IMG/VR virus record: IMGVR_UViG_3300017728_000002
Span: 1-64,000 of that record
DNA: 64,000 nt
Source of the DNA: a virus
Strand: one strand, 5' to 3'
Shown: positions 1 through 64,000 of the stretch, piece after piece
Layout of the letters: every line of letters begins with the position of its first letter
How positions within the stretch are numbered: position 1 is the first letter of the stretch
Translations under genes and position numbers: made by a program
Notes under the pieces: model-generated
Database searches by the model: none
Seen by the model: only the letters and a program-made list of their open reading frames with translations
What the model was told of the DNA's origin: nothing

Positions 1-2781
1 GTCAGCGGCTAAAAAGCCAGAATACACCGTGAGAACGGCAATCTCTTCTTGGTAACCGCCTGCTTCAAACGCGTATGTAGTAGAAGTTCCACCTGCGTCA
101 ATAGAAGTAAGCGCAACGTCATAGGCCGAGCCTGTAGCATTGGTGTGAGGGTTAGTTAAGCCGCTGTTGTAAACCTCTAGCTCTACAAAATCCTCGTTGT
201 CTAGCCTTGTAATAGGCGCTCCGTATTCAGTAGGAGAGATGGTCCAATGCCAAGGGTCATTCCAAGTTGTTTCTGGGCTTTGCGCTACAGGAGCTTTTAC
301 GAATAGACGTGTCCATTCTCCAGGTAAATACTCTGGAGCAACTACAATGCGCAGAGAGTCAACGTTTTCGTTGAAACCTCTAGAGAAGGCTCCCACCATA
401 GTCTCTGCAACTTTGGTAGGGTTGTTGTTCAAGATGTAAAAAGCAGGGTTAACACCTACAGAGCTCTTGAATTGATTGGCAGTAGTGCCGTTGAAGTAAG
501 AATGGTAAGCCAGAGGAATGGTAGCCAGTCTGTAAGTCTCTCCAGCAGCGTTTTCGCCATGAAGTTCCAACAGGGTAACTACGTTCAAGCTGTCTAGACC
601 AGAGTATGAAAGTTCTTGTCCGTCGATAACGGGTGTTTGTTTAGACTCTACTACGCCATCAGCAGTAGCGTCCATTAGAACCATGGGCTGTTTGCCATAG
701 TCGTAAAAGTTTTCAATCACATCGGTAGCGTTGTATGCTATACCTGAGTATTCAGCTGGAGGATCTAAGACTTCAGCGCCCATGTTTTTGTAGGCAACTG
801 GCTTAGAAGCAGCACGGAGGTTTAGGTCTACCGAGCTCAAGTTGTAGCGTGCAGGATTGTATGGGTCTACATAGTTGAATCCTAGAATTCCATTGGGGTT
901 CATAAGCGAACCATGGCTAGCGTAGGTGTTGACCTGGGGAAATGTACCTGGGTTCAGGTTGAGCATGTCAAAAAACACCTCCCCATCGCCATAGGGTAGA
1001 GTGATGTAGTTGCTTACGATAGGAAGGGTAAGGTTCCGCTCTTCGTGGAAGACCTGTGTTGCAGGGATGTTTTGATCGTATTGAATGGCGTCGTACGCTT
1101 CAATCTCTCGCTTACTCATCACAGAAGGCAAGCCACTTACGTCATAAAATGCAAGCTGGCTGTAAGGAGCTTGTGTATGCACTTGCAGCGCTAGATCATG
1201 CAGGTTCAAAAAGTTTTGCGTCTTGTTCTGAATGAGGTTCAGTCCAGTAACGTCAATGAAGTGGTAGGCATACGATTCCTCGTTTGCATTGGCATTGATG
1301 TTTTGTACTTCAAGTTGGCTTACCCCTAGGATCGCTGGAGGGTTGACGTAATTGTTGATGTCAAAGTATCCGCTAGCTTCTACATACGTGTGATACATCG
1401 TGTCTCGGTAGTAGGTGCCTTCGTGGTCTTTGACATCGTCAGTCATGCGGTCAGTGTTGACCAATGTTTGCATGTATGTACCATCGTAGTTTCCTTCAAA
1501 ACTGAATGTGAAAGCAGTGTCTTCTGCAATGACCGCAGTAGGAATGTCAGTGATGTGGGTCATCCACGGCATGTGGATTTCACTGGTAGCGATAAGGTTT
1601 TGATACTCATCGGTACCTCCTGTGGCTCCGGTAGCCAGCTTTAAGAGCCTTTGGTCTGCGAACAGGTCGCTTAGTGTGTTGTCGTTGTTGCTATACAAAG
1701 GCATAGTTGCAACACCCATTTGCTTGTCAAAACCATACAATCCAATGGTTGGAATTCGCTTTTCAATTGAAATCTGTGATGATTCAAGGGTGAAGATGCC
1801 ACCTCCATCTAGCGCAACAGGACCTCCCCAATACTGATAAGAATCGTAATCAGGGTTAATGTGAGTGTCTTCAATGTCGTCAAACAGGGCTTGATAGGCC
1901 TGAAAGTTGGTTGGCTTCATGTAGGCGTTGTGTGCCAAGTACCCAAAGTCTTCTACCAAATCTTCTGCGTGTCCCCACGTAGACATTTGTATGGTAGGTC
2001 GTTCAGTGCTGCCATCAAAGTAGCTGATGCCAATGGTGTCTTGGATCATCTTGGTGGCTTGGTGCATGTTTACGTTGACCAGTCCAGTAGTAAACGGAAA
2101 GGCCAAGCTTCGGGCTTGACTTGATACAGCGCCATTCCAAGCTGCACTGTAGTCAGCTGCTCGGTAAATTTCTCGAGTTACTGTTCCGGTAATCTCTCCA
2201 CCTTTATCGTCGATGACGCAGGTATGATCAGCGCTGGCACTCAGAATCAAAGTGCCTCCAGGTTCAACGTTGATCGTGGAGTAAGAGTTGAGTACAAGAC
2301 CGTAGTTGACGGTGACCGTAGCGCCATCCGCAATGGTAATTGTAGTGCCTTCGTCAGCGAGCATGTAATCAAACTCAAACTGACCCAACCTAAACTTAAA
2401 CTCAGGCTGTTCCGGGTTTTGGAGCTTGTCAGGGTTGATTTGCATATGTGTCTCAAACACAACAGCGTTCAACGCAGGGTTACTAGGGTGGTTGCCAATG
2501 CCTCCGTGACCTTTCAACCCGTAGGTAAACTTGGTTAGGTCATGACCAGAAGGAATGGTGATGTCCAAAGAGTATGGCTGCTCTTCGCCCCAATAAGCAA
2601 ACGAAGCAGAGTCTGTCTCGAAATCTGAACACAGCTGCCCATTTATCAAGATGTAAGCATTGTCTCCAGGCAGACCTAAGCCTGACCAAGAAGACAAATT
2701 ATTACATGATGAATTAATGTCAGGCTGTGCGCTTGCGCCTACTATTAATAAAAGCGCAATACTTGTAAATAGATGCTTCAT
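1..2781 (-). CDS. Large secreted protein of unknown function, partial (C-terminus beyond left edge)
   Basis: The frame is open without a stop from the ATG at 2781 to base 1, giving 927 codons with no end. The N-terminus is a clear signal peptide: MKH, a hydrophobic run rich in Leu/Ile, then a GASA|QPD signal-peptidase-I-like site near residue 19. The mature part is beta-rich in appearance and rich in Asn, Thr, Tyr and Gly, with no enzyme motif I recognise; residues from about 110 look like the surface-exposed proteins common in Bacteroidota. A Sec signal is unusual for a phage virion protein, so a secreted or cell-surface product made during infection or lysogeny is more likely. It is the last visible gene of the minus-strand run, separated from the next gene by a 75-bp gap containing an inverted repeat. 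Function not recognised. Confidence 0.85.
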   Translation of the reverse strand, partial: MKHLFTSIALLLIVGASAQPDINSSCNNLSSWSGLGLPGDNAYILINGQLCSDFETDSASFAYWGEEQPYSLDITIPSGHDLTKFTYGLKGHGGIGNHPSNPALNAVVFETHMQINPDKLQNPEQPEFKFRLGQFEFDYMLADEGTTITIADGATVTVNYGLVLNSYSTINVEPGGTLILSASADHTCVIDDKGGEITGTVTREIYRAADYSAAWNGAVSSQARSLAFPFTTGLVNVNMHQATKMIQDTIGISYFDGSTERPTIQMSTWGHAEDLVEDFGYLAHNAYMKPTNFQAYQALFDDIEDTHINPDYDSYQYWGGPVALDGGGIFTLESSQISIEKRIPTIGLYGFDKQMGVATMPLYSNNDNTLSDLFADQRLLKLATGATGGTDEYQNLIATSEIHMPWMTHITDIPTAVIAEDTAFTFSFEGNYDGTYMQTLVNTDRMTDDVKDHEGTYYRDTMYHTYVEASGYFDINNYVNPPAILGVSQLEVQNINANANEESYAYHFIDVTGLNLIQNKTQNFLNLHDLALQVHTQAPYSQLAFYDVSGLPSVMSKREIEAYDAIQYDQNIPATQVFHEERNLTLPIVSNYITLPYGDGEVFFDMLNLNPGTFPQVNTYASHGSLMNPNGILGFNYVDPYNPARYNLSSVDLNLRAASKPVAYKNMGAEVLDPPAEYSGIAYNATDVIENFYDYGKQPMVLMDATADGVVESKQTPVIDGQELSYSGLDSLNVVTLLELHGENAAGETYRLATIPLAYHSYFNGTTANQFKSSVGVNPAFYILNNNPTKVAETMVGAFSRGFNENVDSLRIVVAPEYLPGEWTRLFVKAPVAQSPETTWNDPWHWTISPTEYGAPITRLDNEDFVELEVYNSGLTNPHTNATGSAYDVALTSIDAGGTSTTYAFEAGGYQEEIAVLTVYSGFLAAD

Positions 2782-2798
2782 TACAGAAGAATTAGGAA

Positions 2799-2827
2799 GG
2801 TATGCGCTCTTTAATGTAACGCATACC
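2799..2827 (-). terminator. Inverted repeat in the gap before the secreted-protein gene
   Basis: GGTATGCG at 2799-2806 pairs with CGCATACC at 2820-2827, an 8-bp perfect stem with a 13-nt loop. It lies between the stop of the 82-aa gene (2857) and the start of the secreted-protein gene (2781). There is no U-tract on the minus strand, so it may be an mRNA-processing or weak terminator hairpin rather than a classical terminator. Confidence 0.4.
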
Positions 2828-2856
2828 CTCCATATTCCAAATAATGTTTTGAGATA

Positions 2857-3105
2857 TCAGTAGTCTTTAGGGTCTGATATATAGTCTATTTCAAAAACTA
2901 CATCGGTGTGCTCATTGGCGTCAACAGCGTTACTGATGATTTGCTTTTGACATTCTTTTACGATGGCTTCTGCATCGTTTTCAGAAGTAGCAGACACAGA
3001 TGTAGTGTGTACGTAGGTAACCGTAACTGAAACCTGTACTTGATACTCATACTCATCCACTTCAGGAGGAGCCAAGTATTTGTCGTTATCTAGATCTAAA
3101 GGCAT
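2857..3105 (-). CDS. Hypothetical acidic 82-aa protein
   Basis: Small acidic protein with a beta-like central stretch rich in Val, Thr and Tyr (residues 18-38) followed by an amphipathic helix. No family recognised. Its ATG overlaps the stop codon of the upstream gene (TAATG at 3105), so it is probably translationally coupled to it within the polymerase operon. Confidence 0.7.
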   Translation of the reverse strand: MPLDLDNDKYLAPPEVDEYEYQVQVSVTVTYVHTTSVSATSENDAEAIVKECQKQIISNAVDANEHTDVVFEIDYISDPKDY

Positions 3106-3500
3106 TAGAGAGTTTCTTCATCCCAGGTGATGGTGGGTTTAATCACAGTGATTTTATTCTCTATGACTTTCAGCTTACCAAAGTCTAAAGGGTCTTCTCC
3201 ATCCCATGTCATGGTTCCGGTGACCTTCAGGTTGTATGGCTTGAGCCTTCTAGAAATTAGAATCTTCAGCCATTTACCTACGCTGTGTGCTTTCTCTCCA
3301 TGAATCTCAAGTTGATACTCTGAGATGTCTGTTGTGAAGTATTGGTTTTGGCGTTGTACGATTGTCCAAGGGCAATACATACTTGGCGTAACCGTAGAAG
3401 CATGTTCTTTATGTATGAACTCCTCTATTCGTTTTATCTCCTTTGGAAGTGGGGTAGGAGAGATTACTAAACCTCCACTCCAGTGTACGTTGTATCCCAT
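3105..3500 (-). CDS. Hypothetical 131-aa phage protein
   Basis: Not recognised with certainty. The C-terminal half, with a WDGEDPLDFGKL stretch near residue 100 followed by short beta strands, resembles a small beta-sandwich type of protein seen in many phage early regions (impression only). Start and stop are both coupled: TAATG with the DNA polymerase stop at 3500 and TAATG with the next gene at 3105, which places it in the polymerase operon. Confidence 0.7.
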   Translation of the reverse strand: MGYNVHWSGGLVISPTPLPKEIKRIEEFIHKEHASTVTPSMYCPWTIVQRQNQYFTTDISEYQLEIHGEKAHSVGKWLKILISRRLKPYNLKVTGTMTWDGEDPLDFGKLKVIENKITVIKPTITWDEETL

Positions 3501-5395
3501 TATTTTTCCCAGGCGTTTGCTGTAGTTGTATCGGCTTTGAGTAAGCCGTTGGTGATGATGGACTTGCCTGCTGCCTCCATATGGACAGTGATACGCTTGG
3601 AGTAGTGGGATATGCGATCAGTCTTGACGATAAAGTCAATTTGATCATGAACCACCATCACCATTTGTATGTCAGGGTCGCCTTGAAATTCTTGTCTGCA
3701 TCTGATCATTGCTTCTTTGGTCATGTCTCCTGCAGTTCCTTGAATGGGAGTGTTGCGAGACATGCGGTCAATCTTTCCTAGTTCTACTTTGGCTGTAGCG
3801 CGCCCTTTCCATTCCGGGAAGTAGCGAATGCGCTTGTACGGATCCATGGTACGGATGTAGCCCTTCTTCTTTCCGTCAGTTGCATTGCCGTCGAGGTATG
3901 CTTTGATGGAAGGAAAGACTTTGAAGTACTGCTGGATTAGTTCTTCTGCTTCTTTGACGTCTATCTGTAGCTGTGCCGAGAGCTTATTGGGTCCCATGCC
4001 GTAGGCCAGACCGAAGTTGATGCTCTTGACGGCTGTCCTTAAGGTTTTGTGTTTGGGACAGCTGCACTTTTGTTTGCTCTCAACGTACTCGCACCCGGGT
4101 CCCGCAGCTGCTCTCCACTCATCACCGTAGACGAGATCCGCACAGACTGAGTGAAGGTCTTCTCCTCTTTCAAGCGCGGCGAGCCAAACAGGATCTTGCG
4201 AACCATACGCGATAATGCAGAGTTCTTGAGACGAGAAGTCCGACGAGATGTACGACCACCCTTCAGGGCAGATAAAACAGTTGCGATATTCATTGTTGCT
4301 AGGTATTTGTTGCATGTTGGGACTGGCACTGCTGACCCGTCCCGTTCTAAGAATTTGTTGAAAGCGTGTGTGGACTTTGCCATCTGACTTGACGTATTTG
4401 TTAAGCCACTCCTCGCCAAATGCAGAAGAGAGCTTGGCACTTTCTCGATAGCTGATGTACATATCGATTAAGTCATGATCTGACCGGTGTGCCGTAGCCA
4501 AGAACTTGGTGTCGCAGTTCTCAAGCTTTGGAATAACAGTCTGCAGGATCGGCAGCACTTGCGCAGGGCTAGACCAATTGATGTCTACTGAAGCATTTAA
4601 GTCTTCTTCAGCAGTTCCAAATAGGGTAGTTTGATATGCGTGTGGTGCAAACCCAGCAAAAGTTGGATCTCGTAAGATGATGCCGTCCATGCATGCACTG
4701 AACATAAGTGCCTTAAGCTCTTGTGTACGTGCCAAAGCTGCCCAACCTTCAGTATCTACTAGCATGCCGTTGTACTCGATGTCACCGAATGCCAGGCAAG
4801 CTCCGTTTTCCAGCTTTGCACAATGCAGCAAATCACTTTGCTTTAGGTGTGCAATCTGTCCAAGTCGTACTTGTTCTAGGTATTGAACGTCAGCTGCTGC
4901 GTACAGCAATTGATCATACGTGAATTCAGTACTGTTGAAGTTGATGAAGCTGGTTTGCTGTGCTTTGGAGATTTCATTGCCTGTGTAGCGTTGGATTACG
5001 CCACTGAGCTTGTAAAATCCTTTCGGTACAACTTCACCATTGTGCAAAAGCTTTTCAATGAGCATGGTGTCCCACACGTTGTTGAGCACCACCCCTGCTT
5101 TCTTCAAAAACTTGTAGTCAAACACTGCGTTGTGCAAGAGCTTCATGCGCTTGTCAGTGAGCAACACTCCAATCTCTGGGTACATCGTTTGACGTACATC
5201 AAAGATGACCTGGTCGGTGGCGTTGCCCACTTGCACAAGCAGCAAAGAGTCTTCAATAAAGTCTAACCCAGTAGTCTCGCAGTCCAGTTGTAGAAAAGGA
5301 CTTTGACTCAAGACATCTAGGGCTTGGCTTGCAGTGATGTGTGTGATTTGACCTTGGTAGTCAAGTCTGTTTTGGGCAGTTACCAAGTAAATCAT
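3500..5395 (-). CDS. polA: Family A DNA polymerase (3'-5' exonuclease plus polymerase)
   Basis: Replicative DNA polymerase, 631 aa from the preferred start; it lacks the 5'-nuclease domain of bacterial Pol I. The DEDDy proofreading domain comes first (LDCETTG near residue 38, HNAVFDY, YAAADVQYL). Polymerase motif A is SDFSSQEL, motif B is RTAVKSINFGLAYG (Arg, Lys, Phe, Tyr in the O-helix positions, so Phe at the E. coli 762 position), and motif C is VVHDQID. Motif C carries Gln where most family members have Glu after HD. I chose the ATG at 5395 because it forms an ATGA overlap with the stop of the upstream lipoprotein gene; an in-frame ATG at 5413 would overlap further. Several crAss-like lineages use a family A polymerase, which fits this phage type. 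Confidence 0.95.
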   Translation of the reverse strand: MIYLVTAQNRLDYQGQITHITASQALDVLSQSPFLQLDCETTGLDFIEDSLLLVQVGNATDQVIFDVRQTMYPEIGVLLTDKRMKLLHNAVFDYKFLKKAGVVLNNVWDTMLIEKLLHNGEVVPKGFYKLSGVIQRYTGNEISKAQQTSFINFNSTEFTYDQLLYAAADVQYLEQVRLGQIAHLKQSDLLHCAKLENGACLAFGDIEYNGMLVDTEGWAALARTQELKALMFSACMDGIILRDPTFAGFAPHAYQTTLFGTAEEDLNASVDINWSSPAQVLPILQTVIPKLENCDTKFLATAHRSDHDLIDMYISYRESAKLSSAFGEEWLNKYVKSDGKVHTRFQQILRTGRVSSASPNMQQIPSNNEYRNCFICPEGWSYISSDFSSQELCIIAYGSQDPVWLAALERGEDLHSVCADLVYGDEWRAAAGPGCEYVESKQKCSCPKHKTLRTAVKSINFGLAYGMGPNKLSAQLQIDVKEAEELIQQYFKVFPSIKAYLDGNATDGKKKGYIRTMDPYKRIRYFPEWKGRATAKVELGKIDRMSRNTPIQGTAGDMTKEAMIRCRQEFQGDPDIQMVMVVHDQIDFIVKTDRISHYSKRITVHMEAAGKSIITNGLLKADTTTANAWEK

Positions 5396-5820
5396 AGAGG
5401 AACCGAGTTCCATTCAGATCGTGGCCGTTGCACAGAGATGTAATACTGCCAGTGTGGGGCAGATTCTGTCCAAAAGTCACGCTCTTTGTACCGCCAAAAG
5501 TTGTATTTGAAACCGTCTTTGGCTTTGACAGTATACCTAAAGCGTCCTTCGAGTTCGAAGTACATAGGCCTACCGCTGATGTTTGCCCAAAGCTGCAATG
5601 CGTCGTCTTTGAGGTCTGTACTCCACATCCAACCATAGCGAGACTCATACCAAGTAGAGCACTCATAAGGGCCGTTGTAGTTGTATGTCCCAGCGGGGAC
5701 AGGGTCATGAACATATGCTGGACATAGTTCACGGTTTAAATAGCATCCGCTTAGCAAACAGATCGCTCCAAGAGCAATGCTTCCCCTAAAAACTTCTGCT
5801 GTACATCGAATGAAGGACAT
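5392..5820 (-). CDS. Small outer-membrane-type lipoprotein in the lysis cluster (o-spanin candidate)
   Basis: 142 aa with an N-terminal hydrophobic segment ending in a good lipobox (CLLSGC, Cys near residue 26), so the mature protein is probably lipid-anchored. The rest is rich in Trp, Tyr and Phe. Its start lies inside the 3' end of the amidase gene (about 70-bp overlap), and there is no later Met that would keep the signal peptide. Position next to the endolysin suggests an outer-membrane lysis role (spanin-like), but there is no sequence proof; a lysogenic-conversion lipoprotein is an alternative. Confidence 0.7.
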   Translation of the reverse strand: MSFIRCTAEVFRGSIALGAICLLSGCYLNRELCPAYVHDPVPAGTYNYNGPYECSTWYESRYGWMWSTDLKDDALQLWANISGRPMYFELEGRFRYTVKAKDGFKYNFWRYKERDFWTESAPHWQYYISVQRPRSEWNSVPL

Positions 5821-6203
5821 GCTTTGTTTGAGATTTGATTGTGTCCAATAACCTTTAGGGGTTGCTGTAGAATGGTTCCTAAAGACAGGATCAACGCACT
5901 CATTGCAGTGTGTTGCTTTTCATTTAAAGTGTCTTTAGGGTTCATTGCTGCATCGCATCCTCCAGCATAACAAATGCCTATGCTTTGGCCGTTGTGTCCT
6001 TGCGCATGGGCTCCGACTTTGTCAATGTGCCGTCCGATATGAACGTTACCGTCTAGATCTATGAAATAGTGGTATCCCACCATATCAAAATCACGTGCTT
6101 TGTGCCACCTGTCGATGTCTTCGATGGTGACTTCACGGTTTTCAGGAGTGGCTGAGCAATGGATAACAATGGTGTGTATTGTAGAGAGTGGTCTTGTAGC
6201 CAT
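5751..6203 (-). CDS. N-acetylmuramoyl-L-alanine amidase endolysin (T7 lysozyme/PGRP type)
   Basis: Zinc amidase that cuts the bond between muramic acid and L-alanine in peptidoglycan. Signature elements are IVIHCSATP (first zinc His near residue 15), GYHYFI (Tyr), DGNVHIGR, VGAHAQGHN, SIGICYAGG, and GHNQISNKACPSFDV with the second His, the catalytic-region Lys and the zinc Cys. The 150-aa length matches single-domain T7-type amidases. I start it at ATG 6203, four bases after the stop of the upstream gene, rather than at 6260, because family similarity begins there. No signal peptide, so it needs a holin or other membrane lesion. Confidence 0.93.
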   Translation of the reverse strand: MATRPLSTIHTIVIHCSATPENREVTIEDIDRWHKARDFDMVGYHYFIDLDGNVHIGRHIDKVGAHAQGHNGQSIGICYAGGCDAAMNPKDTLNEKQHTAMSALILSLGTILQQPLKVIGHNQISNKACPSFDVQQKFLGEALLLERSVC

Positions 6204-6207
6204 AGAA

Positions 6208-6501
6208 TTAATAGAGATGAATGGTTTCAAAATCTGGACATTCATTTGTCCAGCAGTCACCTTGGAACATTAAGCTGTCCCAGTTTGAACTTGCTTCTTC
6301 GATGATCATGCCATCGATGGTTGCAGAAACGATAGACTGAACTTTGTCACAGCACTTGGCGTCACATTGAGTCCAGTCTAAATAGTGGGCAACACCGTCT
6401 TTGTAGCCCCAGGTGTATAGATCCATCTGGATTGTAGGTCCAGTGCATGCCGTTGGTGTAAGCAACAGGGCGAGTAAAAAAAGGGTTATGCCGCGATACA
6501 T
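6208..6501 (-). CDS. Hypothetical Cys-rich exported or lipoprotein-like 97-aa protein
   Basis: The N-terminus has a hydrophobic leader (MYRGITLFLLALLL) ending at a weak lipobox-like TPTAC. The mature part has several Cys (CDAKCC, GDC, NEC), suggesting disulfides in the periplasm. It is sandwiched between a tiny membrane protein (upstream, overlapping) and the amidase (downstream, 4-bp gap), so it probably belongs to the lysis cluster. The minus strand just before the ATG reads ACTCTCTATCTCTATG, a leader pattern seen at other starts in this phage. Confidence 0.65.
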   Translation of the reverse strand: MYRGITLFLLALLLTPTACTGPTIQMDLYTWGYKDGVAHYLDWTQCDAKCCDKVQSIVSATIDGMIIEEASSNWDSLMFQGDCWTNECPDFETIHLY

Positions 6502-6605
6502 AGAGATAGAGAGTAGAGAAGGAAGGCGTAAAGAGCAACCAGAGCCCAGGAGAGTTTAGTCTCACGAGGTAGATGCCATAAACGGGAGAGAGTTCCGCTG
6601 AACAT
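6486..6605 (-). CDS. 39-aa single-membrane-segment protein, possible early-lysis/holin-like peptide
   Basis: A short open frame with a basic N-terminus (about 17 residues, Arg/Lys/His-containing) and one hydrophobic helix (SWALVALYAFLLYSLSLCIAA) cut at the C-terminus. It overlaps the start of the following lipoprotein-like gene by 16 bp, the usual arrangement in this operon. Single-TM peptides of this kind next to endolysins can act as holins or pinholins, but that is inference from position. Confidence 0.5.
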   Translation of the reverse strand: MFSGTLSRLWHLPRETKLSWALVALYAFLLYSLSLCIAA

Positions 6606-6741
6606 ACAAAAGATTTAGCTGTAATAGTAAGTGACGGGGGTTAATCGTCTTTGCTATGCGCAATAAAAACCTGTAAAACCCTACTGAGGGAGAGAACCAC
6701 CTTCGTCCTCCCCCCTTTCGAGTTTTTCGCTATGAAAAATG
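6606..6741. other. Non-coding gap upstream of the lysis cluster
   Basis: No gene seen. It contains AGCAAAGACGATTAA on the minus strand (6637-6651), sharing the AAAGACG start of the upstream halves of the cassette elements at 12-13.4 kb, and a G-rich/C-rich pair (GGGGGGAGG and CTCTCCC, minus strand) that could form a weak hairpin after the 6742 gene. Confidence 0.35.
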
Positions 6742-7377
6742 CTATCTGTACTGCTTGTTTACAGCAGTTTCTGTAATAGACATGATGTCTTCACAGCGTG
6801 CTTTCATGTCATCAGTGACATAGTCACCTTCTAAGAAATTGCGCAAGTCTGCGTTGTTCTCAACTGCCAGTTGAAACTCGCTAACCCAAGCGTCTTCTCC
6901 GAAGATAGAATAAATGGCTTTATTCATGTCTTCCTCACGAGTGCAGATATATTCCTTGTTGATGTGGCCGTTGATGATGGTGGTTATGCCAGCATACATG
7001 TAGCATTCGTCAAGGTATCTAATGGTAGAATCTACCTTGTGGTCTTTGCTCAGTTCAATTAAAGCTTGGATGCAAGGGTTCCATGCAGTGTGCCACTTGC
7101 ATGTCAAAATACTGTCAGCAGCAAATCCGGCATGTTCCGGCACCATTTGAGTGTGCACGTCACGAACGTAATAGACATCCCACTTGGTTCCCCAAGCTTG
7201 GACTCTACGAGAGTTTAGCTCCTTAGCATAATTCTCGTTTGGATCACCTACAAAGGTTTTGAGAAACCCTGGGTGTTTACTGTGGTTGGTTGCAATGGCT
7301 TTGAGAAGCTCGCCCATCTTGTCTATGATAGGCGTTGGTCCTTGCAACCGTACTTCGGTGTAGGTATTGTTTGGCAT
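6742..7377 (-). CDS. Api92-like/DUF1281-type protein with ferredoxin-like fold
   Basis: 211 aa. The pattern begins with MPNNTYTEVRLQGP, has a conserved AWGTKWD core near residue 61, then WHTAWNPCIQALIELS, and a YLDECYMYAG segment; this matches the YubB/Api92 family of phage and plasmid proteins (usual opening MPNWC.N.l.v.Gp, WGTKWDa, F.TAWsPp, Y.E.G..f.G). The family has no settled biochemical function. The usual MPNWC is replaced by MPNNT here. Confidence 0.75.
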   Translation of the reverse strand: MPNNTYTEVRLQGPTPIIDKMGELLKAIATNHSKHPGFLKTFVGDPNENYAKELNSRRVQAWGTKWDVYYVRDVHTQMVPEHAGFAADSILTCKWHTAWNPCIQALIELSKDHKVDSTIRYLDECYMYAGITTIINGHINKEYICTREEDMNKAIYSIFGEDAWVSEFQLAVENNADLRNFLEGDYVTDDMKARCEDIMSITETAVNKQYR

Positions 7378-7465
7378 AACAATAGGAAGAAGGCGTGAGC
7401 TAGCAGAACCGTAACTGCTATGACAAACTCGGTTTTTGATTAGCTCACTAAGCCTTCAATCAGCT

Positions 7466-7954
7466 TTAGACGTCAAGCGTAGCGCCTTTAGTGACTGTAG
7501 CTTCTTCTCCGGTAGTCTCCACAATGGAAACCGGAAGGACCATTTCGCCGCCTGGCTTGTAGCCATCCCAACGCATCATGGTAGCCAAAGACTTAGCCCA
7601 TGTAGCGCTGCCTTCGAAGTCTGGGACAAACAACGTAGCGGAAGTGTACGACTTGCCCTTGATGTCGTATGGCTGTACGTCACAACGCATAGGCTGGCCC
7701 ATAACGGGAGCGCCAATTGCCATTGGGAACAAGTGGTTCCATGGGCTGTCTACTCCGTCCTTCCATGAGTTGACTACAAAAGTCTTGCTCTTGGATACCA
7801 CCACTTCTTCGGTGCTGGTAATGGGGTTAAACCGAGTCACTGCTTGTTGAGCTGTGATGGTGATGGTGGCATATTCGTGGCCTTTGATGTCCGTTTTAGT
7901 GTCGGAGCGGTCTGTAATGGCTGCGAACCATTCGTTCTGTGATGCTGTAGGCAT
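7466..7954 (-). CDS. Hypothetical 162-aa early protein
   Basis: Not recognised. Predicted mostly beta, with an acidic N-terminal half and a central PWNHLFPMAIGAPVMGQPMRCDV segment. No membrane segment or signal. It is preceded by an 18-bp gap carrying ACTCTCTAA (part of the upstream stop) and AAACAATACAGAT before the ATG. Confidence 0.7.
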   Translation of the reverse strand: MPTASQNEWFAAITDRSDTKTDIKGHEYATITITAQQAVTRFNPITSTEEVVVSKSKTFVVNSWKDGVDSPWNHLFPMAIGAPVMGQPMRCDVQPYDIKGKSYTSATLFVPDFEGSATWAKSLATMMRWDGYKPGGEMVLPVSIVETTGEEATVTKGATLDV

Positions 7955-7972
7955 ATCTGTATTGTTTAATGT

Positions 7973-8197
7973 TTAGAGAGTTGTGTCTATTTGAAAGGCT
8001 GACACAGCCGTGTAGAGAGTTGCTATCATTTCTTCATCGCGAAACACATAAAATGCTTCGTGAATCTGCTGCTGATAGCGCGCAGGGAGGGTGCCAGTGA
8101 GGAATTCGTAACGCAGTTGATTGGATGGTGACAGGAATAGTAAAAAGTCACCTCGGTTGATAGCGGCGTTCAATTGCTTTGGCTTTCTCAAGTTCAT
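7973..8197 (-). CDS. Hypothetical 74-aa protein
   Basis: Small protein, basic N-terminus (MNLRKPKQLNAAINRG), then FLLFLSPSNQLRYEFL and a helical end. It overlaps the upstream gene by 50 bp. Its last codons and stop make the sequence ACTCTCTAA that lies just upstream of the next start. Function unknown. Confidence 0.55.
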   Translation of the reverse strand: MNLRKPKQLNAAINRGDFLLFLSPSNQLRYEFLTGTLPARYQQQIHEAFYVFRDEEMIATLYTAVSAFQIDTTL

Positions 8198-8498
8198 CTT
8201 CTGTAAGAGTTAGTATGCGTATATGGGTTTGCTTTATGAGGTCCTGGCAAAGTGCGCAGTCCTCATATTGTTCTGTTTCTAGGTAAGCTTCAATGGCATG
8301 CTTGAGCGCCCAAGGCCATTGAGTGATTGAGTATTCGACGCTGAATGGGTCGCTTAAAGTCAACACGTGGATGTTGTTCTTTAAGCACTGTTGTACACCT
8401 TTGACTACGTACTGGATCCACTTGGTGCGGAGCCGCTGAGCAGTCTTAGGTTTAGGAGCATCTTGCTGATCGTCGTGATCAGGACTTAGAGTTTCCAT
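8148..8498 (-). CDS. Hypothetical 116-aa helical protein
   Basis: Acidic N-terminus, a basic stretch, then a mainly helical protein with a CALC pair near residue 85. No motif identified. It overlaps the genes on both sides (20 bp with the membrane protein upstream, 50 bp downstream), as expected for a compact phage operon. Confidence 0.6.
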   Translation of the reverse strand: METLSPDHDDQQDAPKPKTAQRLRTKWIQYVVKGVQQCLKNNIHVLTLSDPFSVEYSITQWPWALKHAIEAYLETEQYEDCALCQDLIKQTHIRILTLTEDELEKAKAIERRYQPR

Positions 8499-8991
8499 GG
8501 TTGATGTCAGATTCCGCTACATTCAAAGCATCCTCGAGAACCTGTACCGTAAAGAGCTTGCGCTGTTGTGGGTCGTTGGTAGCAGGAGCTTCAGACTGTT
8601 CCCACAGATCAAGGTCATCTTCGGTCAAGTCTGGTGGAGGCGGAGGTGGAGGAGAGTGCTTGAGAGACTCTATCTCTGCTTCTAATGCTGCTATGGCTCT
8701 GTGACTGAGTTCAAGATGATGCTCTAAGTCTTGGCCTGTTTCTAGCAAGCCATCGATAGAGTTCTTTAAGTCACGCTTGACAGCAATATGAAGCCGACCT
8801 TCCTTACGGATGGTGTTCAGGTCTTTGCGAAGCTTCTTGTTGACCTCGGAGAGCTCATTGATGTAGTCATCAATAGCTACGTAGCCGTCAGACTCCGCTT
8901 TAACGCGTTGCCGGTGTGCGAAATATGAAGCTGTTGCAGCTAGAATGACGCAAATGGACAAGATGATGCCCAAGTAAAACATGTTAATCAT
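8479..8991 (-). CDS. Membrane-anchored coiled-coil protein with polyproline run (i-spanin-like or unrelated)
   Basis: 170 aa. One N-terminal membrane helix (FYLGIILSICVILAATASYF, residues 5-24) is followed by a long heptad-type coiled coil (about residues 40-105), a run of eight consecutive Pro-rich residues (SPPPPPPPDL near residue 115) and an acidic tail. Topology (short N-terminus in the cytoplasm, long coiled coil outside) is that of an inner-membrane spanin, and a lipoprotein that could be its partner lies 3 kb downstream in the same operon. The long acidic tail is not typical. The start overlaps the upstream stop (ATGATTAA); a second ATG lies three codons in. Confidence 0.6.
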   Translation of the reverse strand: MINMFYLGIILSICVILAATASYFAHRQRVKAESDGYVAIDDYINELSEVNKKLRKDLNTIRKEGRLHIAVKRDLKNSIDGLLETGQDLEHHLELSHRAIAALEAEIESLKHSPPPPPPPDLTEDDLDLWEQSEAPATNDPQQRKLFTVQVLEDALNVAESDINHGNSKS

Positions 8992-9205
8992 GGTGTAAAG
9001 AATTAGAGAGTTTTAGTGTTTGAATGTTTATGCCTTGTGCTGTGGCATTAGGCTCAATACGGAACTCGTTGAACATGTACTGTCCGACGATGTCCTTAGC
9101 TTCAGTTGGGTCGGTAGCCCATACTATTAAACCGGTGGGGAGATTGTTTGTGATGATTGAATAAGCCTGCTTAGCAGACCGAATGCGTGTAGAGAGTAGA
9201 GACAT
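8984..9205 (-). CDS. Hypothetical 73-aa protein
   Basis: I prefer ATG 9205 to the farther in-frame ATG at 9241, because 9205 is preceded on the minus strand by TTTCTCTACACC, a leader like those at other starts here. The protein has KQAYSIITNNLPTGLIVWATDPTEAKDIV in its middle; a small alpha/beta domain is likely. No family recognised. A promoter-like box (9242-9255) sits about 40 bp upstream. Confidence 0.6.
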   Translation of the reverse strand: MSLLSTRIRSAKQAYSIITNNLPTGLIVWATDPTEAKDIVGQYMFNEFRIEPNATAQGINIQTLKLSNSLHHD

Positions 9206-9241
9206 GGTGTAGAGAAATGAAGGAACGCTACCCCACACCAT

Positions 9242-9255
9242 AGTCTTCTTTTTAC
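9242..9255 (-). promoter_or_regulatory. Promoter-like box R0 (GTAAAAAGAAGACT)
   Basis: On the minus strand this reads GTAAAAAGAAGACT, matching the repeated consensus TAAAAAGAAGRCTTT of the small-gene cassettes. It is about 40 bp upstream of ATG 9205 and would start transcription of the whole 9.2-0 kb minus-strand operon. Confidence 0.45.
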
Positions 9256-10522
9256 GATATGGCGCGCATAGCGTATCGGGTGCTACTCAAAGGCAGCTAC
9301 ATTGTTTTTGCACCCTTATACAAGGGCTGTTCATGAGGAGTGTAAAAGGGGACGCCTTTGCGCCCCCTTCCACCTAACGACTTCGACCAATGACGACGAA
9401 GCCTACCTTTACCATGAGGGTGGAGAAAGAAGTAACTAAGCTATCAACACACCTATAGGGAGCTATCCTATAGTAACCTCGTGGTATACTGTGTGTCTTG
9501 CATGTGCACATACTGCTCTCCCAGTGACGTAAGCCCTGTTGTTATTGGAAAGCATACTTAGTTACTTCATTTGTATCTGTCGTAGCGTGCCTCGTCAGGT
9601 TTGCTACTAGTATTTCTAAGGTCTTCACCATTAAATAGATTTAAGCACATGCGTCCATGCACCGAGACGGTCAGTTATCTAAGCTGTTATCATTAGCTTG
9701 GTCACTAAATCCGGTTGTGTGACTCGCGGTCGTCAACCCGCCCAACAATGTCTATTCTACTTTGGTTGAAGAGGCCGATGTTGGACTGCCCCTGATGCTG
9801 TATGTAAAGGCAGCACGGCGAAACACCGCACTATATCTTCTATCAGTACTGCGTAGAGTACATCGTTGTTTCTCAGAGCTGCTAATCCTTAGGTTTGAAT
9901 AGAGCTATCTATTCCTAACTAGCATAACGTAAAACGATTGAAGACTGCCTATTCATGTTCCTTCAGCATTTGTGCGGGAGAGTGTACTGTGTCCGTAGAC
10001 GTCATAAACAGCTACACTCTCCCTAACCTGGTATACGTCAGGCTGACGTAGCAATCGAATAGATTCAGACATGAGAAGCGATTGCACCTCACATGTCCTA
10101 ATAGATAATGCACCCGAAGGCGACTTTTAGAATATGGACTGAATTGGATAACAAGGCACAGTCAAACCCCGTTTTTATAGACTTACACTATCAACACGCC
10201 TTCGAGTGATCAACTCTCCGTACCTATAATGGCAAACCCCTACTTTATCGGAGCTCCTGTCATGTCTTGCATCTAGAATACTGCTGGTCTTGGCTATATC
10301 CAGCACGTGTAAGTCCTGCCTTGTAGTAAGGCAGTTGTCGACGCAACCTCTGAATGACTTTAGAGAGTCAAACAGAGGCCACTTGTACGTTCAGGTACCA
10401 TTAGGTGATGGTTAATTTGGCTAACATCACCGACAAACCAAGAGGTGGCATAGCCTCTTATGCGTGTTTAAGTCCTGTCTAGACTACTCTCAGTTGACTG
10501 ACTCTAATCAGTCGGTTGAGAG
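9255..10522. ncRNA. Gene-free 1.27-kb stretch of dense inverted repeats, candidate large structured RNA
   Basis: No credible gene on either strand. About 20 stems follow one another, among them: 9255-9278, 9278-9315 (GGGTGC/GCACCC), 9346-9369, 9381-9401, a 12-bp perfect closing stem 9429-9440 with 9557-9568 enclosing a hairpin at 9453-9473, 9679-9701, 9713-9738, 9786-9813, 9897-9914, 9976-10023 (11-bp stem GGGAGAGTGTA), 10034-10050, 10051-10085, a 12-position stem with one non-canonical pair 10111-10122 with 10197-10208, 10282-10305, 10316-10334, 10347-10378, 10404-10431, 10440-10459, and 10487-10522. G.U-type compensation favours the plus strand at some stems (10487-10522, 9679-9701) and the minus strand at others (10111-10208, 9381-9401), so the strand is unresolved. 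The size and style recall large ornate phage RNAs such as GOLLD or ROOL; identity is not shown. Confidence 0.5.
10487..10522. terminator. Long hairpin at the 3' end of the kinase gene
   Basis: CTCTCAGTTGACTGA (10487-10501), loop CTCTAA, TCAGTCGGTTGAGAG (10508-10522). As plus-strand RNA all 15 positions pair, three of them G.U; as minus-strand RNA three adjacent A.C mismatches split the stem into two 6-bp parts. It overlaps the last codons and stop of the kinase gene, so it may end that transcript or belong to the structured region to its left. Confidence 0.45.
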
Positions 10523-11200
10523 CGTGGGGTACTCATCGGAGTCACTAACATGGTCAGTGTCTTGCCGATGGGAATCCTCTTTATCAAGTTCAGCTTGAAG
10601 CTGTCTATTTAGCGCCTCGTCACGTTCTGCTTCGACTGCGTTGTCTAAGCGGTGCTCCATCATAGCTTCGTTAAGCAGCCTGTCCTCCTCAAGGGCCTCA
10701 GCAACAGAAAGAGTAGTATCCTCATAGAAGGGAGTAACATTACCTTGCCTATCAAGAGACAAACAAAACCTATCATGCATCTTGTCTATAGTAGAGGAAG
10801 GAACATCATGGACAGAGATACCATCATGTCTGTTCTCCATGATGATGGTATGAATACGAAACTGCTGATCAGGTAGAAGCTCTTCATTGACTCGATTAGT
10901 GAAGTCAACGTAAGGCCACATCTCTTCAGTAGTGGTATTGGTGTTGTCTACAATGATGATACCGTCTGTATGCTTCATGTGCTTCATTTCATGAAGAGCA
11001 CAGATGAAGTCAGCTTGAGCTTGGGTATGGCAAGCAGCAAGCTTGGTAGCATCAAAGCAGTAGTTGCCAAAGTCATCAGTCATGAAGGTGTCAGCACTGA
11101 CGACACGCACGAAGCCCGGTGTGGACATGGCAACTAAGGTTTGAGCGAATGTGGATTTGCCTGAGCCAGGTAAACCGCGTAGGATGATTACTGTATTCAT
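10508..11200 (-). CDS. P-loop polynucleotide-kinase-like ATPase
   Basis: 230 aa. Residues 1-20 carry a textbook Walker A (LRGLPGSGKST), followed by VVSADTFM, an AxxH-type helix (LAACHTQAQADF) and IIVDNTNTTTEEMWPYV, the pattern of the T4 polynucleotide-kinase/AAA_33 family that phosphorylates nucleic-acid 5' ends or small substrates. The last 60 residues are an acidic, Glu/Asp/Arg-rich helical extension not needed by the fold. No phosphatase domain is present. The minus strand upstream of the ATG reads ACTCTCTAACCCTTAACAT. A role in RNA or DNA end repair during infection is likely but not proven. Confidence 0.85.
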   Translation of the reverse strand: MNTVIILRGLPGSGKSTFAQTLVAMSTPGFVRVVSADTFMTDDFGNYCFDATKLAACHTQAQADFICALHEMKHMKHTDGIIIVDNTNTTTEEMWPYVDFTNRVNEELLPDQQFRIHTIIMENRHDGISVHDVPSSTIDKMHDRFCLSLDRQGNVTPFYEDTTLSVAEALEEDRLLNEAMMEHRLDNAVEAERDEALNRQLQAELDKEDSHRQDTDHVSDSDEYPTLSTD

Positions 11201-11444
11201 ATGTTAAGGGTTAGAGAGTTGTATCTGAATGGGTATTGTATGGTGTAGAATTGTAATGCAGCATGTCAAAGAGCGGGTTGCTAAGTTGCATAATACAGAG
11301 TATTGTTTGGCTTGAGGTGCTTGCTAAGAAGGGGTGAAACAGGGTGTATATTGCTGCAACACACTCACAACCAATCAGTTAGGATGTGCATAACTCGTTA
11401 GCTTAAGCGGTATAGGCTTCTGTATAAGACTGCACCCCCCAAGC

Positions 11445-11461
11445 AAAGTCTTCTTTTAAAA
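11445..11461 (-). promoter_or_regulatory. Promoter-like box R1
   Basis: Minus strand TTTTAAAAGAAGACTTT, a close match to the cassette box consensus. It lies 245 bp upstream of the kinase start and reads towards it. Confidence 0.4.
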
Positions 11462-11464
11462 CCA

Positions 11465-11518
11465 GCAGTGCTTGGCAGCGTTTGGTAGTGCTTGTCAGGG
11501 CTTGCAGAGTAGTGCTTG
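11465..11518. repeat. Three iteron-like copies of CAAGCACTRC (minus strand)
   Basis: Plus-strand copies at 11465-11474 (GCAGTGCTTG), 11485-11494 and 11509-11518 (both GTAGTGCTTG) are spaced 20 and 24 bp apart. Related degenerate GGGCTTGC/GGCCTTGC units continue to about 11540. Such spaced repeats can bind a replication initiator or a regulator; neither is shown. Confidence 0.5.
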
Positions 11519-11573
11519 CTAGGCCTTGCATGGGCTGGGCAGGGCTGAGCCTGGGCTACGCGAGGCTGGCTGT

Positions 11574-11584
11574 GTTCTTTTTAG
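11574..11584 (-). promoter_or_regulatory. Promoter-like box R1'
   Basis: Minus strand CTAAAAAGAAC, a weaker match to the cassette box, placed directly after the stem-loop of the 11648 gene, the same order as in the other cassettes. Confidence 0.3.
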
Positions 11585-11595
11585 CAACGCTAAAC

Positions 11596-11619
11596 AGGCC
11601 ACCCGGTTAGGGGTGACCT
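11596..11619 (-). terminator. Stem-loop after the 11648 gene
   Basis: On the minus strand AGGTCACCC, loop CTAACC, GGGTGGCCT: a 9-bp stem that is complete only with one U.G pair on the minus strand, the direction of the gene that ends 28 bp before it. No U-tract follows. Confidence 0.5.
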
Positions 11620-11647
11620 GCGTAACGTGGCAAGAGCCGGAAGAACC

Positions 11648-11986
11648 TCAATCCGGCAAATCTATTGTTTTGACCTCGCGTTCATCAAACCACAAACGGT
11701 AATCAGAACCATCCTCGGCCGCAAATGCAGTGCACTGGCTGAGAATCCTCTTTTTACCGAGGGCTGTGTGAACCGGGTTGTTCAGGTCCAACATAGAAAT
11801 CCTCACAAGTTCCTCACTCACTACACCATTCTCTCCTGTTACGGAGAATCTAGCATAGCTCGTGCTCTTTGTGGGGTCTTTTGTGTTGACCTTCTCGCAA
11901 AAGTCTATCACAGTGGTAGGACAATGGCGTGTTGGAACCTTGGCAGTAGGCTGCTGGTCCACTTGGGGAGCAATTTGGTCGCTCAT
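11648..11986 (-). CDS. Hypothetical 112-aa early cassette protein
   Basis: I start it at ATG 11986 (MSDQIAPQV), preceded by CCCAACTACC on the minus strand. The farther upstream in-frame ATG at 12229 would run through the promoter boxes and the Arg-rich translation there looks non-coding. The protein has a Pro/Gln-rich N-terminus, then a likely small beta domain. Function unknown. Two promoter-like boxes lie 55-120 bp upstream and a stem-loop follows the stop. Confidence 0.6.
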   Translation of the reverse strand: MSDQIAPQVDQQPTAKVPTRHCPTTVIDFCEKVNTKDPTKSTSYARFSVTGENGVVSEELVRISMLDLNNPVHTALGKKRILSQCTAFAAEDGSDYRLWFDEREVKTIDLPD

Positions 11987-12041
11987 GGTAGTTGGGTGTG
12001 CCATTGGGATAGGTTTGCCCAAAGCACACGCTCCTGCACAG

Positions 12042-12060
12042 AAAAGTCTTCTTTTTAGAC
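12042..12060 (-). promoter_or_regulatory. Promoter-like box R2a
   Basis: Minus strand GTCTAAAAAGAAGACTTTT, 56 bp upstream of ATG 11986. Nearly identical to boxes R3-R5. Confidence 0.5.
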
Positions 12061-12090
12061 ATCCAGTTACGTCTTTGAGAATCAAGCCAC

Positions 12091-12103
12091 GTCTTCTTTT
12101 TAC
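12091..12103 (-). promoter_or_regulatory. Promoter-like box R2b
   Basis: Minus strand GTAAAAAGAAGAC, a second copy 49 bp from R2a, preceded like R4 and R5 by GCAAAGAC. The 11648 gene therefore has two tandem boxes. Confidence 0.45.
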
Positions 12104-12178
12104 AACAGGTCGTCTTTGCCTCCATTGGGCTGGCGCCCGTGGTTGCTGCTCGGCTCTTAGCACGAGTGTGCTGCTTAC

Positions 12179-12203
12179 CCCCACCACCCGAAGGTGGCAG
12201 GGG
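12179..12203 (-). terminator. UUCG-tetraloop stem-loop after the 12242 gene
   Basis: On the minus strand CCACC-TTCG-GGTGG with an outer CCCC/GGGG stem; the loop is the very stable C(UUCG)G tetraloop only on the minus strand, the direction of the gene it follows. No U-tract. Confidence 0.55.
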
Positions 12204-12241
12204 ATCGCGGCTACGAACATGGCAATCACTCTAATACGATT

Positions 12242-12526
12242 TTAGTTCACCCTCACGTACTGTAAAGTCTCACTATTCTTGATACGCAGCTTCAGAATAT
12301 CCAAGTCCTTATTGGAGATGGTCGCAGACCACATAGTATCACTAAGGGTATCATAGTCCTCATTCTGAATGACGCGCTCAATCTCAAGCTTTACAATTTG
12401 TGTACCTGCCAGCTTAGTACAAGAAACACTCCAAGAGGCTTTACTGGGAAGCATTGACTGCAACATGCCAATCTGATGTATGACATCGTCATGGGTTACA
12501 TGGTCTATTTCGTTGTTGCTCTTCAT
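12242..12526 (-). CDS. Hypothetical 94-aa early cassette protein
   Basis: Acidic small protein starting MKSNNEIDHVTHDDVIHQ, probably alpha/beta. No family recognised. The ATG is preceded by AACCTTTTACC. It has its own promoter-like box (12572-12590) and UUCG stem-loop (12179-12203), so it appears to be a single-gene transcription unit. Confidence 0.65.
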   Translation of the reverse strand: MKSNNEIDHVTHDDVIHQIGMLQSMLPSKASWSVSCTKLAGTQIVKLEIERVIQNEDYDTLSDTMWSATISNKDLDILKLRIKNSETLQYVRVN

Positions 12527-12571
12527 GGTAAAAGGTTAACAGGAGCGACGTTGCCCCTGCTATCCCCGAGC

Positions 12572-12590
12572 AAAGCCATCTTTTTAGACA
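12572..12590 (-). promoter_or_regulatory. Promoter-like box R3
   Basis: Minus strand TGTCTAAAAAGATGGCTTT, 46 bp upstream of ATG 12526, directly following the stem-loop of the preceding cassette. Confidence 0.5.
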
Positions 12591-12603
12591 TCCTATAAAG
12601 GGA

Positions 12604-12635
12604 GGAAACACAGGGAGCCGAAGCCCCCTGTTTCC
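12604..12635 (-). terminator. UUCG-tetraloop stem-loop after the 12651 gene
   Basis: Minus strand GGAAACAGGGGGC-TTCG-GCTCCCTGTGTTTCC: a long stem with small bulges and a C(UUCG)G loop on the gene's strand. Confidence 0.6.
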
Positions 12636-12650
12636 ATGTGTGTTGTACAA

Positions 12651-12860
12651 TTAGCGAAATGGGATCACGCGGTCAACGATGCGGCAAAGCATCAGACCGA
12701 CGTGGCCGTAGTGGTGTTCCAGGTTGTCCTGGATGTGACCGCACATCTCGGCGTAAGCCTCAAAGTGCTTACCGCCGGAGTGGTAGTCGCGATGCATGGC
12801 GCGATGCATGCGTGCGTACTCTTGGAGACCGCGGTACAGGTTGGTGATATGTTTAATCAT
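12651..12860 (-). CDS. Hypothetical 69-aa His-rich early cassette protein
   Basis: Starts at ATG 12860 (MIKHITNLYRGLQ); an in-frame GTG at 12869 is possible. Helical, with many His residues (HRAMHRDYHSGGKHF, GHIQDNLEHHYGHVG). The spacing does not fit a known zinc finger. Function unknown. It sits between its own box (12875-12896) and UUCG stem-loop (12604-12635). Confidence 0.6.
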   Translation of the reverse strand: MIKHITNLYRGLQEYARMHRAMHRDYHSGGKHFEAYAEMCGHIQDNLEHHYGHVGLMLCRIVDRVIPFR

Positions 12861-12874
12861 AGCTAGCACCTATT

Positions 12875-12896
12875 AAAGCCTTCTTTTTAGACACCC
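12875..12896 (-). promoter_or_regulatory. Promoter-like box R4
   Basis: Minus strand GGTGTCTAAAAAGAAGGCTT followed by T, about 15 bp upstream of ATG 12860; preceded by GCAAAGACG (to about 12910). If transcription starts just after the box the leader is very short. Confidence 0.5.
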
Positions 12897-12943
12897 TACA
12901 ACGTCTTTGCTGTGTTTGCTACGCACTCTCCATCCCACCCAAG

Positions 12944-12975
12944 CTGCCACTGACATGGGTTACATGTCAGGGCAG
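12944..12975 (-). terminator. Stem-loop after the 12992 gene
   Basis: CTGCC and TGACATG (12944-12957) pair with CATGTCA and GGCAG (12963-12975) around a 5-nt loop; a 12-bp stem with a small internal loop, 17 bp after the stop. Confidence 0.55.
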
Positions 12976-12991
12976 TCAAGGGCAGAATCAT

Positions 12992-13318
12992 TCAGGTCAA
13001 GCCCATGCCAAGCTCGGCACACGGCTGTGGCTCTGCTTCCTCTGGCTCAACTTCGACTACTTCAGCCGGAGCAAAGAAGATTCCACGCTTCCGCAGATTA
13101 GGGATGACAAATAGCATCATCATGTTGTCGCACTCGAGAAGACGCTTACCACGTCCCAAAGCAGGATGGTGTGCGTAAATCTCTGTGCGACGTGTGGTCA
13201 TGTTCGTGACACACTGCAAACTGTGAAAGCTTCCGCGCAAAACAGTATCTGCATGCTCCTTAGCTGTGGCCATTTTTTGTTCAAGGGGCAGGCTCTTCCC
13301 GGTTACATCTTCACTCAT
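12992..13318 (-). CDS. Hypothetical 108-aa early cassette protein
   Basis: I prefer ATG 13318 (MSEDVTGKSL), preceded by AACTCTTTTACC, over the in-frame ATG at 13351. The middle is basic (TRRTEIY, GRGKRLLE), the C-terminus is rich in Glu and Pro (VVEVEPEEAEPQ). No family recognised. Confidence 0.6.
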   Translation of the reverse strand: MSEDVTGKSLPLEQKMATAKEHADTVLRGSFHSLQCVTNMTTRRTEIYAHHPALGRGKRLLECDNMMMLFVIPNLRKRGIFFAPAEVVEVEPEEAEPQPCAELGMGLT

Positions 13319-13367
13319 GGTAAAAGAGTTGGCGCAAGCAACAGTGCTCACACACGCTCATCTCCAT

Positions 13368-13390
13368 AAAAGCCATCTTTTTAGACACCC
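13368..13390 (-). promoter_or_regulatory. Promoter-like box R5
   Basis: Minus strand GGTGTCTAAAAAGATGGCTT followed by TT, 50 bp upstream of ATG 13318. Together with the upstream GCAAAGACACC it can form a GACACC/GGTGTC stem. Confidence 0.5.
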
Positions 13391-13462
13391 TCATAGGTGT
13401 CTTTGCTCTTCAGCCTCAGCACCCAAGTCGTATGGGAGCCGGCAGCACCCAATAAAAAGGTA

Positions 13463-13495
13463 GAATCTCACCTACCCCGAAGGGCAGGTGGATTC
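13463..13495 (-). terminator. UUCG-tetraloop stem-loop after the 13505 gene
   Basis: Minus strand GAATC, CACCTGCCC, loop TTCG, GGGTAGGTG, GATTC. Pairing needs one G.U pair that forms only on the minus strand, and the loop is C(UUCG)G on that strand. Confidence 0.6.
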
Positions 13496-13504
13496 CAGTT
13501 TAGG

Positions 13505-13891
13505 TCAGAAGTCCAGTTCATCACTCATGTGATCCAACCATTCCTGTTCCTCTCGGTCCAGGTCCTCCCGTTCAGGGAAGATGATAACCTCACGAGGCTT
13601 ATCCGTACAGTTCCATGTTACGGTTACTCCAAGTTCCCGCTCAATCATCAGCACATCCTCATAGCAGATGAGCATACTCTCAAGAGAACGACCCCTGAAA
13701 CGGGCCATCGGCTCACTGATAGAGGTGACATGAACATTGTCCATACGCACCTCAAACAAATAATTGTACCTATAGTTTCCATCCTCATCAGGCGTGGGGA
13801 AAGCGACCAGTACATTAGCATCCTTACCTGTGAGGGTAGGATTCAAGAGCTGGGCCGAGACGTACTCGGCCATTTCTGTTATATGTTCCAT
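13505..13891 (-). CDS. Hypothetical 128-aa acidic early cassette protein
   Basis: First gene of the minus-strand early array. Alpha/beta protein with an acidic C-terminus (EREDLDREEQEWLDHM). No family recognised. A box-like sequence (13906-13922) lies just upstream and a UUCG stem-loop directly follows the stop. Confidence 0.65.
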   Translation of the reverse strand: MEHITEMAEYVSAQLLNPTLTGKDANVLVAFPTPDEDGNYRYNYLFEVRMDNVHVTSISEPMARFRGRSLESMLICYEDVLMIERELGVTVTWNCTDKPREVIIFPEREDLDREEQEWLDHMSDELDF

Positions 13892-13905
13892 AGCTCATCC
13901 CAACC

Positions 13906-13922
13906 GAAGTGCTCTTTTAACC
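13906..13922 (-). promoter_or_regulatory. Promoter-like box R6 (divergent)
   Basis: Minus strand GGTTAAAAGAGCACTTC, about 15 bp upstream of ATG 13891; the most diverged member of the box family. Confidence 0.35.
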
Positions 13923-14147
13923 CCAGGGGGTATCTGATGCTCCTCGCACTTGCGGGGGGCTTGATTCTAAGTGGTCCTCACACTCACTATTTTGAACTAC
14001 TCCCCCATTATTTTGAAGGGGGCTTTATATGTGTGTAAGAATCAAGGGGGTAGGGGGTACTTAAAGTCCTACGTATACGCCTACAAAACGTTGAATAAAA
14101 GAGCTGTATTACGTAATTGCGTGTTTTATGCGGAGTTATATTTGGAC
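13923..14147. other. Divergent intergenic region between early array and switch genes
   Basis: No gene supported. Contains the repeat TATTTTGAA twice near 13985-14010, a hairpin CCCCC/GGGGG around the second copy, and the promoter at 14117-14144. The two TATTTTG copies resemble -7 elements and may be plus-strand promoters. Confidence 0.4.
14117..14144 (+). promoter_or_regulatory. Bacteroidota-type promoter giving a predicted leaderless mRNA
   Basis: TTG at 14117-14119 and TATATTTG at 14137-14144, 17 bp apart, match the -33 TTG / -7 TAnnTTTG consensus of the Bacteroidota housekeeping sigma factor. The ATG follows at 14148, so the expected start site falls at or next to the start codon. Confidence 0.65.
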
Positions 14148-14393
14148 ATGCCTGCTTCGTCAATTATCCTTCCTAAGGAGTTGAGCCATTACAGTGTTGA
14201 AACTGTAGGTCTCGTTATTGAAGCCATTAAGTTGTACGGTTACAACACTGCCATCGGCAAGTTTGTCCTAGCTGGTTTTAATGACAGTATTGAGATCGCT
14301 TATGTCTTTTCTAAAGACAAGGATCTTCTTGAAACTGTTATGCAGCTGTTTGAAGAAAGGAAAAAAGGATCACTACTGTTACAGAACGTGTAG
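14148..14393 (+). CDS. Hypothetical 81-aa switch-region protein
   Basis: Starts MPASSIILPKELSHYS at ATG 14148; the upstream extension in the same frame crosses the promoter and is unlikely to be translated. Alpha/beta, with a Lys/Glu-rich C-terminal helix. The strong host-type promoter and leaderless start are features of lysogeny regulators, but I see no helix-turn-helix, so no function is assigned. Confidence 0.6.
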   Translation: MPASSIILPKELSHYSVETVGLVIEAIKLYGYNTAIGKFVLAGFNDSIEIAYVFSKDKDLLETVMQLFEERKKGSLLLQNV

Positions 14394-14556
14394 CGAGTAG
14401 AAGATGGCTGTAAGCTCTTTGTCTTCTATCTAATTCTTCTTTGTACTCTTTCAAGAGTTGTAGCAAGTTGGTTACTTGTTGTTCTTGTATTTGGTACTTC
14501 TTTTCAAGTACTTCAATCCTGTTCAGGATCTCTTGGCGGATACGGCGAGAGTACAT
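14338..14556 (-). CDS. Hypothetical 72-aa coiled-coil protein
   Basis: A basic start (MYSRRIRQEILNRI) leads into a heptad coiled coil (about residues 8-48: Leu/Ile/Val at a/d positions) and a hydrophobic end (VTVVILFSFLQTAA) that may be a tail anchor. It converges with and overlaps the preceding plus-strand gene by 56 bp. Function unknown. Confidence 0.55.
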   Translation of the reverse strand: MYSRRIRQEILNRIEVLEKKYQIQEQQVTNLLQLLKEYKEELDRRQRAYSHLLLATRSVTVVILFSFLQTAA

Positions 14557-14580
14557 TATGACAGAAGACAGACGTTAGAT

Positions 14581-14703
14581 GTGGCTTCGTCTAAACTTTC
14601 AAAACTTAGCAGCGTCACTATCGTTCCTCGCGAAGGCTACGCCTTCATTTTGGTTAAGAGAAAAGAATTAGTCTATGCTAACGCACGTAGAAGCTACGTG
14701 TAA
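14581..14703 (+). CDS. Doubtful 40-aa open frame (GTG start)
   Basis: GTG at 14581 opens a frame reading ASSKLSKLSSVTIVPREGYAF and ending RRSYV. It is lysine-rich and protein-like but short, uses a GTG start, and its end coincides with a hairpin. Could be real or chance. Confidence 0.25.
   Translation: MASSKLSKLSSVTIVPREGYAFILVKRKELVYANARRSYV
14684..14700 (+). terminator. Small hairpin followed by AT-rich sequence
   Basis: CACGTAG-AAG-CTACGTG, a perfect 7-bp stem, followed by TAATATTTG. Could end plus-strand transcription from the 14117 promoter. Confidence 0.4.
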
Positions 14704-14742
14704 TATTTGACAATAGCAACCATTGTTTAAAATATTATTTTG
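14701..14742 (+). promoter_or_regulatory. Operator-like inverted repeat overlapping a possible promoter
   Basis: ACAAT (14710-14714) and ATTGT (14722-14726) are inverted with a 7-bp spacer, nested in longer AATATTT/AAATATT arms. TTTG at 14706-14709 and TATTATTTTG at 14733-14742 could be the -33 and -7 elements, placing the repeat between them where a repressor would block the promoter. Confidence 0.4.
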
Positions 14743-14835
14743 CATAGGAATGGTTTAGGTTCAATCACACCCTTTAGTACAGAATCCTAAGTGGTTTTGT
14801 TTGCCAGGAGAGTACATGCCTCTTACAATAGAGAC

Positions 14836-15012
14836 ATGGAGAGTTACTCCGAATATCTAGGCGTAGGGACTAAGGTCTACAGTGTATTCCACTGTGACCT
14901 CTATACGATCAGCATTGTCCAGGACGGACAAGGCGAGCTTTTAGAAGTGAGTTGTGAGACGGATCTGCCTGTGGGAGTTAGCCCCAAGGAGTTTGACCCT
15001 TTCGAAGAGTAG
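14836..15012 (+). CDS. Hypothetical 58-aa protein
   Basis: ATG 14836 (MESYSEYLGVGTKVYSVF). Small, acidic, probably a beta-barrel-like fold with alternating strands; an SH3-like or Hfq-like size, but no motif to prove it. Overlaps the convergent 14978 gene by 35 bp. Confidence 0.5.
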   Translation: MESYSEYLGVGTKVYSVFHCDLYTISIVQDGQGELLEVSCETDLPVGVSPKEFDPFEE

Positions 15013-15358
15013 GGATCTCTACTTCTTTGCCATTCACCATTAAGGTATGCTTGGCTTTTCCGTGGTGCTGGTTGTAGTTGTTTTTCCAGCGTGCCACTTC
15101 TTGCTTCTTGTGCAAGTACTCTGCTGCCATCTTAGATCGGTAGTCAACCAGGCTACTCATGATCATTTCTCCTTCTTCATAGAAGATGGTAAGATCTCCC
15201 CACGCCACTTTTGCTCTTACGATACACGAAGTGTCTGACCGGTTCTCCACTTCCATGGATTCGATTAAGTCAGCAGGTACACCATTTTGTCTGCACCCTT
15301 CTTCAAGGATCTGTTCAATGGCGTATGACTCGTTGGTTGCAAGCGCTTTAGAAGGCAT
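14978..15358 (-). CDS. Hypothetical 126-aa protein
   Basis: Begins MPSKALATNESYAIEQILEE; helical N-terminus, then a beta stretch (CIVRAKVAWGDLTIFYEEGE), a Lys/His-rich helix and a basic tail (VEIPTLRKGQTPWG). No family recognised. It reads away from the integrase, from the attP side. Confidence 0.6.
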   Translation of the reverse strand: MPSKALATNESYAIEQILEEGCRQNGVPADLIESMEVENRSDTSCIVRAKVAWGDLTIFYEEGEMIMSSLVDYRSKMAAEYLHKKQEVARWKNNYNQHHGKAKHTLMVNGKEVEIPTLRKGQTPWG

Positions 15359-15454
15359 ATAGCTAAGATACAGAAGAACCTTCTGTTATAGTGAGGTGTT
15401 TTGTAGACGAGATTTCAATAAGTGTGCGTTACCTTCGCATCCCGAGTCACTGGG

Positions 15455-15514
15455 AAAAGTTCCACGGTTATTCCAAAAAGTTCCTAGAATTCATTTGAAA
15501 CGAACCTGGAACTT
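15455..15514. repeat. Arm-type integrase site candidates, left of attP core
   Basis: AAAAGTTCC at 15455-15463 and AAAAAGTTCC at 15475-15484 are direct repeats; GGAACTT at 15508-15514 is the inverted form. Repeated short sites flanking a tRNA-derived core are expected for the arm-binding domain of a lambda-type integrase. Confidence 0.55.
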
Positions 15515-15587
15515 ATTTAACCCAGCGGCAGAGGAAGCGTAAGTAAAGTGTCTAAGTTGTTGAAATACAGGATGTAACACACACCCT

Positions 15588-15630
15588 GCGAGAATAGCTC
15601 AGTTGGTAGAGCACAACCTTGCCAAGGTTG
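15588..15630 (+). other. attP: attP core: 5' half of tRNA-Gly(GCC)
   Basis: GCGAGAA, TA, GCTC-AGTTGGTA-GAGC, A, CAACC-TTGCCAA-GGTTG: a perfect acceptor-5' strand, D-arm and anticodon arm with anticodon GCC. Downstream (TAGTACAG...) there is no variable loop, T-arm or acceptor-3' strand, so the tRNA is not complete. A 43-bp tRNA fragment 87 bp upstream of a tyrosine integrase is the classical sign of a phage attachment site; the host target would be a tRNA-Gly gene. Confidence 0.85.
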
Positions 15631-15697
15631 TAGTACAGATAACCTAAGAGATTCAATAAGAGACACATACAGAAACAGCGATTTTACTCCATACCCT

Positions 15698-15716
15698 AAA
15701 GTTCCCAAAAAGTACC
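15698..15716. repeat. Arm-type integrase site candidates, right of attP core
   Basis: AAAGTTCC at 15698-15705 and AAAAAGTACC at 15707-15716 (one mismatch to the left-hand repeats) lie immediately before the integrase start codon, so integrase binding here could also regulate its own gene. Confidence 0.45.
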
Positions 15717-16790
15717 ATGCTTACGGTGTCAGAACCTTCTAAAGGAAAGCGTTGGAAAATTCGGATTACGGATATGGAAACCAAGAAATCCGTGGTTTTT
15801 GTGAGTGGCAGAGTCGTAGGTGACACCACCCGCCCCCAAGATTTAAGCGAAGACGGCAAGGAGAAGTACTTCTACTGGCTCAAACGCGCGCTAGAAACTC
15901 GTATTTCCACCGGCTGGACTCCTAAACAGTTTGCAGGAAAGCCTAAAAAGTCTGTTCAACGCACAGCCTGGGAGCTTGCAGTGGATCAAACTTTGAAGAC
16001 GATCAAAGGATTAGATCCTTGGTATGTGAAGCAAGTCCATCGACACGTAAATAGGATGATGGAAGACTTTGAAACGTTTCCTTCTCAAGACGAGTTTACT
16101 CGATTCATCAAAAAGCGTTTCAATACAGGCCGAACAACCATGCACATGGCCAAGCGTCGCTTCAGTGCGTTCTTCACCCATATGATCGATATGGAGTTGA
16201 TTGACTACAATCCTGCAGAGAAGATCAAAGTCAGAACTCCGCAACCCACACGCAACCATGTTTACACCAAACAACAGCTCAGGGATCTCTTTGCTTATTT
16301 AAAAGAGCACAGGCCTACCTTATATGTATGCTGCTACCTCACTTACAAACTTTTCCTACGGCCCCACAAAGAGATTCGGCTTTTGAGGTGGGAATACTTT
16401 GATTGGGACAACGAAACAGTAAACATCCCTCCTAAGTATTCTAAGAACCGCAAGCCTCGTACTCTCCCATTAGACCAGGAGACCATATATGAGTTAAAGT
16501 GGTGGGGAGTAGAAACCGAAGGCTTTGTTATGGGAAGGGAGTTCAACCCAGACTACTTTAAAACTCAGTGGGGCAGGTTACGCAAGACATATAAGCTTGA
16601 ACCCTACCAAACATTGTATAGTGTTCGGCACACTGCAGCTTGTTTGTTCTACAACGAACACAAGAACATCCATCAGTTAATGTTGGTTATGGGGCATGCC
16701 AGTACAGCCAGTACGTTGAATTACTTAAAAAATGCTCCTGTCCAACAGGCCGGCGTAGATGAGCTGAAAGTATTGAGCTTAAAGGAATAG
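15717..16790 (+). CDS. int: Tyrosine integrase
   Basis: 357 aa. The N-terminal part (to about 80) has the arm-binding character, a SAM-like core-binding domain follows (about 85-175), then the catalytic domain: Arg215 (FLRPHKEI), Lys243 (SKNRKPRTLPL), Arg304 in YSVRHTAA, His327 (MGHAS) and nucleophile Tyr336 (TLNYLK). The box II His usually three residues before Arg304 is Tyr301 here. It performs site-specific integration at attP 87 bp upstream. The ATG at 15717 directly follows an arm-type repeat. A terminator follows at 16816. Confidence 0.95.
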   Translation: MLTVSEPSKGKRWKIRITDMETKKSVVFVSGRVVGDTTRPQDLSEDGKEKYFYWLKRALETRISTGWTPKQFAGKPKKSVQRTAWELAVDQTLKTIKGLDPWYVKQVHRHVNRMMEDFETFPSQDEFTRFIKKRFNTGRTTMHMAKRRFSAFFTHMIDMELIDYNPAEKIKVRTPQPTRNHVYTKQQLRDLFAYLKEHRPTLYVCCYLTYKLFLRPHKEIRLLRWEYFDWDNETVNIPPKYSKNRKPRTLPLDQETIYELKWWGVETEGFVMGREFNPDYFKTQWGRLRKTYKLEPYQTLYSVRHTAACLFYNEHKNIHQLMLVMGHASTASTLNYLKNAPVQQAGVDELKVLSLKE

Positions 16791-16815
16791 TTCATTTTAA
16801 TATCCATAAATTTTT

Positions 16816-16840
16816 CGACGCCTTTAAACGTCGTTTATTT
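16816..16840 (+). terminator. Rho-independent terminator of the integrase gene
   Basis: CGACG (16816-16820), loop CCTTTAAA, CGTCG (16829-16833), then TTTATTT. Preceded by TTTTT on the left, so it may also work in the other direction. Confidence 0.65.
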
Positions 16841-16898
16841 GGCATAGGGTTGCATATGTGCATTACATACGTTACGTTAACCAAATAATCTATGGAAT

Positions 16899-17204
16899 AT
16901 GCAGTCTACCAACCCGGGTGTAGCATACCGGCTTTTCAATTTTAAGAGCGAGCAGTATCAAGAAGTTTTGTTTACCACCAAGGTAGATGGGCAATATGTT
17001 CCTGGTACGACCAATGAAGAGGTGATTGAAATGATGATCGACCGCTTTTATGAGCTAAACAAAAAGAGTTTTAGTTCAGAGAATCAGGTTGTTATCCTTT
17101 TGCTCAAAATCATTCGTCAGCAGCTGAGCAAAAGACTCAGTCGCAAAATTGAAAACGTCAAAAACTATGAGCAAAGTACAGGCCAGCGTAACCCTGAGGG
17201 ATGA
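16899..17204 (+). CDS. Hypothetical 101-aa protein
   Basis: ATG 16899 (MQSTNPGVAYRLFNF). The region 16841-16898 before it holds TGCA-TATG-TGCA and AATAATCTATG. Mainly helical with a basic C-terminal half (QQLSKRLSRKIENVKNY). It overlaps the next gene by 38 bp and probably works with it. Function unknown. Confidence 0.6.
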   Translation: MQSTNPGVAYRLFNFKSEQYQEVLFTTKVDGQYVPGTTNEEVIEMMIDRFYELNKKSFSSENQVVILLLKIIRQQLSKRLSRKIENVKNYEQSTGQRNPEG

Positions 17205-17517
17205 TGCGCTGGGGTACTTAGAGGATTATCTCCGGTTGCTGAATGGGCTGTTGAAGCTTACAGGAACTGAGCTCAAAGTACTTGCAGCGTTTTTAGATTA
17301 CGACAGTAGGATTTGTGCGACTCAACGGGCTCGCAAAATTGTAGCTGAAAAACTGCTAATGAAGAATGTAGCAGTCTTGAACAATTACGTGAAAGCATTA
17401 AAAGACAAGGGGTGCATCTATAAAGACGCTTCTGGCTTTTACCGCTACAACGCAATTGTTAGTCCTAAAGAAAACATTACGTCAATTGAATTCTTGCTGA
17501 AAGGCGCTGATGATTGA
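17167..17517 (+). CDS. Winged-helix DNA-binding protein, candidate small terminase subunit or regulator
   Basis: 116 aa from ATG 17167 (a TTG at 17149 is in frame). Residues about 30-105 form a wHTH pattern: LTGTELKVLAAFLD, a helix with CATQRARKIVAEKL, recognition helix MKNVAVLNNYVKALKDKG, and a wing CIYKDASGFYRYN. Position just before the packaging genes suggests either a small terminase subunit or a late-gene regulator; the sequence alone does not choose. Confidence 0.7.
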   Translation: MSKVQASVTLRDDALGYLEDYLRLLNGLLKLTGTELKVLAAFLDYDSRICATQRARKIVAEKLLMKNVAVLNNYVKALKDKGCIYKDASGFYRYNAIVSPKENITSIEFLLKGADD

Positions 17518-17791
17518 AATAACCTTTCAATTTCCCAAAGAACTTGATTTGGCTTTTGAGTATTTGAATTACCAGTTCAAAAGGTTTCAAGAAGAATCTA
17601 TTGCATTACCTCAGCACGAAATAGCAATAGGAGACGAGGAGATTAGTATTCTAATGTGGTATGAAGATGATGAAGACTCTGATGAAGGAGGGTCAGATGA
17701 TGATGATCCAATATGGCCATTGCCTCCAGAGCTTCCCTCTCCCATAAGCATGACGGAAATAGTGCCTAATTGGATTCAAACATGGACATAA
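17510..17791 (+). CDS. Hypothetical very acidic 93-aa protein
   Basis: Starts inside the end of the winged-helix gene (8-bp overlap). N-terminal alpha/beta segment, then a long Asp/Glu run (residues about 50-66, YEDDEDSDEGGSDDDD) and a Pro-rich end. It could mimic or shield nucleic-acid-binding partners, but no function can be assigned. Confidence 0.6.
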   Translation: MIEITFQFPKELDLAFEYLNYQFKRFQEESIALPQHEIAIGDEEISILMWYEDDEDSDEGGSDDDDPIWPLPPELPSPISMTEIVPNWIQTWT

Positions 17792-17842
17792 CATATAGCC
17801 GGTATTATGTACTAAGGTTAATGTTATTAGCAATAATGTGCA

Positions 17843-18097
17843 TTGGCTAAGAATAGATTAAAGCATGAGATAGCGAAAGAGATTCAACAAGAGATTGGAG
17901 GAGATCTCGGTCCTATTCAAGAGGTTATAGAAAGCCAGTTTGCTTTCGTTAAGTACACCCTAGAGAAAGGGTGGTTTGATAGCGTGCGCTTGCCCTATTT
18001 CGGTAAGTTTTTCGTGAATCCTTATCGATTAAGAAAGCTCAACATATCCATTAATAACTACCGCAGTAGAAAACAAAATGAGTCTATTTCGAACTGA
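17843..18097 (+). CDS. HU/IHF-like DNA-binding protein
   Basis: 84 aa, from a TTG start at 17843 (no ATG fits better). The region FDSVRLPYFGKFFVNPYRL (residues about 46-64) matches the phage branch of HU/IHF-like proteins, where an I..V.LP.fGkF motif precedes the arm. An IHF-like gene beside the structural block is a usual feature of crAss-like genomes. Probably bends DNA during packaging, replication or integration. Its end overlaps the next gene by 20 bp. Confidence 0.7.
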   Translation: MAKNRLKHEIAKEIQQEIGGDLGPIQEVIESQFAFVKYTLEKGWFDSVRLPYFGKFFVNPYRLRKLNISINNYRSRKQNESISN

Positions 18098-18650
18098 AGG
18101 CTTTCAAGTCGTTGTAGACCTCGAACTCAGAATCATTAGAGAGTTCAGAGAATTGATTGCAGAAGACAAGCACCGAGATAAGAAAAACGCTTTGATGTGG
18201 TTCGCCTACATCTACCATATGCACGACTACAAGAGTCCATATCAGCTATATGATGAATCTGAGCGGCACTTGCGTGTAGTCAAGGACATTTCATTGCCTG
18301 CAGACTTTAAGTTGACCAAACGTTTAAAGGCAGCCATTGTCAAATACGAGGAGTTGCAGACAACCCCTGCGGTTAAAACCCTCATTACAACCAAGCAGGC
18401 TTTGACCAGTGCTGAAAAAGCCATCGGTGCTTTAACACGGAAGATTGAGCTGTTGCTAGCTGAAGGTGACGACGATGAAAAAGACACCGTTGGCGACGCT
18501 GTCAAGAATGTGACCAAGCTGTTAGAGCTGGCAGAGCGGTTGCCCAAGATGACCGATGTGATCAATGGGCTTGAAGACCGAGTTAAAAAAGAGCAGTCAG
18601 GAGAATCGAAGCTTCGCGGAGGCGGAACCAAAGGAATGTTCGAGGACTGA
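18078..18650 (+). CDS. Hypothetical protein directly upstream of TerL, candidate small terminase subunit
   Basis: 190 aa. N-terminal region with Trp/Tyr/His-rich helix (LMWFAYIYHMHDYKSPYQ), then a long helical, coiled-coil-prone part (residues 100-175) and a Gly-rich basic tail. Its stop and the TerL start overlap (TGATG at 18650), and the position is where small terminase subunits usually lie. No HTH is obvious. Confidence 0.6.
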   Translation: MSLFRTEGFQVVVDLELRIIREFRELIAEDKHRDKKNALMWFAYIYHMHDYKSPYQLYDESERHLRVVKDISLPADFKLTKRLKAAIVKYEELQTTPAVKTLITTKQALTSAEKAIGALTRKIELLLAEGDDDEKDTVGDAVKNVTKLLELAERLPKMTDVINGLEDRVKKEQSGESKLRGGGTKGMFED

Positions 18651-20677
18651 TGCTTGTTAATACCCAGTTGTTTCGTGAGCCAGCCAATTGTTTCCTTAAA
18701 AAGGGCTGGTACACAGATGCACCTCCGGGTAGCCAAGAGTTCTACAACTATTGGACTCAAGAGTTAGAACGGTGTCGCAATGGATATACCGTGGGTGGAA
18801 CCTCTATTACAGGACACCACTATTTCTACTTGAACTACTGCCAGATCAAGCTGACTGAACAAGTCAAAGGCACAAGCGCTACCAAAAGCATTGCTTTCCC
18901 GCACTTCTGGGATGGCGACTACGAGTACTTCTGGCTTATGGACATTGCCCGTAAAGGCATTACTCCAGCTCGCTTAAAGAAGTTGGGGTTGAGTACATCT
19001 ATTGAAGATCGATGGTTGAATGGTGGCCATCATCTGATTGTGTCTAAAGCGCGTCGTAAAGGATTCTCCTACAAGAACGCCGCCATTACAACCAACACCT
19101 ACAACACGGTTCGAAACAGCTACACGTTGCTGTGCGCATTTGACAAGAAGTACCTGTACCCCAAAGGGATCATGACCATGGCAGCAGCCAACATGGATTT
19201 CTTAAACGAACATACCGGATGGTCTAAAAGGCGCAGTCAGATTGACAAGCAGAACCACAAGAAAGCTTCTTACCTGGAATACATCAACAATCAAGGTGTA
19301 GAGAAAGGATACAAAAGTGAGGTGGAGGCAATCACCTTTAAAGACAACCCAGACGCAGCTCGTGGTAAAGACGCTACCCTGGTGATTTTCGAAGAAGCAG
19401 GCGCTTTCTCCAACCTAAAAAACACCTTTATGGCTACCCGTCCTACCGTAGAAGACGGTGGAATCACAACGGGACAGATGATCATCTTCGGTACAGGTGG
19501 TGACATGGATGGAGGCACGATTGACTTCGAGTCTATGTTCTACAACCCTACGCCTTACAACCTGCTTCCAGTAAACAACATCTGGGACGACGGGGGAGAC
19601 GGCACCCACTGCGGGTGGTTCTTTCCTTCCTATCGTAACAAAGTAGGATTTATGGATAAGGATGGAAACAGCTTATCCGACAAAGCTCAATTTCACGAGG
19701 AGAATGAGCGTGAACGCATAAAAACAGAGTCAAAAGATGCAAGAGTTTATGATAAACACATTACTGAATATCCTTGGAAACCTCGAGAAGCTTTCCTCCA
19801 AACTAGCAGCAATGTGTTCCCAACTGCTGCTTTAGTAGAACACCGAGGCAATTTGGTGCGGTCTAAAAAACTAGACAGTGTTGGTACACCTGGGTACATC
19901 CTAGAAACAAGCGAAGGTTTAAAGTTCCGTCCGTCTGACAAAGTCAGGCCCATCACCAAGTTTCCGCATCAAAAAGGGGACGACATCACCGGATGTGTGG
20001 TCATGTATCAAAGTCCTTATCGAGACTCTGATGGTCAGATCCCCAACAACCTGTATTTCATAGCCCATGACCCCTACGCTCATGACACCTCCACAGGCAA
20101 CAGTCTAGGATCGGCCTATGTATTCAAGCGCCCTAATCCTTTTAGTAAGCCTGATGACATGATTGTGGCCAGCTATGTAGGGAGACCAGAGACTCAAGAT
20201 GATTACAACAGCACCTTGTTTCTTCTATCAGAGTACTACAACGCGCGCATTGGGTTTGAGAACGACCGAGGTGAAGTCATCCCGTATGCCAAGCGAACCA
20301 AAAGCCTGCATCGTCTTATGGAAGAGGTGGAGCTTTTTGACAGGTCCAATGGGTTTAAAGCCAAAAGTTTAGGTAGAAACTATGGCTTGAGTATGGGTTC
20401 TAAGCAACGCAAGAGCCAAGCCGTGTTGTACCTGCGCGACTGGCTTAAAGAAAAGCGATCAAAAAACGCAACCGGGGAGTGGAAGCTCAACCTGCACAAC
20501 ATCTACGACATAGCTCTCATTGACGAGCTCATCAAGTGGAACGACCAAGGAAACTTTGACCGGGCTTCAGCCTTGCTGATAGGGATGTTCTTCATGATGG
20601 ACCTCTACGATAAGCCGGTAGAACAACAATCTGAAACCATTGATACGGGCTTTTTCTCCCGTGAACTCTTTGTCTAA
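18650..20677 (+). CDS. terL: Terminase large subunit
   Basis: 675 aa DNA-packaging motor. ATPase domain: a deviant Walker A, VSKARRKGFSYK (residues about 129-140), as in crAss-like and T4-like terminases; Walker B LVIFEEAGAF with the catalytic Glu pair (about 247-250); coupling motif GTGGDMDGG (about 281). Nuclease domain: IAHDPYAHD (first Asp near 472) and GFENDRGE (acidic pair near 535). Coupled to the genes on both sides (TGATG at 18650, TAATG at 20677). Confidence 0.93.
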   Translation: MLVNTQLFREPANCFLKKGWYTDAPPGSQEFYNYWTQELERCRNGYTVGGTSITGHHYFYLNYCQIKLTEQVKGTSATKSIAFPHFWDGDYEYFWLMDIARKGITPARLKKLGLSTSIEDRWLNGGHHLIVSKARRKGFSYKNAAITTNTYNTVRNSYTLLCAFDKKYLYPKGIMTMAAANMDFLNEHTGWSKRRSQIDKQNHKKASYLEYINNQGVEKGYKSEVEAITFKDNPDAARGKDATLVIFEEAGAFSNLKNTFMATRPTVEDGGITTGQMIIFGTGGDMDGGTIDFESMFYNPTPYNLLPVNNIWDDGGDGTHCGWFFPSYRNKVGFMDKDGNSLSDKAQFHEENERERIKTESKDARVYDKHITEYPWKPREAFLQTSSNVFPTAALVEHRGNLVRSKKLDSVGTPGYILETSEGLKFRPSDKVRPITKFPHQKGDDITGCVVMYQSPYRDSDGQIPNNLYFIAHDPYAHDTSTGNSLGSAYVFKRPNPFSKPDDMIVASYVGRPETQDDYNSTLFLLSEYYNARIGFENDRGEVIPYAKRTKSLHRLMEEVELFDRSNGFKAKSLGRNYGLSMGSKQRKSQAVLYLRDWLKEKRSKNATGEWKLNLHNIYDIALIDELIKWNDQGNFDRASALLIGMFFMMDLYDKPVEQQSETIDTGFFSRELFV

Positions 20678-22821
20678 TGTCAAAAAATCACATCCCTAAA
20701 CAAAAGGTCTCTCGCGCGAAGAAGACCAAAACCTGGGGCATCAATTCCGTAAAAGGATTCATCCAAGAATCCAACTTCAACATGACGGGTAAGCACGACT
20801 TACTCAAGTTCTATGAAGCTTACAACGGACACATGAACGAAGGTGACTACAACTATGTCACCAACCCTTATAACACGCCAGGTAAGCAAAAGAATTTTCC
20901 GGCTAAGCTTCGCAACTACAACATTATTAAACCAGTCATTGACTTGTTGCTTGGAGAAAAGACTTCTCGTCCCAGCAACTTTATGGTGACCGTGTCTAAT
21001 GATGATGCAGTAACCAAAATGGCTGAGGAGCAAAAGGAGATGGTTCTTCAAAACCTCCGGCAGCTCTTTGTAAATACCTTAAACCAGCAAGGTGTTGATA
21101 CAGGTCAGCCTAATCAAGAAGCCAAGACTCCTGCTCAAGTAGAGGAGTATATGAATACAAGCTACCAAGATGGTAGAGCCATTGTAGGGCAGCAGGTCTT
21201 GAACTACTTGCGGGACAACTTAGATATGGAAGACAAGCTTATGCGCGGCTTCTTTGACTGGCTTTGTAGTGGTTATGTATACAGCTACAAAGGGGTGTGT
21301 ATGGATGACGTCGAGTATGAGGTTGTAAGCCCTTTGGATATCGACTACTCTATGTCACCTGACCTGGAGTTTATTGAAGATGGTGATTGGGTAGTACGCA
21401 GGCAGTTGATGAGCGTCAATGCAGTGGTTGATCAGTTCTATGACTTGCTGTCAGAGCAAGAGATTGATCAGCTCGAAGACCACAGCCGAAACAACTCTAC
21501 TTCCTTTTCCATCCCGTTTCTACAACGTGTGGAAAACGACTTTGGAGACAAGGGCCGCTTTGTAGAAGTCATGCATGTTTGCTGGAAGAGCTTTCGCAAG
21601 GTGGGTGTGCTCAGTTACATCGATGAGTTTGGTGTAAAGCAAATGAGTTTGGTAAGCGATTCCTACAAAACAGATCGCGAAAACGGAGAAGAGACTGAGT
21701 GGTATTGGATCAACGAGGTTTGGGAAGGGTATCAAATTGACAATGACATCTATGTCGGGATCAACCCTATGGAAGGCCAGCGCACTTCTATCTCCAATAT
21801 CTCTAAGTGCAAGCTTCCCTACAACGGTAGAGCTTACTCCAATAGGCATTCAGAAAACGTCAGTGTAGTGTCTTTAGGCATGCCCTATCAGATCCTGTAC
21901 AACGTATTCCACTACCGGTTGGAACTGACCATTGCTAAAAACAAGGACAAGATTGCTTTGATTGAGATGAACACCATTCCCAAGCGTCATGGTTGGGACG
22001 AAGAGAAGTTCATGTATTACGCAGACGCTATGGGCTTTGCGTTTATCGACTCTACAGCTGAGGGTAAAAACAACGAGCGTGTATCCTTTAACCAGTACCA
22101 AGTATTGGACATGTCTTTAGGTCAGTATATGGCTCAGCAAATTGAGCTGTTGCGTGCTATCAAAGAAGAGTGGGAAGAGTTGTTGGGAATCTCTAGGCAA
22201 CGCAAAGGCCAAGTCATGGCTTCAGACGGTACTGGTTCTACTAAAAGTGCCATTGCTCAGAGTACTGCCATCACCGAAGAGATCTTCAGGAAGTTCGAGA
22301 AGTTTGAACAGAAAGAGATGCAAGGGCTGCTTGACATCTCTAAGCACGCATTTAGAGATGGCAAGAAGGTGCAGTACATCACAGATGACTACCGCAACGC
22401 TTGGCTAGACATTGAAGGCGTCTCTTACCAGGAGAGTGAGTTTGGAATTTTTGCTAAGAATTCTGCTCAAGAAAATCAGAAGATGGAGCAGATGCGAGGC
22501 CTGCTTCAAGCCATGGCTCAAAATGGCGTTGGACCTAAATCCATTGCAGAGATTCTTGATGCAGACAACTTCTCAAGGATCAAGCAGCTCGCTGACAAAG
22601 TAGAGCAAAAGCAAGCTGAGATGGGTCAAGCTGCTCAGAAGTCAGAGGAGAAGAAAGAGCATGGGAAGCTTCAATTGGAATTGCAAAAGCTTCAAGCAGA
22701 ACAATCTCATGAAGCTCAACAAAACGAAATGGACCGTCAGACCAAACTTGAAGTGGCTCATATCCAAGCTTCTAGTAAGGATACGGACCACAATAACGAT
22801 GGAAAAACGGATAACAAATAA
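20677..22821 (+). CDS. Portal protein
   Basis: 714 aa. The N-terminal pattern (FYEAYNGHMNEGDYNYVTNP, then RNYNIIKPVIDLLLGEKTSRP) is that of portal proteins of Bacteroidota crAss-like phages. The C-terminal 100 residues are a Gln/Glu/Lys coiled coil, ending with a DTDHNNDGKTD loop that looks like a calcium-binding Asp loop. The portal is the dodecameric DNA channel at one capsid vertex. It directly follows TerL, the usual order. Confidence 0.88.
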   Translation: MSKNHIPKQKVSRAKKTKTWGINSVKGFIQESNFNMTGKHDLLKFYEAYNGHMNEGDYNYVTNPYNTPGKQKNFPAKLRNYNIIKPVIDLLLGEKTSRPSNFMVTVSNDDAVTKMAEEQKEMVLQNLRQLFVNTLNQQGVDTGQPNQEAKTPAQVEEYMNTSYQDGRAIVGQQVLNYLRDNLDMEDKLMRGFFDWLCSGYVYSYKGVCMDDVEYEVVSPLDIDYSMSPDLEFIEDGDWVVRRQLMSVNAVVDQFYDLLSEQEIDQLEDHSRNNSTSFSIPFLQRVENDFGDKGRFVEVMHVCWKSFRKVGVLSYIDEFGVKQMSLVSDSYKTDRENGEETEWYWINEVWEGYQIDNDIYVGINPMEGQRTSISNISKCKLPYNGRAYSNRHSENVSVVSLGMPYQILYNVFHYRLELTIAKNKDKIALIEMNTIPKRHGWDEEKFMYYADAMGFAFIDSTAEGKNNERVSFNQYQVLDMSLGQYMAQQIELLRAIKEEWEELLGISRQRKGQVMASDGTGSTKSAIAQSTAITEEIFRKFEKFEQKEMQGLLDISKHAFRDGKKVQYITDDYRNAWLDIEGVSYQESEFGIFAKNSAQENQKMEQMRGLLQAMAQNGVGPKSIAEILDADNFSRIKQLADKVEQKQAEMGQAAQKSEEKKEHGKLQLELQKLQAEQSHEAQQNEMDRQTKLEVAHIQASSKDTDHNNDGKTDNK

Positions 22822-22837
22822 CGAGTTCTGTTTTTCT

Positions 22838-22852
22838 TGGAATAATATTCCA
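22838..22852. repeat. Short inverted repeat between portal and scaffold genes
   Basis: TGGAAT-AAT-ATTCCA in the 51-bp gap, one of few gaps in the late operon. May be an RNA hairpin that sets relative expression of the scaffold/capsid genes. Confidence 0.4.
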
Positions 22853-22872
22853 TATAACCTACATTCAATACG

Positions 22873-23979
22873 ATGGCCGAAAGTAAAGAGTTGGGCTTAG
22901 ATAGCCTTAAAGGAGTAGACTGGCTGAACGATTCAGCGCCTGCACCTCCAGCACCTCCAGAATCTTCAGCGGAAGTTCCTGCTGAAAATTTAGAAGAATC
23001 TTCTGTTATGGAGCAACCTGAGGTGGCCCCCGATACGCAAGTTCAGGAGCCTGTAGCAGAAGTTGAAGAACCGGTAGATGCGCCGGAAGAACCTGTAGAA
23101 CCTATTGCCGCAGCACCCCCAGCGGAAGCTGAGGAAGAGCCAGGGGTAATTCAAACCCTGACTCAGCGGTTGGGTTATGAAGTAGAAGGGGACTTTTCTG
23201 ATGACTACGATGGTCTAGAAAAGTATACTGCTGCTGTAGCAAGCAAGATTGCTGAAGAGCAACTTGGTAATATTTTCAATCAGTACCCTGACGTACGAGA
23301 ATACTTTCAGTACCGCAGTAACAATGGAGATCCATTAAAGTATTTCCAAGCACAACAAGCGGAGATGGACTACGGCGCTATGGCTGTAGATGACAACGTT
23401 GCTACTCAAAGGCGCGTTGTACAAGATGGTATGCGGTCTCAAGGTTTTGGAGATGAAGACATCTCTAAAATGATGGACGCATATGAAGATGCAGGCATTC
23501 TAAAAGACAATGCCGAAGTCTACCTAGGCCATCTCCAGCGCAATCAAACTGCTCAAAAGCAAACCCTTTTGCAGCAGCAAGAAGCGCAAGCGGCACAACA
23601 ACGTGCCGAAGCCGAACAATACTGGCAACAAGTGTCTAAGACTGTTGATTCTGGCGAGCTCAAAGGCCTGCAGATTCCTCAAAGACAACGCAAACAGTTT
23701 TACGACTGGATGACATTACCGGTAGATCAAAAAGGAGCGACTCAACGCGACGTAGACCGAAGTCAACTTGATACCGAAACAGCACTAGCTCTAGAATATT
23801 TGATTTATCAAGGATTTGATTTAACGAAGCTTTCCCGCAACGTAGCCAAAACCAAAACAACTCAAAGCTTGAAAGCCAAGCTTCAAAGTTCTCCATCCGC
23901 TTCGACTAGGATGAAGTCACGTAGCAAGTCGACTGTAACCAAGGCATCACCCCTTCCTTCACTTCGGGACTTGCTATAA
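22873..23979 (+). CDS. Scaffold-like acidic protein
   Basis: 368 aa. Residues about 20-95 are almost entirely Ala, Pro, Glu and Val and disordered; the middle is helical with a Gln/Ala/Glu coiled coil (about 215-250); the C-terminus is basic and Ser/Thr/Lys-rich. An acidic coiled-coil protein between portal and major capsid protein is the typical place and composition of a scaffolding protein. Assigned by position and composition, not by homology. Confidence 0.65.
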   Translation: MAESKELGLDSLKGVDWLNDSAPAPPAPPESSAEVPAENLEESSVMEQPEVAPDTQVQEPVAEVEEPVDAPEEPVEPIAAAPPAEAEEEPGVIQTLTQRLGYEVEGDFSDDYDGLEKYTAAVASKIAEEQLGNIFNQYPDVREYFQYRSNNGDPLKYFQAQQAEMDYGAMAVDDNVATQRRVVQDGMRSQGFGDEDISKMMDAYEDAGILKDNAEVYLGHLQRNQTAQKQTLLQQQEAQAAQQRAEAEQYWQQVSKTVDSGELKGLQIPQRQRKQFYDWMTLPVDQKGATQRDVDRSQLDTETALALEYLIYQGFDLTKLSRNVAKTKTTQSLKAKLQSSPSASTRMKSRSKSTVTKASPLPSLRDLL

Positions 23980-23998
23980 CCTTTAATCTGACTAATCT

Positions 23999-25426
23999 AT
24001 GTCTGACAATTTGAAAAAGTTGCGTCTTTACGAAGACGTATTTAATTCTGATGGGATGACCGACGAGAACTCGTTGGCCAATGCTCTGATGACCCAACCG
24101 GATGTTCTTTCTCCGGTAATCACGCACCTTTCTGGGCGCGAAGACAAGCGTTTCCCACTCTCCTTCCTTACCGAGGGTATGGGCAACGTGAAGTACATCA
24201 ATGATGTTGAGTATGACTACCCTGTTATGGGGCGCTTGAACAAAAGCGTTCCGTGCGTTGGGAATGGTACAATCTCTGTCAATGGAGGTACTGTCTCTTT
24301 CACTGATCGTTGGTTTGTTAAGAACTACATCATTGAGTTCGGTGATACTAACAACACCCAGGTTCGTTTGACCGGGGACCCCGTGCAGACTGCCGGTGGT
24401 TGGAAGTACAACTGTGAGTTGGTAACCAGTGACAACACAATTACTGTAGGCTCCAGCAATTTGGCTGGTAAGCTGGCTGTTCAGCTCTTTGCTGCTAACG
24501 CGTTCTCCGGATCACGTGGTAACGAGAGCAACTGGGTCGCGCCATCCAAAATGCGCAACCAGATCAGCTTGATTCGTAAGTCATACCGCTACGAGGGTAA
24601 CATGCCCGACCGTGTGGTGAACTTCGAATTCAACGTCGGTGGCCGTTCAACCAACTTGTGGTACGACTTTGAGGAGTACCAGCACATGTTGCGTTGGAAG
24701 GAGGAGACTGAGCTTGCTATGTGGTACTCACGTTACAACCGTGATTCTGACGGACTCATTCACCTTCGTGATGAGAACGGCAAGGTTATTCCTTTGGGCA
24801 GCGGTGTGATCGAGCAGATCCCGAACGTAGACACATACTCTGTGTTGACGGCAGCCAAGCTGAAGGGTGTGGTTCGTGATGCTCTGTATGGTGCGTCTGA
24901 TGCTTCCGACATGAACATTGTTCTCTTCACCGGCCTCGGTGGAATGGAAGAGTTTGACAACGCCATGAAGGATGAGCTTTCTAGCCAGACTTACATCAAG
25001 AACACCGATCCCGGATCGTTCGTTGGTGGAAGTGGTCGGAACCTTTCCTTGGGTGGTTTCTTCACTCAGTACCAGCACATCGATGGTCACACCATCACTG
25101 TGCGTCACTTGCCCTTGTTTGATCACGGTGCACGTGCTCTTGCTAGTGAGCGTCACCCTGTTACGGGTCTCCCACTTGAGAGCTACCGCATGATCTTCTT
25201 GGACATGAGCACATACGACGGAGAGAACAACGTCAGCATGATTACCCGGAAGAACCGTGAGTTGGTTCGTTGGGCAGTCGCTGGTGCTTCTGTTCCTCCT
25301 GGGTTTGCAGGAAACGCCTTGCGCGCGACCGACGTAGACGGATCTGCAGTGCACTTCCTTAAGGAGTGTGGTATCAGCATCCGCCGTGCTACGAATTGCT
25401 TGCACCTGGAGTGCGTGCGTAGCTAA
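23999..25426 (+). CDS. Major capsid protein (HK97 fold, crAss-like)
   Basis: 475 aa. An N-terminal helical part (MSDNLKKLRLYEDVFNSDG) leads to HLSGREDKRFPLSFLTEG and VEYDYPVMGRL, typical for capsid proteins of crAss-like phages. Codon use differs from neighbours (more C-ending codons), as expected for the most abundant protein. It has its own short leader (AATCTATG at the start) and a hairpin after the stop, consistent with high, partly separate expression. Confidence 0.85.
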   Translation: MSDNLKKLRLYEDVFNSDGMTDENSLANALMTQPDVLSPVITHLSGREDKRFPLSFLTEGMGNVKYINDVEYDYPVMGRLNKSVPCVGNGTISVNGGTVSFTDRWFVKNYIIEFGDTNNTQVRLTGDPVQTAGGWKYNCELVTSDNTITVGSSNLAGKLAVQLFAANAFSGSRGNESNWVAPSKMRNQISLIRKSYRYEGNMPDRVVNFEFNVGGRSTNLWYDFEEYQHMLRWKEETELAMWYSRYNRDSDGLIHLRDENGKVIPLGSGVIEQIPNVDTYSVLTAAKLKGVVRDALYGASDASDMNIVLFTGLGGMEEFDNAMKDELSSQTYIKNTDPGSFVGGSGRNLSLGGFFTQYQHIDGHTITVRHLPLFDHGARALASERHPVTGLPLESYRMIFLDMSTYDGENNVSMITRKNRELVRWAVAGASVPPGFAGNALRATDVDGSAVHFLKECGISIRRATNCLHLECVRS

Positions 25427-25436
25427 ACAATTTAAG

Positions 25437-25468
25437 ATAGGGGGAGGGTCAAACAGGCTCTCCCCTAT
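25437..25468 (+). terminator. Hairpin after the major capsid gene
   Basis: ATAGGGG (25437-25443) pairs with CCCCTAT (25462-25468), 7 bp plus partial extension. No U-tract follows, so it may be a partial terminator or a 3'-end stabiliser for the capsid mRNA. Confidence 0.5.
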
Positions 25469-25485
25469 ATCTAACAATCTATTTC

Positions 25486-25650
25486 ATGGCTGTACGTAAA
25501 GGCTTGTGGGCGAACATTCACGCAAAAAGAAAGCGCATTGCTAGCGGTTCTGGAGAACGGATGCGCGCAGCGGGTAGTAAAGGCGCGCCTACAACAGCAG
25601 CTATGAAAGCATCTAAAAGCAAGAAAAAAAGCCGCAAAAAACGGAAGTGA
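25486..25650 (+). CDS. 54-aa highly basic phage protein
   Basis: Starts MAVRKGLWANIHAKRKRI and continues SGSGERMRAAGSKGAPT, then ends in a Lys/Ser/Arg run. This is a pattern I recall from small conserved proteins of many unrelated tailed phages. About 40 percent Lys+Arg; probably binds packaged DNA or another acidic partner. The stop overlaps the next start (TGATG at 25648-25652). Confidence 0.8.
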   Translation: MAVRKGLWANIHAKRKRIASGSGERMRAAGSKGAPTTAAMKASKSKKKSRKKRK

Positions 25651-25955
25651 TGCCTGTCAAGAAAAAAAGACAAGCTTCCATTCGGCGCACTACACGTGGT
25701 AAAGGGGCCAACTACCGCTCTACCAAGTCTGGTGCTGGTATGACTAAAAAGGGCGTTGCTGCCCATCGAAGAGCTAACCCAGGGTCCAAGCTAAAAACAG
25801 CTGTTACGGGTAAAGTAAAGAAGGGATCAAAATCGGCTAAACGCCGCAAGTCGTATTGCGCTCGCTCACTGGGACAGCTTAAAAGAAGCAGCGCTAAAAC
25901 TCGTAATAATCCTAACTCACGTATTCGTCAAGCACGAAGACGTTGGAAATGCTAA
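25650..25955 (+). CDS. 101-aa highly basic conserved phage protein
   Basis: Starts at ATG 25650. The core (GMTKKGVAAHRRANPGSKLK, then GSKSAKRRKSYCARSLGQLK and an RQARRRWKC end) matches a small basic family repeatedly found in phage structural regions (I recall DUF6321-type proteins). Length and Cys-ending tail agree with the family. DNA-binding or capsid-associated by composition; role not established. Confidence 0.78.
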   Translation: MPVKKKRQASIRRTTRGKGANYRSTKSGAGMTKKGVAAHRRANPGSKLKTAVTGKVKKGSKSAKRRKSYCARSLGQLKRSSAKTRNNPNSRIRQARRRWKC

Positions 25956-25958
25956 GTC

Positions 25959-26747
25959 ATGCCCTACAAAACATCTAAGAAATCCAAGAAGCGCATTATG
26001 CGTGCTGGGGGTACTTCTCCAGTAAGTACTCGTCCTGCACCGAAAAACCGGTACGAACGGGATAAGCAGCAAGAGCTAAAAGGTAAAGCAGAAGCTGAGA
26101 TCAAAAAGCAGAATGCAGCTTTGACTAAAAAACGCGCTGCCGCTAAAGCCAAAAAAGCAGCAGAAGCTAAAGTGGCTAAAGGGAAAGCTGCTGGCAAAAC
26201 CATTGCAGCAACCAATATCAATGCTAAAGGAGTTAGAAAAGCTTTGGGTAAAGGCACTGTAGGAGCAGGGAAGGTTAATTTGTCTCGGCCTAAAACTCCT
26301 CCTAAGCCTAAAAGCGCATATGCATCAGCCAAGAAAAAAGTTAGCAATCTTGATTCGCTAGTTTCTCGTCGTAATAAATTGACCAAAGGCACTCCTGAAT
26401 ACAATCGGGTTCAGAACAAGATTAACTCTGCATACGGTAAAGGCCCGCAGCGTGACGCTTCTATTAAAAAGGCAACTGCTAAGAAAGCAGGCCCTGTGTC
26501 TTCTGGAAAAAAGCCTACGTTGAAACTGGCAAAGGCTCCTGCTAAGCCAACTCAAACACCTGCACAAAAGCGTAAGGCCGCTGCTGCAAAAAGGAAGACC
26601 GGTCGTAAAGCTACTAGTGCTAGTCGTAAAACAGCAAGCAAGGCTAAACGCGGTTTGGCTAAGTCTAATCGCGAGATTAAGTCTATTGCTAACAAGGCCA
26701 GCAAAGCTCGTAAGAAGGCTGCTATCCGTCGTATTCGCAAAGGATGA
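25959..26747 (+). CDS. Lys/Ala-rich, histone-H1-like virion protein candidate
   Basis: 262 aa, mostly Lys, Ala, Arg, Ser, Thr and Pro, with KKRAAAKAKKAAEAKVAKGK-type stretches and an Arg/Lys-rich end. No stable domain apart from a short helical middle (LDSLVSRRNKLTKGTPEYN). The composition is that of histone H1 tails or HC1-like bacterial proteins, hence likely a DNA condenser, possibly packed with the genome. Third in a row of basic genes after the capsid gene; ends in an ATGA overlap with the next gene. Confidence 0.75.
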   Translation: MPYKTSKKSKKRIMRAGGTSPVSTRPAPKNRYERDKQQELKGKAEAEIKKQNAALTKKRAAAKAKKAAEAKVAKGKAAGKTIAATNINAKGVRKALGKGTVGAGKVNLSRPKTPPKPKSAYASAKKKVSNLDSLVSRRNKLTKGTPEYNRVQNKINSAYGKGPQRDASIKKATAKKAGPVSSGKKPTLKLAKAPAKPTQTPAQKRKAAAAKRKTGRKATSASRKTASKAKRGLAKSNREIKSIANKASKARKKAAIRRIRKG

Positions 26748-26872
26748 ACGAGGAAGACGACATCAGCTTCTTGAATCCAAAACGGGTTAAGAAGACTGAA
26801 GACAAGATGGAAAGCGGAGAGCTGACCTGCAACATTGACAATCCCGAAGAGTGCGAAAGCTGTAGTGGATGA
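26744..26872 (+). CDS. Small acidic 42-aa protein with Cys pairs
   Basis: ATGA overlap with the H1-like gene. Starts MNEEDDISFLNPKR and ends CNIDNPEECESCSG. It is coupled on both sides (ATGA again at 26869). Function unknown; its acidity contrasts with the three basic genes before it. Confidence 0.6.
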   Translation: MNEEDDISFLNPKRVKKTEDKMESGELTCNIDNPEECESCSG

Positions 26873-27036
26873 AGAAGTTTAACGGACATCGTTGCGAAAA
26901 GCGCAACCTGCCGGAAGCTGTTCTAGGCGTAAGATTCAATTCTCTAGGGCAGGGGACACGCGTGCAGTCAAACAAAACAAAGGTGGCTGCACGCCCCAAG
27001 AATTACGTAGAAACCCCCAACCATATAAATAAGTAA
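26869..27036 (+). CDS. Small basic 55-aa protein
   Basis: Begins MKKFNGHRCEKRNLPEAVLG in an ATGA overlap and ends in a TAATG overlap with the next gene. Basic, rich in Asn, Lys and Arg. Unknown function; placed with the capsid-associated basic genes. Confidence 0.55.
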   Translation: MKKFNGHRCEKRNLPEAVLGVRFNSLGQGTRVQSNKTKVAARPKNYVETPNHINK

Positions 27037-27842
27037 TGAGCGAAAAGATTGTTTACCTGTTGCGTCGTGACAACACCACAAACTTGCCCGATGACGTATA
27101 TGTAGACGCTAAGCGTCGTGTAGGTAGTGTCTTTGACAAGAACGGCAACCTTGTAAAAGGATTGAGCCTTCAAGAGCAAAAGTCTATCCTGCCTCACATC
27201 ATTGGTATGGAGAACAACGATCCTGGATGGAACAACGCAGTGCGTAGGTTTTATGCAGAGATGAGCATTGAAGTTCCTCAGAAGGGAGTGGAGTTTGACA
27301 TTTCAACTGAGGAAGATGGCCGTCCTAATAATCCTATGGATTACGTCAAGTTTCGTTTTGCGATTAACCACCCGCACGTAGCCGAAGAAGAAGACAAGGA
27401 CATCAACGGTACTCGGTACTACTTCTTTGATCCAAAGCAAGACGAGCAAGAGCGTGTGGCTGAAACGCGTCAGCGTAAGGATGCTTACAAGAACTTGATC
27501 TTAATCTGTGAGGATGAAGCCCGTATGGACGTTGTAATGAAAGCCAATGGGGAGTCTGTAACTGACTTGACCAAAGACCAAAAAGAACTGGCGTTAGAAG
27601 AAATGATGGAAGCAGATCCTGCTGAATTTATCCGTATCGCCAACGACAAAGACTTGGAGACAATCGCTTTGATTAAAGAGTGTTTGGACTGCAGTGTTTT
27701 GCGTAAAAGCGGCAACACCTATTTGTATGGTGATGAAGTTCTGGGAGAAGACATGGAACAAACCATTCGTGCTCTGAAGCTTAAGCGCAACAGTGGCATG
27801 CTACAAGACATCAAATCCAAACTTCAAGCCTTTCAATCATGA
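27036..27842 (+). CDS. Hypothetical 268-aa structural-region protein
   Basis: Alpha-rich, acidic. N-terminal IVYLLRRDNTTNLPDDVYVD, a central segment RFYAEMSIEVPQKGVEF, then a helical Asp/Glu-rich C-terminal half. No enzyme motif. Coupled by TAATG and ATGA overlaps. Its place between capsid and fibre-like genes suggests a virion or assembly protein. Confidence 0.7.
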   Translation: MSEKIVYLLRRDNTTNLPDDVYVDAKRRVGSVFDKNGNLVKGLSLQEQKSILPHIIGMENNDPGWNNAVRRFYAEMSIEVPQKGVEFDISTEEDGRPNNPMDYVKFRFAINHPHVAEEEDKDINGTRYYFFDPKQDEQERVAETRQRKDAYKNLILICEDEARMDVVMKANGESVTDLTKDQKELALEEMMEADPAEFIRIANDKDLETIALIKECLDCSVLRKSGNTYLYGDEVLGEDMEQTIRALKLKRNSGMLQDIKSKLQAFQS

Positions 27843-28951
27843 ATCGACGTAGACGCACTAAAGGCTCTTTTCAAACCGACTCTGGTCGGATTGAAGTAGA
27901 GTCACCGCAATTGGCAGACTTTCTAGCCAACCTTTCTGCAGGGGGTGGATCTGGGGTTTTAGAAGAAGACCTTACGGTAACCTTTGATGGGGGCGTAGGG
28001 GCTGCAGGTGAAGGCCAGGTGTTTGAAGCAGGAACCAGCTTAGAAGAAGTTCTGCGCACCATTTGCACCGGCGCTACTGCAACTCCTTCACTGCAAGGGT
28101 TAGAGCTTTTTAGCCCAACTAATGTTTTGCTTACTTCGGGTCTGGGTCAGACGTTCTTGTTTGAAGCCGGTACAGAAGTTATTGCTGCTTCGTATGATGT
28201 AACCTTGGTAAGCCCAGAGAGCTTTGAGCCAGCTGTTAATTCACTTAGCGTAATCCAGGGAGGTACTACATATAACGTAGACGAGAACGAAACAGTCAAT
28301 ACTACAACGTCTGAAATTTCAGGTGATTTTGATGTTACTACATCTCTAGTAGTTGTTGCCAATCAGGTTTCAATGGGGGCAAATGCATCAGGAGACTTTC
28401 CGTTCACCTTTGGAGGCGCCAATACATCTCAAACGGTAACCTTTACTGCTTCTGCTAATTTGCTGGGCGGAGGATCTGAAACTGACACGGTAAAAATGGA
28501 ACATGTGTTGCCCGCGTTTGTGTTGAATCTTAGTGACGCTGAGTGGACAGGCTTGGTGATATACCTTGAAAATGCGCCATCGGCTGTTTCAACTGTAATT
28601 CCAACTTTGGGAACTATTCAGTGTACCAAGCAGACTTTACAGAGCAAAGCTAATTACGACGGAGAGCCATTTAACAATGAAGGGTATGTGGATGCTGCAT
28701 CCCAAGTTCATGTATTGTGCGTGCCGTCAAACACATATCACACAGGAACTCCGGAGGTTGTAAGTATTTCAGGTATAGGGAGTAATGTGGTGTCAGGTGG
28801 GATTAGTCAAGTGTATTCAAATGTTTCTTTGCCTATAGGACCTGCTGGTTTAAACATGATTAGCGTAGATGCCAATCAGGATTACAATTTGTATCGTTTT
28901 GTTAATGTGTCTTCTTTCGTGGAAGACACCCTCACTTTGAACTTCTCGTAA
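27839..28951 (+). CDS. Probable virion decoration or fibre protein (Ig-like)
   Basis: 370 aa. A basic start (MNRRRRTKGSF), a Gly-rich linker, then beta-sandwich-like repeats rich in Thr, Ser, Val and Gly (about residues 90-215 look like two Ig-like modules), and a distinct C-terminal domain. No catalytic motif. The composition is typical of capsid decoration or head-fibre proteins. Confidence 0.6.
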   Translation: MNRRRRTKGSFQTDSGRIEVESPQLADFLANLSAGGGSGVLEEDLTVTFDGGVGAAGEGQVFEAGTSLEEVLRTICTGATATPSLQGLELFSPTNVLLTSGLGQTFLFEAGTEVIAASYDVTLVSPESFEPAVNSLSVIQGGTTYNVDENETVNTTTSEISGDFDVTTSLVVVANQVSMGANASGDFPFTFGGANTSQTVTFTASANLLGGGSETDTVKMEHVLPAFVLNLSDAEWTGLVIYLENAPSAVSTVIPTLGTIQCTKQTLQSKANYDGEPFNNEGYVDAASQVHVLCVPSNTYHTGTPEVVSISGIGSNVVSGGISQVYSNVSLPIGPAGLNMISVDANQDYNLYRFVNVSSFVEDTLTLNFS

Positions 28952-28954
28952 ATC

Positions 28955-30091
28955 ATGCCTATTAATCTCGTTGACACTCTTGCAACCAGTCAGTTTGCAG
29001 AGCATAACCTTCTAGACCTGTCAGCTAACAACGTCAAGGGAATTGGGTTTTATGACACCTTAAGTGATGTCTTTAATCAAAGATCCAATCAACGTTGCTT
29101 AGGGTTTTTGGCATGTGTATCTGGAACTGAGTCACAAGCTGTGTATCAATACACGGCTACAACACTAGACACTTGGACCAGTCCTGACAGTTGGACTCAG
29201 TTAGGAGGGGCTGTTTCAGAAAGTTCTGATACAGGGTTGTCGCCGTACACAATGGACTTAAAGACCACCACGTCTTTAGCCGGAAAATACGATATAGCTT
29301 TAGCTCCTTTCTATACAGATTTTTCTAAAGTTCCTACCACGTTTGAGCTGCGGTTTGACAGCAAAAATAGCTTTCCGTATGACATCAATACGCGAGGCTT
29401 GCATTCAGAAGCGCCTCAGTACGCTGAGCGGTGGACGCACTCTACAGGACCTTTTGTAGGTAAATTATCTTCAGATGTGTTGCCTGGACAAGTGTTTGTT
29501 AAAATGCGTGCAAGCTGGGGCACTGAGTTCAATGATTTGACTCACTCAGGAACTGTCGGGTGGAACGGATTAAGTGGAGACGCTTTGTCTCAAGCAGCTA
29601 CAGGAACTTGGGTAGCATCTGGCGGTACAGCCGCAGAGATAGAGCTTAGAGCTTTTCTAGAAGGGCTACCTCCGGTAAAGGATACTTTGCACTGGTTGTA
29701 CATAGGAGACTATCTAAGTTCTCCCTTGTACCTCCTTCATGATCCAAGTGCAGGAGCTCAATCTGGAACTCAAGACATCAGTAGCATAGCAGCTAAGTGG
29801 ACGCCTGTGAATGCGGCTTTGATGAGTTTGAATGTAACTCGAGCTGCTTCAGGGGGCGCTGTAACTCCTGATACAAGTAGCAATTTTCAAATCACTTACC
29901 CGGACACTAAGCGTGCAAGCTTGTTGACTGTTGGCACAAGTCGCGAAAATGGTTTTTCTACTGTTGATGACTTGTTAAACATGCGTATGGTCATTACGCT
30001 GAATCCTATTTTCCAAACGTTTGCAGAAAACTACTTGGCAACTGCATTTCCGCAGATTGAGTTTGATGCACAGATCTACGTGGAACTGTGA
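28955..30091 (+). CDS. Hypothetical 378-aa virion protein
   Basis: Mixed beta protein, rich in Ser, Thr, Leu, Asp and aromatic residues; no recognised domain. It overlaps the next gene by a GTGA pattern. Its place in the block and beta content suggest a head or tail structural protein. Confidence 0.6.
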   Translation: MPINLVDTLATSQFAEHNLLDLSANNVKGIGFYDTLSDVFNQRSNQRCLGFLACVSGTESQAVYQYTATTLDTWTSPDSWTQLGGAVSESSDTGLSPYTMDLKTTTSLAGKYDIALAPFYTDFSKVPTTFELRFDSKNSFPYDINTRGLHSEAPQYAERWTHSTGPFVGKLSSDVLPGQVFVKMRASWGTEFNDLTHSGTVGWNGLSGDALSQAATGTWVASGGTAAEIELRAFLEGLPPVKDTLHWLYIGDYLSSPLYLLHDPSAGAQSGTQDISSIAAKWTPVNAALMSLNVTRAASGGAVTPDTSSNFQITYPDTKRASLLTVGTSRENGFSTVDDLLNMRMVITLNPIFQTFAENYLATAFPQIEFDAQIYVEL

Positions 30092-30777
30092 CTGTTCAAG
30101 AACTTCACTACGCCATAGATCAAGGTTTGCAAAAAGTAGGCAGCTATGCCTATGACAACTTTTTAGCAGACGAGATTGACTTTTGGTTGAACAGGGCTCA
30201 AGAGCGGTTTATTAAAGACCGGGCTTTTGCGCACTCAGACCTAAAGCAATTGGGGTTTGTAGCCAATCAAAAACGGTTAGACGACTTGCGTCAAATCCTT
30301 GCAATTGATTATGTAGATACAGCGCCTGCTTCAGCTGGTGTAGAGTTTCAGGTATATGATTTGCCTGTAGACTACATGTACATGGTCAACATCAGGGCTC
30401 AGATCCGCAAGGATGCATGTGAACCTGCAACCCTAGCTAGTGCGGCAGATACTGTACCTGTTAGGGTTGTAGACAACAGTGAAGTTTATTTTCTACAACA
30501 AGATCCTTTTGCTCGAAGTCAGGTTAGTACACCCCTGGCTATCCTTAATCAGTTGGATATCAAGGTATTTCAAGACAACGAAAGTTTCATATTAGAAGGG
30601 ATTTCACTCGATTACATTAGGGTGCCTCAGGAAATTGACTTACAATTAAATCAGACCAGCGAGTTGGCGGAGCATACTCATCAAGAGATAGTAGACATTG
30701 CTACCAAAAACATTTTAGAAGCAATTGAGTCGCCACGCTATCAGAGCAACACCAACGAGCTAAACACTTCTGAATAA
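30088..30777 (+). CDS. Head-tail connector/ring protein candidate
   Basis: 229 aa, GTG start overlapping the previous stop (GTGA). The N-terminus (LHYAIDQGLQKVGSYAYDNF, then EIDFWLNRAQERFIKDR) looks like the adaptor proteins of podoviruses in which helical N-termini bind the portal ring, followed by a beta domain. Assignment to the ring proteins known from crAss-like virions is by resemblance and context. Confidence 0.5.
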   Translation: MTVQELHYAIDQGLQKVGSYAYDNFLADEIDFWLNRAQERFIKDRAFAHSDLKQLGFVANQKRLDDLRQILAIDYVDTAPASAGVEFQVYDLPVDYMYMVNIRAQIRKDACEPATLASAADTVPVRVVDNSEVYFLQQDPFARSQVSTPLAILNQLDIKVFQDNESFILEGISLDYIRVPQEIDLQLNQTSELAEHTHQEIVDIATKNILEAIESPRYQSNTNELNTSE

Positions 30778-30795
30778 CCCCTAACTCTCTACACC

Positions 30796-31590
30796 ATGGC
30801 TAACACCAAACGCACTGTGTTGATCTGTCCAACCGCAAAGCTGGATCAATGTGTCAACGTTAAAAACCAAGCAGCTCCCATTACCCTCGAGGAAATGGGC
30901 GTACCTGCTGCAGAAATTACATCCGATGAAGTAAACACTACTTCATCGTATGCTTCAAATCAAGTTGATGATGAGTACAATCTAGGTACTGCAGGCTACA
31001 CAGATGTTGATTTTAGTGCTCTTGTAGCTAGTAATTTTACTGGCGACTTTGAGATCTTGATTATTGACATGACTGAAGGTCGTGAGGCATTTCCTCGCCG
31101 GACTTACACAGCTGCAACTTTGGCTGATCTTCAAACTGTTATCCAAAATTCTACCTTGGAAGCTGGAGATGGTAAGACGTACACAGCAACGCTTGACAAT
31201 TCAAACAACACGATTAGAGTAACATACCCCTTGGGTGTGATTGCTAAAGTCGCTGCAAGCGATGGTGCTGCTTTGACTGCAGCTGCAGCAACGCTGCCTG
31301 CAGGTTACACTACAGTGACTGCAATGGCATATTTGAAAGATGCCATTACCGATCAGTACGGACGTACTAACCGGATCAAGTTTCCTGTAATTGAGCCGGA
31401 TGTAGCTGTAGCGTTGACTGAGGCAAACGCAGCTGCTTCAGGTGCTAGCACTTGGGATTTGCACGTTTTCACAAAAGTGAGTGAGGTCAAGTTTGACAAG
31501 AACACGGCTAACAGCTACCAAGACGTAGAGACGTTTGAAATCTTGGTTCCTGCTGGTCTTGCTCTTCCTTTCGGAAACGTGACTGTATAA
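30796..31590 (+). CDS. Hypothetical 264-aa virion protein, probably abundant
   Basis: Ala/Thr/Asp-rich beta protein, preceded by the leader AACTCTCTACACC and followed by a strong terminator, an arrangement shared only with the capsid gene in this block and suggestive of high expression. No family recognised. A second major virion protein (auxiliary capsid or tail) is plausible. Confidence 0.6.
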   Translation: MANTKRTVLICPTAKLDQCVNVKNQAAPITLEEMGVPAAEITSDEVNTTSSYASNQVDDEYNLGTAGYTDVDFSALVASNFTGDFEILIIDMTEGREAFPRRTYTAATLADLQTVIQNSTLEAGDGKTYTATLDNSNNTIRVTYPLGVIAKVAASDGAALTAAAATLPAGYTTVTAMAYLKDAITDQYGRTNRIKFPVIEPDVAVALTEANAAASGASTWDLHVFTKVSEVKFDKNTANSYQDVETFEILVPAGLALPFGNVTV

Positions 31591-31612
31591 ACCTTAAGGT
31601 TGTTTTCAATTG

Positions 31613-31649
31613 CAAAGGGGGTGGGGGAGACTCTGCCCCTTTTTATTTT
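31613..31649 (+). terminator. Rho-independent terminator
   Basis: AAAGGGG (31614-31620) and CCCCTTT (31636-31642) form the stem, followed by TTATTTT. Lies 23 bp after the stop of the 264-aa virion gene. Confidence 0.75.
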
Positions 31650-31657
31650 AATCTACA

Positions 31658-32263
31658 ATGGGACAGACATACACTCGGTGGAGTAAAAACACCACTTCGA
31701 TTACAGGGTCACTGCACATTCAGGCGCAAGACTCTTTTCAAGCACCCAACTTTGTATTCGTCTTTCCCAACGGGGATTACTTCTCACAAACCAGTGCGCA
31801 GGCTTCAAACGAAACATACATTTTAGCAGGCACTCAAGCGTTGTTTGTAGTGAATGCACCTCTGCTAGTACAGAATGATACTTACCCTGCAGACAACGGA
31901 GAGTTCTTTAATGCTTTAGATGAAACCATTGCATTCACGCGTACAACCATTGAGCAGGGCGTGTACTACTTCTCAGCTACTCAAGGGTCTGACATAGAGC
32001 AGCAGTACGTAATCATGATGCCTGACATTGAAGAGGCTATGGTTACGCTTGCACAAAAGCTTTTGGATACCCAATGTGCATGCCAAATGAACCGAAGTGT
32101 AATGGACAACTACATTAAGGCAAAAGCCATGCAGCAGTTGATCTATTCTAAAGTTGCCGATCAAGGGGTAACGTTGAGCACTACGTTCTTAGCTGATGTG
32201 AATGCGGATGTAACTGTTTTGCATGACTTTATGCAAGGCACAAGCGAGATTTGCGGATGTTGA
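31658..32263 (+). CDS. Hypothetical 201-aa protein
   Basis: Preceded by TTTTAATCTACA at the ATG. The first half is beta-like (ITGSLHIQAQDSFQAPNFVF), the second helical with a CACQ motif and a C-terminal CGC. No family recognised. Overlaps the next gene (TGATG). Confidence 0.65.
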   Translation: MGQTYTRWSKNTTSITGSLHIQAQDSFQAPNFVFVFPNGDYFSQTSAQASNETYILAGTQALFVVNAPLLVQNDTYPADNGEFFNALDETIAFTRTTIEQGVYYFSATQGSDIEQQYVIMMPDIEEAMVTLAQKLLDTQCACQMNRSVMDNYIKAKAMQQLIYSKVADQGVTLSTTFLADVNADVTVLHDFMQGTSEICGC

Positions 32264-32445
32264 TGTATCCAGGCGCAGACCATTACGCTGAAAGTCAAGT
32301 TGCTCAATCTGCACGAGCCGTAGTAAAACTTGATTTGCCGGAAAAGTCATTTATGATTGGCCTCTTGGCAGACATTGAACAGGCCCAGGGAAGCTTGTCG
32401 TTGAAGGTTAATGAGATCAATTCACAGGATATCTTAAACCCGTAA
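32263..32445 (+). CDS. Hypothetical 60-aa protein
   Basis: ATG 32263 overlaps the previous stop (TGATG); in-frame starts at 32251 (TTG) and 32257 (ATG) are possible. Begins MYPGADHYAESQVAQSARAV. Function unknown. Confidence 0.5.
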   Translation: MYPGADHYAESQVAQSARAVVKLDLPEKSFMIGLLADIEQAQGSLSLKVNEINSQDILNP

Positions 32446-32466
32446 GGCTTTATACCTTATATTAAA

Positions 32467-32483
32467 GTGAGCTTAAAGCTCAC
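32467..32483 (+). promoter_or_regulatory. Hairpin abutting the phosphoesterase start codon
   Basis: GTGAGC-TTAAA-GCTCAC is a perfect inverted repeat ending one base before ATG 32484. On mRNA it would place the start at the foot of a stem and could lower or regulate translation. Confidence 0.5.
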
Positions 32484-33731
32484 ATGACACTAACAGATAT
32501 CATTAAGCGATACGTCGCTGATTGGCCAAACGACAGCAATCGCAAGTTGGCCAGTATGATTTTAGAATTAGAAGATTCAGTAGAACTGAAGCACCGAACT
32601 CTACGGCGCAAGATCTCTGAGTACAAAGCAGCCAGTACCAACCCTCAGCATCGCATGCACCATCAGGTGTCACGCACTGATTCAGGGGGTAAGCAAGAGT
32701 TGTCTTACCGAGGCTCTCGAAGCATAAGCAGCTTAGAAGAAGCAATTGAGTTCTTTGATGTAGATACCACTCAGTGGGAAGTTGCCAGTTGGACAGCCAA
32801 TAGCTGGGATACAGGCGACTCGACAAACTACCAAGTCAAGCTCAAGCTGACTCCGCGACAAACCCTGCACAGCACTACTGCGGAGGTTCTTCTAGAATCT
32901 TATCGCAAGAGTATTCAAGAGTTTCAACCGCGCATAGTCAAAGGCAGCGGAACCGGCGTTTTAGTTCTGGCAGACTTTCATATAGGCAGCAAAGTCCAAG
33001 GACTTAAGCTGACTGATGATTTTGGGTACGATGTAATCATTGACCGGTTGGACCAGGCGGCGAGGCAAATGAATAGACTTCAATACGAAGCCGTCGAGAT
33101 CGTAATGCTTGGGGATTTCATTGAAAGCTTTACCGGCTTGAACCATCCGAACAGCTGGCAAGAACTCGAGTACGGCGGCTATGGCTCCAATATCGTAATT
33201 CTGGCTTACAAGATCCTCCGGGACTTTATGGATAAGGTCCACAACCTCTCTGCGGTTAGCATAGTAAGCGGAAATCATGATCGAACAAGCATCAAGACCG
33301 ACCTCGATGCGAAAGGCGGCGTTGCTCAGCTTTTGTCTTTTATGCTGAAAGAGAGTAATCCGATGTTGGCTGTAGAGTGGGATCCGCTCATCCTCTCTAA
33401 ACAGATTGATGGTATTCAATACATCATGTCGCACAACCATCAGGGTATTACGAAAAACGATATGACTAAAGTCTTTTGGGAGCATGGGGTTCAGGGTAAT
33501 TACAATATGCTGCTAGGAGGGCATTGGCACAGTCGCCGGAGTAAAAAGCAATTCCGTACAGAAGACACCATCCACTGGGATCAAGCTAACTATCGAGCTT
33601 TGAGTGTAGCACCTCTCTTTACAGGAAATTTTTACAGCGAGTCTAACGGATGGTCAAGTTCTAGTGGTATAACAATTATTGAAAACAACGGCGCTGGAAA
33701 GCCCAATGTTTACGACATAACACTTACGTAA
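32484..33731 (+). CDS. Calcineurin-like metallophosphoesterase
   Basis: 415 aa. The first 150 residues are a helical, Lys/Ser-rich domain without known motif. The catalytic domain has the five family motifs: ADFHIG (Asp164, His166), GDFIE (Asp211), GNHD (Asn264, His265), MSHNHQ and GGHWH (His347, His349). These bind two metal ions to hydrolyse phosphoesters; nucleases of the Mre11/SbcD type belong here. It lies among structural genes, so it may act on DNA or nucleotides during assembly or ride in the virion. It overlaps the next gene (TAATG). Confidence 0.88.
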   Translation: MTLTDIIKRYVADWPNDSNRKLASMILELEDSVELKHRTLRRKISEYKAASTNPQHRMHHQVSRTDSGGKQELSYRGSRSISSLEEAIEFFDVDTTQWEVASWTANSWDTGDSTNYQVKLKLTPRQTLHSTTAEVLLESYRKSIQEFQPRIVKGSGTGVLVLADFHIGSKVQGLKLTDDFGYDVIIDRLDQAARQMNRLQYEAVEIVMLGDFIESFTGLNHPNSWQELEYGGYGSNIVILAYKILRDFMDKVHNLSAVSIVSGNHDRTSIKTDLDAKGGVAQLLSFMLKESNPMLAVEWDPLILSKQIDGIQYIMSHNHQGITKNDMTKVFWEHGVQGNYNMLLGGHWHSRRSKKQFRTEDTIHWDQANYRALSVAPLFTGNFYSESNGWSSSSGITIIENNGAGKPNVYDITLT

Positions 33732-34096
33732 TGGCTGCAGGCAAGTACAATATCCAAGCTGAAAAAAACGAAGCCCTGGTTATCCTTATGACTTATAAGG
33801 ATGATGCAGACCAGCCGTTAGACTTGACTGACACTGTTGTGTATTTGACTTTAAAAAGCAACACTGCAGATCCTCTAGGAGTGGTCACTACTGAAGCTTC
33901 TTTTAATCCTATGACGCTGTTGATTACAGACGCTCTAAACGGTGAGTTTAAGATTGACCTTAACAAGACTATTATAAACTCTATTCCTTTTAGTCAAGGA
34001 ATCTACTACATTGATTTAGAGGGAAGTGCGCCAACAAGTTTAAACACTCGACTGGTTGAAGGTAAGTTTCAAATCGTAGCCAATAGCTCGTACTAA
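33731..34096 (+). CDS. Small fibre-base protein (BppU-like N-terminal domain type)
   Basis: 121 aa. The layout KYNIQAEKNEALVILMTYKD, PLDLTDTVVYLTLK, then short strands to LVEGKFQIVAN is that of a small beta domain common at the base of phage fibres (a BppU-N-like pattern). Probably attaches the following fibre proteins to the tail. TAATG overlaps at both ends. Confidence 0.55.
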   Translation: MAAGKYNIQAEKNEALVILMTYKDDADQPLDLTDTVVYLTLKSNTADPLGVVTTEASFNPMTLLITDALNGEFKIDLNKTIINSIPFSQGIYYIDLEGSAPTSLNTRLVEGKFQIVANSSY

Positions 34097-36030
34097 TGTC
34101 TAGTCTAACCATTACTCAACTTAGTCCAGCACCTAACGCTGTTGTGGTGCAAGGAGTCATCACAAACAATACCGTGGTGATCAACCCTTTGTCTGTCACC
34201 AATTACCTAGAGGCCATTCCTGGTCCTGTTGGTGCTGAAGGGCCACAAGGTGTTCAAGGTCCAATAGGCAATACAGGTCCTGCAGGTCCTACATACACGG
34301 TGTCTTGTGTAGATGGAGACAATTTAGATGAAGAGAAAATCCGTTTGACCGCAAGCACTGGTGATACTGATGACGTGGTTTTAGAGGCTGGGACAGGTTT
34401 GAGTATTGCTCGTAATTCAGACAAGATTACGTTGACTCTAGATACGTCATCAGGACTAAATGTGACAGGAGACATTGTGGTTTCAGGAACTGTTGACGGA
34501 GTTAATGTTGCTACAGATGTTGCTGCCAACACCGCTAAAGTGAGTGCGGACGGCTTGGTCACTACGCACAATGATGTCAGCGATGCAGGCAGTGGAGCCA
34601 TTATTACAGACCTTGAGCGTACCAAGTTGAATGGCGTTGAGGCCGCAGCTACTGCAGACCAGACGGGAGCTGAGATTAAGACTTCTTACGAGGCAGAGAC
34701 AAAAGCTTTTACGGACGCTCAGTTCGACAAGCTTGCTGGGGTTGCAGACAACGCGACAGCGAACCAAACGGACGCCCACTTGCTGGCACGTGTTAACCAC
34801 ACCGGAACACAACTTGCTTCAACGATCAGTGACTTTGACTCTGCAGTTGCTGCCAACACAGATGTTGCGGCAAATACTGCAAAGACAGGCATAAGCTCAG
34901 GACAAGCAAGCGAGATTACAGCGAACACAGCTAAGGTTACTTTCCCAGGATTTGGAACAACGTCGGGTACGGCGTTAGAGGGAGATACATCACTGTTTAG
35001 TGGTGCATACGCAGACCTAACAGGAAAACCGTCGTTGTTTGACGGGTCGTATGCAAGCCTGACCTCAGTTCCTAGCACATTTAATCCTGCCGCTCATAGC
35101 CACGCAATATCTGAAATCACATCTCTGCAAACCACTCTTAATGGCCTTATACCTTATTCAGGGGCTTCTTCAAATGTTAACTTAAATTCTAAGACGCTAA
35201 CTGGGGTAAGCAGCATTACTTCAAGTTCGGCTCTTTTTGGAGCATCTCCTGCCAGCCTTAGGGCCTTTAATATTAAGGGAACGGGTCTAGACGGAAGACT
35301 GTCACTACAAGGTGGTTCTGGTGATTTTCCAGGCCTAGAGATGACAACAAACGGCAATGCTTCCAGGGTGTTGCTTAGGATGGCTGAAATTGGAACTGAC
35401 GGCACGTCCTTACAAATCTTTACGGAGCCAGAGGGAGGGGGTATAGCAAAACACTTAGAGGTTGACGACGATGGTACGCTATATGTTTTTCCATCAGGAA
35501 CCGCAGCAGCCACGGCAGGTGATGCAGGTTTTAAGAATAACTCAGGAACTATGCAGTTCAAGAACTCTAGCGGGTCTTGGACAGACATTCCTTCTAGTGG
35601 TGGGTCTACTAACGAACTAGACGGTCAGTCAATAGAAATTATCACTAGGAGCAGTGCTTATGCCAACAACACTTGGGAAGGCGAGGTCGTGAAATTTGGA
35701 AGTGACACTTTAGTTCAGAACAAATTTTACGTTCATACTTCTTCTGGCTGGGTCACTGCTGACGCAGATGTCGAAGCTAACACCAAAGGTTTGTTTGGCA
35801 TTGCATTGGGGACTTCGTCAGCTACTGATGGCCTTCTTGTCAAAGGCATACACTCAAGCAACGCTCATGCATTTTCAGCTGGAGACACATTGTATGTAGG
35901 AACAACAGAAGGTACTGTAACGACTACCGTTCCTTCAACTCCTGGTGAATATGTAAGAGTTGTAGGTTACGTCTTGTCTAGCTCTTACATCTACATAAAC
36001 CCGTCACCTGACTATATCGAGATTGCTTAA
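34096..36030 (+). CDS. Tail fibre with collagen-like repeat and trimeric stalk motifs
   Basis: 644 aa. A collagen-like Gly-X-Y stretch (about residues 42-65) follows a short N-terminal domain. Then come repeats with NHTGTQ and TISDFD, typical of trimeric phage fibres, Ala/Asn/Thr-rich shaft repeats (DVAANTAKV and variants), and a C-terminal globular domain with a GDTLYVGTTEG...VRVVGYV pattern. Binds host surface or carries the next protein. TAATG overlap with the next gene. Confidence 0.8.
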   Translation: MSSLTITQLSPAPNAVVVQGVITNNTVVINPLSVTNYLEAIPGPVGAEGPQGVQGPIGNTGPAGPTYTVSCVDGDNLDEEKIRLTASTGDTDDVVLEAGTGLSIARNSDKITLTLDTSSGLNVTGDIVVSGTVDGVNVATDVAANTAKVSADGLVTTHNDVSDAGSGAIITDLERTKLNGVEAAATADQTGAEIKTSYEAETKAFTDAQFDKLAGVADNATANQTDAHLLARVNHTGTQLASTISDFDSAVAANTDVAANTAKTGISSGQASEITANTAKVTFPGFGTTSGTALEGDTSLFSGAYADLTGKPSLFDGSYASLTSVPSTFNPAAHSHAISEITSLQTTLNGLIPYSGASSNVNLNSKTLTGVSSITSSSALFGASPASLRAFNIKGTGLDGRLSLQGGSGDFPGLEMTTNGNASRVLLRMAEIGTDGTSLQIFTEPEGGGIAKHLEVDDDGTLYVFPSGTAAATAGDAGFKNNSGTMQFKNSSGSWTDIPSSGGSTNELDGQSIEIITRSSAYANNTWEGEVVKFGSDTLVQNKFYVHTSSGWVTADADVEANTKGLFGIALGTSSATDGLLVKGIHSSNAHAFSAGDTLYVGTTEGTVTTTVPSTPGEYVRVVGYVLSSSYIYINPSPDYIEIA

Positions 36031-38561
36031 TGGCTGATATAAGCAAAGTAAACGGGGTTGCTTTTTCTTCGATAGGGGGTATGAATGGCGTTGCTAAAGC
36101 AAGCATAGCAAGCCTTAATGGTCTTTCCGCTCCTTCAAGTACGGTTGCGCCTGTTGTTTTCTATGACGCAAAAAATGCTTCAAGCTACGGGGGATCAGGA
36201 ACGACATGGTCTGATTTGAAGTCGGGAGGTTATGATATGACTCTGACCAACGGACCCGTTTTCACTTCGGGCACTCCAGATCACTTTGATTTTGATGGTG
36301 TCAATGACATAGCTGTAAACAACAGCAACGGGCCGCAGATATTTGGGGCATCCAGTGCATACAGCTTCGAGGCTTGGGTAAGGTTGGATGGGTTGTTAAG
36401 CGCGTCAAGTACCACACCGATCTATTCTATCGCAAGTAAGTCGTCTAATAGCAACGCGCTTCCAGGTTGGAAGTGGACGCTTAGAAGCGGTTATTTTAAT
36501 GGCATGATGTTGCGGCTCGGAGAATCGGGTGCTACTGTTGACATAACACCAAGCAGTTCAGACTTTCTAACCGCTATAAACGACACAACGGACTTTCACC
36601 AAGTGGTCATTACAGTTGATGAGTCTACTGCTACTGCTTTTGTCTATGCTGACGGTACTCAATACTCTACGACTGTCATTAGTTATAGCGGCGGGACTTT
36701 AGGTCAGAACCGAAACAACACGAACAAATTGTGTTTAGCGCGTTATGCCGACGCAAGCTCGTCGTTTGAGTTTAATGGAGACATCAGCGAAGTTGCCATC
36801 TATGACAAGGTGCTTAGTCAAGCTGAAGTGACCGCGCTGTACAACGCAAAAGCAGCGAGCTTCGGAATATCTGTTTCCTCTTTTTCAGGTATTCTAGACA
36901 CTTACACGGGTTCGGCGGCGGCTTACTCTACGCGGCGCCTTGCAATCGCTACCACAATACTCATGCGTGTTCGCAGGGACAGCGACGATGCAGAATTAGA
37001 CATTGGCTTTGACTCAAACGGAGACCTAGATTCTTCAGCTATCGCCACCTTCGCAGGCAGTGCAAACGCTTTTGTGGTCACTTGGACGGACCAATCTGGA
37101 AACAGCAACAACGCTACGCAAAGCACGTCAGGCAGTCAGCCCAAGATTTATGACGGGTCGGCTGTGATTACAGAGAACGGCAAGCCAGCTTTAGACTTTG
37201 ATGGTACTATGGGTTTCGCAGTAAATCTGACTGCAACCTTTACCAACATAGGTATTTGGTCAGTGCATGCGGGAACAGACGGGGGAATGTTCGGAAGCTA
37301 TCCAGGTTCCTTTCCACGTCATTTTGTATCTCATGCCATGCAAAGTGGTTTTTACCGCAGCCGAATAAGAAATACAGCAAAGGCTATGCGAACCGTAGAC
37401 GTAGGCACAACAATTGACACGCAAGTATTACAGCATCTACACTATGACCGAACAAATTTAGGCGTAAGTATTGACGGTGGAACCTTGCAAACTATTACCG
37501 CAACAGTTGGGGATATTGCGACTTCAAGCAATGGTTTTAGGGTAGGTGGAAGTCCTAATGCATTTAGTCTAAATGGAAGCCTGCAAGAGCTTTTAGTTTG
37601 GAACGCTGACCAATCCAGCAACCGCAGCGCGATAGAAGGTAACATCAACGCTCACTATCAAATCGGAAACTTCGGTACGCCTACGTCTGGATTGCTTGCT
37701 ACCTACACAGGGGCTGCCGTAGCATACTCCGTGAGACAGTTAGCAAACACTGCTACTAAATCTATGCGTATTGTAGTAGATAGCGCATCCTCAGTAGGTA
37801 CTGTAAATTCTAGTGATCCACAATACGACATTGGGTTTGACGCTAACGGAGACTTAGACACGGCTGCCATTGTAACTGCGTGTAACAACCCGTCAGGAAC
37901 TAACTATGATGCTTACGTAGTAAAATGGTATGATCAAGCTAGCGTAGGCGGGACAAACGATGCGGCAAACTCAGGTTACACTACCCTGCCTAAAATAGCA
38001 GAGGCGGGAGTAGTAATTACTGAAAATGGAGAGCCCGCTATTGAATTTGGGGAAGGAGGTAACGCTAAGATTCTAGAGTTTGATGCTAACATGGCCGTTA
38101 GCCTTTATTACTCTGTTTTTGCCGTGAGGAAAGGCACGACTGCAAATGGTCAAATGTTTTTAGCCACTCAGGATGATAACAGATACTGGGCCGACCTTGG
38201 ATTAAGCGGGAACGACAAGCACCTTATGGATGGCTTTAATGGAGACAACGGAGACTACACTAACGAGTGGGCTCGGTATCGAAAAAATGGCTCTGCTGCT
38301 TTTTCAGGAATTACCACTCGATCAACGTATAAAAGCACATTCTATAACAACAATCAGTTGTTGATGTCATTTCTTACGGAGGGGACTGCTTTAAATAGGT
38401 CGGCAGTAACCGAGTTTTGTATTGGTGCATACCAAGGATTAATCCTTCCATTCCAAGGTACTTGTCAAGAGTTTATAATGTGGCAAGATTCTAGTAGCAA
38501 TCAGAGTAGTAACGCTTCGTCTATTGAAAGCAATATGACGACCCACTTTTCAATTTCATAA
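36030..38561 (+). CDS. Receptor-binding tail protein with LamG and arabinofuranosidase-like modules
   Basis: 843 aa. Residues about 45-270 form a LamG/concanavalin-like lectin domain (FDFDGVNDIAV, YSFEAWVRL). Two further modules (about 285-550 and 555-843) each start with a YTGSAAAYSTRRL or YTGAAVAYSVRQL motif and contain WTDQSGNSNNATQ or WYDQAS..NDAAN followed by another lectin-like half; this pattern resembles the catalytic part of fungal arabinofuranosidase B. The two modules are a tandem duplication. Likely a polysaccharide-binding or -cutting receptor protein. Confidence 0.75.
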   Translation: MADISKVNGVAFSSIGGMNGVAKASIASLNGLSAPSSTVAPVVFYDAKNASSYGGSGTTWSDLKSGGYDMTLTNGPVFTSGTPDHFDFDGVNDIAVNNSNGPQIFGASSAYSFEAWVRLDGLLSASSTTPIYSIASKSSNSNALPGWKWTLRSGYFNGMMLRLGESGATVDITPSSSDFLTAINDTTDFHQVVITVDESTATAFVYADGTQYSTTVISYSGGTLGQNRNNTNKLCLARYADASSSFEFNGDISEVAIYDKVLSQAEVTALYNAKAASFGISVSSFSGILDTYTGSAAAYSTRRLAIATTILMRVRRDSDDAELDIGFDSNGDLDSSAIATFAGSANAFVVTWTDQSGNSNNATQSTSGSQPKIYDGSAVITENGKPALDFDGTMGFAVNLTATFTNIGIWSVHAGTDGGMFGSYPGSFPRHFVSHAMQSGFYRSRIRNTAKAMRTVDVGTTIDTQVLQHLHYDRTNLGVSIDGGTLQTITATVGDIATSSNGFRVGGSPNAFSLNGSLQELLVWNADQSSNRSAIEGNINAHYQIGNFGTPTSGLLATYTGAAVAYSVRQLANTATKSMRIVVDSASSVGTVNSSDPQYDIGFDANGDLDTAAIVTACNNPSGTNYDAYVVKWYDQASVGGTNDAANSGYTTLPKIAEAGVVITENGEPAIEFGEGGNAKILEFDANMAVSLYYSVFAVRKGTTANGQMFLATQDDNRYWADLGLSGNDKHLMDGFNGDNGDYTNEWARYRKNGSAAFSGITTRSTYKSTFYNNNQLLMSFLTEGTALNRSAVTEFCIGAYQGLILPFQGTCQEFIMWQDSSSNQSSNASSIESNMTTHFSIS

Positions 38562-38986
38562 TGGCAAAAATTTATCTGCCTGTACAAGCTACAGAAGACA
38601 TGACCTCTGAAGAAAGGGCTATTGCAATCAACACTGAAGTGTATAGCCTTCGCAGACCTGATTCAATGAAGAATCCCGATGACGTTACGTTGATGTATTA
38701 CGGAACCATTACACACCCTGTAACAAATCAAGTGGCGCTGATTACCGATTCTGCAGATATGATTCGAATTCATCCTGAAGTAGACCTTACGGTTATGCTG
38801 TCACTAATGCCTGAGATTCCTCAAAATGAAAAGGACCAACTGTCGGCATACATTAACGCCAATCGTGGTGGGTCGGTTCCGTTTGGAACGTTTATCCCTA
38901 CAACTTCAGTGCAGTTGACAGAAGAAGAAGCTGATGCTGCGGGATGGATTCCTAGTCCAGACATGCTAAATCCTGAAAATTTTTAA
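38561..38986 (+). CDS. Hypothetical 141-aa protein, candidate fibre chaperone or accessory
   Basis: Coupled to the receptor-binding gene by TAATG. Alpha/beta; acidic C-terminus (VQLTEEEADAAGWIP). No known family. Its position just after the fibre gene is where fibre chaperones usually sit. Confidence 0.55.
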   Translation: MAKIYLPVQATEDMTSEERAIAINTEVYSLRRPDSMKNPDDVTLMYYGTITHPVTNQVALITDSADMIRIHPEVDLTVMLSLMPEIPQNEKDQLSAYINANRGGSVPFGTFIPTTSVQLTEEEADAAGWIPSPDMLNPENF

Positions 38987-38989
38987 GAT

Positions 38990-39247
38990 ATGCGGGGTCA
39001 AGACAATAGGAACTATGTCATTGTAGGGTCTGTAGACATTGGGCTCATAGACTTCAGTGAAGTCATGGAAGACCCTAACTACTTGAAGTACTCTCTTGAC
39101 GGCACTCGGTTTATCGTAAAGTACGATGGGTCAATGCCGTTCAGCATTTCCTACTTGCCCAGCGCTTCTTATGAGTTTACTCATAGTGAGATTTTATCTG
39201 AAATAGCGACTGACTTTTGGCAACCTGACATTGACCCTGTTGAGTAA
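38990..39247 (+). CDS. Hypothetical 85-aa protein
   Basis: Acidic, beta-rich start (NYVIVGSVDIGLIDFSEVME). Coupled to the next gene (TAATG at 39247). Function unknown. Confidence 0.55.
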   Translation: MRGQDNRNYVIVGSVDIGLIDFSEVMEDPNYLKYSLDGTRFIVKYDGSMPFSISYLPSASYEFTHSEILSEIATDFWQPDIDPVE

Positions 39248-39483
39248 TGAATAAAGTAACATCTACTGTTCATTACACTTGGTTAGGAACTGATCCTAAA
39301 AAGACTTACATTATTCTAAGTCTTTATGACTCTAGTAAAGTAGAAGCTCCAAAGCGTAAAACTGAAGAGCTAGTTAAGAAGTACAGCGCCCGGATAGCCG
39401 GATTTATTGCAGCCATGTATTTCACAAACAATGAGGCAGCCCAAGAATGGTTGCGCGCATTGGCATATCTACTTCAACCATGA
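39247..39483 (+). CDS. Hypothetical 78-aa protein
   Basis: Alpha/beta, basic middle (VEAPKRKTEELVKKYS) and a helical end with FIAAMYFTNNEAAQEWL. Coupled to the following gene by an ATGA overlap. Function unknown. Confidence 0.5.
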   Translation: MNKVTSTVHYTWLGTDPKKTYIILSLYDSSKVEAPKRKTEELVKKYSARIAGFIAAMYFTNNEAAQEWLRALAYLLQP

Positions 39484-39638
39484 ACATCATTAACGGGTGG
39501 AAAAACGCGAACAAGCAATCTGACAAGTTTCAAGTCAAGTTGCGTTTAGGCCGTGTCACGGTATATGACTTTTTCTATGACACCTCTGATCGCAAAGGGG
39601 GATTGACCTTTATGAACTTTTCAATGAAGTTGGGATGA
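39480..39638 (+). CDS. Hypothetical 52-aa protein
   Basis: ATG 39480 (MNIINGWKNANKQSDKF) in an ATGA overlap with the previous stop. Basic, beta-rich. Coupled to the next small membrane gene by another ATGA. Confidence 0.45.
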   Translation: MNIINGWKNANKQSDKFQVKLRLGRVTVYDFFYDTSDRKGGLTFMNFSMKLG

Positions 39639-39763
39639 AGCGTGTAGGACAAGAATTGCTCTACAATTTTATTCTGGGGTTTTGTGTCTGCAGTGCTGTA
39701 ATCAATGTAATGCCTACAGGCAACGCTGCTTTGTCTAACCCTGTTTCAACCCTTCAGTTATGA
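39635..39763 (+). CDS. 42-aa small membrane protein next to the holin
   Basis: Begins MKRVGQELLYNFILGFCVCS: basic start then one hydrophobic helix (about residues 9-27). ATGA overlaps on both sides tie it to the holin gene, so it may be a holin regulator or antiholin. Confidence 0.5.
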   Translation: MKRVGQELLYNFILGFCVCSAVINVMPTGNAALSNPVSTLQL

Positions 39764-40236
39764 CCGATAAAAAAGAGTGGTCAGAACGTCGCTTGGTAAA
39801 GTGGTTTTCTGACAACAAAGATGTTTTAGGCAAGTTTGCTACTGCTGCTTTGTCTGCTATTCCAGGAGGCGGTGCTGTTGCTAGCATTGCTTCAGAAGTG
39901 CTTGAAGCTAAAATTCTTTCTGACCAGAAGCATTATGAGTTAGAGAGTATGATGCTTAAGTACAAGACAGATGTAGAACGAAACACTACTCTGCGGTGGC
40001 AAAGCGACAACATGACTTCAGAGCGCTTGACCAAATTGGTTCGTCCGCTTAGTCTGCTTACGCTGTTAGGTACAATTGTGTTATTCACCTTTCTTGATGG
40101 ATGGACCTCGTGGGGATTTGATGTACCACAGTCATATACGGATATGATTCAATCTCTTGCACTGCTGGCCTTTGGTGCATACTTCGGGGGTCGGACAGTA
40201 GAAAAAATTCAAGACTTGCGCAATGCCAACTCTTAA
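39760..40236 (+). CDS. Holin of the 3TM type
   Basis: 158 aa. An N-terminal amphipathic part and a Gly/Ala-rich hydrophobic helix (ATAALSAIPGGGAVASIASE), then the family pattern RWQSDNMTSERLTKLVRPL, a membrane helix (LLTLLGTIVLFTFLDGW) and a final membrane helix (LALLAFGAYFGGRTVEK). This arrangement matches the 3TM holins found in GTAs and Bacteroidota phages. It would permeabilise the inner membrane for the amidase encoded in the left arm. Confidence 0.75.
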   Translation: MTDKKEWSERRLVKWFSDNKDVLGKFATAALSAIPGGGAVASIASEVLEAKILSDQKHYELESMMLKYKTDVERNTTLRWQSDNMTSERLTKLVRPLSLLTLLGTIVLFTFLDGWTSWGFDVPQSYTDMIQSLALLAFGAYFGGRTVEKIQDLRNANS

Positions 40237-40855
40237 CCAGATCGCATACAACATCGCAGGCGCTGCAGACAAGAACACAGACACTGTGTTTATCAATCGC
40301 TTGAAGTTTCAAATTGAATACTTCCGGGCGTTGTTCTTGCGTCGGGATGCTCAGTCTAACATGAGCATTCCAGATGCTGTCATTCAAACGCGCATCATCG
40401 ATATGGAATGGGTTCCTGCAGTAGAAGCTTGTGGAGTAAGCCTCCCGTGTAAGATTCTTAAAAGCAAGGAAAAGCTGTGTGCTCCGATCAATCTAAAAGG
40501 GCAGACTGGGTTTGTCTATGTCGGAGCTGTAGGAGGCAGTTTAAGCTATCAATACGTTACTCCCGAACAGGTTGTGTATGCATTGAGCTCTAAGTGGACT
40601 GCAGGTCAGCCTAAGTACTTCTTTAAGGACAGGTACCTCTACGTAACGGAAGGAGCTCCCATGTGCCTTGAAGTACGCATGGCGTGTGAATCTCCTGCCA
40701 CCGGCGGCGAAGAAGGTGTCGATGGGTTAGGCTGTTTAGATCACGACGCTGAGTACCCAATCTCTATGGACATGGTTCAGCGGATTACAGAAGCCATCCT
40801 AGGACAACTTCAAGCAGACTCTCTACAAGACAATGGGCAAATTGAAATTGAATGA
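40223..40855 (+). CDS. Connector/ring-type structural protein candidate
   Basis: 210 aa starting MPTLNQIAYNIAG. A helical N-terminus (INRLKFQIEYFRALFLRRD) precedes a beta domain with three Cys and a helical end (MVQRITEAILGQLQ). This helix-then-beta layout and the position before the muzzle-like gene resemble the ring proteins of crAss-like virions. Overlaps the genes on both sides. Confidence 0.5.
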   Translation: MPTLNQIAYNIAGAADKNTDTVFINRLKFQIEYFRALFLRRDAQSNMSIPDAVIQTRIIDMEWVPAVEACGVSLPCKILKSKEKLCAPINLKGQTGFVYVGAVGGSLSYQYVTPEQVVYALSSKWTAGQPKYFFKDRYLYVTEGAPMCLEVRMACESPATGGEEGVDGLGCLDHDAEYPISMDMVQRITEAILGQLQADSLQDNGQIEIE

Positions 40856-41294
40856 ACAACGTTATGGTGCAAAGGACATGTACCAGGCGTTTGTAAAGAA
40901 GAACCCAGACACAGACATTACTTACCCTTTGTATCGAACGATACTAGAGAAGTTCAATGTCAAAGTAGCCGACCGCATCTTAGATGGAGAGGTGTTTAAC
41001 CTCGGTCATAGGCTTGGCATCATCTTCATTAAGAAGATTCGTAGAGCGCCTAAAAGCAAGGTGATCAATTGGAACGAGACTCACTTGATGTGGGAAGAGC
41101 AAGGAGAGAAGAAAGGCTTTGTCTACTATACAGATGATTTCTACTTCCGGTGGAATTGGGAGAAGCGTAAGGCTCAAGTCAAGAACAAGTCAGTGTACAA
41201 GTTTCAGCCTACAGGAGGGAAGATTGGATTGAAGAAAAAATTGGTGGAACGCTTAAGAAGCAACCCGTTTGCCGCAACCAACTACGCGTCATGA
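40833..41294 (+). CDS. Conserved phage structural-region protein (153 aa)
   Basis: Basic protein with the pattern YRTILEKFNVKVADRILDGE, FNLGHRLGIIFIKKI, INWNETHLMWEE, FYFRWNWEKRKAQVKN and a basic tail. I recall similar proteins in several large phages and crAss-like genomes, function unknown. Overlaps by 23 bp the preceding and by 4 bp the following gene. Confidence 0.65.
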   Translation: MGKLKLNEQRYGAKDMYQAFVKKNPDTDITYPLYRTILEKFNVKVADRILDGEVFNLGHRLGIIFIKKIRRAPKSKVINWNETHLMWEEQGEKKGFVYYTDDFYFRWNWEKRKAQVKNKSVYKFQPTGGKIGLKKKLVERLRSNPFAATNYAS

Positions 41295-42073
41295 ACTACC
41301 TACACATCTCTTCTAAAGCTGTCATTGCTAAGGTCTTCCGTGATCTTAAACCAGGAGACTCTTCCTGGACAATGGATGCAATAGAATGGCTGGGAGAGGC
41401 TTTAGATTTTATTGGGTTCCACGGAGTCTTTGATCATAAGGCTGCAGCACTTACAGTTAAGGATCACAAGACCGCTTTGCCCTGTGACCTATATCAACTC
41501 ATTCAAGTGGCGCATAATGGATGCGCTTTGGTATACGGCACTGATACCACTGGTTATACTGCAGATCATCGCGTTGCGTCTCCCGGAAATTCTGGTGGTC
41601 CTGTATATACTTCAGCAGTAGGCACTACAGTACCTACGGACGATCACAGCTCACCGGCTTTTACTTTAAAGTTTACCAAAGACCGAGGTACGTCAAACGA
41701 TTATTACCTCCTAAACGGAGGCAACCTGGTAACCAGCTTTGAGGAAGGTGAGGTTACTCTGTATTACACTGCATACCTCACCGATACCGATGGGTTCCCT
41801 TTGGTCCCTGACAACATTTACGTAAAGCAAGCACTAGAATGGTACATCATTCGACAGATGATGATGGGAGGCTTTGTCCATCCTGTATTCAATTGGGAAG
41901 TAGCCGATACCAAGTGGGGTCACTACTGTGTAGCTGCTCAAAACGACCTGAGTTTCCCGAGCATAGACAAGATGGAGACGATGAAGAACATGTTTGTTCG
42001 GATGGTGCCAAACATCAATCGTCACTCAGATTTCTTTATTGGGAATGAATCACAGGAGCGCCTGAAGAGATGA
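41291..42073 (+). CDS. Ring/adaptor protein candidate of the crAss-like tail
   Basis: 260 aa. N-terminal helices include SSWTMDAIEWLGEALDFIG, a motif-like stretch I associate with crAss-like connector proteins; a beta domain and a C-terminal helical part follow. It is ATGA-coupled to the muzzle-like gene, the expected neighbour. Confidence 0.55.
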   Translation: MNYLHISSKAVIAKVFRDLKPGDSSWTMDAIEWLGEALDFIGFHGVFDHKAAALTVKDHKTALPCDLYQLIQVAHNGCALVYGTDTTGYTADHRVASPGNSGGPVYTSAVGTTVPTDDHSSPAFTLKFTKDRGTSNDYYLLNGGNLVTSFEEGEVTLYYTAYLTDTDGFPLVPDNIYVKQALEWYIIRQMMMGGFVHPVFNWEVADTKWGHYCVAAQNDLSFPSIDKMETMKNMFVRMVPNINRHSDFFIGNESQERLKR

Positions 42074-45000
42074 AGTTTTACAAGGGCCTCCGTACTGATA
42101 CTGCTCATGTAGATCAGCCGCAAGACAGTTACCGACGCGCACGTAACATCTTGCTAGACCACACTACGATGAGTGTGCGCACTGAAGGTGCTTTAAGTAA
42201 TGTGCCAGCTTTAGACCAGGCATACAACTTAGGACAAGACACCAACACCAACACGCTGTGTGGTCTAATCAGTTTGCCTCAAGATCGTCAGCTTGCCATT
42301 ATTCATGATGAGACATCAGGCAATCATGACCTGGTGATGGTAACCACTGACGACTACGCCTTGATTCAAACCGTGTCAGGTTATAGCTGGAGCGGTGCCA
42401 ACCCCATTAAAGGCGTTGCATATGAAGATGCTCGTGGTGATGTCATTGCTGTTTGGACAGATGGAGTTAACCGTCCGGTATACTCAAACCTAAACGCATC
42501 TGCCGTACAGGTTTATGACTTGTTTCCAACTGCCAACTTTCCCAACGCTATATCCCTCCCAACGGCTGGAGATCTGACAGGTACAATACCTAACGGAACG
42601 TATAGCTTCTTCATCGCTTATGAGGTAGACCTAGACAACATCACTACGTTTTCTCCTAGCTATGGCGTCTACAAGATTGGCCATGGCAGAGACAACAAAG
42701 ACATTAACACCACCATAGGACTTCGCTTTCAAGGGCTCGATACCAGCTATTCTAACTATCGCATCTATGCCATTCATGAACGCAATGGCGTGCGCAATGG
42801 TTACTACTTAGCAAAGCAGTCTACAAATGAGTCGGAGTTTAAATGGCATGGCGAAATCTTGTCTACAGATGTCAGCATTGATCAGCTTACGATCCCGCCT
42901 GGGTGGTATACTAAAGCTGAAACTTTAGCTGCACTAGATGACCGCCTGTACTTAGCGGGTTTAGAACGTACCGACACATTTGACGGTCAGTCTATTGCCG
43001 ATGCTATTACCATGCATTGGACCATTGACGGACAGCATCGCTATGATGGTGCCCCTCAATATGACCATGCGTGGAACAAGCAGTGGGGGTTGGCATTTCC
43101 TAACTTCCTAGTATCTGAAATTGACAAGCAGCGCAGTGTGTCCAGTCCCGAACATTACGGCACGGCAATGGGGTTTATGCCTGGTTGTGCCTATGCTTTT
43201 TACATTGCTTTTCTCCTCAAAGACGGCACGTGGAGCGAAGGGTATCCTATTTCTGCGGGTGCAAGTAATGCAGATCCTACCCTAGACTTGAGTCAAAATC
43301 CAGATACCATTTCTGACTCTAGCGTCTATTTAAATGGAGCTTTAGGTAGCCAGAGTAATGGGGCAGGCAGTTACTTGCATGTTATGCCTTCAGTGGAACA
43401 AGTGCATGATGCTTGGGACCATTACGCAGGAGATTCAAACGCGTGGGCTGCAGCTAACATTGGTATTGCAGGACGAAACGTAAGCATTCCGAGTGATGTC
43501 CAAGATTTAATTCAAGGGTACAGCTTCTTTTATGCTAAGCCCAATGCCAATACTCGCAATGTATTGGCTTATACCATGCTTGGTGATGTAGTGGATTCTG
43601 CAGTTTCTTACGATGTATATCTAGAAGCCAATAAGCCTACGTTCAATAGCGGAAAGCTTACGTGTGTGTACAGGGGTAACAATGGGTACTATAGTCCTAC
43701 AGTTAATCAGACCACCTATGACATTGATCAAGTAGAATACCTTCCGGGTAATGCTGCAGGAGTGGAAAATGACAATGACAATCGAGAAAACCGGCATTTC
43801 TTTTCTACAGACCCTGTGTTTAATGACAATACAGGTTTTAGTTCGTCTGTATTTGGGAGTGGTCAAGAAGGAAGCGAATTGAAATTTGGAACTACTCCGA
43901 ATGAAAAATGGACAGGGTATCCTTCTATGGCTTCTGCTGGTACCTCGTTTGAGAATGGGTATTGGAAAGTTTCTCAAACACCCGCCAATTGGTATGATAA
44001 CCTAGAGCAGCAGGAGCTTGTTGCATGCAGTCATATAGAGCGGTCTTTTACCTCGAGTCAAGGTCGTATTAGCTGGGGAGGGGATTGCGTAATTACTCCA
44101 AACAGGTATCGTGTATTGTCTATAACTGGAACGGCTGCTAACTCTCTTTCACCTGCTACCGGCGTTATTAAAAAAGCTTACTTCACATATAGCTACGCGC
44201 TTCAAGAGTTTGAGGATTTAACAGATCCCAATATTTTGTTAGAGCAACAGCAGTTGCTGTATGAAACAGAATCGACTTTAAACTATGCAGGATCTCCAGA
44301 GATCATGAACCCTGCACAAATACCAGGGCATATCTACAAGAAGAACGTAGATAAAAGTGCTTTTGCTACCACTAACGATACTCCAGTTAGTCAGTTTCCA
44401 AACCGCGTCACACGCAGTGCTAAGCAGAACTACGAATCCAACGCAATACAATGGCGCACGTTTGCTGTAGCAGACTACTATGACAACGCGCTGAATAAAG
44501 GGCCGATTAAAAACATCGAGTCTTATGCCGGAGAGCTTATCATCCACCACACTGACGGTCTATTTAAAACCACAGGTAAAGAGACCTTGGATACCTCTGC
44601 TGCTTCAGTCTTTGTAGGAAGTGGAGACATCTTTCGCACAGCACCGACAGATATACTTCCTACCGAAGAAGGTTATGCTGGACTGGCTAAACACTCTGAC
44701 GCTATGCTCACCAAGGGTGGCTATGTCTTTGTAGATGCAGTAGCCGGTAAGGTCTTTAAGCTTGACAGTCAGCTAAGCGACTTAAGCGCTAAAGGCATGC
44801 GCAAGTACTTTAGAGAGTCGTTCTCAATTGACCTTAACTCTACACATAGCCCTTTTACTCTAAACGGCTATGCCATCGGCTATGATCCAGTGTTTGATCG
44901 CGTGATCCTTACATGCTTACAGGGTAGTACAGACTTTCAAACCATTAGCTACAGCATCTTGCATGATTGCTGGGCTTCTCACCACACTTATAACATGCAA

Positions 45001-45507
45001 GCGTACGCCACCAACCGAACGAGCGTAATCGGATGGACAGGGGCTAGGTTCTCTACTATCAACGTAGGAGACAATCAAGCAGGCGCTTACATCGAGCCTA
45101 TTTTCAATCAAGGCGGGACTACATCTAAGATCTTTCAATCCTTTCAATGGACTACGCGTAGTACCGAAGGCGAAGGCGATTGGAATGCGAGTACGTTTGA
45201 TCAAGCTATTGTATACAATGATCGTGGCTTTAGTGGGGTCAAAGAGCTCAACGACAACATAAGGTGGGTAGAGGAGGGCTGGAACTTTAATGATTTTAGA
45301 AATCTTGTTCCTGATGCAAACCAAGGAGATCCCTTCTTTGATCAAGCTGGAAATGTTATAGCAACAATAGATATAAACAAGCCTTGGTACTCGCAACAGC
45401 GCATTCGTGGTGGGTATGCGGGTATACGTTTAATCGTTTTGCCAAGTGCAGGAACTACCTTATATTTAATTGAGGCACTAGCAAAGGTTAGAACTTCATA
45501 CAGGTAA
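42070..45507 (+). CDS. Tail muzzle/stabilisation protein (P22 gp10-like in position)
   Basis: 1145 aa. The start (MKFYKGLRTDTAHVDQPQDS, YRRARNILLD) is typical of the large proteins that form the tail tip of crAss-like and P22-like podoviruses, with a beta-propeller-like body rich in Asn, Asp, Thr and Tyr. Motifs such as SYSNYRIYAIHERNG and GYDPVFDRVILTCLQG recur in this family. It is expected to close the tail tube. Confidence is in the family type, not in details. Confidence 0.7.
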   Translation: MKFYKGLRTDTAHVDQPQDSYRRARNILLDHTTMSVRTEGALSNVPALDQAYNLGQDTNTNTLCGLISLPQDRQLAIIHDETSGNHDLVMVTTDDYALIQTVSGYSWSGANPIKGVAYEDARGDVIAVWTDGVNRPVYSNLNASAVQVYDLFPTANFPNAISLPTAGDLTGTIPNGTYSFFIAYEVDLDNITTFSPSYGVYKIGHGRDNKDINTTIGLRFQGLDTSYSNYRIYAIHERNGVRNGYYLAKQSTNESEFKWHGEILSTDVSIDQLTIPPGWYTKAETLAALDDRLYLAGLERTDTFDGQSIADAITMHWTIDGQHRYDGAPQYDHAWNKQWGLAFPNFLVSEIDKQRSVSSPEHYGTAMGFMPGCAYAFYIAFLLKDGTWSEGYPISAGASNADPTLDLSQNPDTISDSSVYLNGALGSQSNGAGSYLHVMPSVEQVHDAWDHYAGDSNAWAAANIGIAGRNVSIPSDVQDLIQGYSFFYAKPNANTRNVLAYTMLGDVVDSAVSYDVYLEANKPTFNSGKLTCVYRGNNGYYSPTVNQTTYDIDQVEYLPGNAAGVENDNDNRENRHFFSTDPVFNDNTGFSSSVFGSGQEGSELKFGTTPNEKWTGYPSMASAGTSFENGYWKVSQTPANWYDNLEQQELVACSHIERSFTSSQGRISWGGDCVITPNRYRVLSITGTAANSLSPATGVIKKAYFTYSYALQEFEDLTDPNILLEQQQLLYETESTLNYAGSPEIMNPAQIPGHIYKKNVDKSAFATTNDTPVSQFPNRVTRSAKQNYESNAIQWRTFAVADYYDNALNKGPIKNIESYAGELIIHHTDGLFKTTGKETLDTSAASVFVGSGDIFRTAPTDILPTEEGYAGLAKHSDAMLTKGGYVFVDAVAGKVFKLDSQLSDLSAKGMRKYFRESFSIDLNSTHSPFTLNGYAIGYDPVFDRVILTCLQGSTDFQTISYSILHDCWASHHTYNMQAYATNRTSVIGWTGARFSTINVGDNQAGAYIEPIFNQGGTTSKIFQSFQWTTRSTEGEGDWNASTFDQAIVYNDRGFSGVKELNDNIRWVEEGWNFNDFRNLVPDANQGDPFFDQAGNVIATIDINKPWYSQQRIRGGYAGIRLIVLPSAGTTLYLIEALAKVRTSYR

Positions 45508-45521
45508 TATAAATTACAAGT

Positions 45522-45668
45522 ATGGGTCGACCCAATCCTCGGCACGGTAGGGGACGTGGTAGGTTAAAAGCTAAGCCACAAAAGTCCAAGCGTGTCAAAC
45601 AGCAAATCAACAGCAGTACAGAACTCACTGTAACTCCATGGTTTCCTGAAGATGAGGAAGAAGATTAA
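45522..45668 (+). CDS. 48-aa protein with basic start and acidic end
   Basis: Begins MGRPNPRHGRGRGRLKAK and ends FPEDEEED. The ATG lies 14 bp after the muzzle gene; the end overlaps the next gene by 17 bp in another frame. Function unknown. Confidence 0.55.
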   Translation: MGRPNPRHGRGRGRLKAKPQKSKRVKQQINSSTELTVTPWFPEDEEED

Positions 45669-47400
45669 AAAGATGAACGCTGGGGGCATTCCTCCAGGGT
45701 TTAATCCCGACGCATTGTTTTCATATCTGCAAGGTCAAATGGGGACTGGAGGGTCTGGTATGGGTCAGCTAATGCCAGAGCTGCAACAGCAGAATGAGTT
45801 TGATCAAGCTGCAACTCGCCTAAACCAGCTAGAAAAAGCTAAGCAAGGCATTATGACTGGTAAGCAGTTGGTACAAACTGCGCGTGGAATTAAGAAAGGA
45901 GCAGACCTAGCTTCTGCGAGTAAAACTTCTGCAGACCTATTAGGCAAGCTTGGGCAAGGAACCACTACAGCTGCTTTGCCTACGGCAGCTACTGAAGTTG
46001 CCAAGCAAGGGATTCAGAATGGAGGGCTGGCATCTTTTCTAAAAACAGGTGCAGGAGGTTTTGCTTCTGCAGGTCTTGGTATTGGCGGTAAGCTTATTCA
46101 AGAGATTGACAAGAAAGATGGCAACTATAGTACAGCTGGAGCTATGGGTGGTGGCGCTATGCAAGGTGCTGCTATGGGGGCAGCTCTTGGACCATTAGGT
46201 ATGATTGCCGGTGGTGCTATTGGTGCAGGTGTAGGGTACATGCAAAAGGGTAAGTTTGAAGCCAATGCGCGTGCGGAAGAGTTGACTAAGAAAACAGATT
46301 TAGCGCGTGAGTCTGCACAAAAACAACTGGCAGGTCGTGCTATCCTTAAGACTTTTCCTGTAGAAGGAATCAAGAATCAGATCTACGCTAAGGGAGGAGA
46401 GACTGACCCTAAAAACCCCAGTACACGGGGCATCATAAATGCTCAAAACTTCTTAAGACAGCAAGGCGTTGAAATGCCGGCAGATGGCAAATGGAGTGAT
46501 GAGTGGGAACAAGCATACACTGACTACCTAGATGCGTCAGACAGTTCAATGTTTGAACCAATGGATGATCAAAATGCTACAAACACCAAGGAATTTGGTC
46601 GTGTTCTTCCATTGAATGCATCTATGCTGGTCCAAGATGTATTTGACAATCAGCTTGAAAAGCTTACTGGATACGACCGACGAAAAGCTCCTGGTGCTCC
46701 AGCTTACACTAAAGCGGAAAAAGAGGCAATGGATGCTATTGTCCAACGCAATCTAGAAAAAGGCAAGTACCACATTGAATATGGTGATTACAACACTGGA
46801 ACTACTTACGGAGATGTAGGTGGCGGTAGCTCTACCATAGATGTTGCAAAAAAATCTTACAGCGATGCCTACAACCTAAAAACTACGTTTGGGCAAGCTA
46901 TGATTGGAGAGATTCCAGCATGGAATGATCGTCCGGCTGATACCATGGTGTACGATACTTACGACTTTAACAATGCCCAAGACAAGCCATTAACAGACTT
47001 TTCTGGATGGAAAAGCGTAGGTGGTGCGTTGCTTACCGGAAACTTGTATGGAGCTGCTAGAGCTTTGGGTACTGAGTTTGGTAGTAAGGATGGAAAAGGT
47101 CGCACCAACACTATGATTACCAATCGTGCGCATGGAGGACCAACGCATCCAACAGTTCAGACTTCGCCTGACTATATCGCAGAGGGTGGGGAGATGATTC
47201 AGCATGCTCCTGGAGACCTTCCAGCAACAGACAGAAACGGCAGCGTTAAGCCTATTACAGAAACCATCGCTCGTATTGAAGGCGACAAGCACATTGCCAA
47301 AAGCGGTGGCGTGGGTATGTCAGGAGACAAACCTGCACGAATCTATTCTGATCAGTTGCACGTGCCAGCTGATGTTTTGAAACAACTAATGAAACTCTAA
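45652..47400 (+). CDS. Internal virion protein candidate with glycine-zipper membrane segment
   Basis: 582 aa. An N-terminal disordered part, a Gly/Ala/Met-rich segment (about residues 160-200) like a glycine-zipper membrane insert, then a putative peptidoglycan-binding-like helical piece (FLRQQGVEMPADGKWSDEWE near 265), and a C-terminal domain with EGGEMIQHAPGD and GDKHIAKSGGVG patterns seen in Bacteroidota phage ejection-type proteins. It probably leaves the capsid with the DNA. Inference from composition and place. Confidence 0.6.
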   Translation: MRKKIKKMNAGGIPPGFNPDALFSYLQGQMGTGGSGMGQLMPELQQQNEFDQAATRLNQLEKAKQGIMTGKQLVQTARGIKKGADLASASKTSADLLGKLGQGTTTAALPTAATEVAKQGIQNGGLASFLKTGAGGFASAGLGIGGKLIQEIDKKDGNYSTAGAMGGGAMQGAAMGAALGPLGMIAGGAIGAGVGYMQKGKFEANARAEELTKKTDLARESAQKQLAGRAILKTFPVEGIKNQIYAKGGETDPKNPSTRGIINAQNFLRQQGVEMPADGKWSDEWEQAYTDYLDASDSSMFEPMDDQNATNTKEFGRVLPLNASMLVQDVFDNQLEKLTGYDRRKAPGAPAYTKAEKEAMDAIVQRNLEKGKYHIEYGDYNTGTTYGDVGGGSSTIDVAKKSYSDAYNLKTTFGQAMIGEIPAWNDRPADTMVYDTYDFNNAQDKPLTDFSGWKSVGGALLTGNLYGAARALGTEFGSKDGKGRTNTMITNRAHGGPTHPTVQTSPDYIAEGGEMIQHAPGDLPATDRNGSVKPITETIARIEGDKHIAKSGGVGMSGDKPARIYSDQLHVPADVLKQLMKL

Positions 47401-49001
47401 TGGGTAAGAAGACTTACGCAGCTGTAATGGACGACATGTCCAAAAAGCTCAATTCTTATGAGAAGCGATTGGCTGATGCTAAACGGCGCGGAGATATGGT
47501 GGGTATCCAAGACTTTGGTCGTCGGGTAGAACGGATGAATGCAGGTATTAATACTCTGTTCCAAACTCAAGAATCCAATAAGCCTGCAATGGGTCATGGT
47601 GGTAAAACCCATTATGCTGAGGGTGGTGTGGTTGGAGTTGATGGGATGGTCCATATCGGAGGAGTTGATGGTCCTGTTGCGTATGACAATACAGGACAAC
47701 CTGTTATGGCTGGTAACAATGCTCCAGGCACAGCTTGGGACAGTCCTATGTTGTTGTTTGACGAAGCGGGTACACCTATGGCTGATGTTGTTGTAGGTCC
47801 AGAAAACACGAGCTCTACTATTGGTCAAGCTGCAACAACTCGAGAAGAGTATGATGCGCTTATGGCCAATGCTCAAGCTAGAGAAGCTGCTGCTGCTCAA
47901 TCTCAATCACAGCTAAGTGCGCCTACCAGTCCTATAGGTCCGCCAAACTTGACAGTCACTCCAGACCCTAGAAGAGTTCCGGTAGGGCAACAGCTTCCGC
48001 GTGAACGTCCTATGGTAGGGTCAAGCTTGCAAGAGTTTAACAATGCAATGAATTCTCAGGTTATGTCTGGAGGTGTGGATGAAACCGCAGCACCAAATGT
48101 GCAAAGGTTTGGTCCGTTAGATGGGACGCAGTACCCACCGCATAACCCAGTCAACACTCCAGCTGCATCAAGTACATCAAGTACAGCTGGAGCGGCTGTT
48201 GCCTCTGCGCCACAACCTGCACAACCTGCACAACCTGCACAGTCAATGCAGCCATTGCAGGCAAGACAAGCGGTTCAACCAAGTAGTGGTGTGATGAACC
48301 CTGGAGCTAATCCTAACGCTACCATTAAAACAGCGTCAGATCCAGCGGCTGTAGGTGCTACAAGTCCACCTACTCAAGGACAACCGCAAGGAGGTATGCA
48401 GGACTTCTTGAATATGCTTGCTCCAGAGCCTAATAAGCTTGCTCAATACGGACAGTACTTGCCTGATCTGTATTCAATGTATCAGATGAATCAAACGCAA
48501 GGTCCAATTAATATGCCCTCTCAAACGATGGCTCGGCAGAACACAGACTTGAATTACAATTCAGTCTATGCTGGGGCTCGTCAAAACGTAGCTGCTCAAG
48601 AAGCATCGTTGGATAGAAACATTTCCAACCCTGTAGTTCGAGCAGCTATGAAGCGTTCTGCACGGAATCAACAGCAACAGCAGATGGGTCAAACCATGAC
48701 CAATGAAATAAACCAAGAGCGTCAACTACAAAATCAGTACGCTCAGTCTATTGCAAACAACCAGAATGTCAATCGGCAGATTGCTACTCAGAACCAACAG
48801 CGTCAACTTGATTTTGCCAATGAGCGTAAGGCAGCCAATGCCAGCTTAGCGCAAGGGCTTGGTACTAAAATGTCCCAGCAATACGGAGAAAATCAAAACA
48901 GAAATTTAGATCTGCAAAAAATGGGCATATCTGCTTTACAGTACGACGGTGACTTGATGCAACGCATGCAACAGAACCTAACCAACATCTTCAACTTATG
49001 A
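47400..49001 (+). CDS. Internal virion protein candidate with Gln/Pro/Ala-rich part
   Basis: 533 aa. Helical N-terminus (SKKLNSYEKRLADAKRRGDM), a GGKTHYAEGGVV motif like the neighbour's C-terminal one, a disordered Pro/Gln/Ala-rich middle including a tandem QPA run, and a long Gln/Asn-rich helical end. TAATG overlap before, ATGA overlap after. Likely an ejected or DNA-associated virion protein. Confidence 0.6.
   Translation: MGKKTYAAVMDDMSKKLNSYEKRLADAKRRGDMVGIQDFGRRVERMNAGINTLFQTQESNKPAMGHGGKTHYAEGGVVGVDGMVHIGGVDGPVAYDNTGQPVMAGNNAPGTAWDSPMLLFDEAGTPMADVVVGPENTSSTIGQAATTREEYDALMANAQAREAAAAQSQSQLSAPTSPIGPPNLTVTPDPRRVPVGQQLPRERPMVGSSLQEFNNAMNSQVMSGGVDETAAPNVQRFGPLDGTQYPPHNPVNTPAASSTSSTAGAAVASAPQPAQPAQPAQSMQPLQARQAVQPSSGVMNPGANPNATIKTASDPAAVGATSPPTQGQPQGGMQDFLNMLAPEPNKLAQYGQYLPDLYSMYQMNQTQGPINMPSQTMARQNTDLNYNSVYAGARQNVAAQEASLDRNISNPVVRAAMKRSARNQQQQQMGQTMTNEINQERQLQNQYAQSIANNQNVNRQIATQNQQRQLDFANERKAANASLAQGLGTKMSQQYGENQNRNLDLQKMGISALQYDGDLMQRMQQNLTNIFNL
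48211..48242 (+). repeat. 9-bp tandem repeat inside the gene (ACAACCTGC)
   Basis: Three direct copies of ACAACCTGC plus a partial one, encoding QPA-QPA-QPA. Such repeats can change copy number by slippage without frameshift. Confidence 0.75.
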
Positions 49002-51187
49002 GCATTTTTGACAAGTTCAAGGTCAACCCTTACATCAGTACGTATGCAGGGGCTCCTATTGGTGAGTTTAATCAGACGGCTGGCACGTTGCAACAACGTA
49101 TGCTGTCTAACATCTCTAAAAGCAATGAGATTGAGCTGGCTATGGATCGATTACAGGCCAGTGGAGTAGATGAAGAGTTTAAGCGTCAGAAGATAGCGGA
49201 GTATGAAAAGCAGATTGATGAGATATCTGAAGCTCCAGAGTATGCTACTCAAAAAGTAATGGCTCTGGCACAGCGGTCTCAGATGGATGAGGACTTTAAG
49301 TTGATGGAAGCCAACGCAAAGCAAAAAGCAGCCATTGAAGCTGAAATGGCAGAAATGGATGTAACCGATCCACAGCGCTACAAGTACCAACAACTGCTTG
49401 ACAGCTACGAACAAGTTGATGAAGACGGAAAAGCAGGTGCTGCTGCAGGTCGCAAGTTTGGCTCAATCAATTTCTATGAAGAGCAAGTTCTGGGAGACTT
49501 GGTCGATGAGCGCGTAGATGGAATTCAAGCCATGAAAAGTGGATTTGCTACGATTCAAGATGATGGTACAATCCGTACAGACAAGGGTGAGATTATTACT
49601 CAAGAACGCGTTATGCAAAGTGCCATGGGAGTACTCTCAGACGAGGCTGTAAAACGGCAAGTATCTGATGAAGTGGCTTTCCGTATGCGCGATCAGCTAG
49701 AAGGGCTTAGTCCGCAGGCCAAGCAACAAGCAATTGCTGCAGCTATGCCTCAATACTTCTTTGATCAATACGTCCAAGGAGCCATATCTAAGTATGCTCG
49801 AAAAGACCACATGTTTGATCTTAAAGGAGGGCGTAAAGAATTGGCAAAAGGATACAGCACTTCTGCAACAGGTGCTCCTATGTACAGCTACGATTCTCAA
49901 GCTGTGGTGCAGAATCGATTAACGGATAAGGTCACAGATGCCAGGTCTTTTCTTGAAGAAGCTCTTGCTGTAGAAGAGCGTATGAATACACCGTCTATAG
50001 AGTACGCTTCTCATACAGATGTAGTAGCCGATGAAAACTATAAAGCGCAGCTCAACACTATTTATGATGAAATGATAGAAACGACTAAGGGGCTTTCTGG
50101 TCAATCTAAAAATGTCATGAGAAAGTTGTTTAGTGGGCCTGAGGGTTATCAAAAGTTGTATGATATGCAACGACAAGCCGGAAACGGTGCTCTTAGACAA
50201 TTAACTCCAGAGGAAGCAGAAAGTGTTGATGCATTTAATCCTTTAGGCGCGATGAAGATGGCAACTGTAGAATTAGAGGGCGGTCCTCAAGGATACGGTT
50301 TAGATGCTATATACAAGGATATTAAGGCAGCGTATGCCGACGAATTCACTGAAAAACAAATGGCAAATGCTACAAAAGAAATATACCGATGGAGTAGGGG
50401 TACTTGGTTGGGAGAAGACATGTCTAACCTAATTAAAAAAGGAGCAGGAGATGTCGCAATTGACTCTAAATATGTTACCCTGCCAGCCGAGCTTAATAAA
50501 GAATTGAATTTAGACGAATCTGCGCAAACCATATTTAATCAGTTTATAGCGGGCGACTTGGAAGGTGCTGTTTTACAGCAAGATATGGATTCAGGGCGTA
50601 TGGTTCCAGTGACTAAAGACGACATGAGCACATATGACATGGGTTCTATGAAAGTGACAGGTTTAAACAAAACAGGAGCCCCAGGAACAATTCAAATCAG
50701 CATTAATGAACACGCTGATACAGGTACAGGTCCTCAAAAAACAATGCTTGTGAATTTGAATCAGTTCAATACTGACTTGTCTGCAAAAATGGCCAATCAG
50801 TTTAAGAAGGAGTCAATGAACAAGGGAGAAAACCAACAGCTCTTTAGCACCTTGGCATTTAATTTTGGGGAGCAAGAGCTGTTTACTAGCGCTCAAAAAG
50901 CTGTTAATGATGTTGGATCTAGTAAAGAGCCAATTCCAATTGCAGGCAAAGAAGTTCAAGCTCAGTACGCAACGGCATTAGGAACTAGTGCTTTGTACTT
51001 GATGTACGACCAGCCAAAGGGTGAATATTATGTAAGAAAAGAAAACGGAGAAATAATTGGCACTGTGGGCAACCGAAAGTTTAATCATAAAGATCATGCC
51101 ATTTCTCATATGATTACAAAGGCTGGTGAAGCTTTGAATCCTAAGCCTAAAGGCAGGCAGAACAAAACCATAGTACCTAAAACCTGA
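48998..51187 (+). CDS. Large internal virion protein candidate
   Basis: 729 aa. Mostly helical, acidic, with an early coiled-coil region (about residues 50-130) and many Gln/Glu/Lys. No enzyme motif found. It stands between the two other internal-virion candidates and the giant polymerase protein, so is likely part of the ejected set (crAss-like virions carry several large cargo proteins). Confidence 0.6.
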   Translation: MSIFDKFKVNPYISTYAGAPIGEFNQTAGTLQQRMLSNISKSNEIELAMDRLQASGVDEEFKRQKIAEYEKQIDEISEAPEYATQKVMALAQRSQMDEDFKLMEANAKQKAAIEAEMAEMDVTDPQRYKYQQLLDSYEQVDEDGKAGAAAGRKFGSINFYEEQVLGDLVDERVDGIQAMKSGFATIQDDGTIRTDKGEIITQERVMQSAMGVLSDEAVKRQVSDEVAFRMRDQLEGLSPQAKQQAIAAAMPQYFFDQYVQGAISKYARKDHMFDLKGGRKELAKGYSTSATGAPMYSYDSQAVVQNRLTDKVTDARSFLEEALAVEERMNTPSIEYASHTDVVADENYKAQLNTIYDEMIETTKGLSGQSKNVMRKLFSGPEGYQKLYDMQRQAGNGALRQLTPEEAESVDAFNPLGAMKMATVELEGGPQGYGLDAIYKDIKAAYADEFTEKQMANATKEIYRWSRGTWLGEDMSNLIKKGAGDVAIDSKYVTLPAELNKELNLDESAQTIFNQFIAGDLEGAVLQQDMDSGRMVPVTKDDMSTYDMGSMKVTGLNKTGAPGTIQISINEHADTGTGPQKTMLVNLNQFNTDLSAKMANQFKKESMNKGENQQLFSTLAFNFGEQELFTSAQKAVNDVGSSKEPIPIAGKEVQAQYATALGTSALYLMYDQPKGEYYVRKENGEIIGTVGNRKFNHKDHAISHMITKAGEALNPKPKGRQNKTIVPKT

Positions 51188-51226
51188 CCACTCTCTACCA
51201 CCGGTCAATTCAGAAAAACTCTCTAC
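51188..51226 (+). promoter_or_regulatory. Leader of the giant gene with two CTCTCTAC motifs
   Basis: CTCTCTAC occurs at 51191-51198 and AACTCTCTAC directly before ATG 51227, with ACCGGT between. The same AACTCTCTA pattern precedes starts at 30796 and several minus-strand genes. Confidence 0.35.
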
Positions 51227-54200
51227 ATGTCTGAAAACAACACTACTCCTGATTCTTCTTTTGAATCTCGTCAGGAAGACGCAGGGCTTACGCCTAAATC
51301 CAACATCCGTTTTGGCTTAAAACAAGACCCGCTCTATCAAGAGCAAGGGATGTTTCAAAGCCGTATGACCGAAAATCCGCAGGTCAAAGGAATAGACGTA
51401 CAGAAGTATGCCCCTTACACAGGGTACATTACCCACCTTGGCACGCGTGATGCTATGCGGGCACGTGGTCAAAGCGTTGCAGAAAAGTGGGGCAATGGAA
51501 TTTATCAAGCTGTAGTAGGCGAAGTAGTTGGGGGCAGTCTTCAAGGCTTAGGAGCCTTAGGTATGCTGGTTGACAGTGAGAAGAACTTTCTTTATGAGCT
51601 AGGTGAAGCCATCAATGAAGGAGCAAGAGACGCTACTCCTATTTATAAGCATAGCGACAAAGCGTTTGCGTTCAATGATGCTGGTTGGTGGGCCAGTAAT
51701 CTGGGCAATATTCTTAGCACTGTAAGTATGTTGGTGCCAGGTATGGCAGTGTCCAAAGGTGCAAGTCTAGCTGCTCGAGGTCTTGTTGCAGCAGGTAAAG
51801 CTGGCAAGGCTGTTAAAGCAGGAAAAACCATTGGCAAAGCTGGAAAGGTTGCAGGTAAGGCTGCAGGTGAAGCTGCTGACGTTACTGCAGATGCTATGAA
51901 AGCTTCTGTGCGCGCACAGCGGCTAGAAAAAACCATGCAAACAGTTGCAGGTGGTTATGGCATGCGTCACGCTGAAAACATTCGTGAAGGCGTAGATGTC
52001 GCTGTCCAAGCTGAGGAAGAGTTTATGCAAGATGGGCGGGCTTTAGAAGATTTTAAAGGGACTGTTGCGTACGATCAATACCTCAAGGATCACGATCAGA
52101 AAGCGCCTATGAACAAGCAAGAGCTTGCTTCGTATGTCGGAGGTCAAGCAGCAGTGCGTTCGTATCAATTTAACATGTTGAATCTGGTATTTGATGTGTT
52201 TCAAATGGGTACAATTTTTAAGCCCTTTAAAGCTGTAACGCGCGGTCAAGGTGTAGGTAAAGTAGGAGCTGCAGCCGCTGGTAAAGCAGCCGCTGGATTG
52301 GATAAAGGAACGCGTGCTACTCGAGCTTTAGAGAAAAGCAAAGGATTCTTAACTGAAGTGGGCAAAGCTGCTACAGAGGGCATAGAAGAGTCAATCAACT
52401 TTATGGGAAGTGGCGAGGGCATGGCCCGTGCAGAATATTTAAGAGGGGTAGAGACTGGAAGCTTTGGAGAACGTCTTGACGATTACTTCCACGACTCGCA
52501 CTTGTATGAAAGTGCTTTCTGGGGTTTCCTTGGAGGAGGAGTGTTTCAAGGTCTTGGGTCCATTATGGGCAAGAAGCAAGATGCTGCTATGACTTCTTTG
52601 CTTCGCCAGCAAGAAACCTTGGTTCGCGAAAGCGCAGAACTAGCCAAGGCTGAGAAAAGTGGCGATACAGAAAAAGCCAATCAAATTCGAGCCAGGGTAA
52701 TGGCTGATTTGGGCATCCGTGCTAGCCAATCTGGACGTGTAGATCAATTGCTAGATCAGCTCAATAGCGATGACTTCATGAAGCAGCTCCAAGAGCAAGG
52801 TCTGTTGGGCGAAAAGAGCATTGAAGAAGCTCGTAATGAACTGATTGAAGGCGTATTAAAGCAAGAAAAAGACTACAAGAAGATTGCTGAAGTTGCGGAA
52901 GAATACGGGTTGAGTAGTCAGGAAATGTTTGTCTTGCTTAAACAGCAGAACTCGTATGATGCTGGGTTAAAAAGCATTGCTGAGAAGCTTGAAGCAATTG
53001 ACGATGCAAGCATTACTGAAGATCAAAAGCTTGCAGCTAAGTTTCAGCTGCGCGATTCGTTGGTTGAGCTTCAGAAGAAGGTAAAAAAGGAAAAGGGCAA
53101 AGACTCAAAGACTCCGTTTGGAGCAGAGTTAAAAGCGTTGCAGGAAGAGCTTAAAGACAAGGAGAAGCCTGCTGAGTTTGAGAAACTGCTGACCTACGAG
53201 GCTTTCAATCAAGCAAGGTTGTTGGCCGAACAAACCAGGTTAAAGCGAAAGCGTGCTGAGCTTACTACTGAACAGTCTCTTGCATATACTCGAACTACAG
53301 TAAATGCGTACAACAAGAATCAAGAAAAAGTCATTGCTGCTAGTTTCAAAAAGAGAGTTGCTGAAGAAGAAAATCTAGATATTCTCAATAAACTTCTTGA
53401 ACAGGCCAAACGAAATAAAGCTAAAGACCAGGAAATACTAATATCTGAGCGCATTGCTGAATTGAAAAAAACCAATGCTGACAAAACAGATGCAGACAAA
53501 GCTCAAGAGGAAAATGAAGAAGGAGGTACTCCTGTACCTAAAGATGACTCTACTGAAGAAAATGAGCCTCCTACAGAAAATGAACCTTCTAAAGAGAATG
53601 AGCCTCCTGAAGAGAATGATCCTGATGTAAGTGATGTTCTACCTGAAGGAGTAGTTCTCGAAGATGATGACGAGGTAGACTACACCCTTGCTTATAGAGA
53701 GCCTTACGCTGATGGTTCTCCTTTTGATTTTGGTTCATTAACCAATCAGGAACGAAGGTTTTTAGATGCTTTAGATAACTTAGATACCGCTGAAACAGTG
53801 GAGAAAGCTCAAGCCCTTGTTTCTTTTGTACGCAACTACATTTTAAAGCAGCAAGAAGAAGGGAAGCCAATTAAACGCAAGTTTGATGGTAAAGTGGTTG
53901 ACCAGGCTATTGCATATTTAGCAGAGGCTGAAAAAACTCCACCAGCTGCACCACAAGATTCTGCACCACAAGATTCTGCACCACAAGATCCTACTTCGGA
54001 CCCACCTACAGACCTACCTACAGATGACTTAGAGAATAGTACAGTCAAGGCTTTGAAAGCCATTGCTCGTCAAGAAGGGTTGACAGGTTATTCTAAGTTG
54101 AACAAGGCAGAGCTAGTTGCTGCTATTCGTGCACATCGTGAGCAAGCTACTTTGTTTCCTGAAAATAAAGTAACTCCACCTACAGATGAATCGCCTGCTG

Positions 54201-57200
54201 AAAAGAAACGGAGAGAATCGCAGCAAAACCGTGTTGAGAAGCACAGCAAAGAACTTTATGAAGCGTTAGAAAGCTATGCAGAAGCTGTAGCTAATAGAGA
54301 TGCACTTCAAGATTCTAAGAATGCAGATAGTAAGGAAGCTGTTGCTGCTGAACTAGCCGCAGACAAAGCGGCAATGAAAGTGTTAAATGCCTTAAATAAT
54401 CTTACTAGTCACAGTCTGTTGTCTCAACAGAACAAAGTAGAAAGCTACATCTCTTCAGACTTACGTGAGTATATGGAGCTAGCTACAGAGACTTTAGAAC
54501 AAGATGGTTACACTTCAGATCATGTAAAACCTGGTCAAGTATATGACGAAACGTTGTCGGTAGATGTGGAGATTGTTAACGACGAAACTTTAGAGCCAGG
54601 AGTAGAACTTATTCAAAAAATTAATCAACCCGAAATACGTAAAAAAGGAAAGGTGATACAGCGTGGCCAAGTTGTTGTTGTACAAGGGCCTTTGCTGAGT
54701 AAGCCAGTTATTGAACCAGAAACAGTTGAAGCTCCAGAAGGTCAGATCAAGATGATCATGAATGACTTGATGGAAGCGTTTTTGCAGCAGATGCAAATTC
54801 GCACAAGCGTAACCATGCCTACTACGCGTGTTAGGGAACACGCTCTTATTGAAGGGACTCGCTTGACTTTAGAAGGGCCGGTGGCAGAGCAGTATGAAGC
54901 GCTCATGTTTGCCTTGACTAACCCGTCAGCATCGGTTACAATTCGCATTTCAGACAATCAAGTAGAGGTCAAAAACCCCATTTACAAAACATCGGTAAAC
55001 AACAAGCTTGGGGTCAAATCTTTGACGCGAAAGACTGTTGGGTCAAAGACGTATACCTACGAAAACGAAGAAGACAACTCTCCTGACTACGAGGTTGTCG
55101 TTGAGTATCAGGGTAAAACTGTAGTCATTGGAAATGTACCTAGGGTGGGTACGTTGTTGAAGCAAGCTTCGCGTCTTCAAAATCAATACCGCAATCAGCC
55201 AACAGGCGATGACGCAGACGCAAACCCATACTGGAGAAACGCATATGCAGATGCCAACCTCAATGCATTGCAAGCCATTAGACATGCAGATGCGATAGCT
55301 CTATTTAGAAAATATCTGGATTCTCAAGACAGCGGATCTATCTCGTTTACTGGGTTGTCTGAGCAAATTGCCCTAGACGGCAGCTTTAAGCGCGGTAGTC
55401 TGCTTCGTCCTAGCGATCAAATGGATACGCTAAATATGCATCCAGAAGTCACAGATGCCATAGACGAACACGGGCTGTGCGTCATGATGACTGATCCTTC
55501 TAGTGGAGAGCCTTATCTGTTGAATCTAAAAACGGGTTTAAAGACTGCAGTACCATACCAAGATGGTGTGATGGCTATGAATGCTCAAGCAGGGACTTAT
55601 GCGTTTAAAAACCAGTCTAACAAGATCTCTAGTACCGGAGCAGTTTTCATTCCTATCCGAGATCCCAACTCACCTTTAAAGCCAATGTGGGTTCGCATGC
55701 CCGACATGACTTTGAAAGAGGCCAATCGTACCGACTTTGTAAGCAACATCTTGTACGGACCAGGCACTTCAGAACAAAAGTTTGAATTGCTTCGAAGTGT
55801 AATGTCTACACCGCCTCCAAGTGTGACATCTGAAAGTCAGATCATGGAAGGGTTCACAGGCGCAGCTTTTATAAGCGGACCGTCTAATGGACAACCTCGA
55901 TTGGTTATTCTCAAAGACAGGAAGATTGTCATGGACTTTAATCCAGATGGCACGCCTCGCACTGAGATTCAAAAAGCTGTTCTTGAGCAGCTGAAGTTTA
56001 GGCTAGATGCAAAATCGCCCGAGCTTGCCAGCTACGAAAAAGAAGGAAAACGAGACGAGGAAACTAGGCAAACTTTAAAGTCGTTAGCTCAAAGCATTAA
56101 GCAAAACGGTAGAATGCCTATTGCTCCCGTTGTTAAAAAAGACAGTGCGGGTAATGATGTAATCATAGGCTACCACCATCCTGTTCCTGCTGCACGATTT
56201 GAACGAGACAGAGAAGCGCAATCTCAAAACCAACTGTTCAACCCAGAGGCTCAGAGTACCATGCTGCCTATTGCCATTGATATGGCACGTCTTCAAGCTC
56301 AAAACCCAGAAGCTCCTGCATCACCAGATACAAAACCTACAGACACTTCTGATCCGAAGAAGTCCAACGAAAAAGGGGGGGAGTCGACTGATTTTTGGAA
56401 TGAATCAGATGACGGTGCAATGTTTATGACTGTAGAAAAGGCTTTAGCAAGCGACTTTTACGCCATGTCTACCTCTAAAGATCAGTTAGAAGCGGAGTTG
56501 TGGCTTGCTAAAAACCTGCCTCACGTTCCGTTTCGAAGAGTCAAGGGCCTTATTGAACGTGGCGGTGTTACCGCATACGGTATATGGGAACAGGGTATGA
56601 TCAGGGTCAGTGATATATCTGTAGTAGGTACAGAGTATCACGAAGCCTTGCACGCTGTAATGGACACATACCTTTCTCCTAAGCGAAGAGCAAAGATTAT
56701 GGCTGAAGCCCGTGCTAAGTATGGAGACTTAGGGCCTATCAAGCTAGAAGAAAAGATTGCTGAGGCTTTTCGAGAGTACATGCTAACGGAAGGAAAAAGC
56801 ATGACAGAGAAAAGTGCACTGCGCCGGTTTTTCTCTGAGATACTGGCATTGGTTCAAGCCATGTTCCAAGGACAATACCGTACTCGGCAGTTGATGCAAA
56901 ACATCAACAGAGGGAGGTATGCGTATAAGCCTAGCCAGCGCTCTAAAAACTTTCTGACTAAGTTCAGTAAGGTTCCTGCCTTTGATGCTGCTGAAATGAG
57001 CGAGCTAGAGCAGGTCATGCCTTTTTTGGTAAACTACATCCTTAAAGACATTCGTGAAGCATTTGTAGGGAACAATCCAAAAGACGTGCTTATGCGACGT
57101 TATGGAAGGGAAGAAGACGCCCAAGTACTTGAAGGATTGCTCCAAACGATAGCAGAGATTAAAGACTTGTCTGTAGAATCAGATGAAGACGGAAATACAA

Positions 57201-60200
57201 TAGAAATTCAGCGAGAGAAAAAGAAGCTCATAGCTGAAGGTATTATTCGCGTAATTTTTGATAGTCGTGGGTTGTTCCAATACATGATTAAGTCTTCAAG
57301 TAGAGCGTCTGAAGAAAGAAAACTAGAGATCTATGATCGGTTAGGTCATAACGAAGAAGTACTGGTTGAACACTTCAGTACAAACCCAAGAGTGCAGCGC
57401 ATGATTATGCAAGCAATTGCAATTGATGCCAGCACAGGTACCACGGACATAGAGCAGAACTTCTCTGCTAGCATAGCAGAAATCAATCCTATGGATAAGG
57501 TTCCTGCCAGTATCAAGAACTTGATTTCAAGAACCATTTACATCCCTGGAGACAGAAGTGGTCGCTTGATTGAAACAATCTTAGGTAATCAAGGTACCGA
57601 AGCAGCTCTTGAAGCCATTGCAGAAGTGTCAGGCACTGACGTAGATAAATCTGATGCCTTCAGTCGATTTGGCTTGCCTCGGTTTTTACAGTTTGAAACG
57701 GTGTATCCTTTCCTGTTAAACCAGTTGAGTTCGCTGCCTTCATACGAAGCTATGGAAACCCGGATGCTAGAGTTGAGCGTGTACAACCCAAGCTTGGCAT
57801 CTATTGTTTTGGCATTGCGTAAAGACGCTGAGCCAGGCACACTTACAGAACTGCAAAAACAATTCTATGTGGGCATGAAACGCGCAAGCTCAGAAGAGCT
57901 GAACGTTTCTTTGGAAACCCAGTATGATGAAAGAGTTGAACGGAAATTTCAAGTACCTGTAGTAAAAGATGAGTTCATTTATGAACCGGCCTGGCATTTG
58001 GTCCAACGTAACAAGGAGGCTGTTTACAACGCCATCCTTCAGTTTACTCCAGCGGAAAAGGAAAAGGTCCTAAATGCTTTAAGTGCGTTGGCAAAACAGC
58101 GTAACGAAACTCCTGAAGTAAGAGTTAAAACCATTAAAATTTTGGTTAGGACTTTTCAAAAACTTGAGTTTTCTACTATGGACCCTTCTGCATTGGCTAA
58201 CGCTATGCATGTTATGTCTAATAATGAATTAGGCGGGTTAGCTGATATGCTTGAACGTCTCATTCTTGCTGGAAATGAAGCGCAGACTTCAGCAATACTT
58301 AGGGAGGTGGTACGAATTATGAAGCTTGCTGACGCAGACATGGGCGCAGTTCAAAGCTCGTATATGTCTAATCTGAAAACCAAGTATGCTCACGTCAATC
58401 CTTCTTATTTAACCGAAGAATTAGACCGCTTAAAAAGCGCCTTTAAAGAAGAATACCTTAAAGAAAGGTTTGCCCACAATGCTCATTTAGAAGAGAGTAT
58501 GTGGCATATTATGTTGGATGAAGAGTCTTTAACCTATCGCAGGTTTGGACAACTGGGCCCGCATGCATACACCGATATGGATGTAGCGCAAAGGCTTGAG
58601 TATGACCTTCTAGCATTGTTTAGAATGGGTAAAAATGCTCAAGGACGTCAGATCAGAGTTACGGGGTACTCTGCAATCCCTACACCTAGCGATGCAACTG
58701 GATCGTTTATGGTCAGTAACGACTTTGTACATTATCCTGAAAACGTTAAAAACAGGATTTTAGCCAGTATCTACGACGCAGAGACACGTAAAGACGTAAC
58801 CCATATGTCTTTGCCTATTGATCGTAGTAAAGTAGACATCAATAGCATAGAGTCTAAAGCCGAGTATATGCGTGCTTTGCTAGAGCAAGAAGCCGCGGCA
58901 TTGCTGTCTATTCCAGAGTTCAAAGAAGTCATAGACAAGCTACAAGTTCCTTTAGGGTATGGACCAGTCGAGGGACGCAGTCGAGATGAGGGCCGCGTTA
59001 CGATGGTCAACTCATATGTAGCCGCTACATATGTATCCAATTGGAACGTGTCTAATTGGATGGGTGGAACCATTGATCACTTTGGAGGAGACGTTACCAA
59101 GTATCAAAAGCGTTTTAAGCAGATTATGAGCCCTGGGCAAACCAGCGCAGATAAAGGCACGTTTAGAAACGTAACCATTGAAGATCCCGTAGTTTTTGAA
59201 GACTGGGCAACAGAAGTAGAGTACTCTGACAATGGCAAACCGGTTAAGAACGCGGACGGAACTTACCGTCGTATTCCATCTGCCATTGATCGTGCTGATG
59301 CACAGAGCTATGTAACGCTAGACTTTTGGGAGCGGATGCTTTCTTCTCATGGAGAGCTTACAGACTATAAGAAAGCGGTCATAGAAAAAGCCCGTAAAGG
59401 AGAGGCTCTAAGTGTGTCTGAGCGTTCAGTATTTGCTCCATACAAGCCCTTCTACTTTGGATGGGTTCAAGGCCAGCCGCACCAACTTAAAAACTCTGTC
59501 ATCCCACTTTTACCACCGGTCAAAGGTCAAGCTCCCATTAGCGTAGAACTAGAGGCTATGCGTAAGTGGATGGTACACCCAGATAATAAAGTAGATCAAA
59601 TCACTTTGAAGTCTGCGCACAAGGTGGGTGTGACCAGCAAGGCTACTTCTATGTTTCAGGATGGCAAGTTCAAAGCACCAGAGCCTGGGTACACTCAGTA
59701 CGACTTGCCCATGGAGTTCCACCGCAATCAAGTGTCTATTACAGAACACAACAACCACAATGGAACAGTAGGCTTGGGTACTCAAACAGGTCCAATCATT
59801 ATGTCTAACCTCAGGAATTATGAGGGGTTAGGGGAAGTACACATCCAAAAGTTGCTTAAGACAGAGCAACGCATGATGAACATGAAACTCAAGGAGCTTA
59901 AAGGCAAGCTCTTTGTACAAGGCACAGAATTAGGCAAGAACGGCGAGGAAGATGTAAGCAAGCGCACAGTTCCAGACGTAGCTCGTGTACGGCAGTATGT
60001 GCTAGACAACGTGCGTGATGATGTGCATCCAGCAGTTCTGGAAATTCTAAGCTCTCCCTTGGCTTCAGCAGGACGCATTAGTCCTTTGGTTGCTTTTGCG
60101 GTAAACCAAACTTTAGCAGCTGCCGTTCAAAAGGACTTTAAGAAGCAGAAAGTAACAGGCGGTATGCAGGTACAAATCTCTGATCTAGGCCATACCAATC

Positions 60201-63200
60201 CTACCACAGATGCGGACTTAAAAGGCATGCGTGTAGTAGGAAGTCAGCAAGAAGTTGAAGGTCCTTACACTTGGGACGACTCTATGGCTACAGATTTAAT
60301 TGTGGGGATGAATAACCGAGAGTTTGTAGTTGTAAAACTTGGAGAATCCCCAAAAACAGGTCGAGAACTAAATGCTGATGATTTTTTAAATGGACTTAAA
60401 GAAGGTTTTGAAGTCATAGACATGCATGGTAAAAAGCCTATGACCGTAGGCTTAGATTCAGCCATGGCTTCGTTAATGAAGCGAGATTTTGAAAAATGGT
60501 TAACTACTAAGAAAAATCTTAAAACACGTCCACAATCATTAGTTACTCCAGAATATATCAGTGACTATTCAGACCCAAAGCGAGAGCTGGCTCGCTACGT
60601 AAAAGAGCGTCAAACGAATAGAAAAGACTTTGAAGTTGATCCTGAACTAGAGTTGGCTTATGAATACTATCGATCTAAAGAGATTGATTCAGATAGGAAT
60701 AACGAGGCTTTTACGTCTTCTTCTTCTTCTCTGCCTACAGGACCAGAAAAAGTTGTAATGGCCGAGGTCAAGATGAACAGAAAGTTCTTGCCTAAGCAAT
60801 ACAGGGAAATGAGCATTGAAGAGATTCGTGCCATTGACCCTACACTGCTTGAAGTCATGGTCTATCGTGTTCCTGCAGAAGGAAAGAATTCTATGGCCAT
60901 GTGTAAGGTGGTGCAGTTCTTGCCTTCAGGTCAAGACGGCATGGTCATCCCCGCAGCTTTTGTAGCTCAAATGGGATCAGACTTTGACATTGACAAGCTC
61001 TTTGTGAATTGGAAGAAGGTGCCTAGGGAAGGCAGAGAGCTCAATGCTTACGACCGAGCAGCCAATAAGTTTTTTGATTTACAGAAGGATGTGCTGATGA
61101 ATCCTGAAGTGGTAAAGACAGAAGTGCTTGTACCACAGGGCTTTGAAACCATTAAGGCGTTTCGTACGGAGATGGCTACTGCCCGCAGGAAAGGAGGGGT
61201 TTCAGACATTGATGTCTTTGCTCAAAGACGTCCGTATAGTGCTTTGACTCACTTGCAATTGTGGTCAGACAATGTAGCAGGCATTGGATTGAAAGGCATT
61301 GCTGCCAACAACAATACGTTTTGGATGAAAGTCCAACGTCACAACATGCAAGTGGAAGGAATTCCTATGAAGGATATGCCGCTTGAGTTGATGCAATGGA
61401 ATGCAGAAGCAGTAGCTGCTTCTATGGACGGCGCAAAAGACCCTGTCTGGGGTACTATGGGCATTGACCGCAAGAACTTCTCGTTCTTCATGTACGAGTG
61501 TACCATGGGGTACATGCGGGCAATGAAAGAGAACCCAAGTGCAGACAAGGTTAAAACCTTGAATAAAGCTCGAAATGAAGCATTAGCGGCAGCAACTGAT
61601 TCAGATGTTATGCAAGCCATGACCACACGGGTTAATGACTTTAATGCAGAAACAGAAAAGACAGACAACGTAAAACGGTATCAGGCTTATTTAAAGCAAG
61701 AGGCATACCGGGCGTTGAAAGACTTGACCCGTGTCAGTGAGATGAAAATCAATAAGGAGTTGATTGATCTTCTTGCAGCTAAAGAGCCCGTTCTAGATAA
61801 TTATAACCTTACTCTAGACGCTGAAGGCAATATTATTTTAGACAGCGATGGTAACCCAGAGTTGCAAGCGGTAAAAGACGCCAAAGGAAACACTCTTCCA
61901 ACCATGGGAAAGGCTTATGTCAATGCTCCTGTCATTAAAGGCGCTTTGGATATTGCCACTGCTTCAGAGTTGCTGATGAGTGGCGGTATGGGGATTCACT
62001 ATTACCGCACTGTAGGTCGTTATAACGGCATCAGTTTCCCGCAATACTGCGCGGTTCAAACCTTTAAAGCAGCTGATGAATTTGTAGAAGGCAAGCGCGC
62101 AGAGGTCATGGGTGAGAGAAGCGTCAGTGAGCGTTTTAGAGAAGTGGACCTAGAGGATGTTCAGTCTTGGAACATGCGTCATTGGATCGTTTGGTTGAAT
62201 ACATCTGACGAAGGCCGAGCAATTCGAGACGACAAAGACAACGCGTTCTTGCGTAAGATGCTCTTGCATATCACGGTAGGCCGAGCCTACGAAGTAAACT
62301 ACAATCGTTACGATCGGATAACGCCAATCCAGCTTAACGACCCTATCAAAGCAGAAGAGTTTCAAAAGGCTTGGGAAAACACATTGACTCCGCCTTTATC
62401 CTATGAAGGGTCTGTTCACTACCCTTCTGAGTTTGCCAAAGCCTTAGTTCGCTACGAAGCTGCACGCAGTGGGTGGAGACGAGGGTCTTCAACCTTCACG
62501 CAGTTCTTGCCTACGGAGATTGTAAAAAATGTAAGCGGAGAGGACGCTACATCCTTGCAGATTGCAGCTCATGCTGTGTTGGATTCTAGGGTAGAGTCCG
62601 GTACAGAAAAAATGGCTTTGCTCAGCAACAGGCCTATGCGCTATGGTAAGCACACTTACGTGACTTTGCCTGGCGAAAACAGGCGGACAAAAGTGACCAC
62701 TCCTGTTTTGATGCTTGGGTTCAGAGGCATGTCATCTATAGATGCTATTGCAGGTGAGTTGCAGGTCAACCAATCCACTGTAGAGGAAGAGATAGCTGAG
62801 TACAAAGCCAAGCAAAAGAAGAGTCAAAGCCTTGAAGCATTTGGAGATATTGCTTCATCTACTACTACTTCTGAGCGCATTGCTATGCTTCAGAGTCGGT
62901 TTGCTTCTTATGGTATTAAGGTAAGAGTGGAGTTTGATTCCACTTTAGAAGGTGCCGGTGATGTGCAGTACGATAAGGAGTCTGGGGTCATTCGACTCCA
63001 CCCTGATCGCATGAAAAGCGATACGGTCTTGCACGAGTTTGGTCACATCTACATTGAGATGTTGGGGTTTGAAAACCCTGCTGTTCAGCAAGCCATTGAA
63101 GAGTTGCGCAACACTGAGCTGTATCGAGAGGTAGCAGAGATGTATCCACACTTAAGTCAAAGAGACTTAGATATGGAGGTTTTGGCTACAGCTATAGGTC

Positions 63201-64000
63201 TTGAAGGAGACGCCATCTATGACAAGGCTAAGAACCCCAACAAGCTTCGTACCCTGATCAATAAACTCTTTAGGGCTTTAGGTAAGTTGTTTGGTATCCA
63301 GCCTAACACCGCTCGGGAGTTGGCACGTAAGATGATTGAAGGGTCTGATGTTAGGACCAACAACTTAAAGTCATTCCGTGCAGAGCAACGATTGAAGAAA
63401 GGTTTGGATGCTCAGACCCTAATGATTGAGGTAGCTGATGAGATTATGAACCGCATCGATCATATGCGGCGATTGGGTGCCACTACCGAGGAGCAGCAAG
63501 TGCTTCTAGACAGCTTGCAAGAGGACTCTAGTATGTTTAGAGAAGTAGCAGAAAGTGGAGCTACAGCTGTATTGGATTCTCTGGTGGTTGCAATGTCAGA
63601 CTACTTGCAAAAAACTACTGAGTTTATCTCTCATGCGGAAACATATGTAGACACTTCTTCAGCAGCCGGGCTTAAAAAGCAAGACACTGAATTGTTGAAC
63701 CAGGCGTATCAGCTGAGTCAAGTGCTGAATACGTTTTCTCAAACGTTTGCCAGCTTTGATAAAGACACTGTAGATGTAGATTTTGATCAGCAAGAGCGGT
63801 TTGCAACAACCAACAAAGCTTTTGTGGAAATGGCAGGTCCTGTTCAGGTTATGCAAACCCGCTTGACCAGCTTGGTACGTAAGATGCTGAACAAAAAGCT
63901 GGTGGCTAATTCTAGTAACCCTAGGATCAAAGAAGCCATGGAAGCAGGGTTGGACATTTTCTCTTTGGCTCAAACTGAATTTGGCGACATCACTACCGAT
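51227..64000 (+). CDS. Giant virion protein: RNA polymerase (DFDID) plus two zincin domains, partial
   Basis: ATG 51227 opens a frame read as open to the window end: 4258 codons with no stop. N-terminus: Ala/Gly/Lys-rich membrane-active region (about residues 150-230). Residues about 560-850 are coiled-coil and Glu-rich; a Rho_N/SAP-like motif (STVKALKAIARQEGLTGYSK) lies near 940. First zincin: HEALH at 1805-1809 with downstream EEKIAEAF. RNA polymerase: MGSDFDIDKLF with DFDID at 3252-3256, the DxDxD metal-binding signature of crAss-like virion RNA polymerases (phi14:2 gp66 type). Second zincin: HEFGHIYIEML, His 3936. Expected to be injected to transcribe early genes; the zincins may process it or act on host targets. 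Confidence 0.85.
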   Translation, partial: MSENNTTPDSSFESRQEDAGLTPKSNIRFGLKQDPLYQEQGMFQSRMTENPQVKGIDVQKYAPYTGYITHLGTRDAMRARGQSVAEKWGNGIYQAVVGEVVGGSLQGLGALGMLVDSEKNFLYELGEAINEGARDATPIYKHSDKAFAFNDAGWWASNLGNILSTVSMLVPGMAVSKGASLAARGLVAAGKAGKAVKAGKTIGKAGKVAGKAAGEAADVTADAMKASVRAQRLEKTMQTVAGGYGMRHAENIREGVDVAVQAEEEFMQDGRALEDFKGTVAYDQYLKDHDQKAPMNKQELASYVGGQAAVRSYQFNMLNLVFDVFQMGTIFKPFKAVTRGQGVGKVGAAAAGKAAAGLDKGTRATRALEKSKGFLTEVGKAATEGIEESINFMGSGEGMARAEYLRGVETGSFGERLDDYFHDSHLYESAFWGFLGGGVFQGLGSIMGKKQDAAMTSLLRQQETLVRESAELAKAEKSGDTEKANQIRARVMADLGIRASQSGRVDQLLDQLNSDDFMKQLQEQGLLGEKSIEEARNELIEGVLKQEKDYKKIAEVAEEYGLSSQEMFVLLKQQNSYDAGLKSIAEKLEAIDDASITEDQKLAAKFQLRDSLVELQKKVKKEKGKDSKTPFGAELKALQEELKDKEKPAEFEKLLTYEAFNQARLLAEQTRLKRKRAELTTEQSLAYTRTTVNAYNKNQEKVIAASFKKRVAEEENLDILNKLLEQAKRNKAKDQEILISERIAELKKTNADKTDADKAQEENEEGGTPVPKDDSTEENEPPTENEPSKENEPPEENDPDVSDVLPEGVVLEDDDEVDYTLAYREPYADGSPFDFGSLTNQERRFLDALDNLDTAETVEKAQALVSFVRNYILKQQEEGKPIKRKFDGKVVDQAIAYLAEAEKTPPAAPQDSAPQDSAPQDPTSDPPTDLPTDDLENSTVKALKAIARQEGLTGYSKLNKAELVAAIRAHREQATLFPENKVTPPTDESPAEKKRRESQQNRVEKHSKELYEALESYAEAVANRDALQDSKNADSKEAVAAELAADKAAMKVLNALNNLTSHSLLSQQNKVESYISSDLREYMELATETLEQDGYTSDHVKPGQVYDETLSVDVEIVNDETLEPGVELIQKINQPEIRKKGKVIQRGQVVVVQGPLLSKPVIEPETVEAPEGQIKMIMNDLMEAFLQQMQIRTSVTMPTTRVREHALIEGTRLTLEGPVAEQYEALMFALTNPSASVTIRISDNQVEVKNPIYKTSVNNKLGVKSLTRKTVGSKTYTYENEEDNSPDYEVVVEYQGKTVVIGNVPRVGTLLKQASRLQNQYRNQPTGDDADANPYWRNAYADANLNALQAIRHADAIALFRKYLDSQDSGSISFTGLSEQIALDGSFKRGSLLRPSDQMDTLNMHPEVTDAIDEHGLCVMMTDPSSGEPYLLNLKTGLKTAVPYQDGVMAMNAQAGTYAFKNQSNKISSTGAVFIPIRDPNSPLKPMWVRMPDMTLKEANRTDFVSNILYGPGTSEQKFELLRSVMSTPPPSVTSESQIMEGFTGAAFISGPSNGQPRLVILKDRKIVMDFNPDGTPRTEIQKAVLEQLKFRLDAKSPELASYEKEGKRDEETRQTLKSLAQSIKQNGRMPIAPVVKKDSAGNDVIIGYHHPVPAARFERDREAQSQNQLFNPEAQSTMLPIAIDMARLQAQNPEAPASPDTKPTDTSDPKKSNEKGGESTDFWNESDDGAMFMTVEKALASDFYAMSTSKDQLEAELWLAKNLPHVPFRRVKGLIERGGVTAYGIWEQGMIRVSDISVVGTEYHEALHAVMDTYLSPKRRAKIMAEARAKYGDLGPIKLEEKIAEAFREYMLTEGKSMTEKSALRRFFSEILALVQAMFQGQYRTRQLMQNINRGRYAYKPSQRSKNFLTKFSKVPAFDAAEMSELEQVMPFLVNYILKDIREAFVGNNPKDVLMRRYGREEDAQVLEGLLQTIAEIKDLSVESDEDGNTIEIQREKKKLIAEGIIRVIFDSRGLFQYMIKSSSRASEERKLEIYDRLGHNEEVLVEHFSTNPRVQRMIMQAIAIDASTGTTDIEQNFSASIAEINPMDKVPASIKNLISRTIYIPGDRSGRLIETILGNQGTEAALEAIAEVSGTDVDKSDAFSRFGLPRFLQFETVYPFLLNQLSSLPSYEAMETRMLELSVYNPSLASIVLALRKDAEPGTLTELQKQFYVGMKRASSEELNVSLETQYDERVERKFQVPVVKDEFIYEPAWHLVQRNKEAVYNAILQFTPAEKEKVLNALSALAKQRNETPEVRVKTIKILVRTFQKLEFSTMDPSALANAMHVMSNNELGGLADMLERLILAGNEAQTSAILREVVRIMKLADADMGAVQSSYMSNLKTKYAHVNPSYLTEELDRLKSAFKEEYLKERFAHNAHLEESMWHIMLDEESLTYRRFGQLGPHAYTDMDVAQRLEYDLLALFRMGKNAQGRQIRVTGYSAIPTPSDATGSFMVSNDFVHYPENVKNRILASIYDAETRKDVTHMSLPIDRSKVDINSIESKAEYMRALLEQEAAALLSIPEFKEVIDKLQVPLGYGPVEGRSRDEGRVTMVNSYVAATYVSNWNVSNWMGGTIDHFGGDVTKYQKRFKQIMSPGQTSADKGTFRNVTIEDPVVFEDWATEVEYSDNGKPVKNADGTYRRIPSAIDRADAQSYVTLDFWERMLSSHGELTDYKKAVIEKARKGEALSVSERSVFAPYKPFYFGWVQGQPHQLKNSVIPLLPPVKGQAPISVELEAMRKWMVHPDNKVDQITLKSAHKVGVTSKATSMFQDGKFKAPEPGYTQYDLPMEFHRNQVSITEHNNHNGTVGLGTQTGPIIMSNLRNYEGLGEVHIQKLLKTEQRMMNMKLKELKGKLFVQGTELGKNGEEDVSKRTVPDVARVRQYVLDNVRDDVHPAVLEILSSPLASAGRISPLVAFAVNQTLAAAVQKDFKKQKVTGGMQVQISDLGHTNPTTDADLKGMRVVGSQQEVEGPYTWDDSMATDLIVGMNNREFVVVKLGESPKTGRELNADDFLNGLKEGFEVIDMHGKKPMTVGLDSAMASLMKRDFEKWLTTKKNLKTRPQSLVTPEYISDYSDPKRELARYVKERQTNRKDFEVDPELELAYEYYRSKEIDSDRNNEAFTSSSSSLPTGPEKVVMAEVKMNRKFLPKQYREMSIEEIRAIDPTLLEVMVYRVPAEGKNSMAMCKVVQFLPSGQDGMVIPAAFVAQMGSDFDIDKLFVNWKKVPREGRELNAYDRAANKFFDLQKDVLMNPEVVKTEVLVPQGFETIKAFRTEMATARRKGGVSDIDVFAQRRPYSALTHLQLWSDNVAGIGLKGIAANNNTFWMKVQRHNMQVEGIPMKDMPLELMQWNAEAVAASMDGAKDPVWGTMGIDRKNFSFFMYECTMGYMRAMKENPSADKVKTLNKARNEALAAATDSDVMQAMTTRVNDFNAETEKTDNVKRYQAYLKQEAYRALKDLTRVSEMKINKELIDLLAAKEPVLDNYNLTLDAEGNIILDSDGNPELQAVKDAKGNTLPTMGKAYVNAPVIKGALDIATASELLMSGGMGIHYYRTVGRYNGISFPQYCAVQTFKAADEFVEGKRAEVMGERSVSERFREVDLEDVQSWNMRHWIVWLNTSDEGRAIRDDKDNAFLRKMLLHITVGRAYEVNYNRYDRITPIQLNDPIKAEEFQKAWENTLTPPLSYEGSVHYPSEFAKALVRYEAARSGWRRGSSTFTQFLPTEIVKNVSGEDATSLQIAAHAVLDSRVESGTEKMALLSNRPMRYGKHTYVTLPGENRRTKVTTPVLMLGFRGMSSIDAIAGELQVNQSTVEEEIAEYKAKQKKSQSLEAFGDIASSTTTSERIAMLQSRFASYGIKVRVEFDSTLEGAGDVQYDKESGVIRLHPDRMKSDTVLHEFGHIYIEMLGFENPAVQQAIEELRNTELYREVAEMYPHLSQRDLDMEVLATAIGLEGDAIYDKAKNPNKLRTLINKLFRALGKLFGIQPNTARELARKMIEGSDVRTNNLKSFRAEQRLKKGLDAQTLMIEVADEIMNRIDHMRRLGATTEEQQVLLDSLQEDSSMFREVAESGATAVLDSLVVAMSDYLQKTTEFISHAETYVDTSSAAGLKKQDTELLNQAYQLSQVLNTFSQTFASFDKDTVDVDFDQQERFATTNKAFVEMAGPVQVMQTRLTSLVRKMLNKKLVANSSNPRIKEAMEAGLDIFSLAQTEFGDITTD
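53948..53992 (+). repeat. 15-bp tandem repeat in the giant gene (APQDS units)
   Basis: GCACCACAAGATTCT repeated twice plus a third copy ending in GATC, encoding APQDS-APQDS-APQDP. A flexible linker between the helical N-terminal part and the Rho_N/SAP-like motif. Confidence 0.75.

Follow-up and report, generated by a model that had tools for sequence, protein, structure and literature searches.

A crAss-like phage with a putative attachment site built on the 5' half of a host tRNA-Gly gene, predicted to hand the tRNA promoter to the integrase

From exact identity to host tRNA genes, conservation in a second phage and recombination in silico, we propose that positions 15359-15716 of the window, i.e. 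the whole stretch of 64,000 nucleotides analysed here (positions 1 to 64,000 of IMG/VR record IMGVR_UViG_3300017728_000002), form the attP of a tyrosine integrase targeting the anticodon loop of Bacteroidota tRNA-Gly(GCC) genes, with the tRNA rebuilt behind phage DNA and the host promoter passed to int, a reading to which we give a probability of roughly 0.8 (Table 1). Int presumably recombines attP with the host attB, the crossover taking place within the 7-bp anticodon loop. In the rebuilt tRNA, the 5' half would then come from the phage and the 3' half from the host, with transcription likely starting in the phage DNA that now precedes it. At the other junction, the phage right arm and int would come to lie behind the host promoter and the host 5' half, with the integrase gene intact and, in the integrated state, probably read from the host tRNA promoter.

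Table 1 Features of the proposed attachment site and its surroundings, in window coordinates.
Feature	Position	Strand	Remarks
126-aa ORF, divergent from int, same cassette	14978..15358	-	75% identical in second phage (L006)
Integration cassette: 126-aa ORF, attP and int, ~1.8 kb	15013..16795		borders approximate
Left arm-type sites (putative): AAAAGTTCC 15455-15463, AAAAAGTTCC 15475-15484, inverted GGAACTT 15508-15514	15455..15514		
tRNA-Gly(GCC) 5' half, nt 1-43, within attP	15588..15630	+	exact match to host genes; identical in second phage
Anticodon stem-loop CAACC-TTGCCAA-GGTTG, proposed core-type Int sites around 7-bp overlap 15619-15625	15614..15630	+	
Right arm-type sites (putative): AAAGTTCC 15698-15705, AAAGTACC 15709-15716	15698..15716	+	
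Tyrosine integrase, 357 aa	15717..16790	+	PF00589 E 6e-14; phrog_1 integrase E 1e-30

The tRNA half reads GCGAGAATAGCTCAGTTGGTAGAGCACAACCTTGCCAAGGTTG and is identical to nucleotides 1-43 of tRNA-Gly(GCC) genes at 15 loci in 14 of 395 sampled Bacteroidota genomes, with a complete tRNA-Gly(GCC) called by ARAGORN at every one of these loci. Exact agreement over 43 bp with the beginning of a tRNA greatly exceeds what chance would give. Host identity stops at 15630, the last base of the anticodon stem, and from nucleotide 44 the phage departs from the tRNA (TAGTACAGA in the phage versus GGGTCGCGA in the host); the phage bases 5' of tRNA nucleotide 1 do not resemble the host flanks. The 3' half is absent from the phage site, and ARAGORN calls no tRNA gene in the phage. 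The integrase gene starts 86 bp 3' of the tRNA half on the same strand, and its product also matches the HP1 integrase (PDB) weakly (E 0.005). These observations bear out the preliminary description, in which the 43 bp had been taken as the 5' half of a tRNA-Gly(GCC) through the anticodon stem, lacking a 3' half and followed directly by an integrase gene. In a search of 2.9 million viral contigs, the exact 43-bp copy was found in one further phage, a relative carrying it at the same place; with a relaxed pattern, the viral contigs among the matches listed carry intact or contig-end-cut tRNA-Gly, besides this phage and its relative. The two contig ends share a 123-bp direct terminal repeat, by which the record of 85,481 bases closes to a circle of 85,358 bp. 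The phage genome being complete and circular, the site carrying the tRNA half is attP rather than attL or the end of a prophage.

The core is marked by a perfect inverted repeat (15613-15621 / 15623-15631), and an inverted repeat around 7 bp is the usual geometry of tyrosine recombinases using anticodon loops, as reviewed in PMC8371274. The boundary at 15630 is where the outer edge of a core-type site is expected. Five AAGTTCC-type repeats (AAAGTTCC and variants) bracket the core; AAGTTCC occurs in 4 copies within 358 bp versus 0.08 expected from the genome rate, a density equalled in 0 of 2000 shuffles, and these repeats are most simply explained as arm-type integrase sites, which we regard as putative. 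Those on the left are retained in the second phage (L002) save one change in the inverted copy, and those on the right, which reach the int start codon, are both retained there. Host tRNA identity over the stem-loop, an adjacent tyrosine recombinase gene and flanking arm-type repeats are thereby all found at this site, as in an attP at an anticodon loop, and the earlier proposal of an attP with a 5' half and an anticodon-loop core is supported by both the sequence identity and its boundaries.

Further evidence comes from the second phage (L002/L006), the integrase of which is 85% identical to the one described here. The att flanks of the two phages are 67% identical overall (left 66%, right 70%), and the tRNA half is identical at 43/43 positions, including 26/26 of the bases outside the anticodon arm. 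At the flank rate, the probability is 3e-8 for 43/43 and 3e-5 for the 26 outer bases, with sites taken as independent and only two phages compared. Since the 26 outer bases are dispensable as core-type sites and required in a working tRNA, selection on the rebuilt tRNA is favoured, which suggests that these bases are kept for tRNA function and that the rebuilt tRNA matters to the phage. The same data bear on the idea that the tRNA half is a remnant of host recombination or a decayed phage tRNA instead of an attachment site. This would be in line with an integrated form not being found in the genomes searched, but we consider it highly improbable, as the half begins exactly with tRNA nucleotide 1 and stops exactly where the anticodon stem does, is fully conserved inside diverged flanks, and has arm-type repeats around it and int adjoining.

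The attP appears to belong to a larger unit. In three phages with terminases 86-89% identical (L187, L188, L192), the genes flanking the unit lie ~100 bp apart without it, which shows the 126-aa gene, attP and int to be one cassette; judging from this comparison, it was either gained in this phage or lost in the three others. The cassette is known from two or three phages. No Pfam, NCBIfam or PHROG match was found for the 126-aa ORF, and its structure model, of moderate quality, gave no significant fold match; an excisionase is possible but unsupported. Neither a recognised repressor nor a recognised excisionase was detected among the tested ORFs near the cassette.

To derive the junctions, attP was recombined in silico with attB of three hosts at three crossover points. 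A complete tRNA-Gly arises only at the junction with phage left-arm DNA upstream and the host 3' half downstream, and the other junction consists of the host promoter, the 5' half, the right arm and int. The geometry foreseen in the preliminary description, with the host promoter and 5' half leading into int and the phage 5' half joined to the host 3' half, is thus reproduced, and the predicted promoter exchange follows from this layout. In the 14 host loci with native upstream DNA, the tRNA-Gly promoter takes the form TTG-N19-21-TAxATTT(A/G), 13 to 46 (mostly 32 to 36) bases before the tRNA. With a matrix built from and scored on these same 14 loci, so that the contrast is somewhat flattering, the host promoters score 14.3-24.9, and the left-arm maxima of 2.2 for this phage and 6.3 for L002 do not exceed chance. 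Accordingly, a host-type promoter was absent by matrix scan from 15530-15587, the region that the preliminary description had suggested testing for promoter activity. Strong host-type sites across the phage genome are not above the number in the shuffled genome; the phage as a whole being poor in such sites, its genes seem to use other promoters, which makes the left-arm negative weak. A generic sigma-70 scan gave 2 matches versus 2.7 expected, and a candidate phage-specific promoter motif, TTTGGCATA, was dropped because its copies were too few. A gene with this D-arm and GCC anticodon is single in 12 of the 14 host genomes, and hence a lysogen would rely on a phage promoter or on read-through for this tRNA.

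On the integrase side, a terminator-like hairpin is absent between 15588 and the int start. It is possible, if rather doubtful, that the 86-bp right arm (15631-15716) contains a separate promoter for int, in which case integration would meaningfully alter only the promoter of the tRNA. A promoter of a type outside the host matrix could sit in this arm, where the best matrix score is 4.1 (chance rate, 1.5 per kb); against this, a consensus promoter is absent in both phages, and the putative arm-type sites fill the 19 bp that lead up to the start codon.

Most integrating elements leave the tRNA with its promoter (PMC8371274), and the 5'-half layout is unlike theirs, as had been noted at the outset. 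The attP described here is of a rare but already documented kind. In T7-like cyanophages, attP motifs match the first half of tRNA-Leu, and integration occurs but stable lysogens do not form (PMC8776855); in P-SSP7 we read a tRNA-Leu 5' half, without a 3' half, at 5859-5897. P-SSP7 and S-TIP37 (PMC8776855) resemble this phage in having int adjacent to a tRNA 5' half in an otherwise lytic-type phage. They differ in the tRNA used, in the phage group and in the position of attP, which lies 3' of int and 5' of the phage RNA polymerase gene. In P-SSP7 (L269:5859-5898), the tRNA half is located between int and the RNA polymerase gene, and integration would place the host tRNA promoter before the polymerase gene, whereas in this phage it would face int. 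The pTN3-like integrases of Thermococcales (PMC5495485, PMC8371274) likewise use a 41-bp attP with a tRNA-Leu 5' half including the anticodon, and pTN3 separates tRNA-Leu from its original promoter (PMC5495485); these elements are archaeal, with att inside an integrase gene that is broken on integration, unlike the int gene here, which would remain intact. In common with the cyanophage and pTN3 kind of element, this phage carries the 5' half without the 3' half, and in silico the tRNA is rebuilt behind element DNA. Compared with the documented 5'-half cases considered here, the novel aspects appear to be the intact int on the host-promoter side and the crAss-like setting.

Two further systems share single aspects of the proposed mechanism. 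In ICEKp1, taken here together with similar ICEs, experiments showed that the integrated element transcribes int from the host tRNA promoter, as is predicted for this phage, and that the excised form uses a different promoter (PMC13023037); ICEKp1 integrates at the 3' end of tRNA-Asn, so that the tRNA retains its own promoter. As the layout of ICEKp1 is ordinary, control of int by a host tRNA promoter in the integrated state alone also occurs outside 5'-half sites. In Fionnbharth-type mycobacteriophages (PMC10865867), integration into a host tRNA likewise obliges the phage to provide tRNA function, but there the host tRNA is destroyed and replaced by a complete phage tRNA; the present phage encodes no complete tRNA, and the host gene is rebuilt in silico. 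Among bacterial examples the site may be a clean one: a single crossover is predicted to swap both the promoter of an often single-copy host tRNA and that of the integrase.

A giant reading frame, the portal, the terminase and the major head protein mark the phage as crAss-like. Flavobacterium phages of the Fpv group carry terminases 39% identical to its own over 96%, and the 158 records matched also include crAssphage and Bacteroides phages; PHROG matches for this set of proteins are to phrog_6681, phrog_6547 and phrog_11589. RIIA/RIIB, a primase and a helicase are also present. One reading frame of ~5,100 aa spans 51227-64000 of the window and continues into L004 to about base 2574; crAss-like phages are known to have giant virion proteins of this kind. 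The isolates crAss001 and crAss002 are without lysogeny genes and form no lysogens (PMC8042965), and the present data place an intact attP-int cassette in the crAss-like lineage.

Relatives were collected by terminase (80 fetched), and contigs of 50 of them, many being fragments, were tested for PF00589, with a match in four (L006, L198, L247 and L253). L198 has the same integrase, in a contig that starts inside the gene. The L247 and L253 integrases share 57% identity with one another, and blastp gives neither of them a significant match to the one described here. In L253 (2500-3792), a tyrosine integrase adjoins a tRNA-Asn 3' half on the opposite strand, of which 53 bp are exact to a host (L268), without a 5' half. 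L253 thereby resembles this phage in clade, in int lying upstream of the same gene block and in having a tRNA half next to int, and differs in the half used, its strand relative to int and its integrase. In L247 (3660-5216), a complete tRNA-Gln(TTG) lies just upstream of a tyrosine integrase, with a host-like TATCTTTG element before the tRNA; this tRNA may serve as a replacement, as known from tRNA-dependent lysogeny, or else be part of an attP that contains the entire tRNA. Neighbouring phages of the clade, as far as their sequences tell, have different tRNA designs at a similar genome place. With the cassette in two or three phages and unrelated integrases at other tRNAs, this clade allows 5'-half sites to be compared with 3'-half sites in a natural setting.

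The preliminary description had suggested looking for this integrase beside a split tRNA-Gly in Bacteroidota. None was found among 84,980 genomes with a pattern broken after nucleotide 43, nor among 129 genomes from the order to which one matching host belongs; the eight pattern matches in the larger set turned out to be intact tRNAs, each carrying a variant base at nucleotide 44. A terminase relative was likewise not found in the host order, in a search run without a positive control. Bacterial relatives of the integrase are too distant to indicate the same att, and the best one in the host order is at a contig end and adjoins an unrelated gene.

With a likelihood that we place a little under even, the attP is functional but integration is transient or rare, in an essentially lytic phage that forms no stable promoter-swapped lysogen, a view compatible with the proposed attP. 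Lysogens are absent from the searched genomes, crAss-like relatives are mostly without an integrase, a host-type promoter for the rebuilt tRNA is lacking while its gene is mostly single-copy in the hosts, and S-TIP37 provides a precedent in a T7-like cyanophage whose attP also holds a tRNA 5' half. Conversely, the outer tRNA bases kept in two phages suggest that function of the rebuilt tRNA matters, and missing lysogens are weak evidence, as genome collections hold few strains per species. Under the proposed attP mechanism, a further, rather improbable, option is that the phage takes the tRNA hostage: the only tRNA-Gly(GCC) gene would come under a non-host-type phage promoter beside the Int arm sites, and its strong native promoter would move to int, tying tRNA dose to Int binding and excision. 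If true, loss of the tRNA promoter could explain the lack of stable lysogens in 5'-half phages such as S-TIP37.

A candidate prophage at a 5' half in one genome of the host order (G145) was rejected, as two complete tRNA-Gly genes flank the element and its integrase is a different one. This integrative element (C4, ~394.5-413.5 kb; L166:1487-2773, L167:400-473), located between two complete tRNA-Gly(GCC) genes, carries a type III restriction-modification-like pair, and the host promoter is missing from the DNA upstream of the tRNA-Gly(GCC) copy that adjoins its divergent integrase. Elsewhere in the window of the present phage, positions 10508-11200 on the minus strand encode an AAA ATPase similar to polynucleotide-kinase families (phrog_2071, phrog_505, PF13671).

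Follow-up and report, generated by a model that had tools for sequence, protein, structure and literature searches.

Does a viral reading frame of more than four thousand codons, with an RNA polymerase-like DFDID motif lying between two HExxH motifs, encode one real protein, and do the two putative proteases serve to cut it into parts? This question is raised by the window examined here, that is, the whole 64,000-nucleotide stretch of DNA that opens an 85,481-base virus record (bases 1-64000). Our analysis gives good confidence, for its identity as well as for its role as virion cargo, that the giant protein represents the crAss-like transcription and cargo block in single-gene form.

The giant gene and its setting

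The genome is that of a crAss-like phage, as judged from its TerL, portal and major capsid proteins together with crAss ring and muzzle proteins. By tblastn, the capsid protein was 32-34% identical to those of Crassvirales, and the nearest TerL was found in the Flavobacterium phage Fpv group (39%), so that the nearest cultured relatives by this marker are Flavobacterium phages, including Fpv20. The giant gene sits downstream of the ring and muzzle genes, at the place of the transcription block in crAss-like phages. The main features of this neighbourhood are as follows:

18650..25426 (+), TerL, portal and major capsid protein of the crAss-like type (PHROGs E 5.8e-142, 1.4e-126 and 7.1e-89)
41291..42073 (+), crAss tail ring protein 1 (Pfam PF24228, E 9.7e-43)
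42070..45507 (+), crAss muzzle protein (Pfam PF25731, E 4.9e-18)
45652..51187 (+), three ORFs (582, 533 and 729 aa) between the muzzle gene and the giant gene, listed by position
51227..64000 (+), giant probable virion cargo protein, residues 1-4258 of 5115, continuing to record position 66574

The three ORFs at 45652..51187 appear, from the gene order, to stand where crAss001 has its cargo genes gp45 and gp46, and position is what suggests roles for the 533- and 729-aa ORFs. The 582-aa ORF (45652-47400) matched phrog_7348 (E 2.7e-15) and has an endolysin-like stretch at residues 355-484, which perhaps aids in crossing the cell wall at entry.

In the ORF listing, the giant frame spans 4,258 aa and is open to the window edge. 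The first-pass annotation had placed HEALH at residue 1805, DFDID at 3252 and HEFGH at 3936 of this one frame, and all three positions were verified on the translation. When the gene was completed with the record sequence beyond the window, it was found to stop at 66574, giving 5,115 aa plus stop (573 kDa), with zero internal stops across all 5,115 residues. The composition of a protein of this length predicts 0.08 HExxH motifs, and two were observed. Many relatives carry two or three genes at the corresponding place, as would be expected if separate genes had been wrongly joined here by an assembly or sequencing error. However, a single ORF with the same order and both motifs occurs on the independent contigs L009 (4,656 aa), L011 (4,982 aa) and L065 (5,347 aa), with partial examples on L010, L012 and L013, and a frame disturbance was absent from every tool result. 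Because the independent contigs share this layout, we do not regard the giant ORF as an assembly artefact, and such an error is scarcely credible.

Domains of the giant protein

Pfam and PHROGs searches with the giant protein gave nothing beyond a Rho_N motif and weak matches. By blastp, crAss001 gp47, gp50 and gp49 match successive stretches of it, and on these alignments the giant protein is crAss001 gp47, gp50 and gp49 joined, in the order NT domain, zincin 1, polymerase, zincin 2, C-terminal (CT) part; the earlier proposal that several virion cargo proteins are fused in one polypeptide was thus upheld. Its predicted multi-domain content (polymerase, two zincins and Rho_N) is distributed as follows:

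51344..51826 (+), NT domain, residues ~40-200 (blastp E 1.8e-15 to ctbg_1)
53417..53716 (+), acidic low-complexity linker, residues ~731-830, probably disordered by its composition
54026..54130 (+), Rho_N motif (HEH-type nucleic-acid-binding), residues 934-968 (Pfam PF07498, E 2.3e-6, above the curated cut-off)
56417..57016 (+), zincin 1, residues ~1731-1930, with HEALH 1805-1809 and E1842 or E1846 as candidate third ligand
57068..62836 (+), RNA polymerase module with two barrels, residues ~1948-3870, aligning collinearly with residues 107-2116 of phi14:2 gp66
59144..59716 (+), first-barrel region, residues ~2640-2830, with invariant K2628 and R2629 just upstream
60752..61021 (+), second barrel with catalytic DFDID 3252-3256 (DNA 60980-60994), model pLDDT ~85-94
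62867..63226 (+), zincin 2, residues ~3881-4000, with HEFGH 3936-3940 and E3984 as candidate third ligand
63227..64000 (+), start of the gp49-like C-terminal part (blastp to crAss001 gp49)

The NT domain is common to crAss001 gp47, phi14:2 gp67 and the ctbg_1 "RNAP associated protein", and its profile matched 48 ORFs. At the other end, the conserved CT region (residues ~4640-5070) lies outside the window at record ~65144-66436, where residues 4672-5047 matched crAss001 gp49 residues 909-1278 (blastp E 8e-17).

In tblastn searches the DFDID region matched crAss-like polymerases, phi14:2 gp66 among them. A first PDB profile match to the phi14:2 polymerase structure (6VR4) was discarded as circular, the profile having held phi14:2 itself, and the search was redone with profiles made from the window and IMG/VR loci only, the phi14:2 sequence being excluded. 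These matched 6VR4 with E 1.2e-146 (chain 1038-2114) and E 1.2e-139 (chain 121-1260), and the alignment carried window residue 1948 to gp66 residue 107, KR 2628-2629 to 893-894, 3252 to 1361 and 3829 to 2073. AlphaFold2 models of residues 1731-2930 (mean pLDDT 70.5, pTM 0.70) and 2896-4095 (mean pLDDT 62.7, pTM 0.51) both had 6VR4 as their best Foldseek match (E 6.1e-23 and 3.2e-8, respectively); the second model also matched cellular beta-prime subunits with high Foldseek probability, though with E of only 0.01-0.07. GSDFDxD showed no variation in a six-phage polymerase alignment. Profiles and structure prediction therefore agree on the phi14:2-type RNA polymerase that had been proposed around DFDID, a polymerase fold being predicted about residue 3252. 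As far as alignment and modelling can tell, the polymerase module is orthologous to the whole of phi14:2 gp66; the domain is of the two-barrel, 6VR4-like kind and not a T7-type single-subunit polymerase.

Both HExxH sites are, by sequence conservation and predicted structure, zincin-like domains with an HExxH helix, a third-ligand glutamate helix and a small sheet, in agreement with the earlier reading of the two motifs. Zincin 1 matched crAss001 gp47 (blastp E 4e-16), and its H, E, H, E and E are identical throughout 19 aligned relatives; the predicted fold runs helix, strands, HExxH helix and a glutamate helix with E1842/E1846. Zincin 2 matched crAss001 gp49 (E 1.9e-9), and its H, E, H and E are identical throughout 14 aligned relatives; its predicted fold comprises a helix, three strands, the HExxH helix and a later helix with E3984, at pLDDT ~93-97 across most of the domain. 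Pfam and profile searches found no convincing Pfam peptidase family for either domain, the profile of zincin 1 being weakly like the Pro-Pro endopeptidase Zmp1 (E 0.012). Zincin 2 comes in two sequence types, HEFGH...EVLVTAI (the window's) and LHELTH...yG..EF (phi14:2 gp65), which matched each other with 91% probability in profile comparison. The idea that zincins 1 and 2 are clear recent copies of each other was rejected, with profile probabilities of 52% for the window type and 4% for the phi14:2 type.

A block repeatedly split and joined

A single-sequence search of IMG/VR with 1,200 residues returned zero relatives, and relatives were obtained instead with an alignment of six known polymerases; 549 were confirmed among the candidates read, and 80 were kept for analysis. 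The order NT domain, zincin 1, polymerase, zincin 2, CT was kept in ~80 viral loci and the six named phages, distributed over one to three frames, with the exceptions that some loci are without every part and that the crAss001 parts lie on two strands. Polymerase and CT share one frame in 27 of the 76 loci where both were seen. On a polymerase-core tree, the fusion state of polymerase and CT changed ~10 times, at least six of these changes falling on well supported branches; sequence comparison thus places fission or fusion of the cargo block at no fewer than six points, and the fusion that had been noted in the window is real but recurrent. Polymerase and both intact zincins stand in one frame in the window, L009, L010, L011, L012, L013 and L065. 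Zincin 1 is 64% identical to the window's in L009 and about a quarter identical in more distant contigs.

The named phages show the same parts in different arrangements. In phi14:2, gp66 (PDB 6VR4) has the DFDID centre and is collinear with the giant's polymerase over residues 107-2116, the NT domain lies in gp67, and zincin 2 and CT lie in gp65; unlike the giant, these are three separate genes, and zincin 1 was not detected. crAss001 (Kehishuvirus primarius) carries the same domains in gp47, gp50 and gp49, all three being virion proteins by mass spectrometry (PMC10172136), with the polymerase in gp50 and zincin 1 intact in gp47; these are three genes on two strands, however, and zincin 2 of gp49 is without its first histidine. 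In ctbg_1 (Whopevirus animalis), a protein annotated as "putative RNAP associated protein fused to zincin protease" adjoins a 4,407-aa "putative RNAP", but there are two genes, with the zincin in the upstream protein and CT fused to the polymerase. In Flavobacterium phage Fpv20 (gp33, of 4,419 aa, and gp34), a single virion structural protein holds both the polymerase and zincin 2, whereas zincin 1 was not found and CT is in a separate gene.

Two observations on single contigs may be added. On L046 (minus strand, 1-3153), an intact zincin 1 is opposite in strand to the polymerase, as in crAss001. L003 encodes at 13181-18724 (minus strand) a 1,847-aa ORF with dockerin-like repeats (FNGDGVVGAVDLINML...), with a similar ORF next to it at the record end, which could be a host-surface or fibre-like protein.

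Role of the zincins

The first-pass annotation had suggested that the zincins may cut the precursor into functional parts. Zincins with this function should be intact when fused to the polymerase and dispensable when separate, and this pattern was not seen across the group of loci. Zincin 2 was intact in 31 and dead in five fused cases, and intact in 14 and dead in four separate ones, with no association between integrity and fusion (Fisher P 0.46); four of these rows are unsafe (L007 and L057, where the matched zincin was upstream, and L061 and L071, with broken matches), and the counts without them are 30, 5, 13 and 2. Tree-independent pairs likewise gave no trend, with little power from only ~5 supported pairs. 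Zincin 1 is almost always in the polymerase frame, leaving no contrast for an association test, and its motif was lost in nine of 35 fused cases, seven with YWEAFRR in place of YHEAFH in one clade (L014, L018, L019, L020, L055, L060 and L079) and two with HEAFE (L041 and L063). Dead zincin 2 domains in fused chains (L023, L024, L039, L043 and L084) read LEELIH, LEEIVH, LEEMIH, IEEIIH and LKEIVH. Conversely, intact zincin 2 occurs apart from the polymerase gene in phi14:2 gp65, cr53_1, L022, L027, L029, L033, L047, L050 and L067, and crAss001 has its intact zincin 1 in a gene separate from the polymerase; in gp49 of that phage (L005), residues ~200-300 are what is left of a zincin 2, its motif reading EEFAH against HEFGH in the window. 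Since fully fused proteins can carry dead zincins and separately encoded zincins can be intact, self-cutting is not supported as a function shared by these domains.

Cuts at both flanks of the polymerase, made inside the capsid or once the protein has entered the host, would free functional parts, and some observations point that way. The zincins flank the polymerase module, where gene ends fall in other genomes; every close relative in the window's branch (L009-L012) is fused with both active sites intact; and zincin autoproteolysis has been proposed for phage P1 DdrB (PMC5512222). However, in addition to the independence of zincin 2 integrity from fusion and the mismatched dead and intact domains, N4 packages its zincin-bearing virion polymerase without cleaving it (PMC5512222), and we consider self-processing unlikely in general. 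The narrower proposal that in the window's own branch the zincins excise the polymerase by cutting at the borders of its module, while the virion is being packaged or once the host has been entered, is quite improbable too; if true, L009-L012 would have a self-maturing virion polymerase, and other branches would get there by separate genes. A different reading is that the zincins serve chiefly in structure or packaging and can do without catalysis. Zincin 1 persists as a domain throughout one clade in which a conserved YWEAFRR has taken the place of the motif, and the zincin-bearing region of the N4 polymerase is needed for encapsidation (PMC5512222), but the metal-binding residues of most relatives stay unchanged in domains that have otherwise diverged (many zincin 1 rows at 20-30% identity), which implies selection for catalysis. 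We therefore hold a mainly structural role to be conceivable but doubtful. The reading that we prefer, at about even confidence, is that the zincins work in trans, once inside the host, on host proteins or on other proteins that are ejected, those with a lost active site serving as structural parts.

From the better-studied relatives we infer how the giant protein may be packaged, ejected and used. The ~573 kDa chain is probably packed whole inside the capsid and would exit via the tail partly unfolded, as proposed for the crAss001 cargo (PMC10172136), and refold in the host, where the two-barrel module may transcribe early genes, as shown for the phi14:2 polymerase (reported in PMC10136315 and PMC7886860). 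The chain may be anchored in the ejected cargo assembly by its NT and CT parts, and both zincins, at the polymerase edges, are old components of the cargo set.

The closest working parallel for a giant polymerase-zincin fusion is, by analogy, the N4 virion RNA polymerase, which is likewise of giant size, ejected, and joined to a zincin in one chain (PMC5512222) and whose HExxH domain is noted in PMC12633501. However, the N4 polymerase is of T7 type, not two-barrel, and of separate descent, and the parallel is therefore a likeness of design, not membership. Rho_N-type domains, like that of the giant protein, also occur in the class of polyvalent proteins (Iyer 2017; PMC5512222). Giant crAss-like polymerases, of up to ~6,000 residues and described as a group hallmark (PMC10136315; PMC7886860), and zincins fused to virion polymerases are already known, and the autoproteolysis idea for zincin-bearing phage proteins was published in 2017 (PMC5512222); in the literature searched, we found no papers naming zincins together with crAss-like phages. 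In our comparison the crAss-like cargo set emerges as a single ordered block that has repeatedly been broken up and rejoined, its polymerase flanked by two ancient zincins. With zincins that are intact or dead, fused or separate, natural relatives allow a direct test of what these domains do in ejected phage proteins; the question was put forward in 2017 with regard to N4-like and plasmid proteins.

The YWEAFRR clade appears to hold a pseudoenzyme zincin 1 within polymerase fusions of up to ~5,600 residues. HExxH motifs were also observed in phi14:2 gp70 (L004:5824-7605), a tail protein encoded a few genes before the polymerase block, with HEFTH at 234 and HEFIH at 461.
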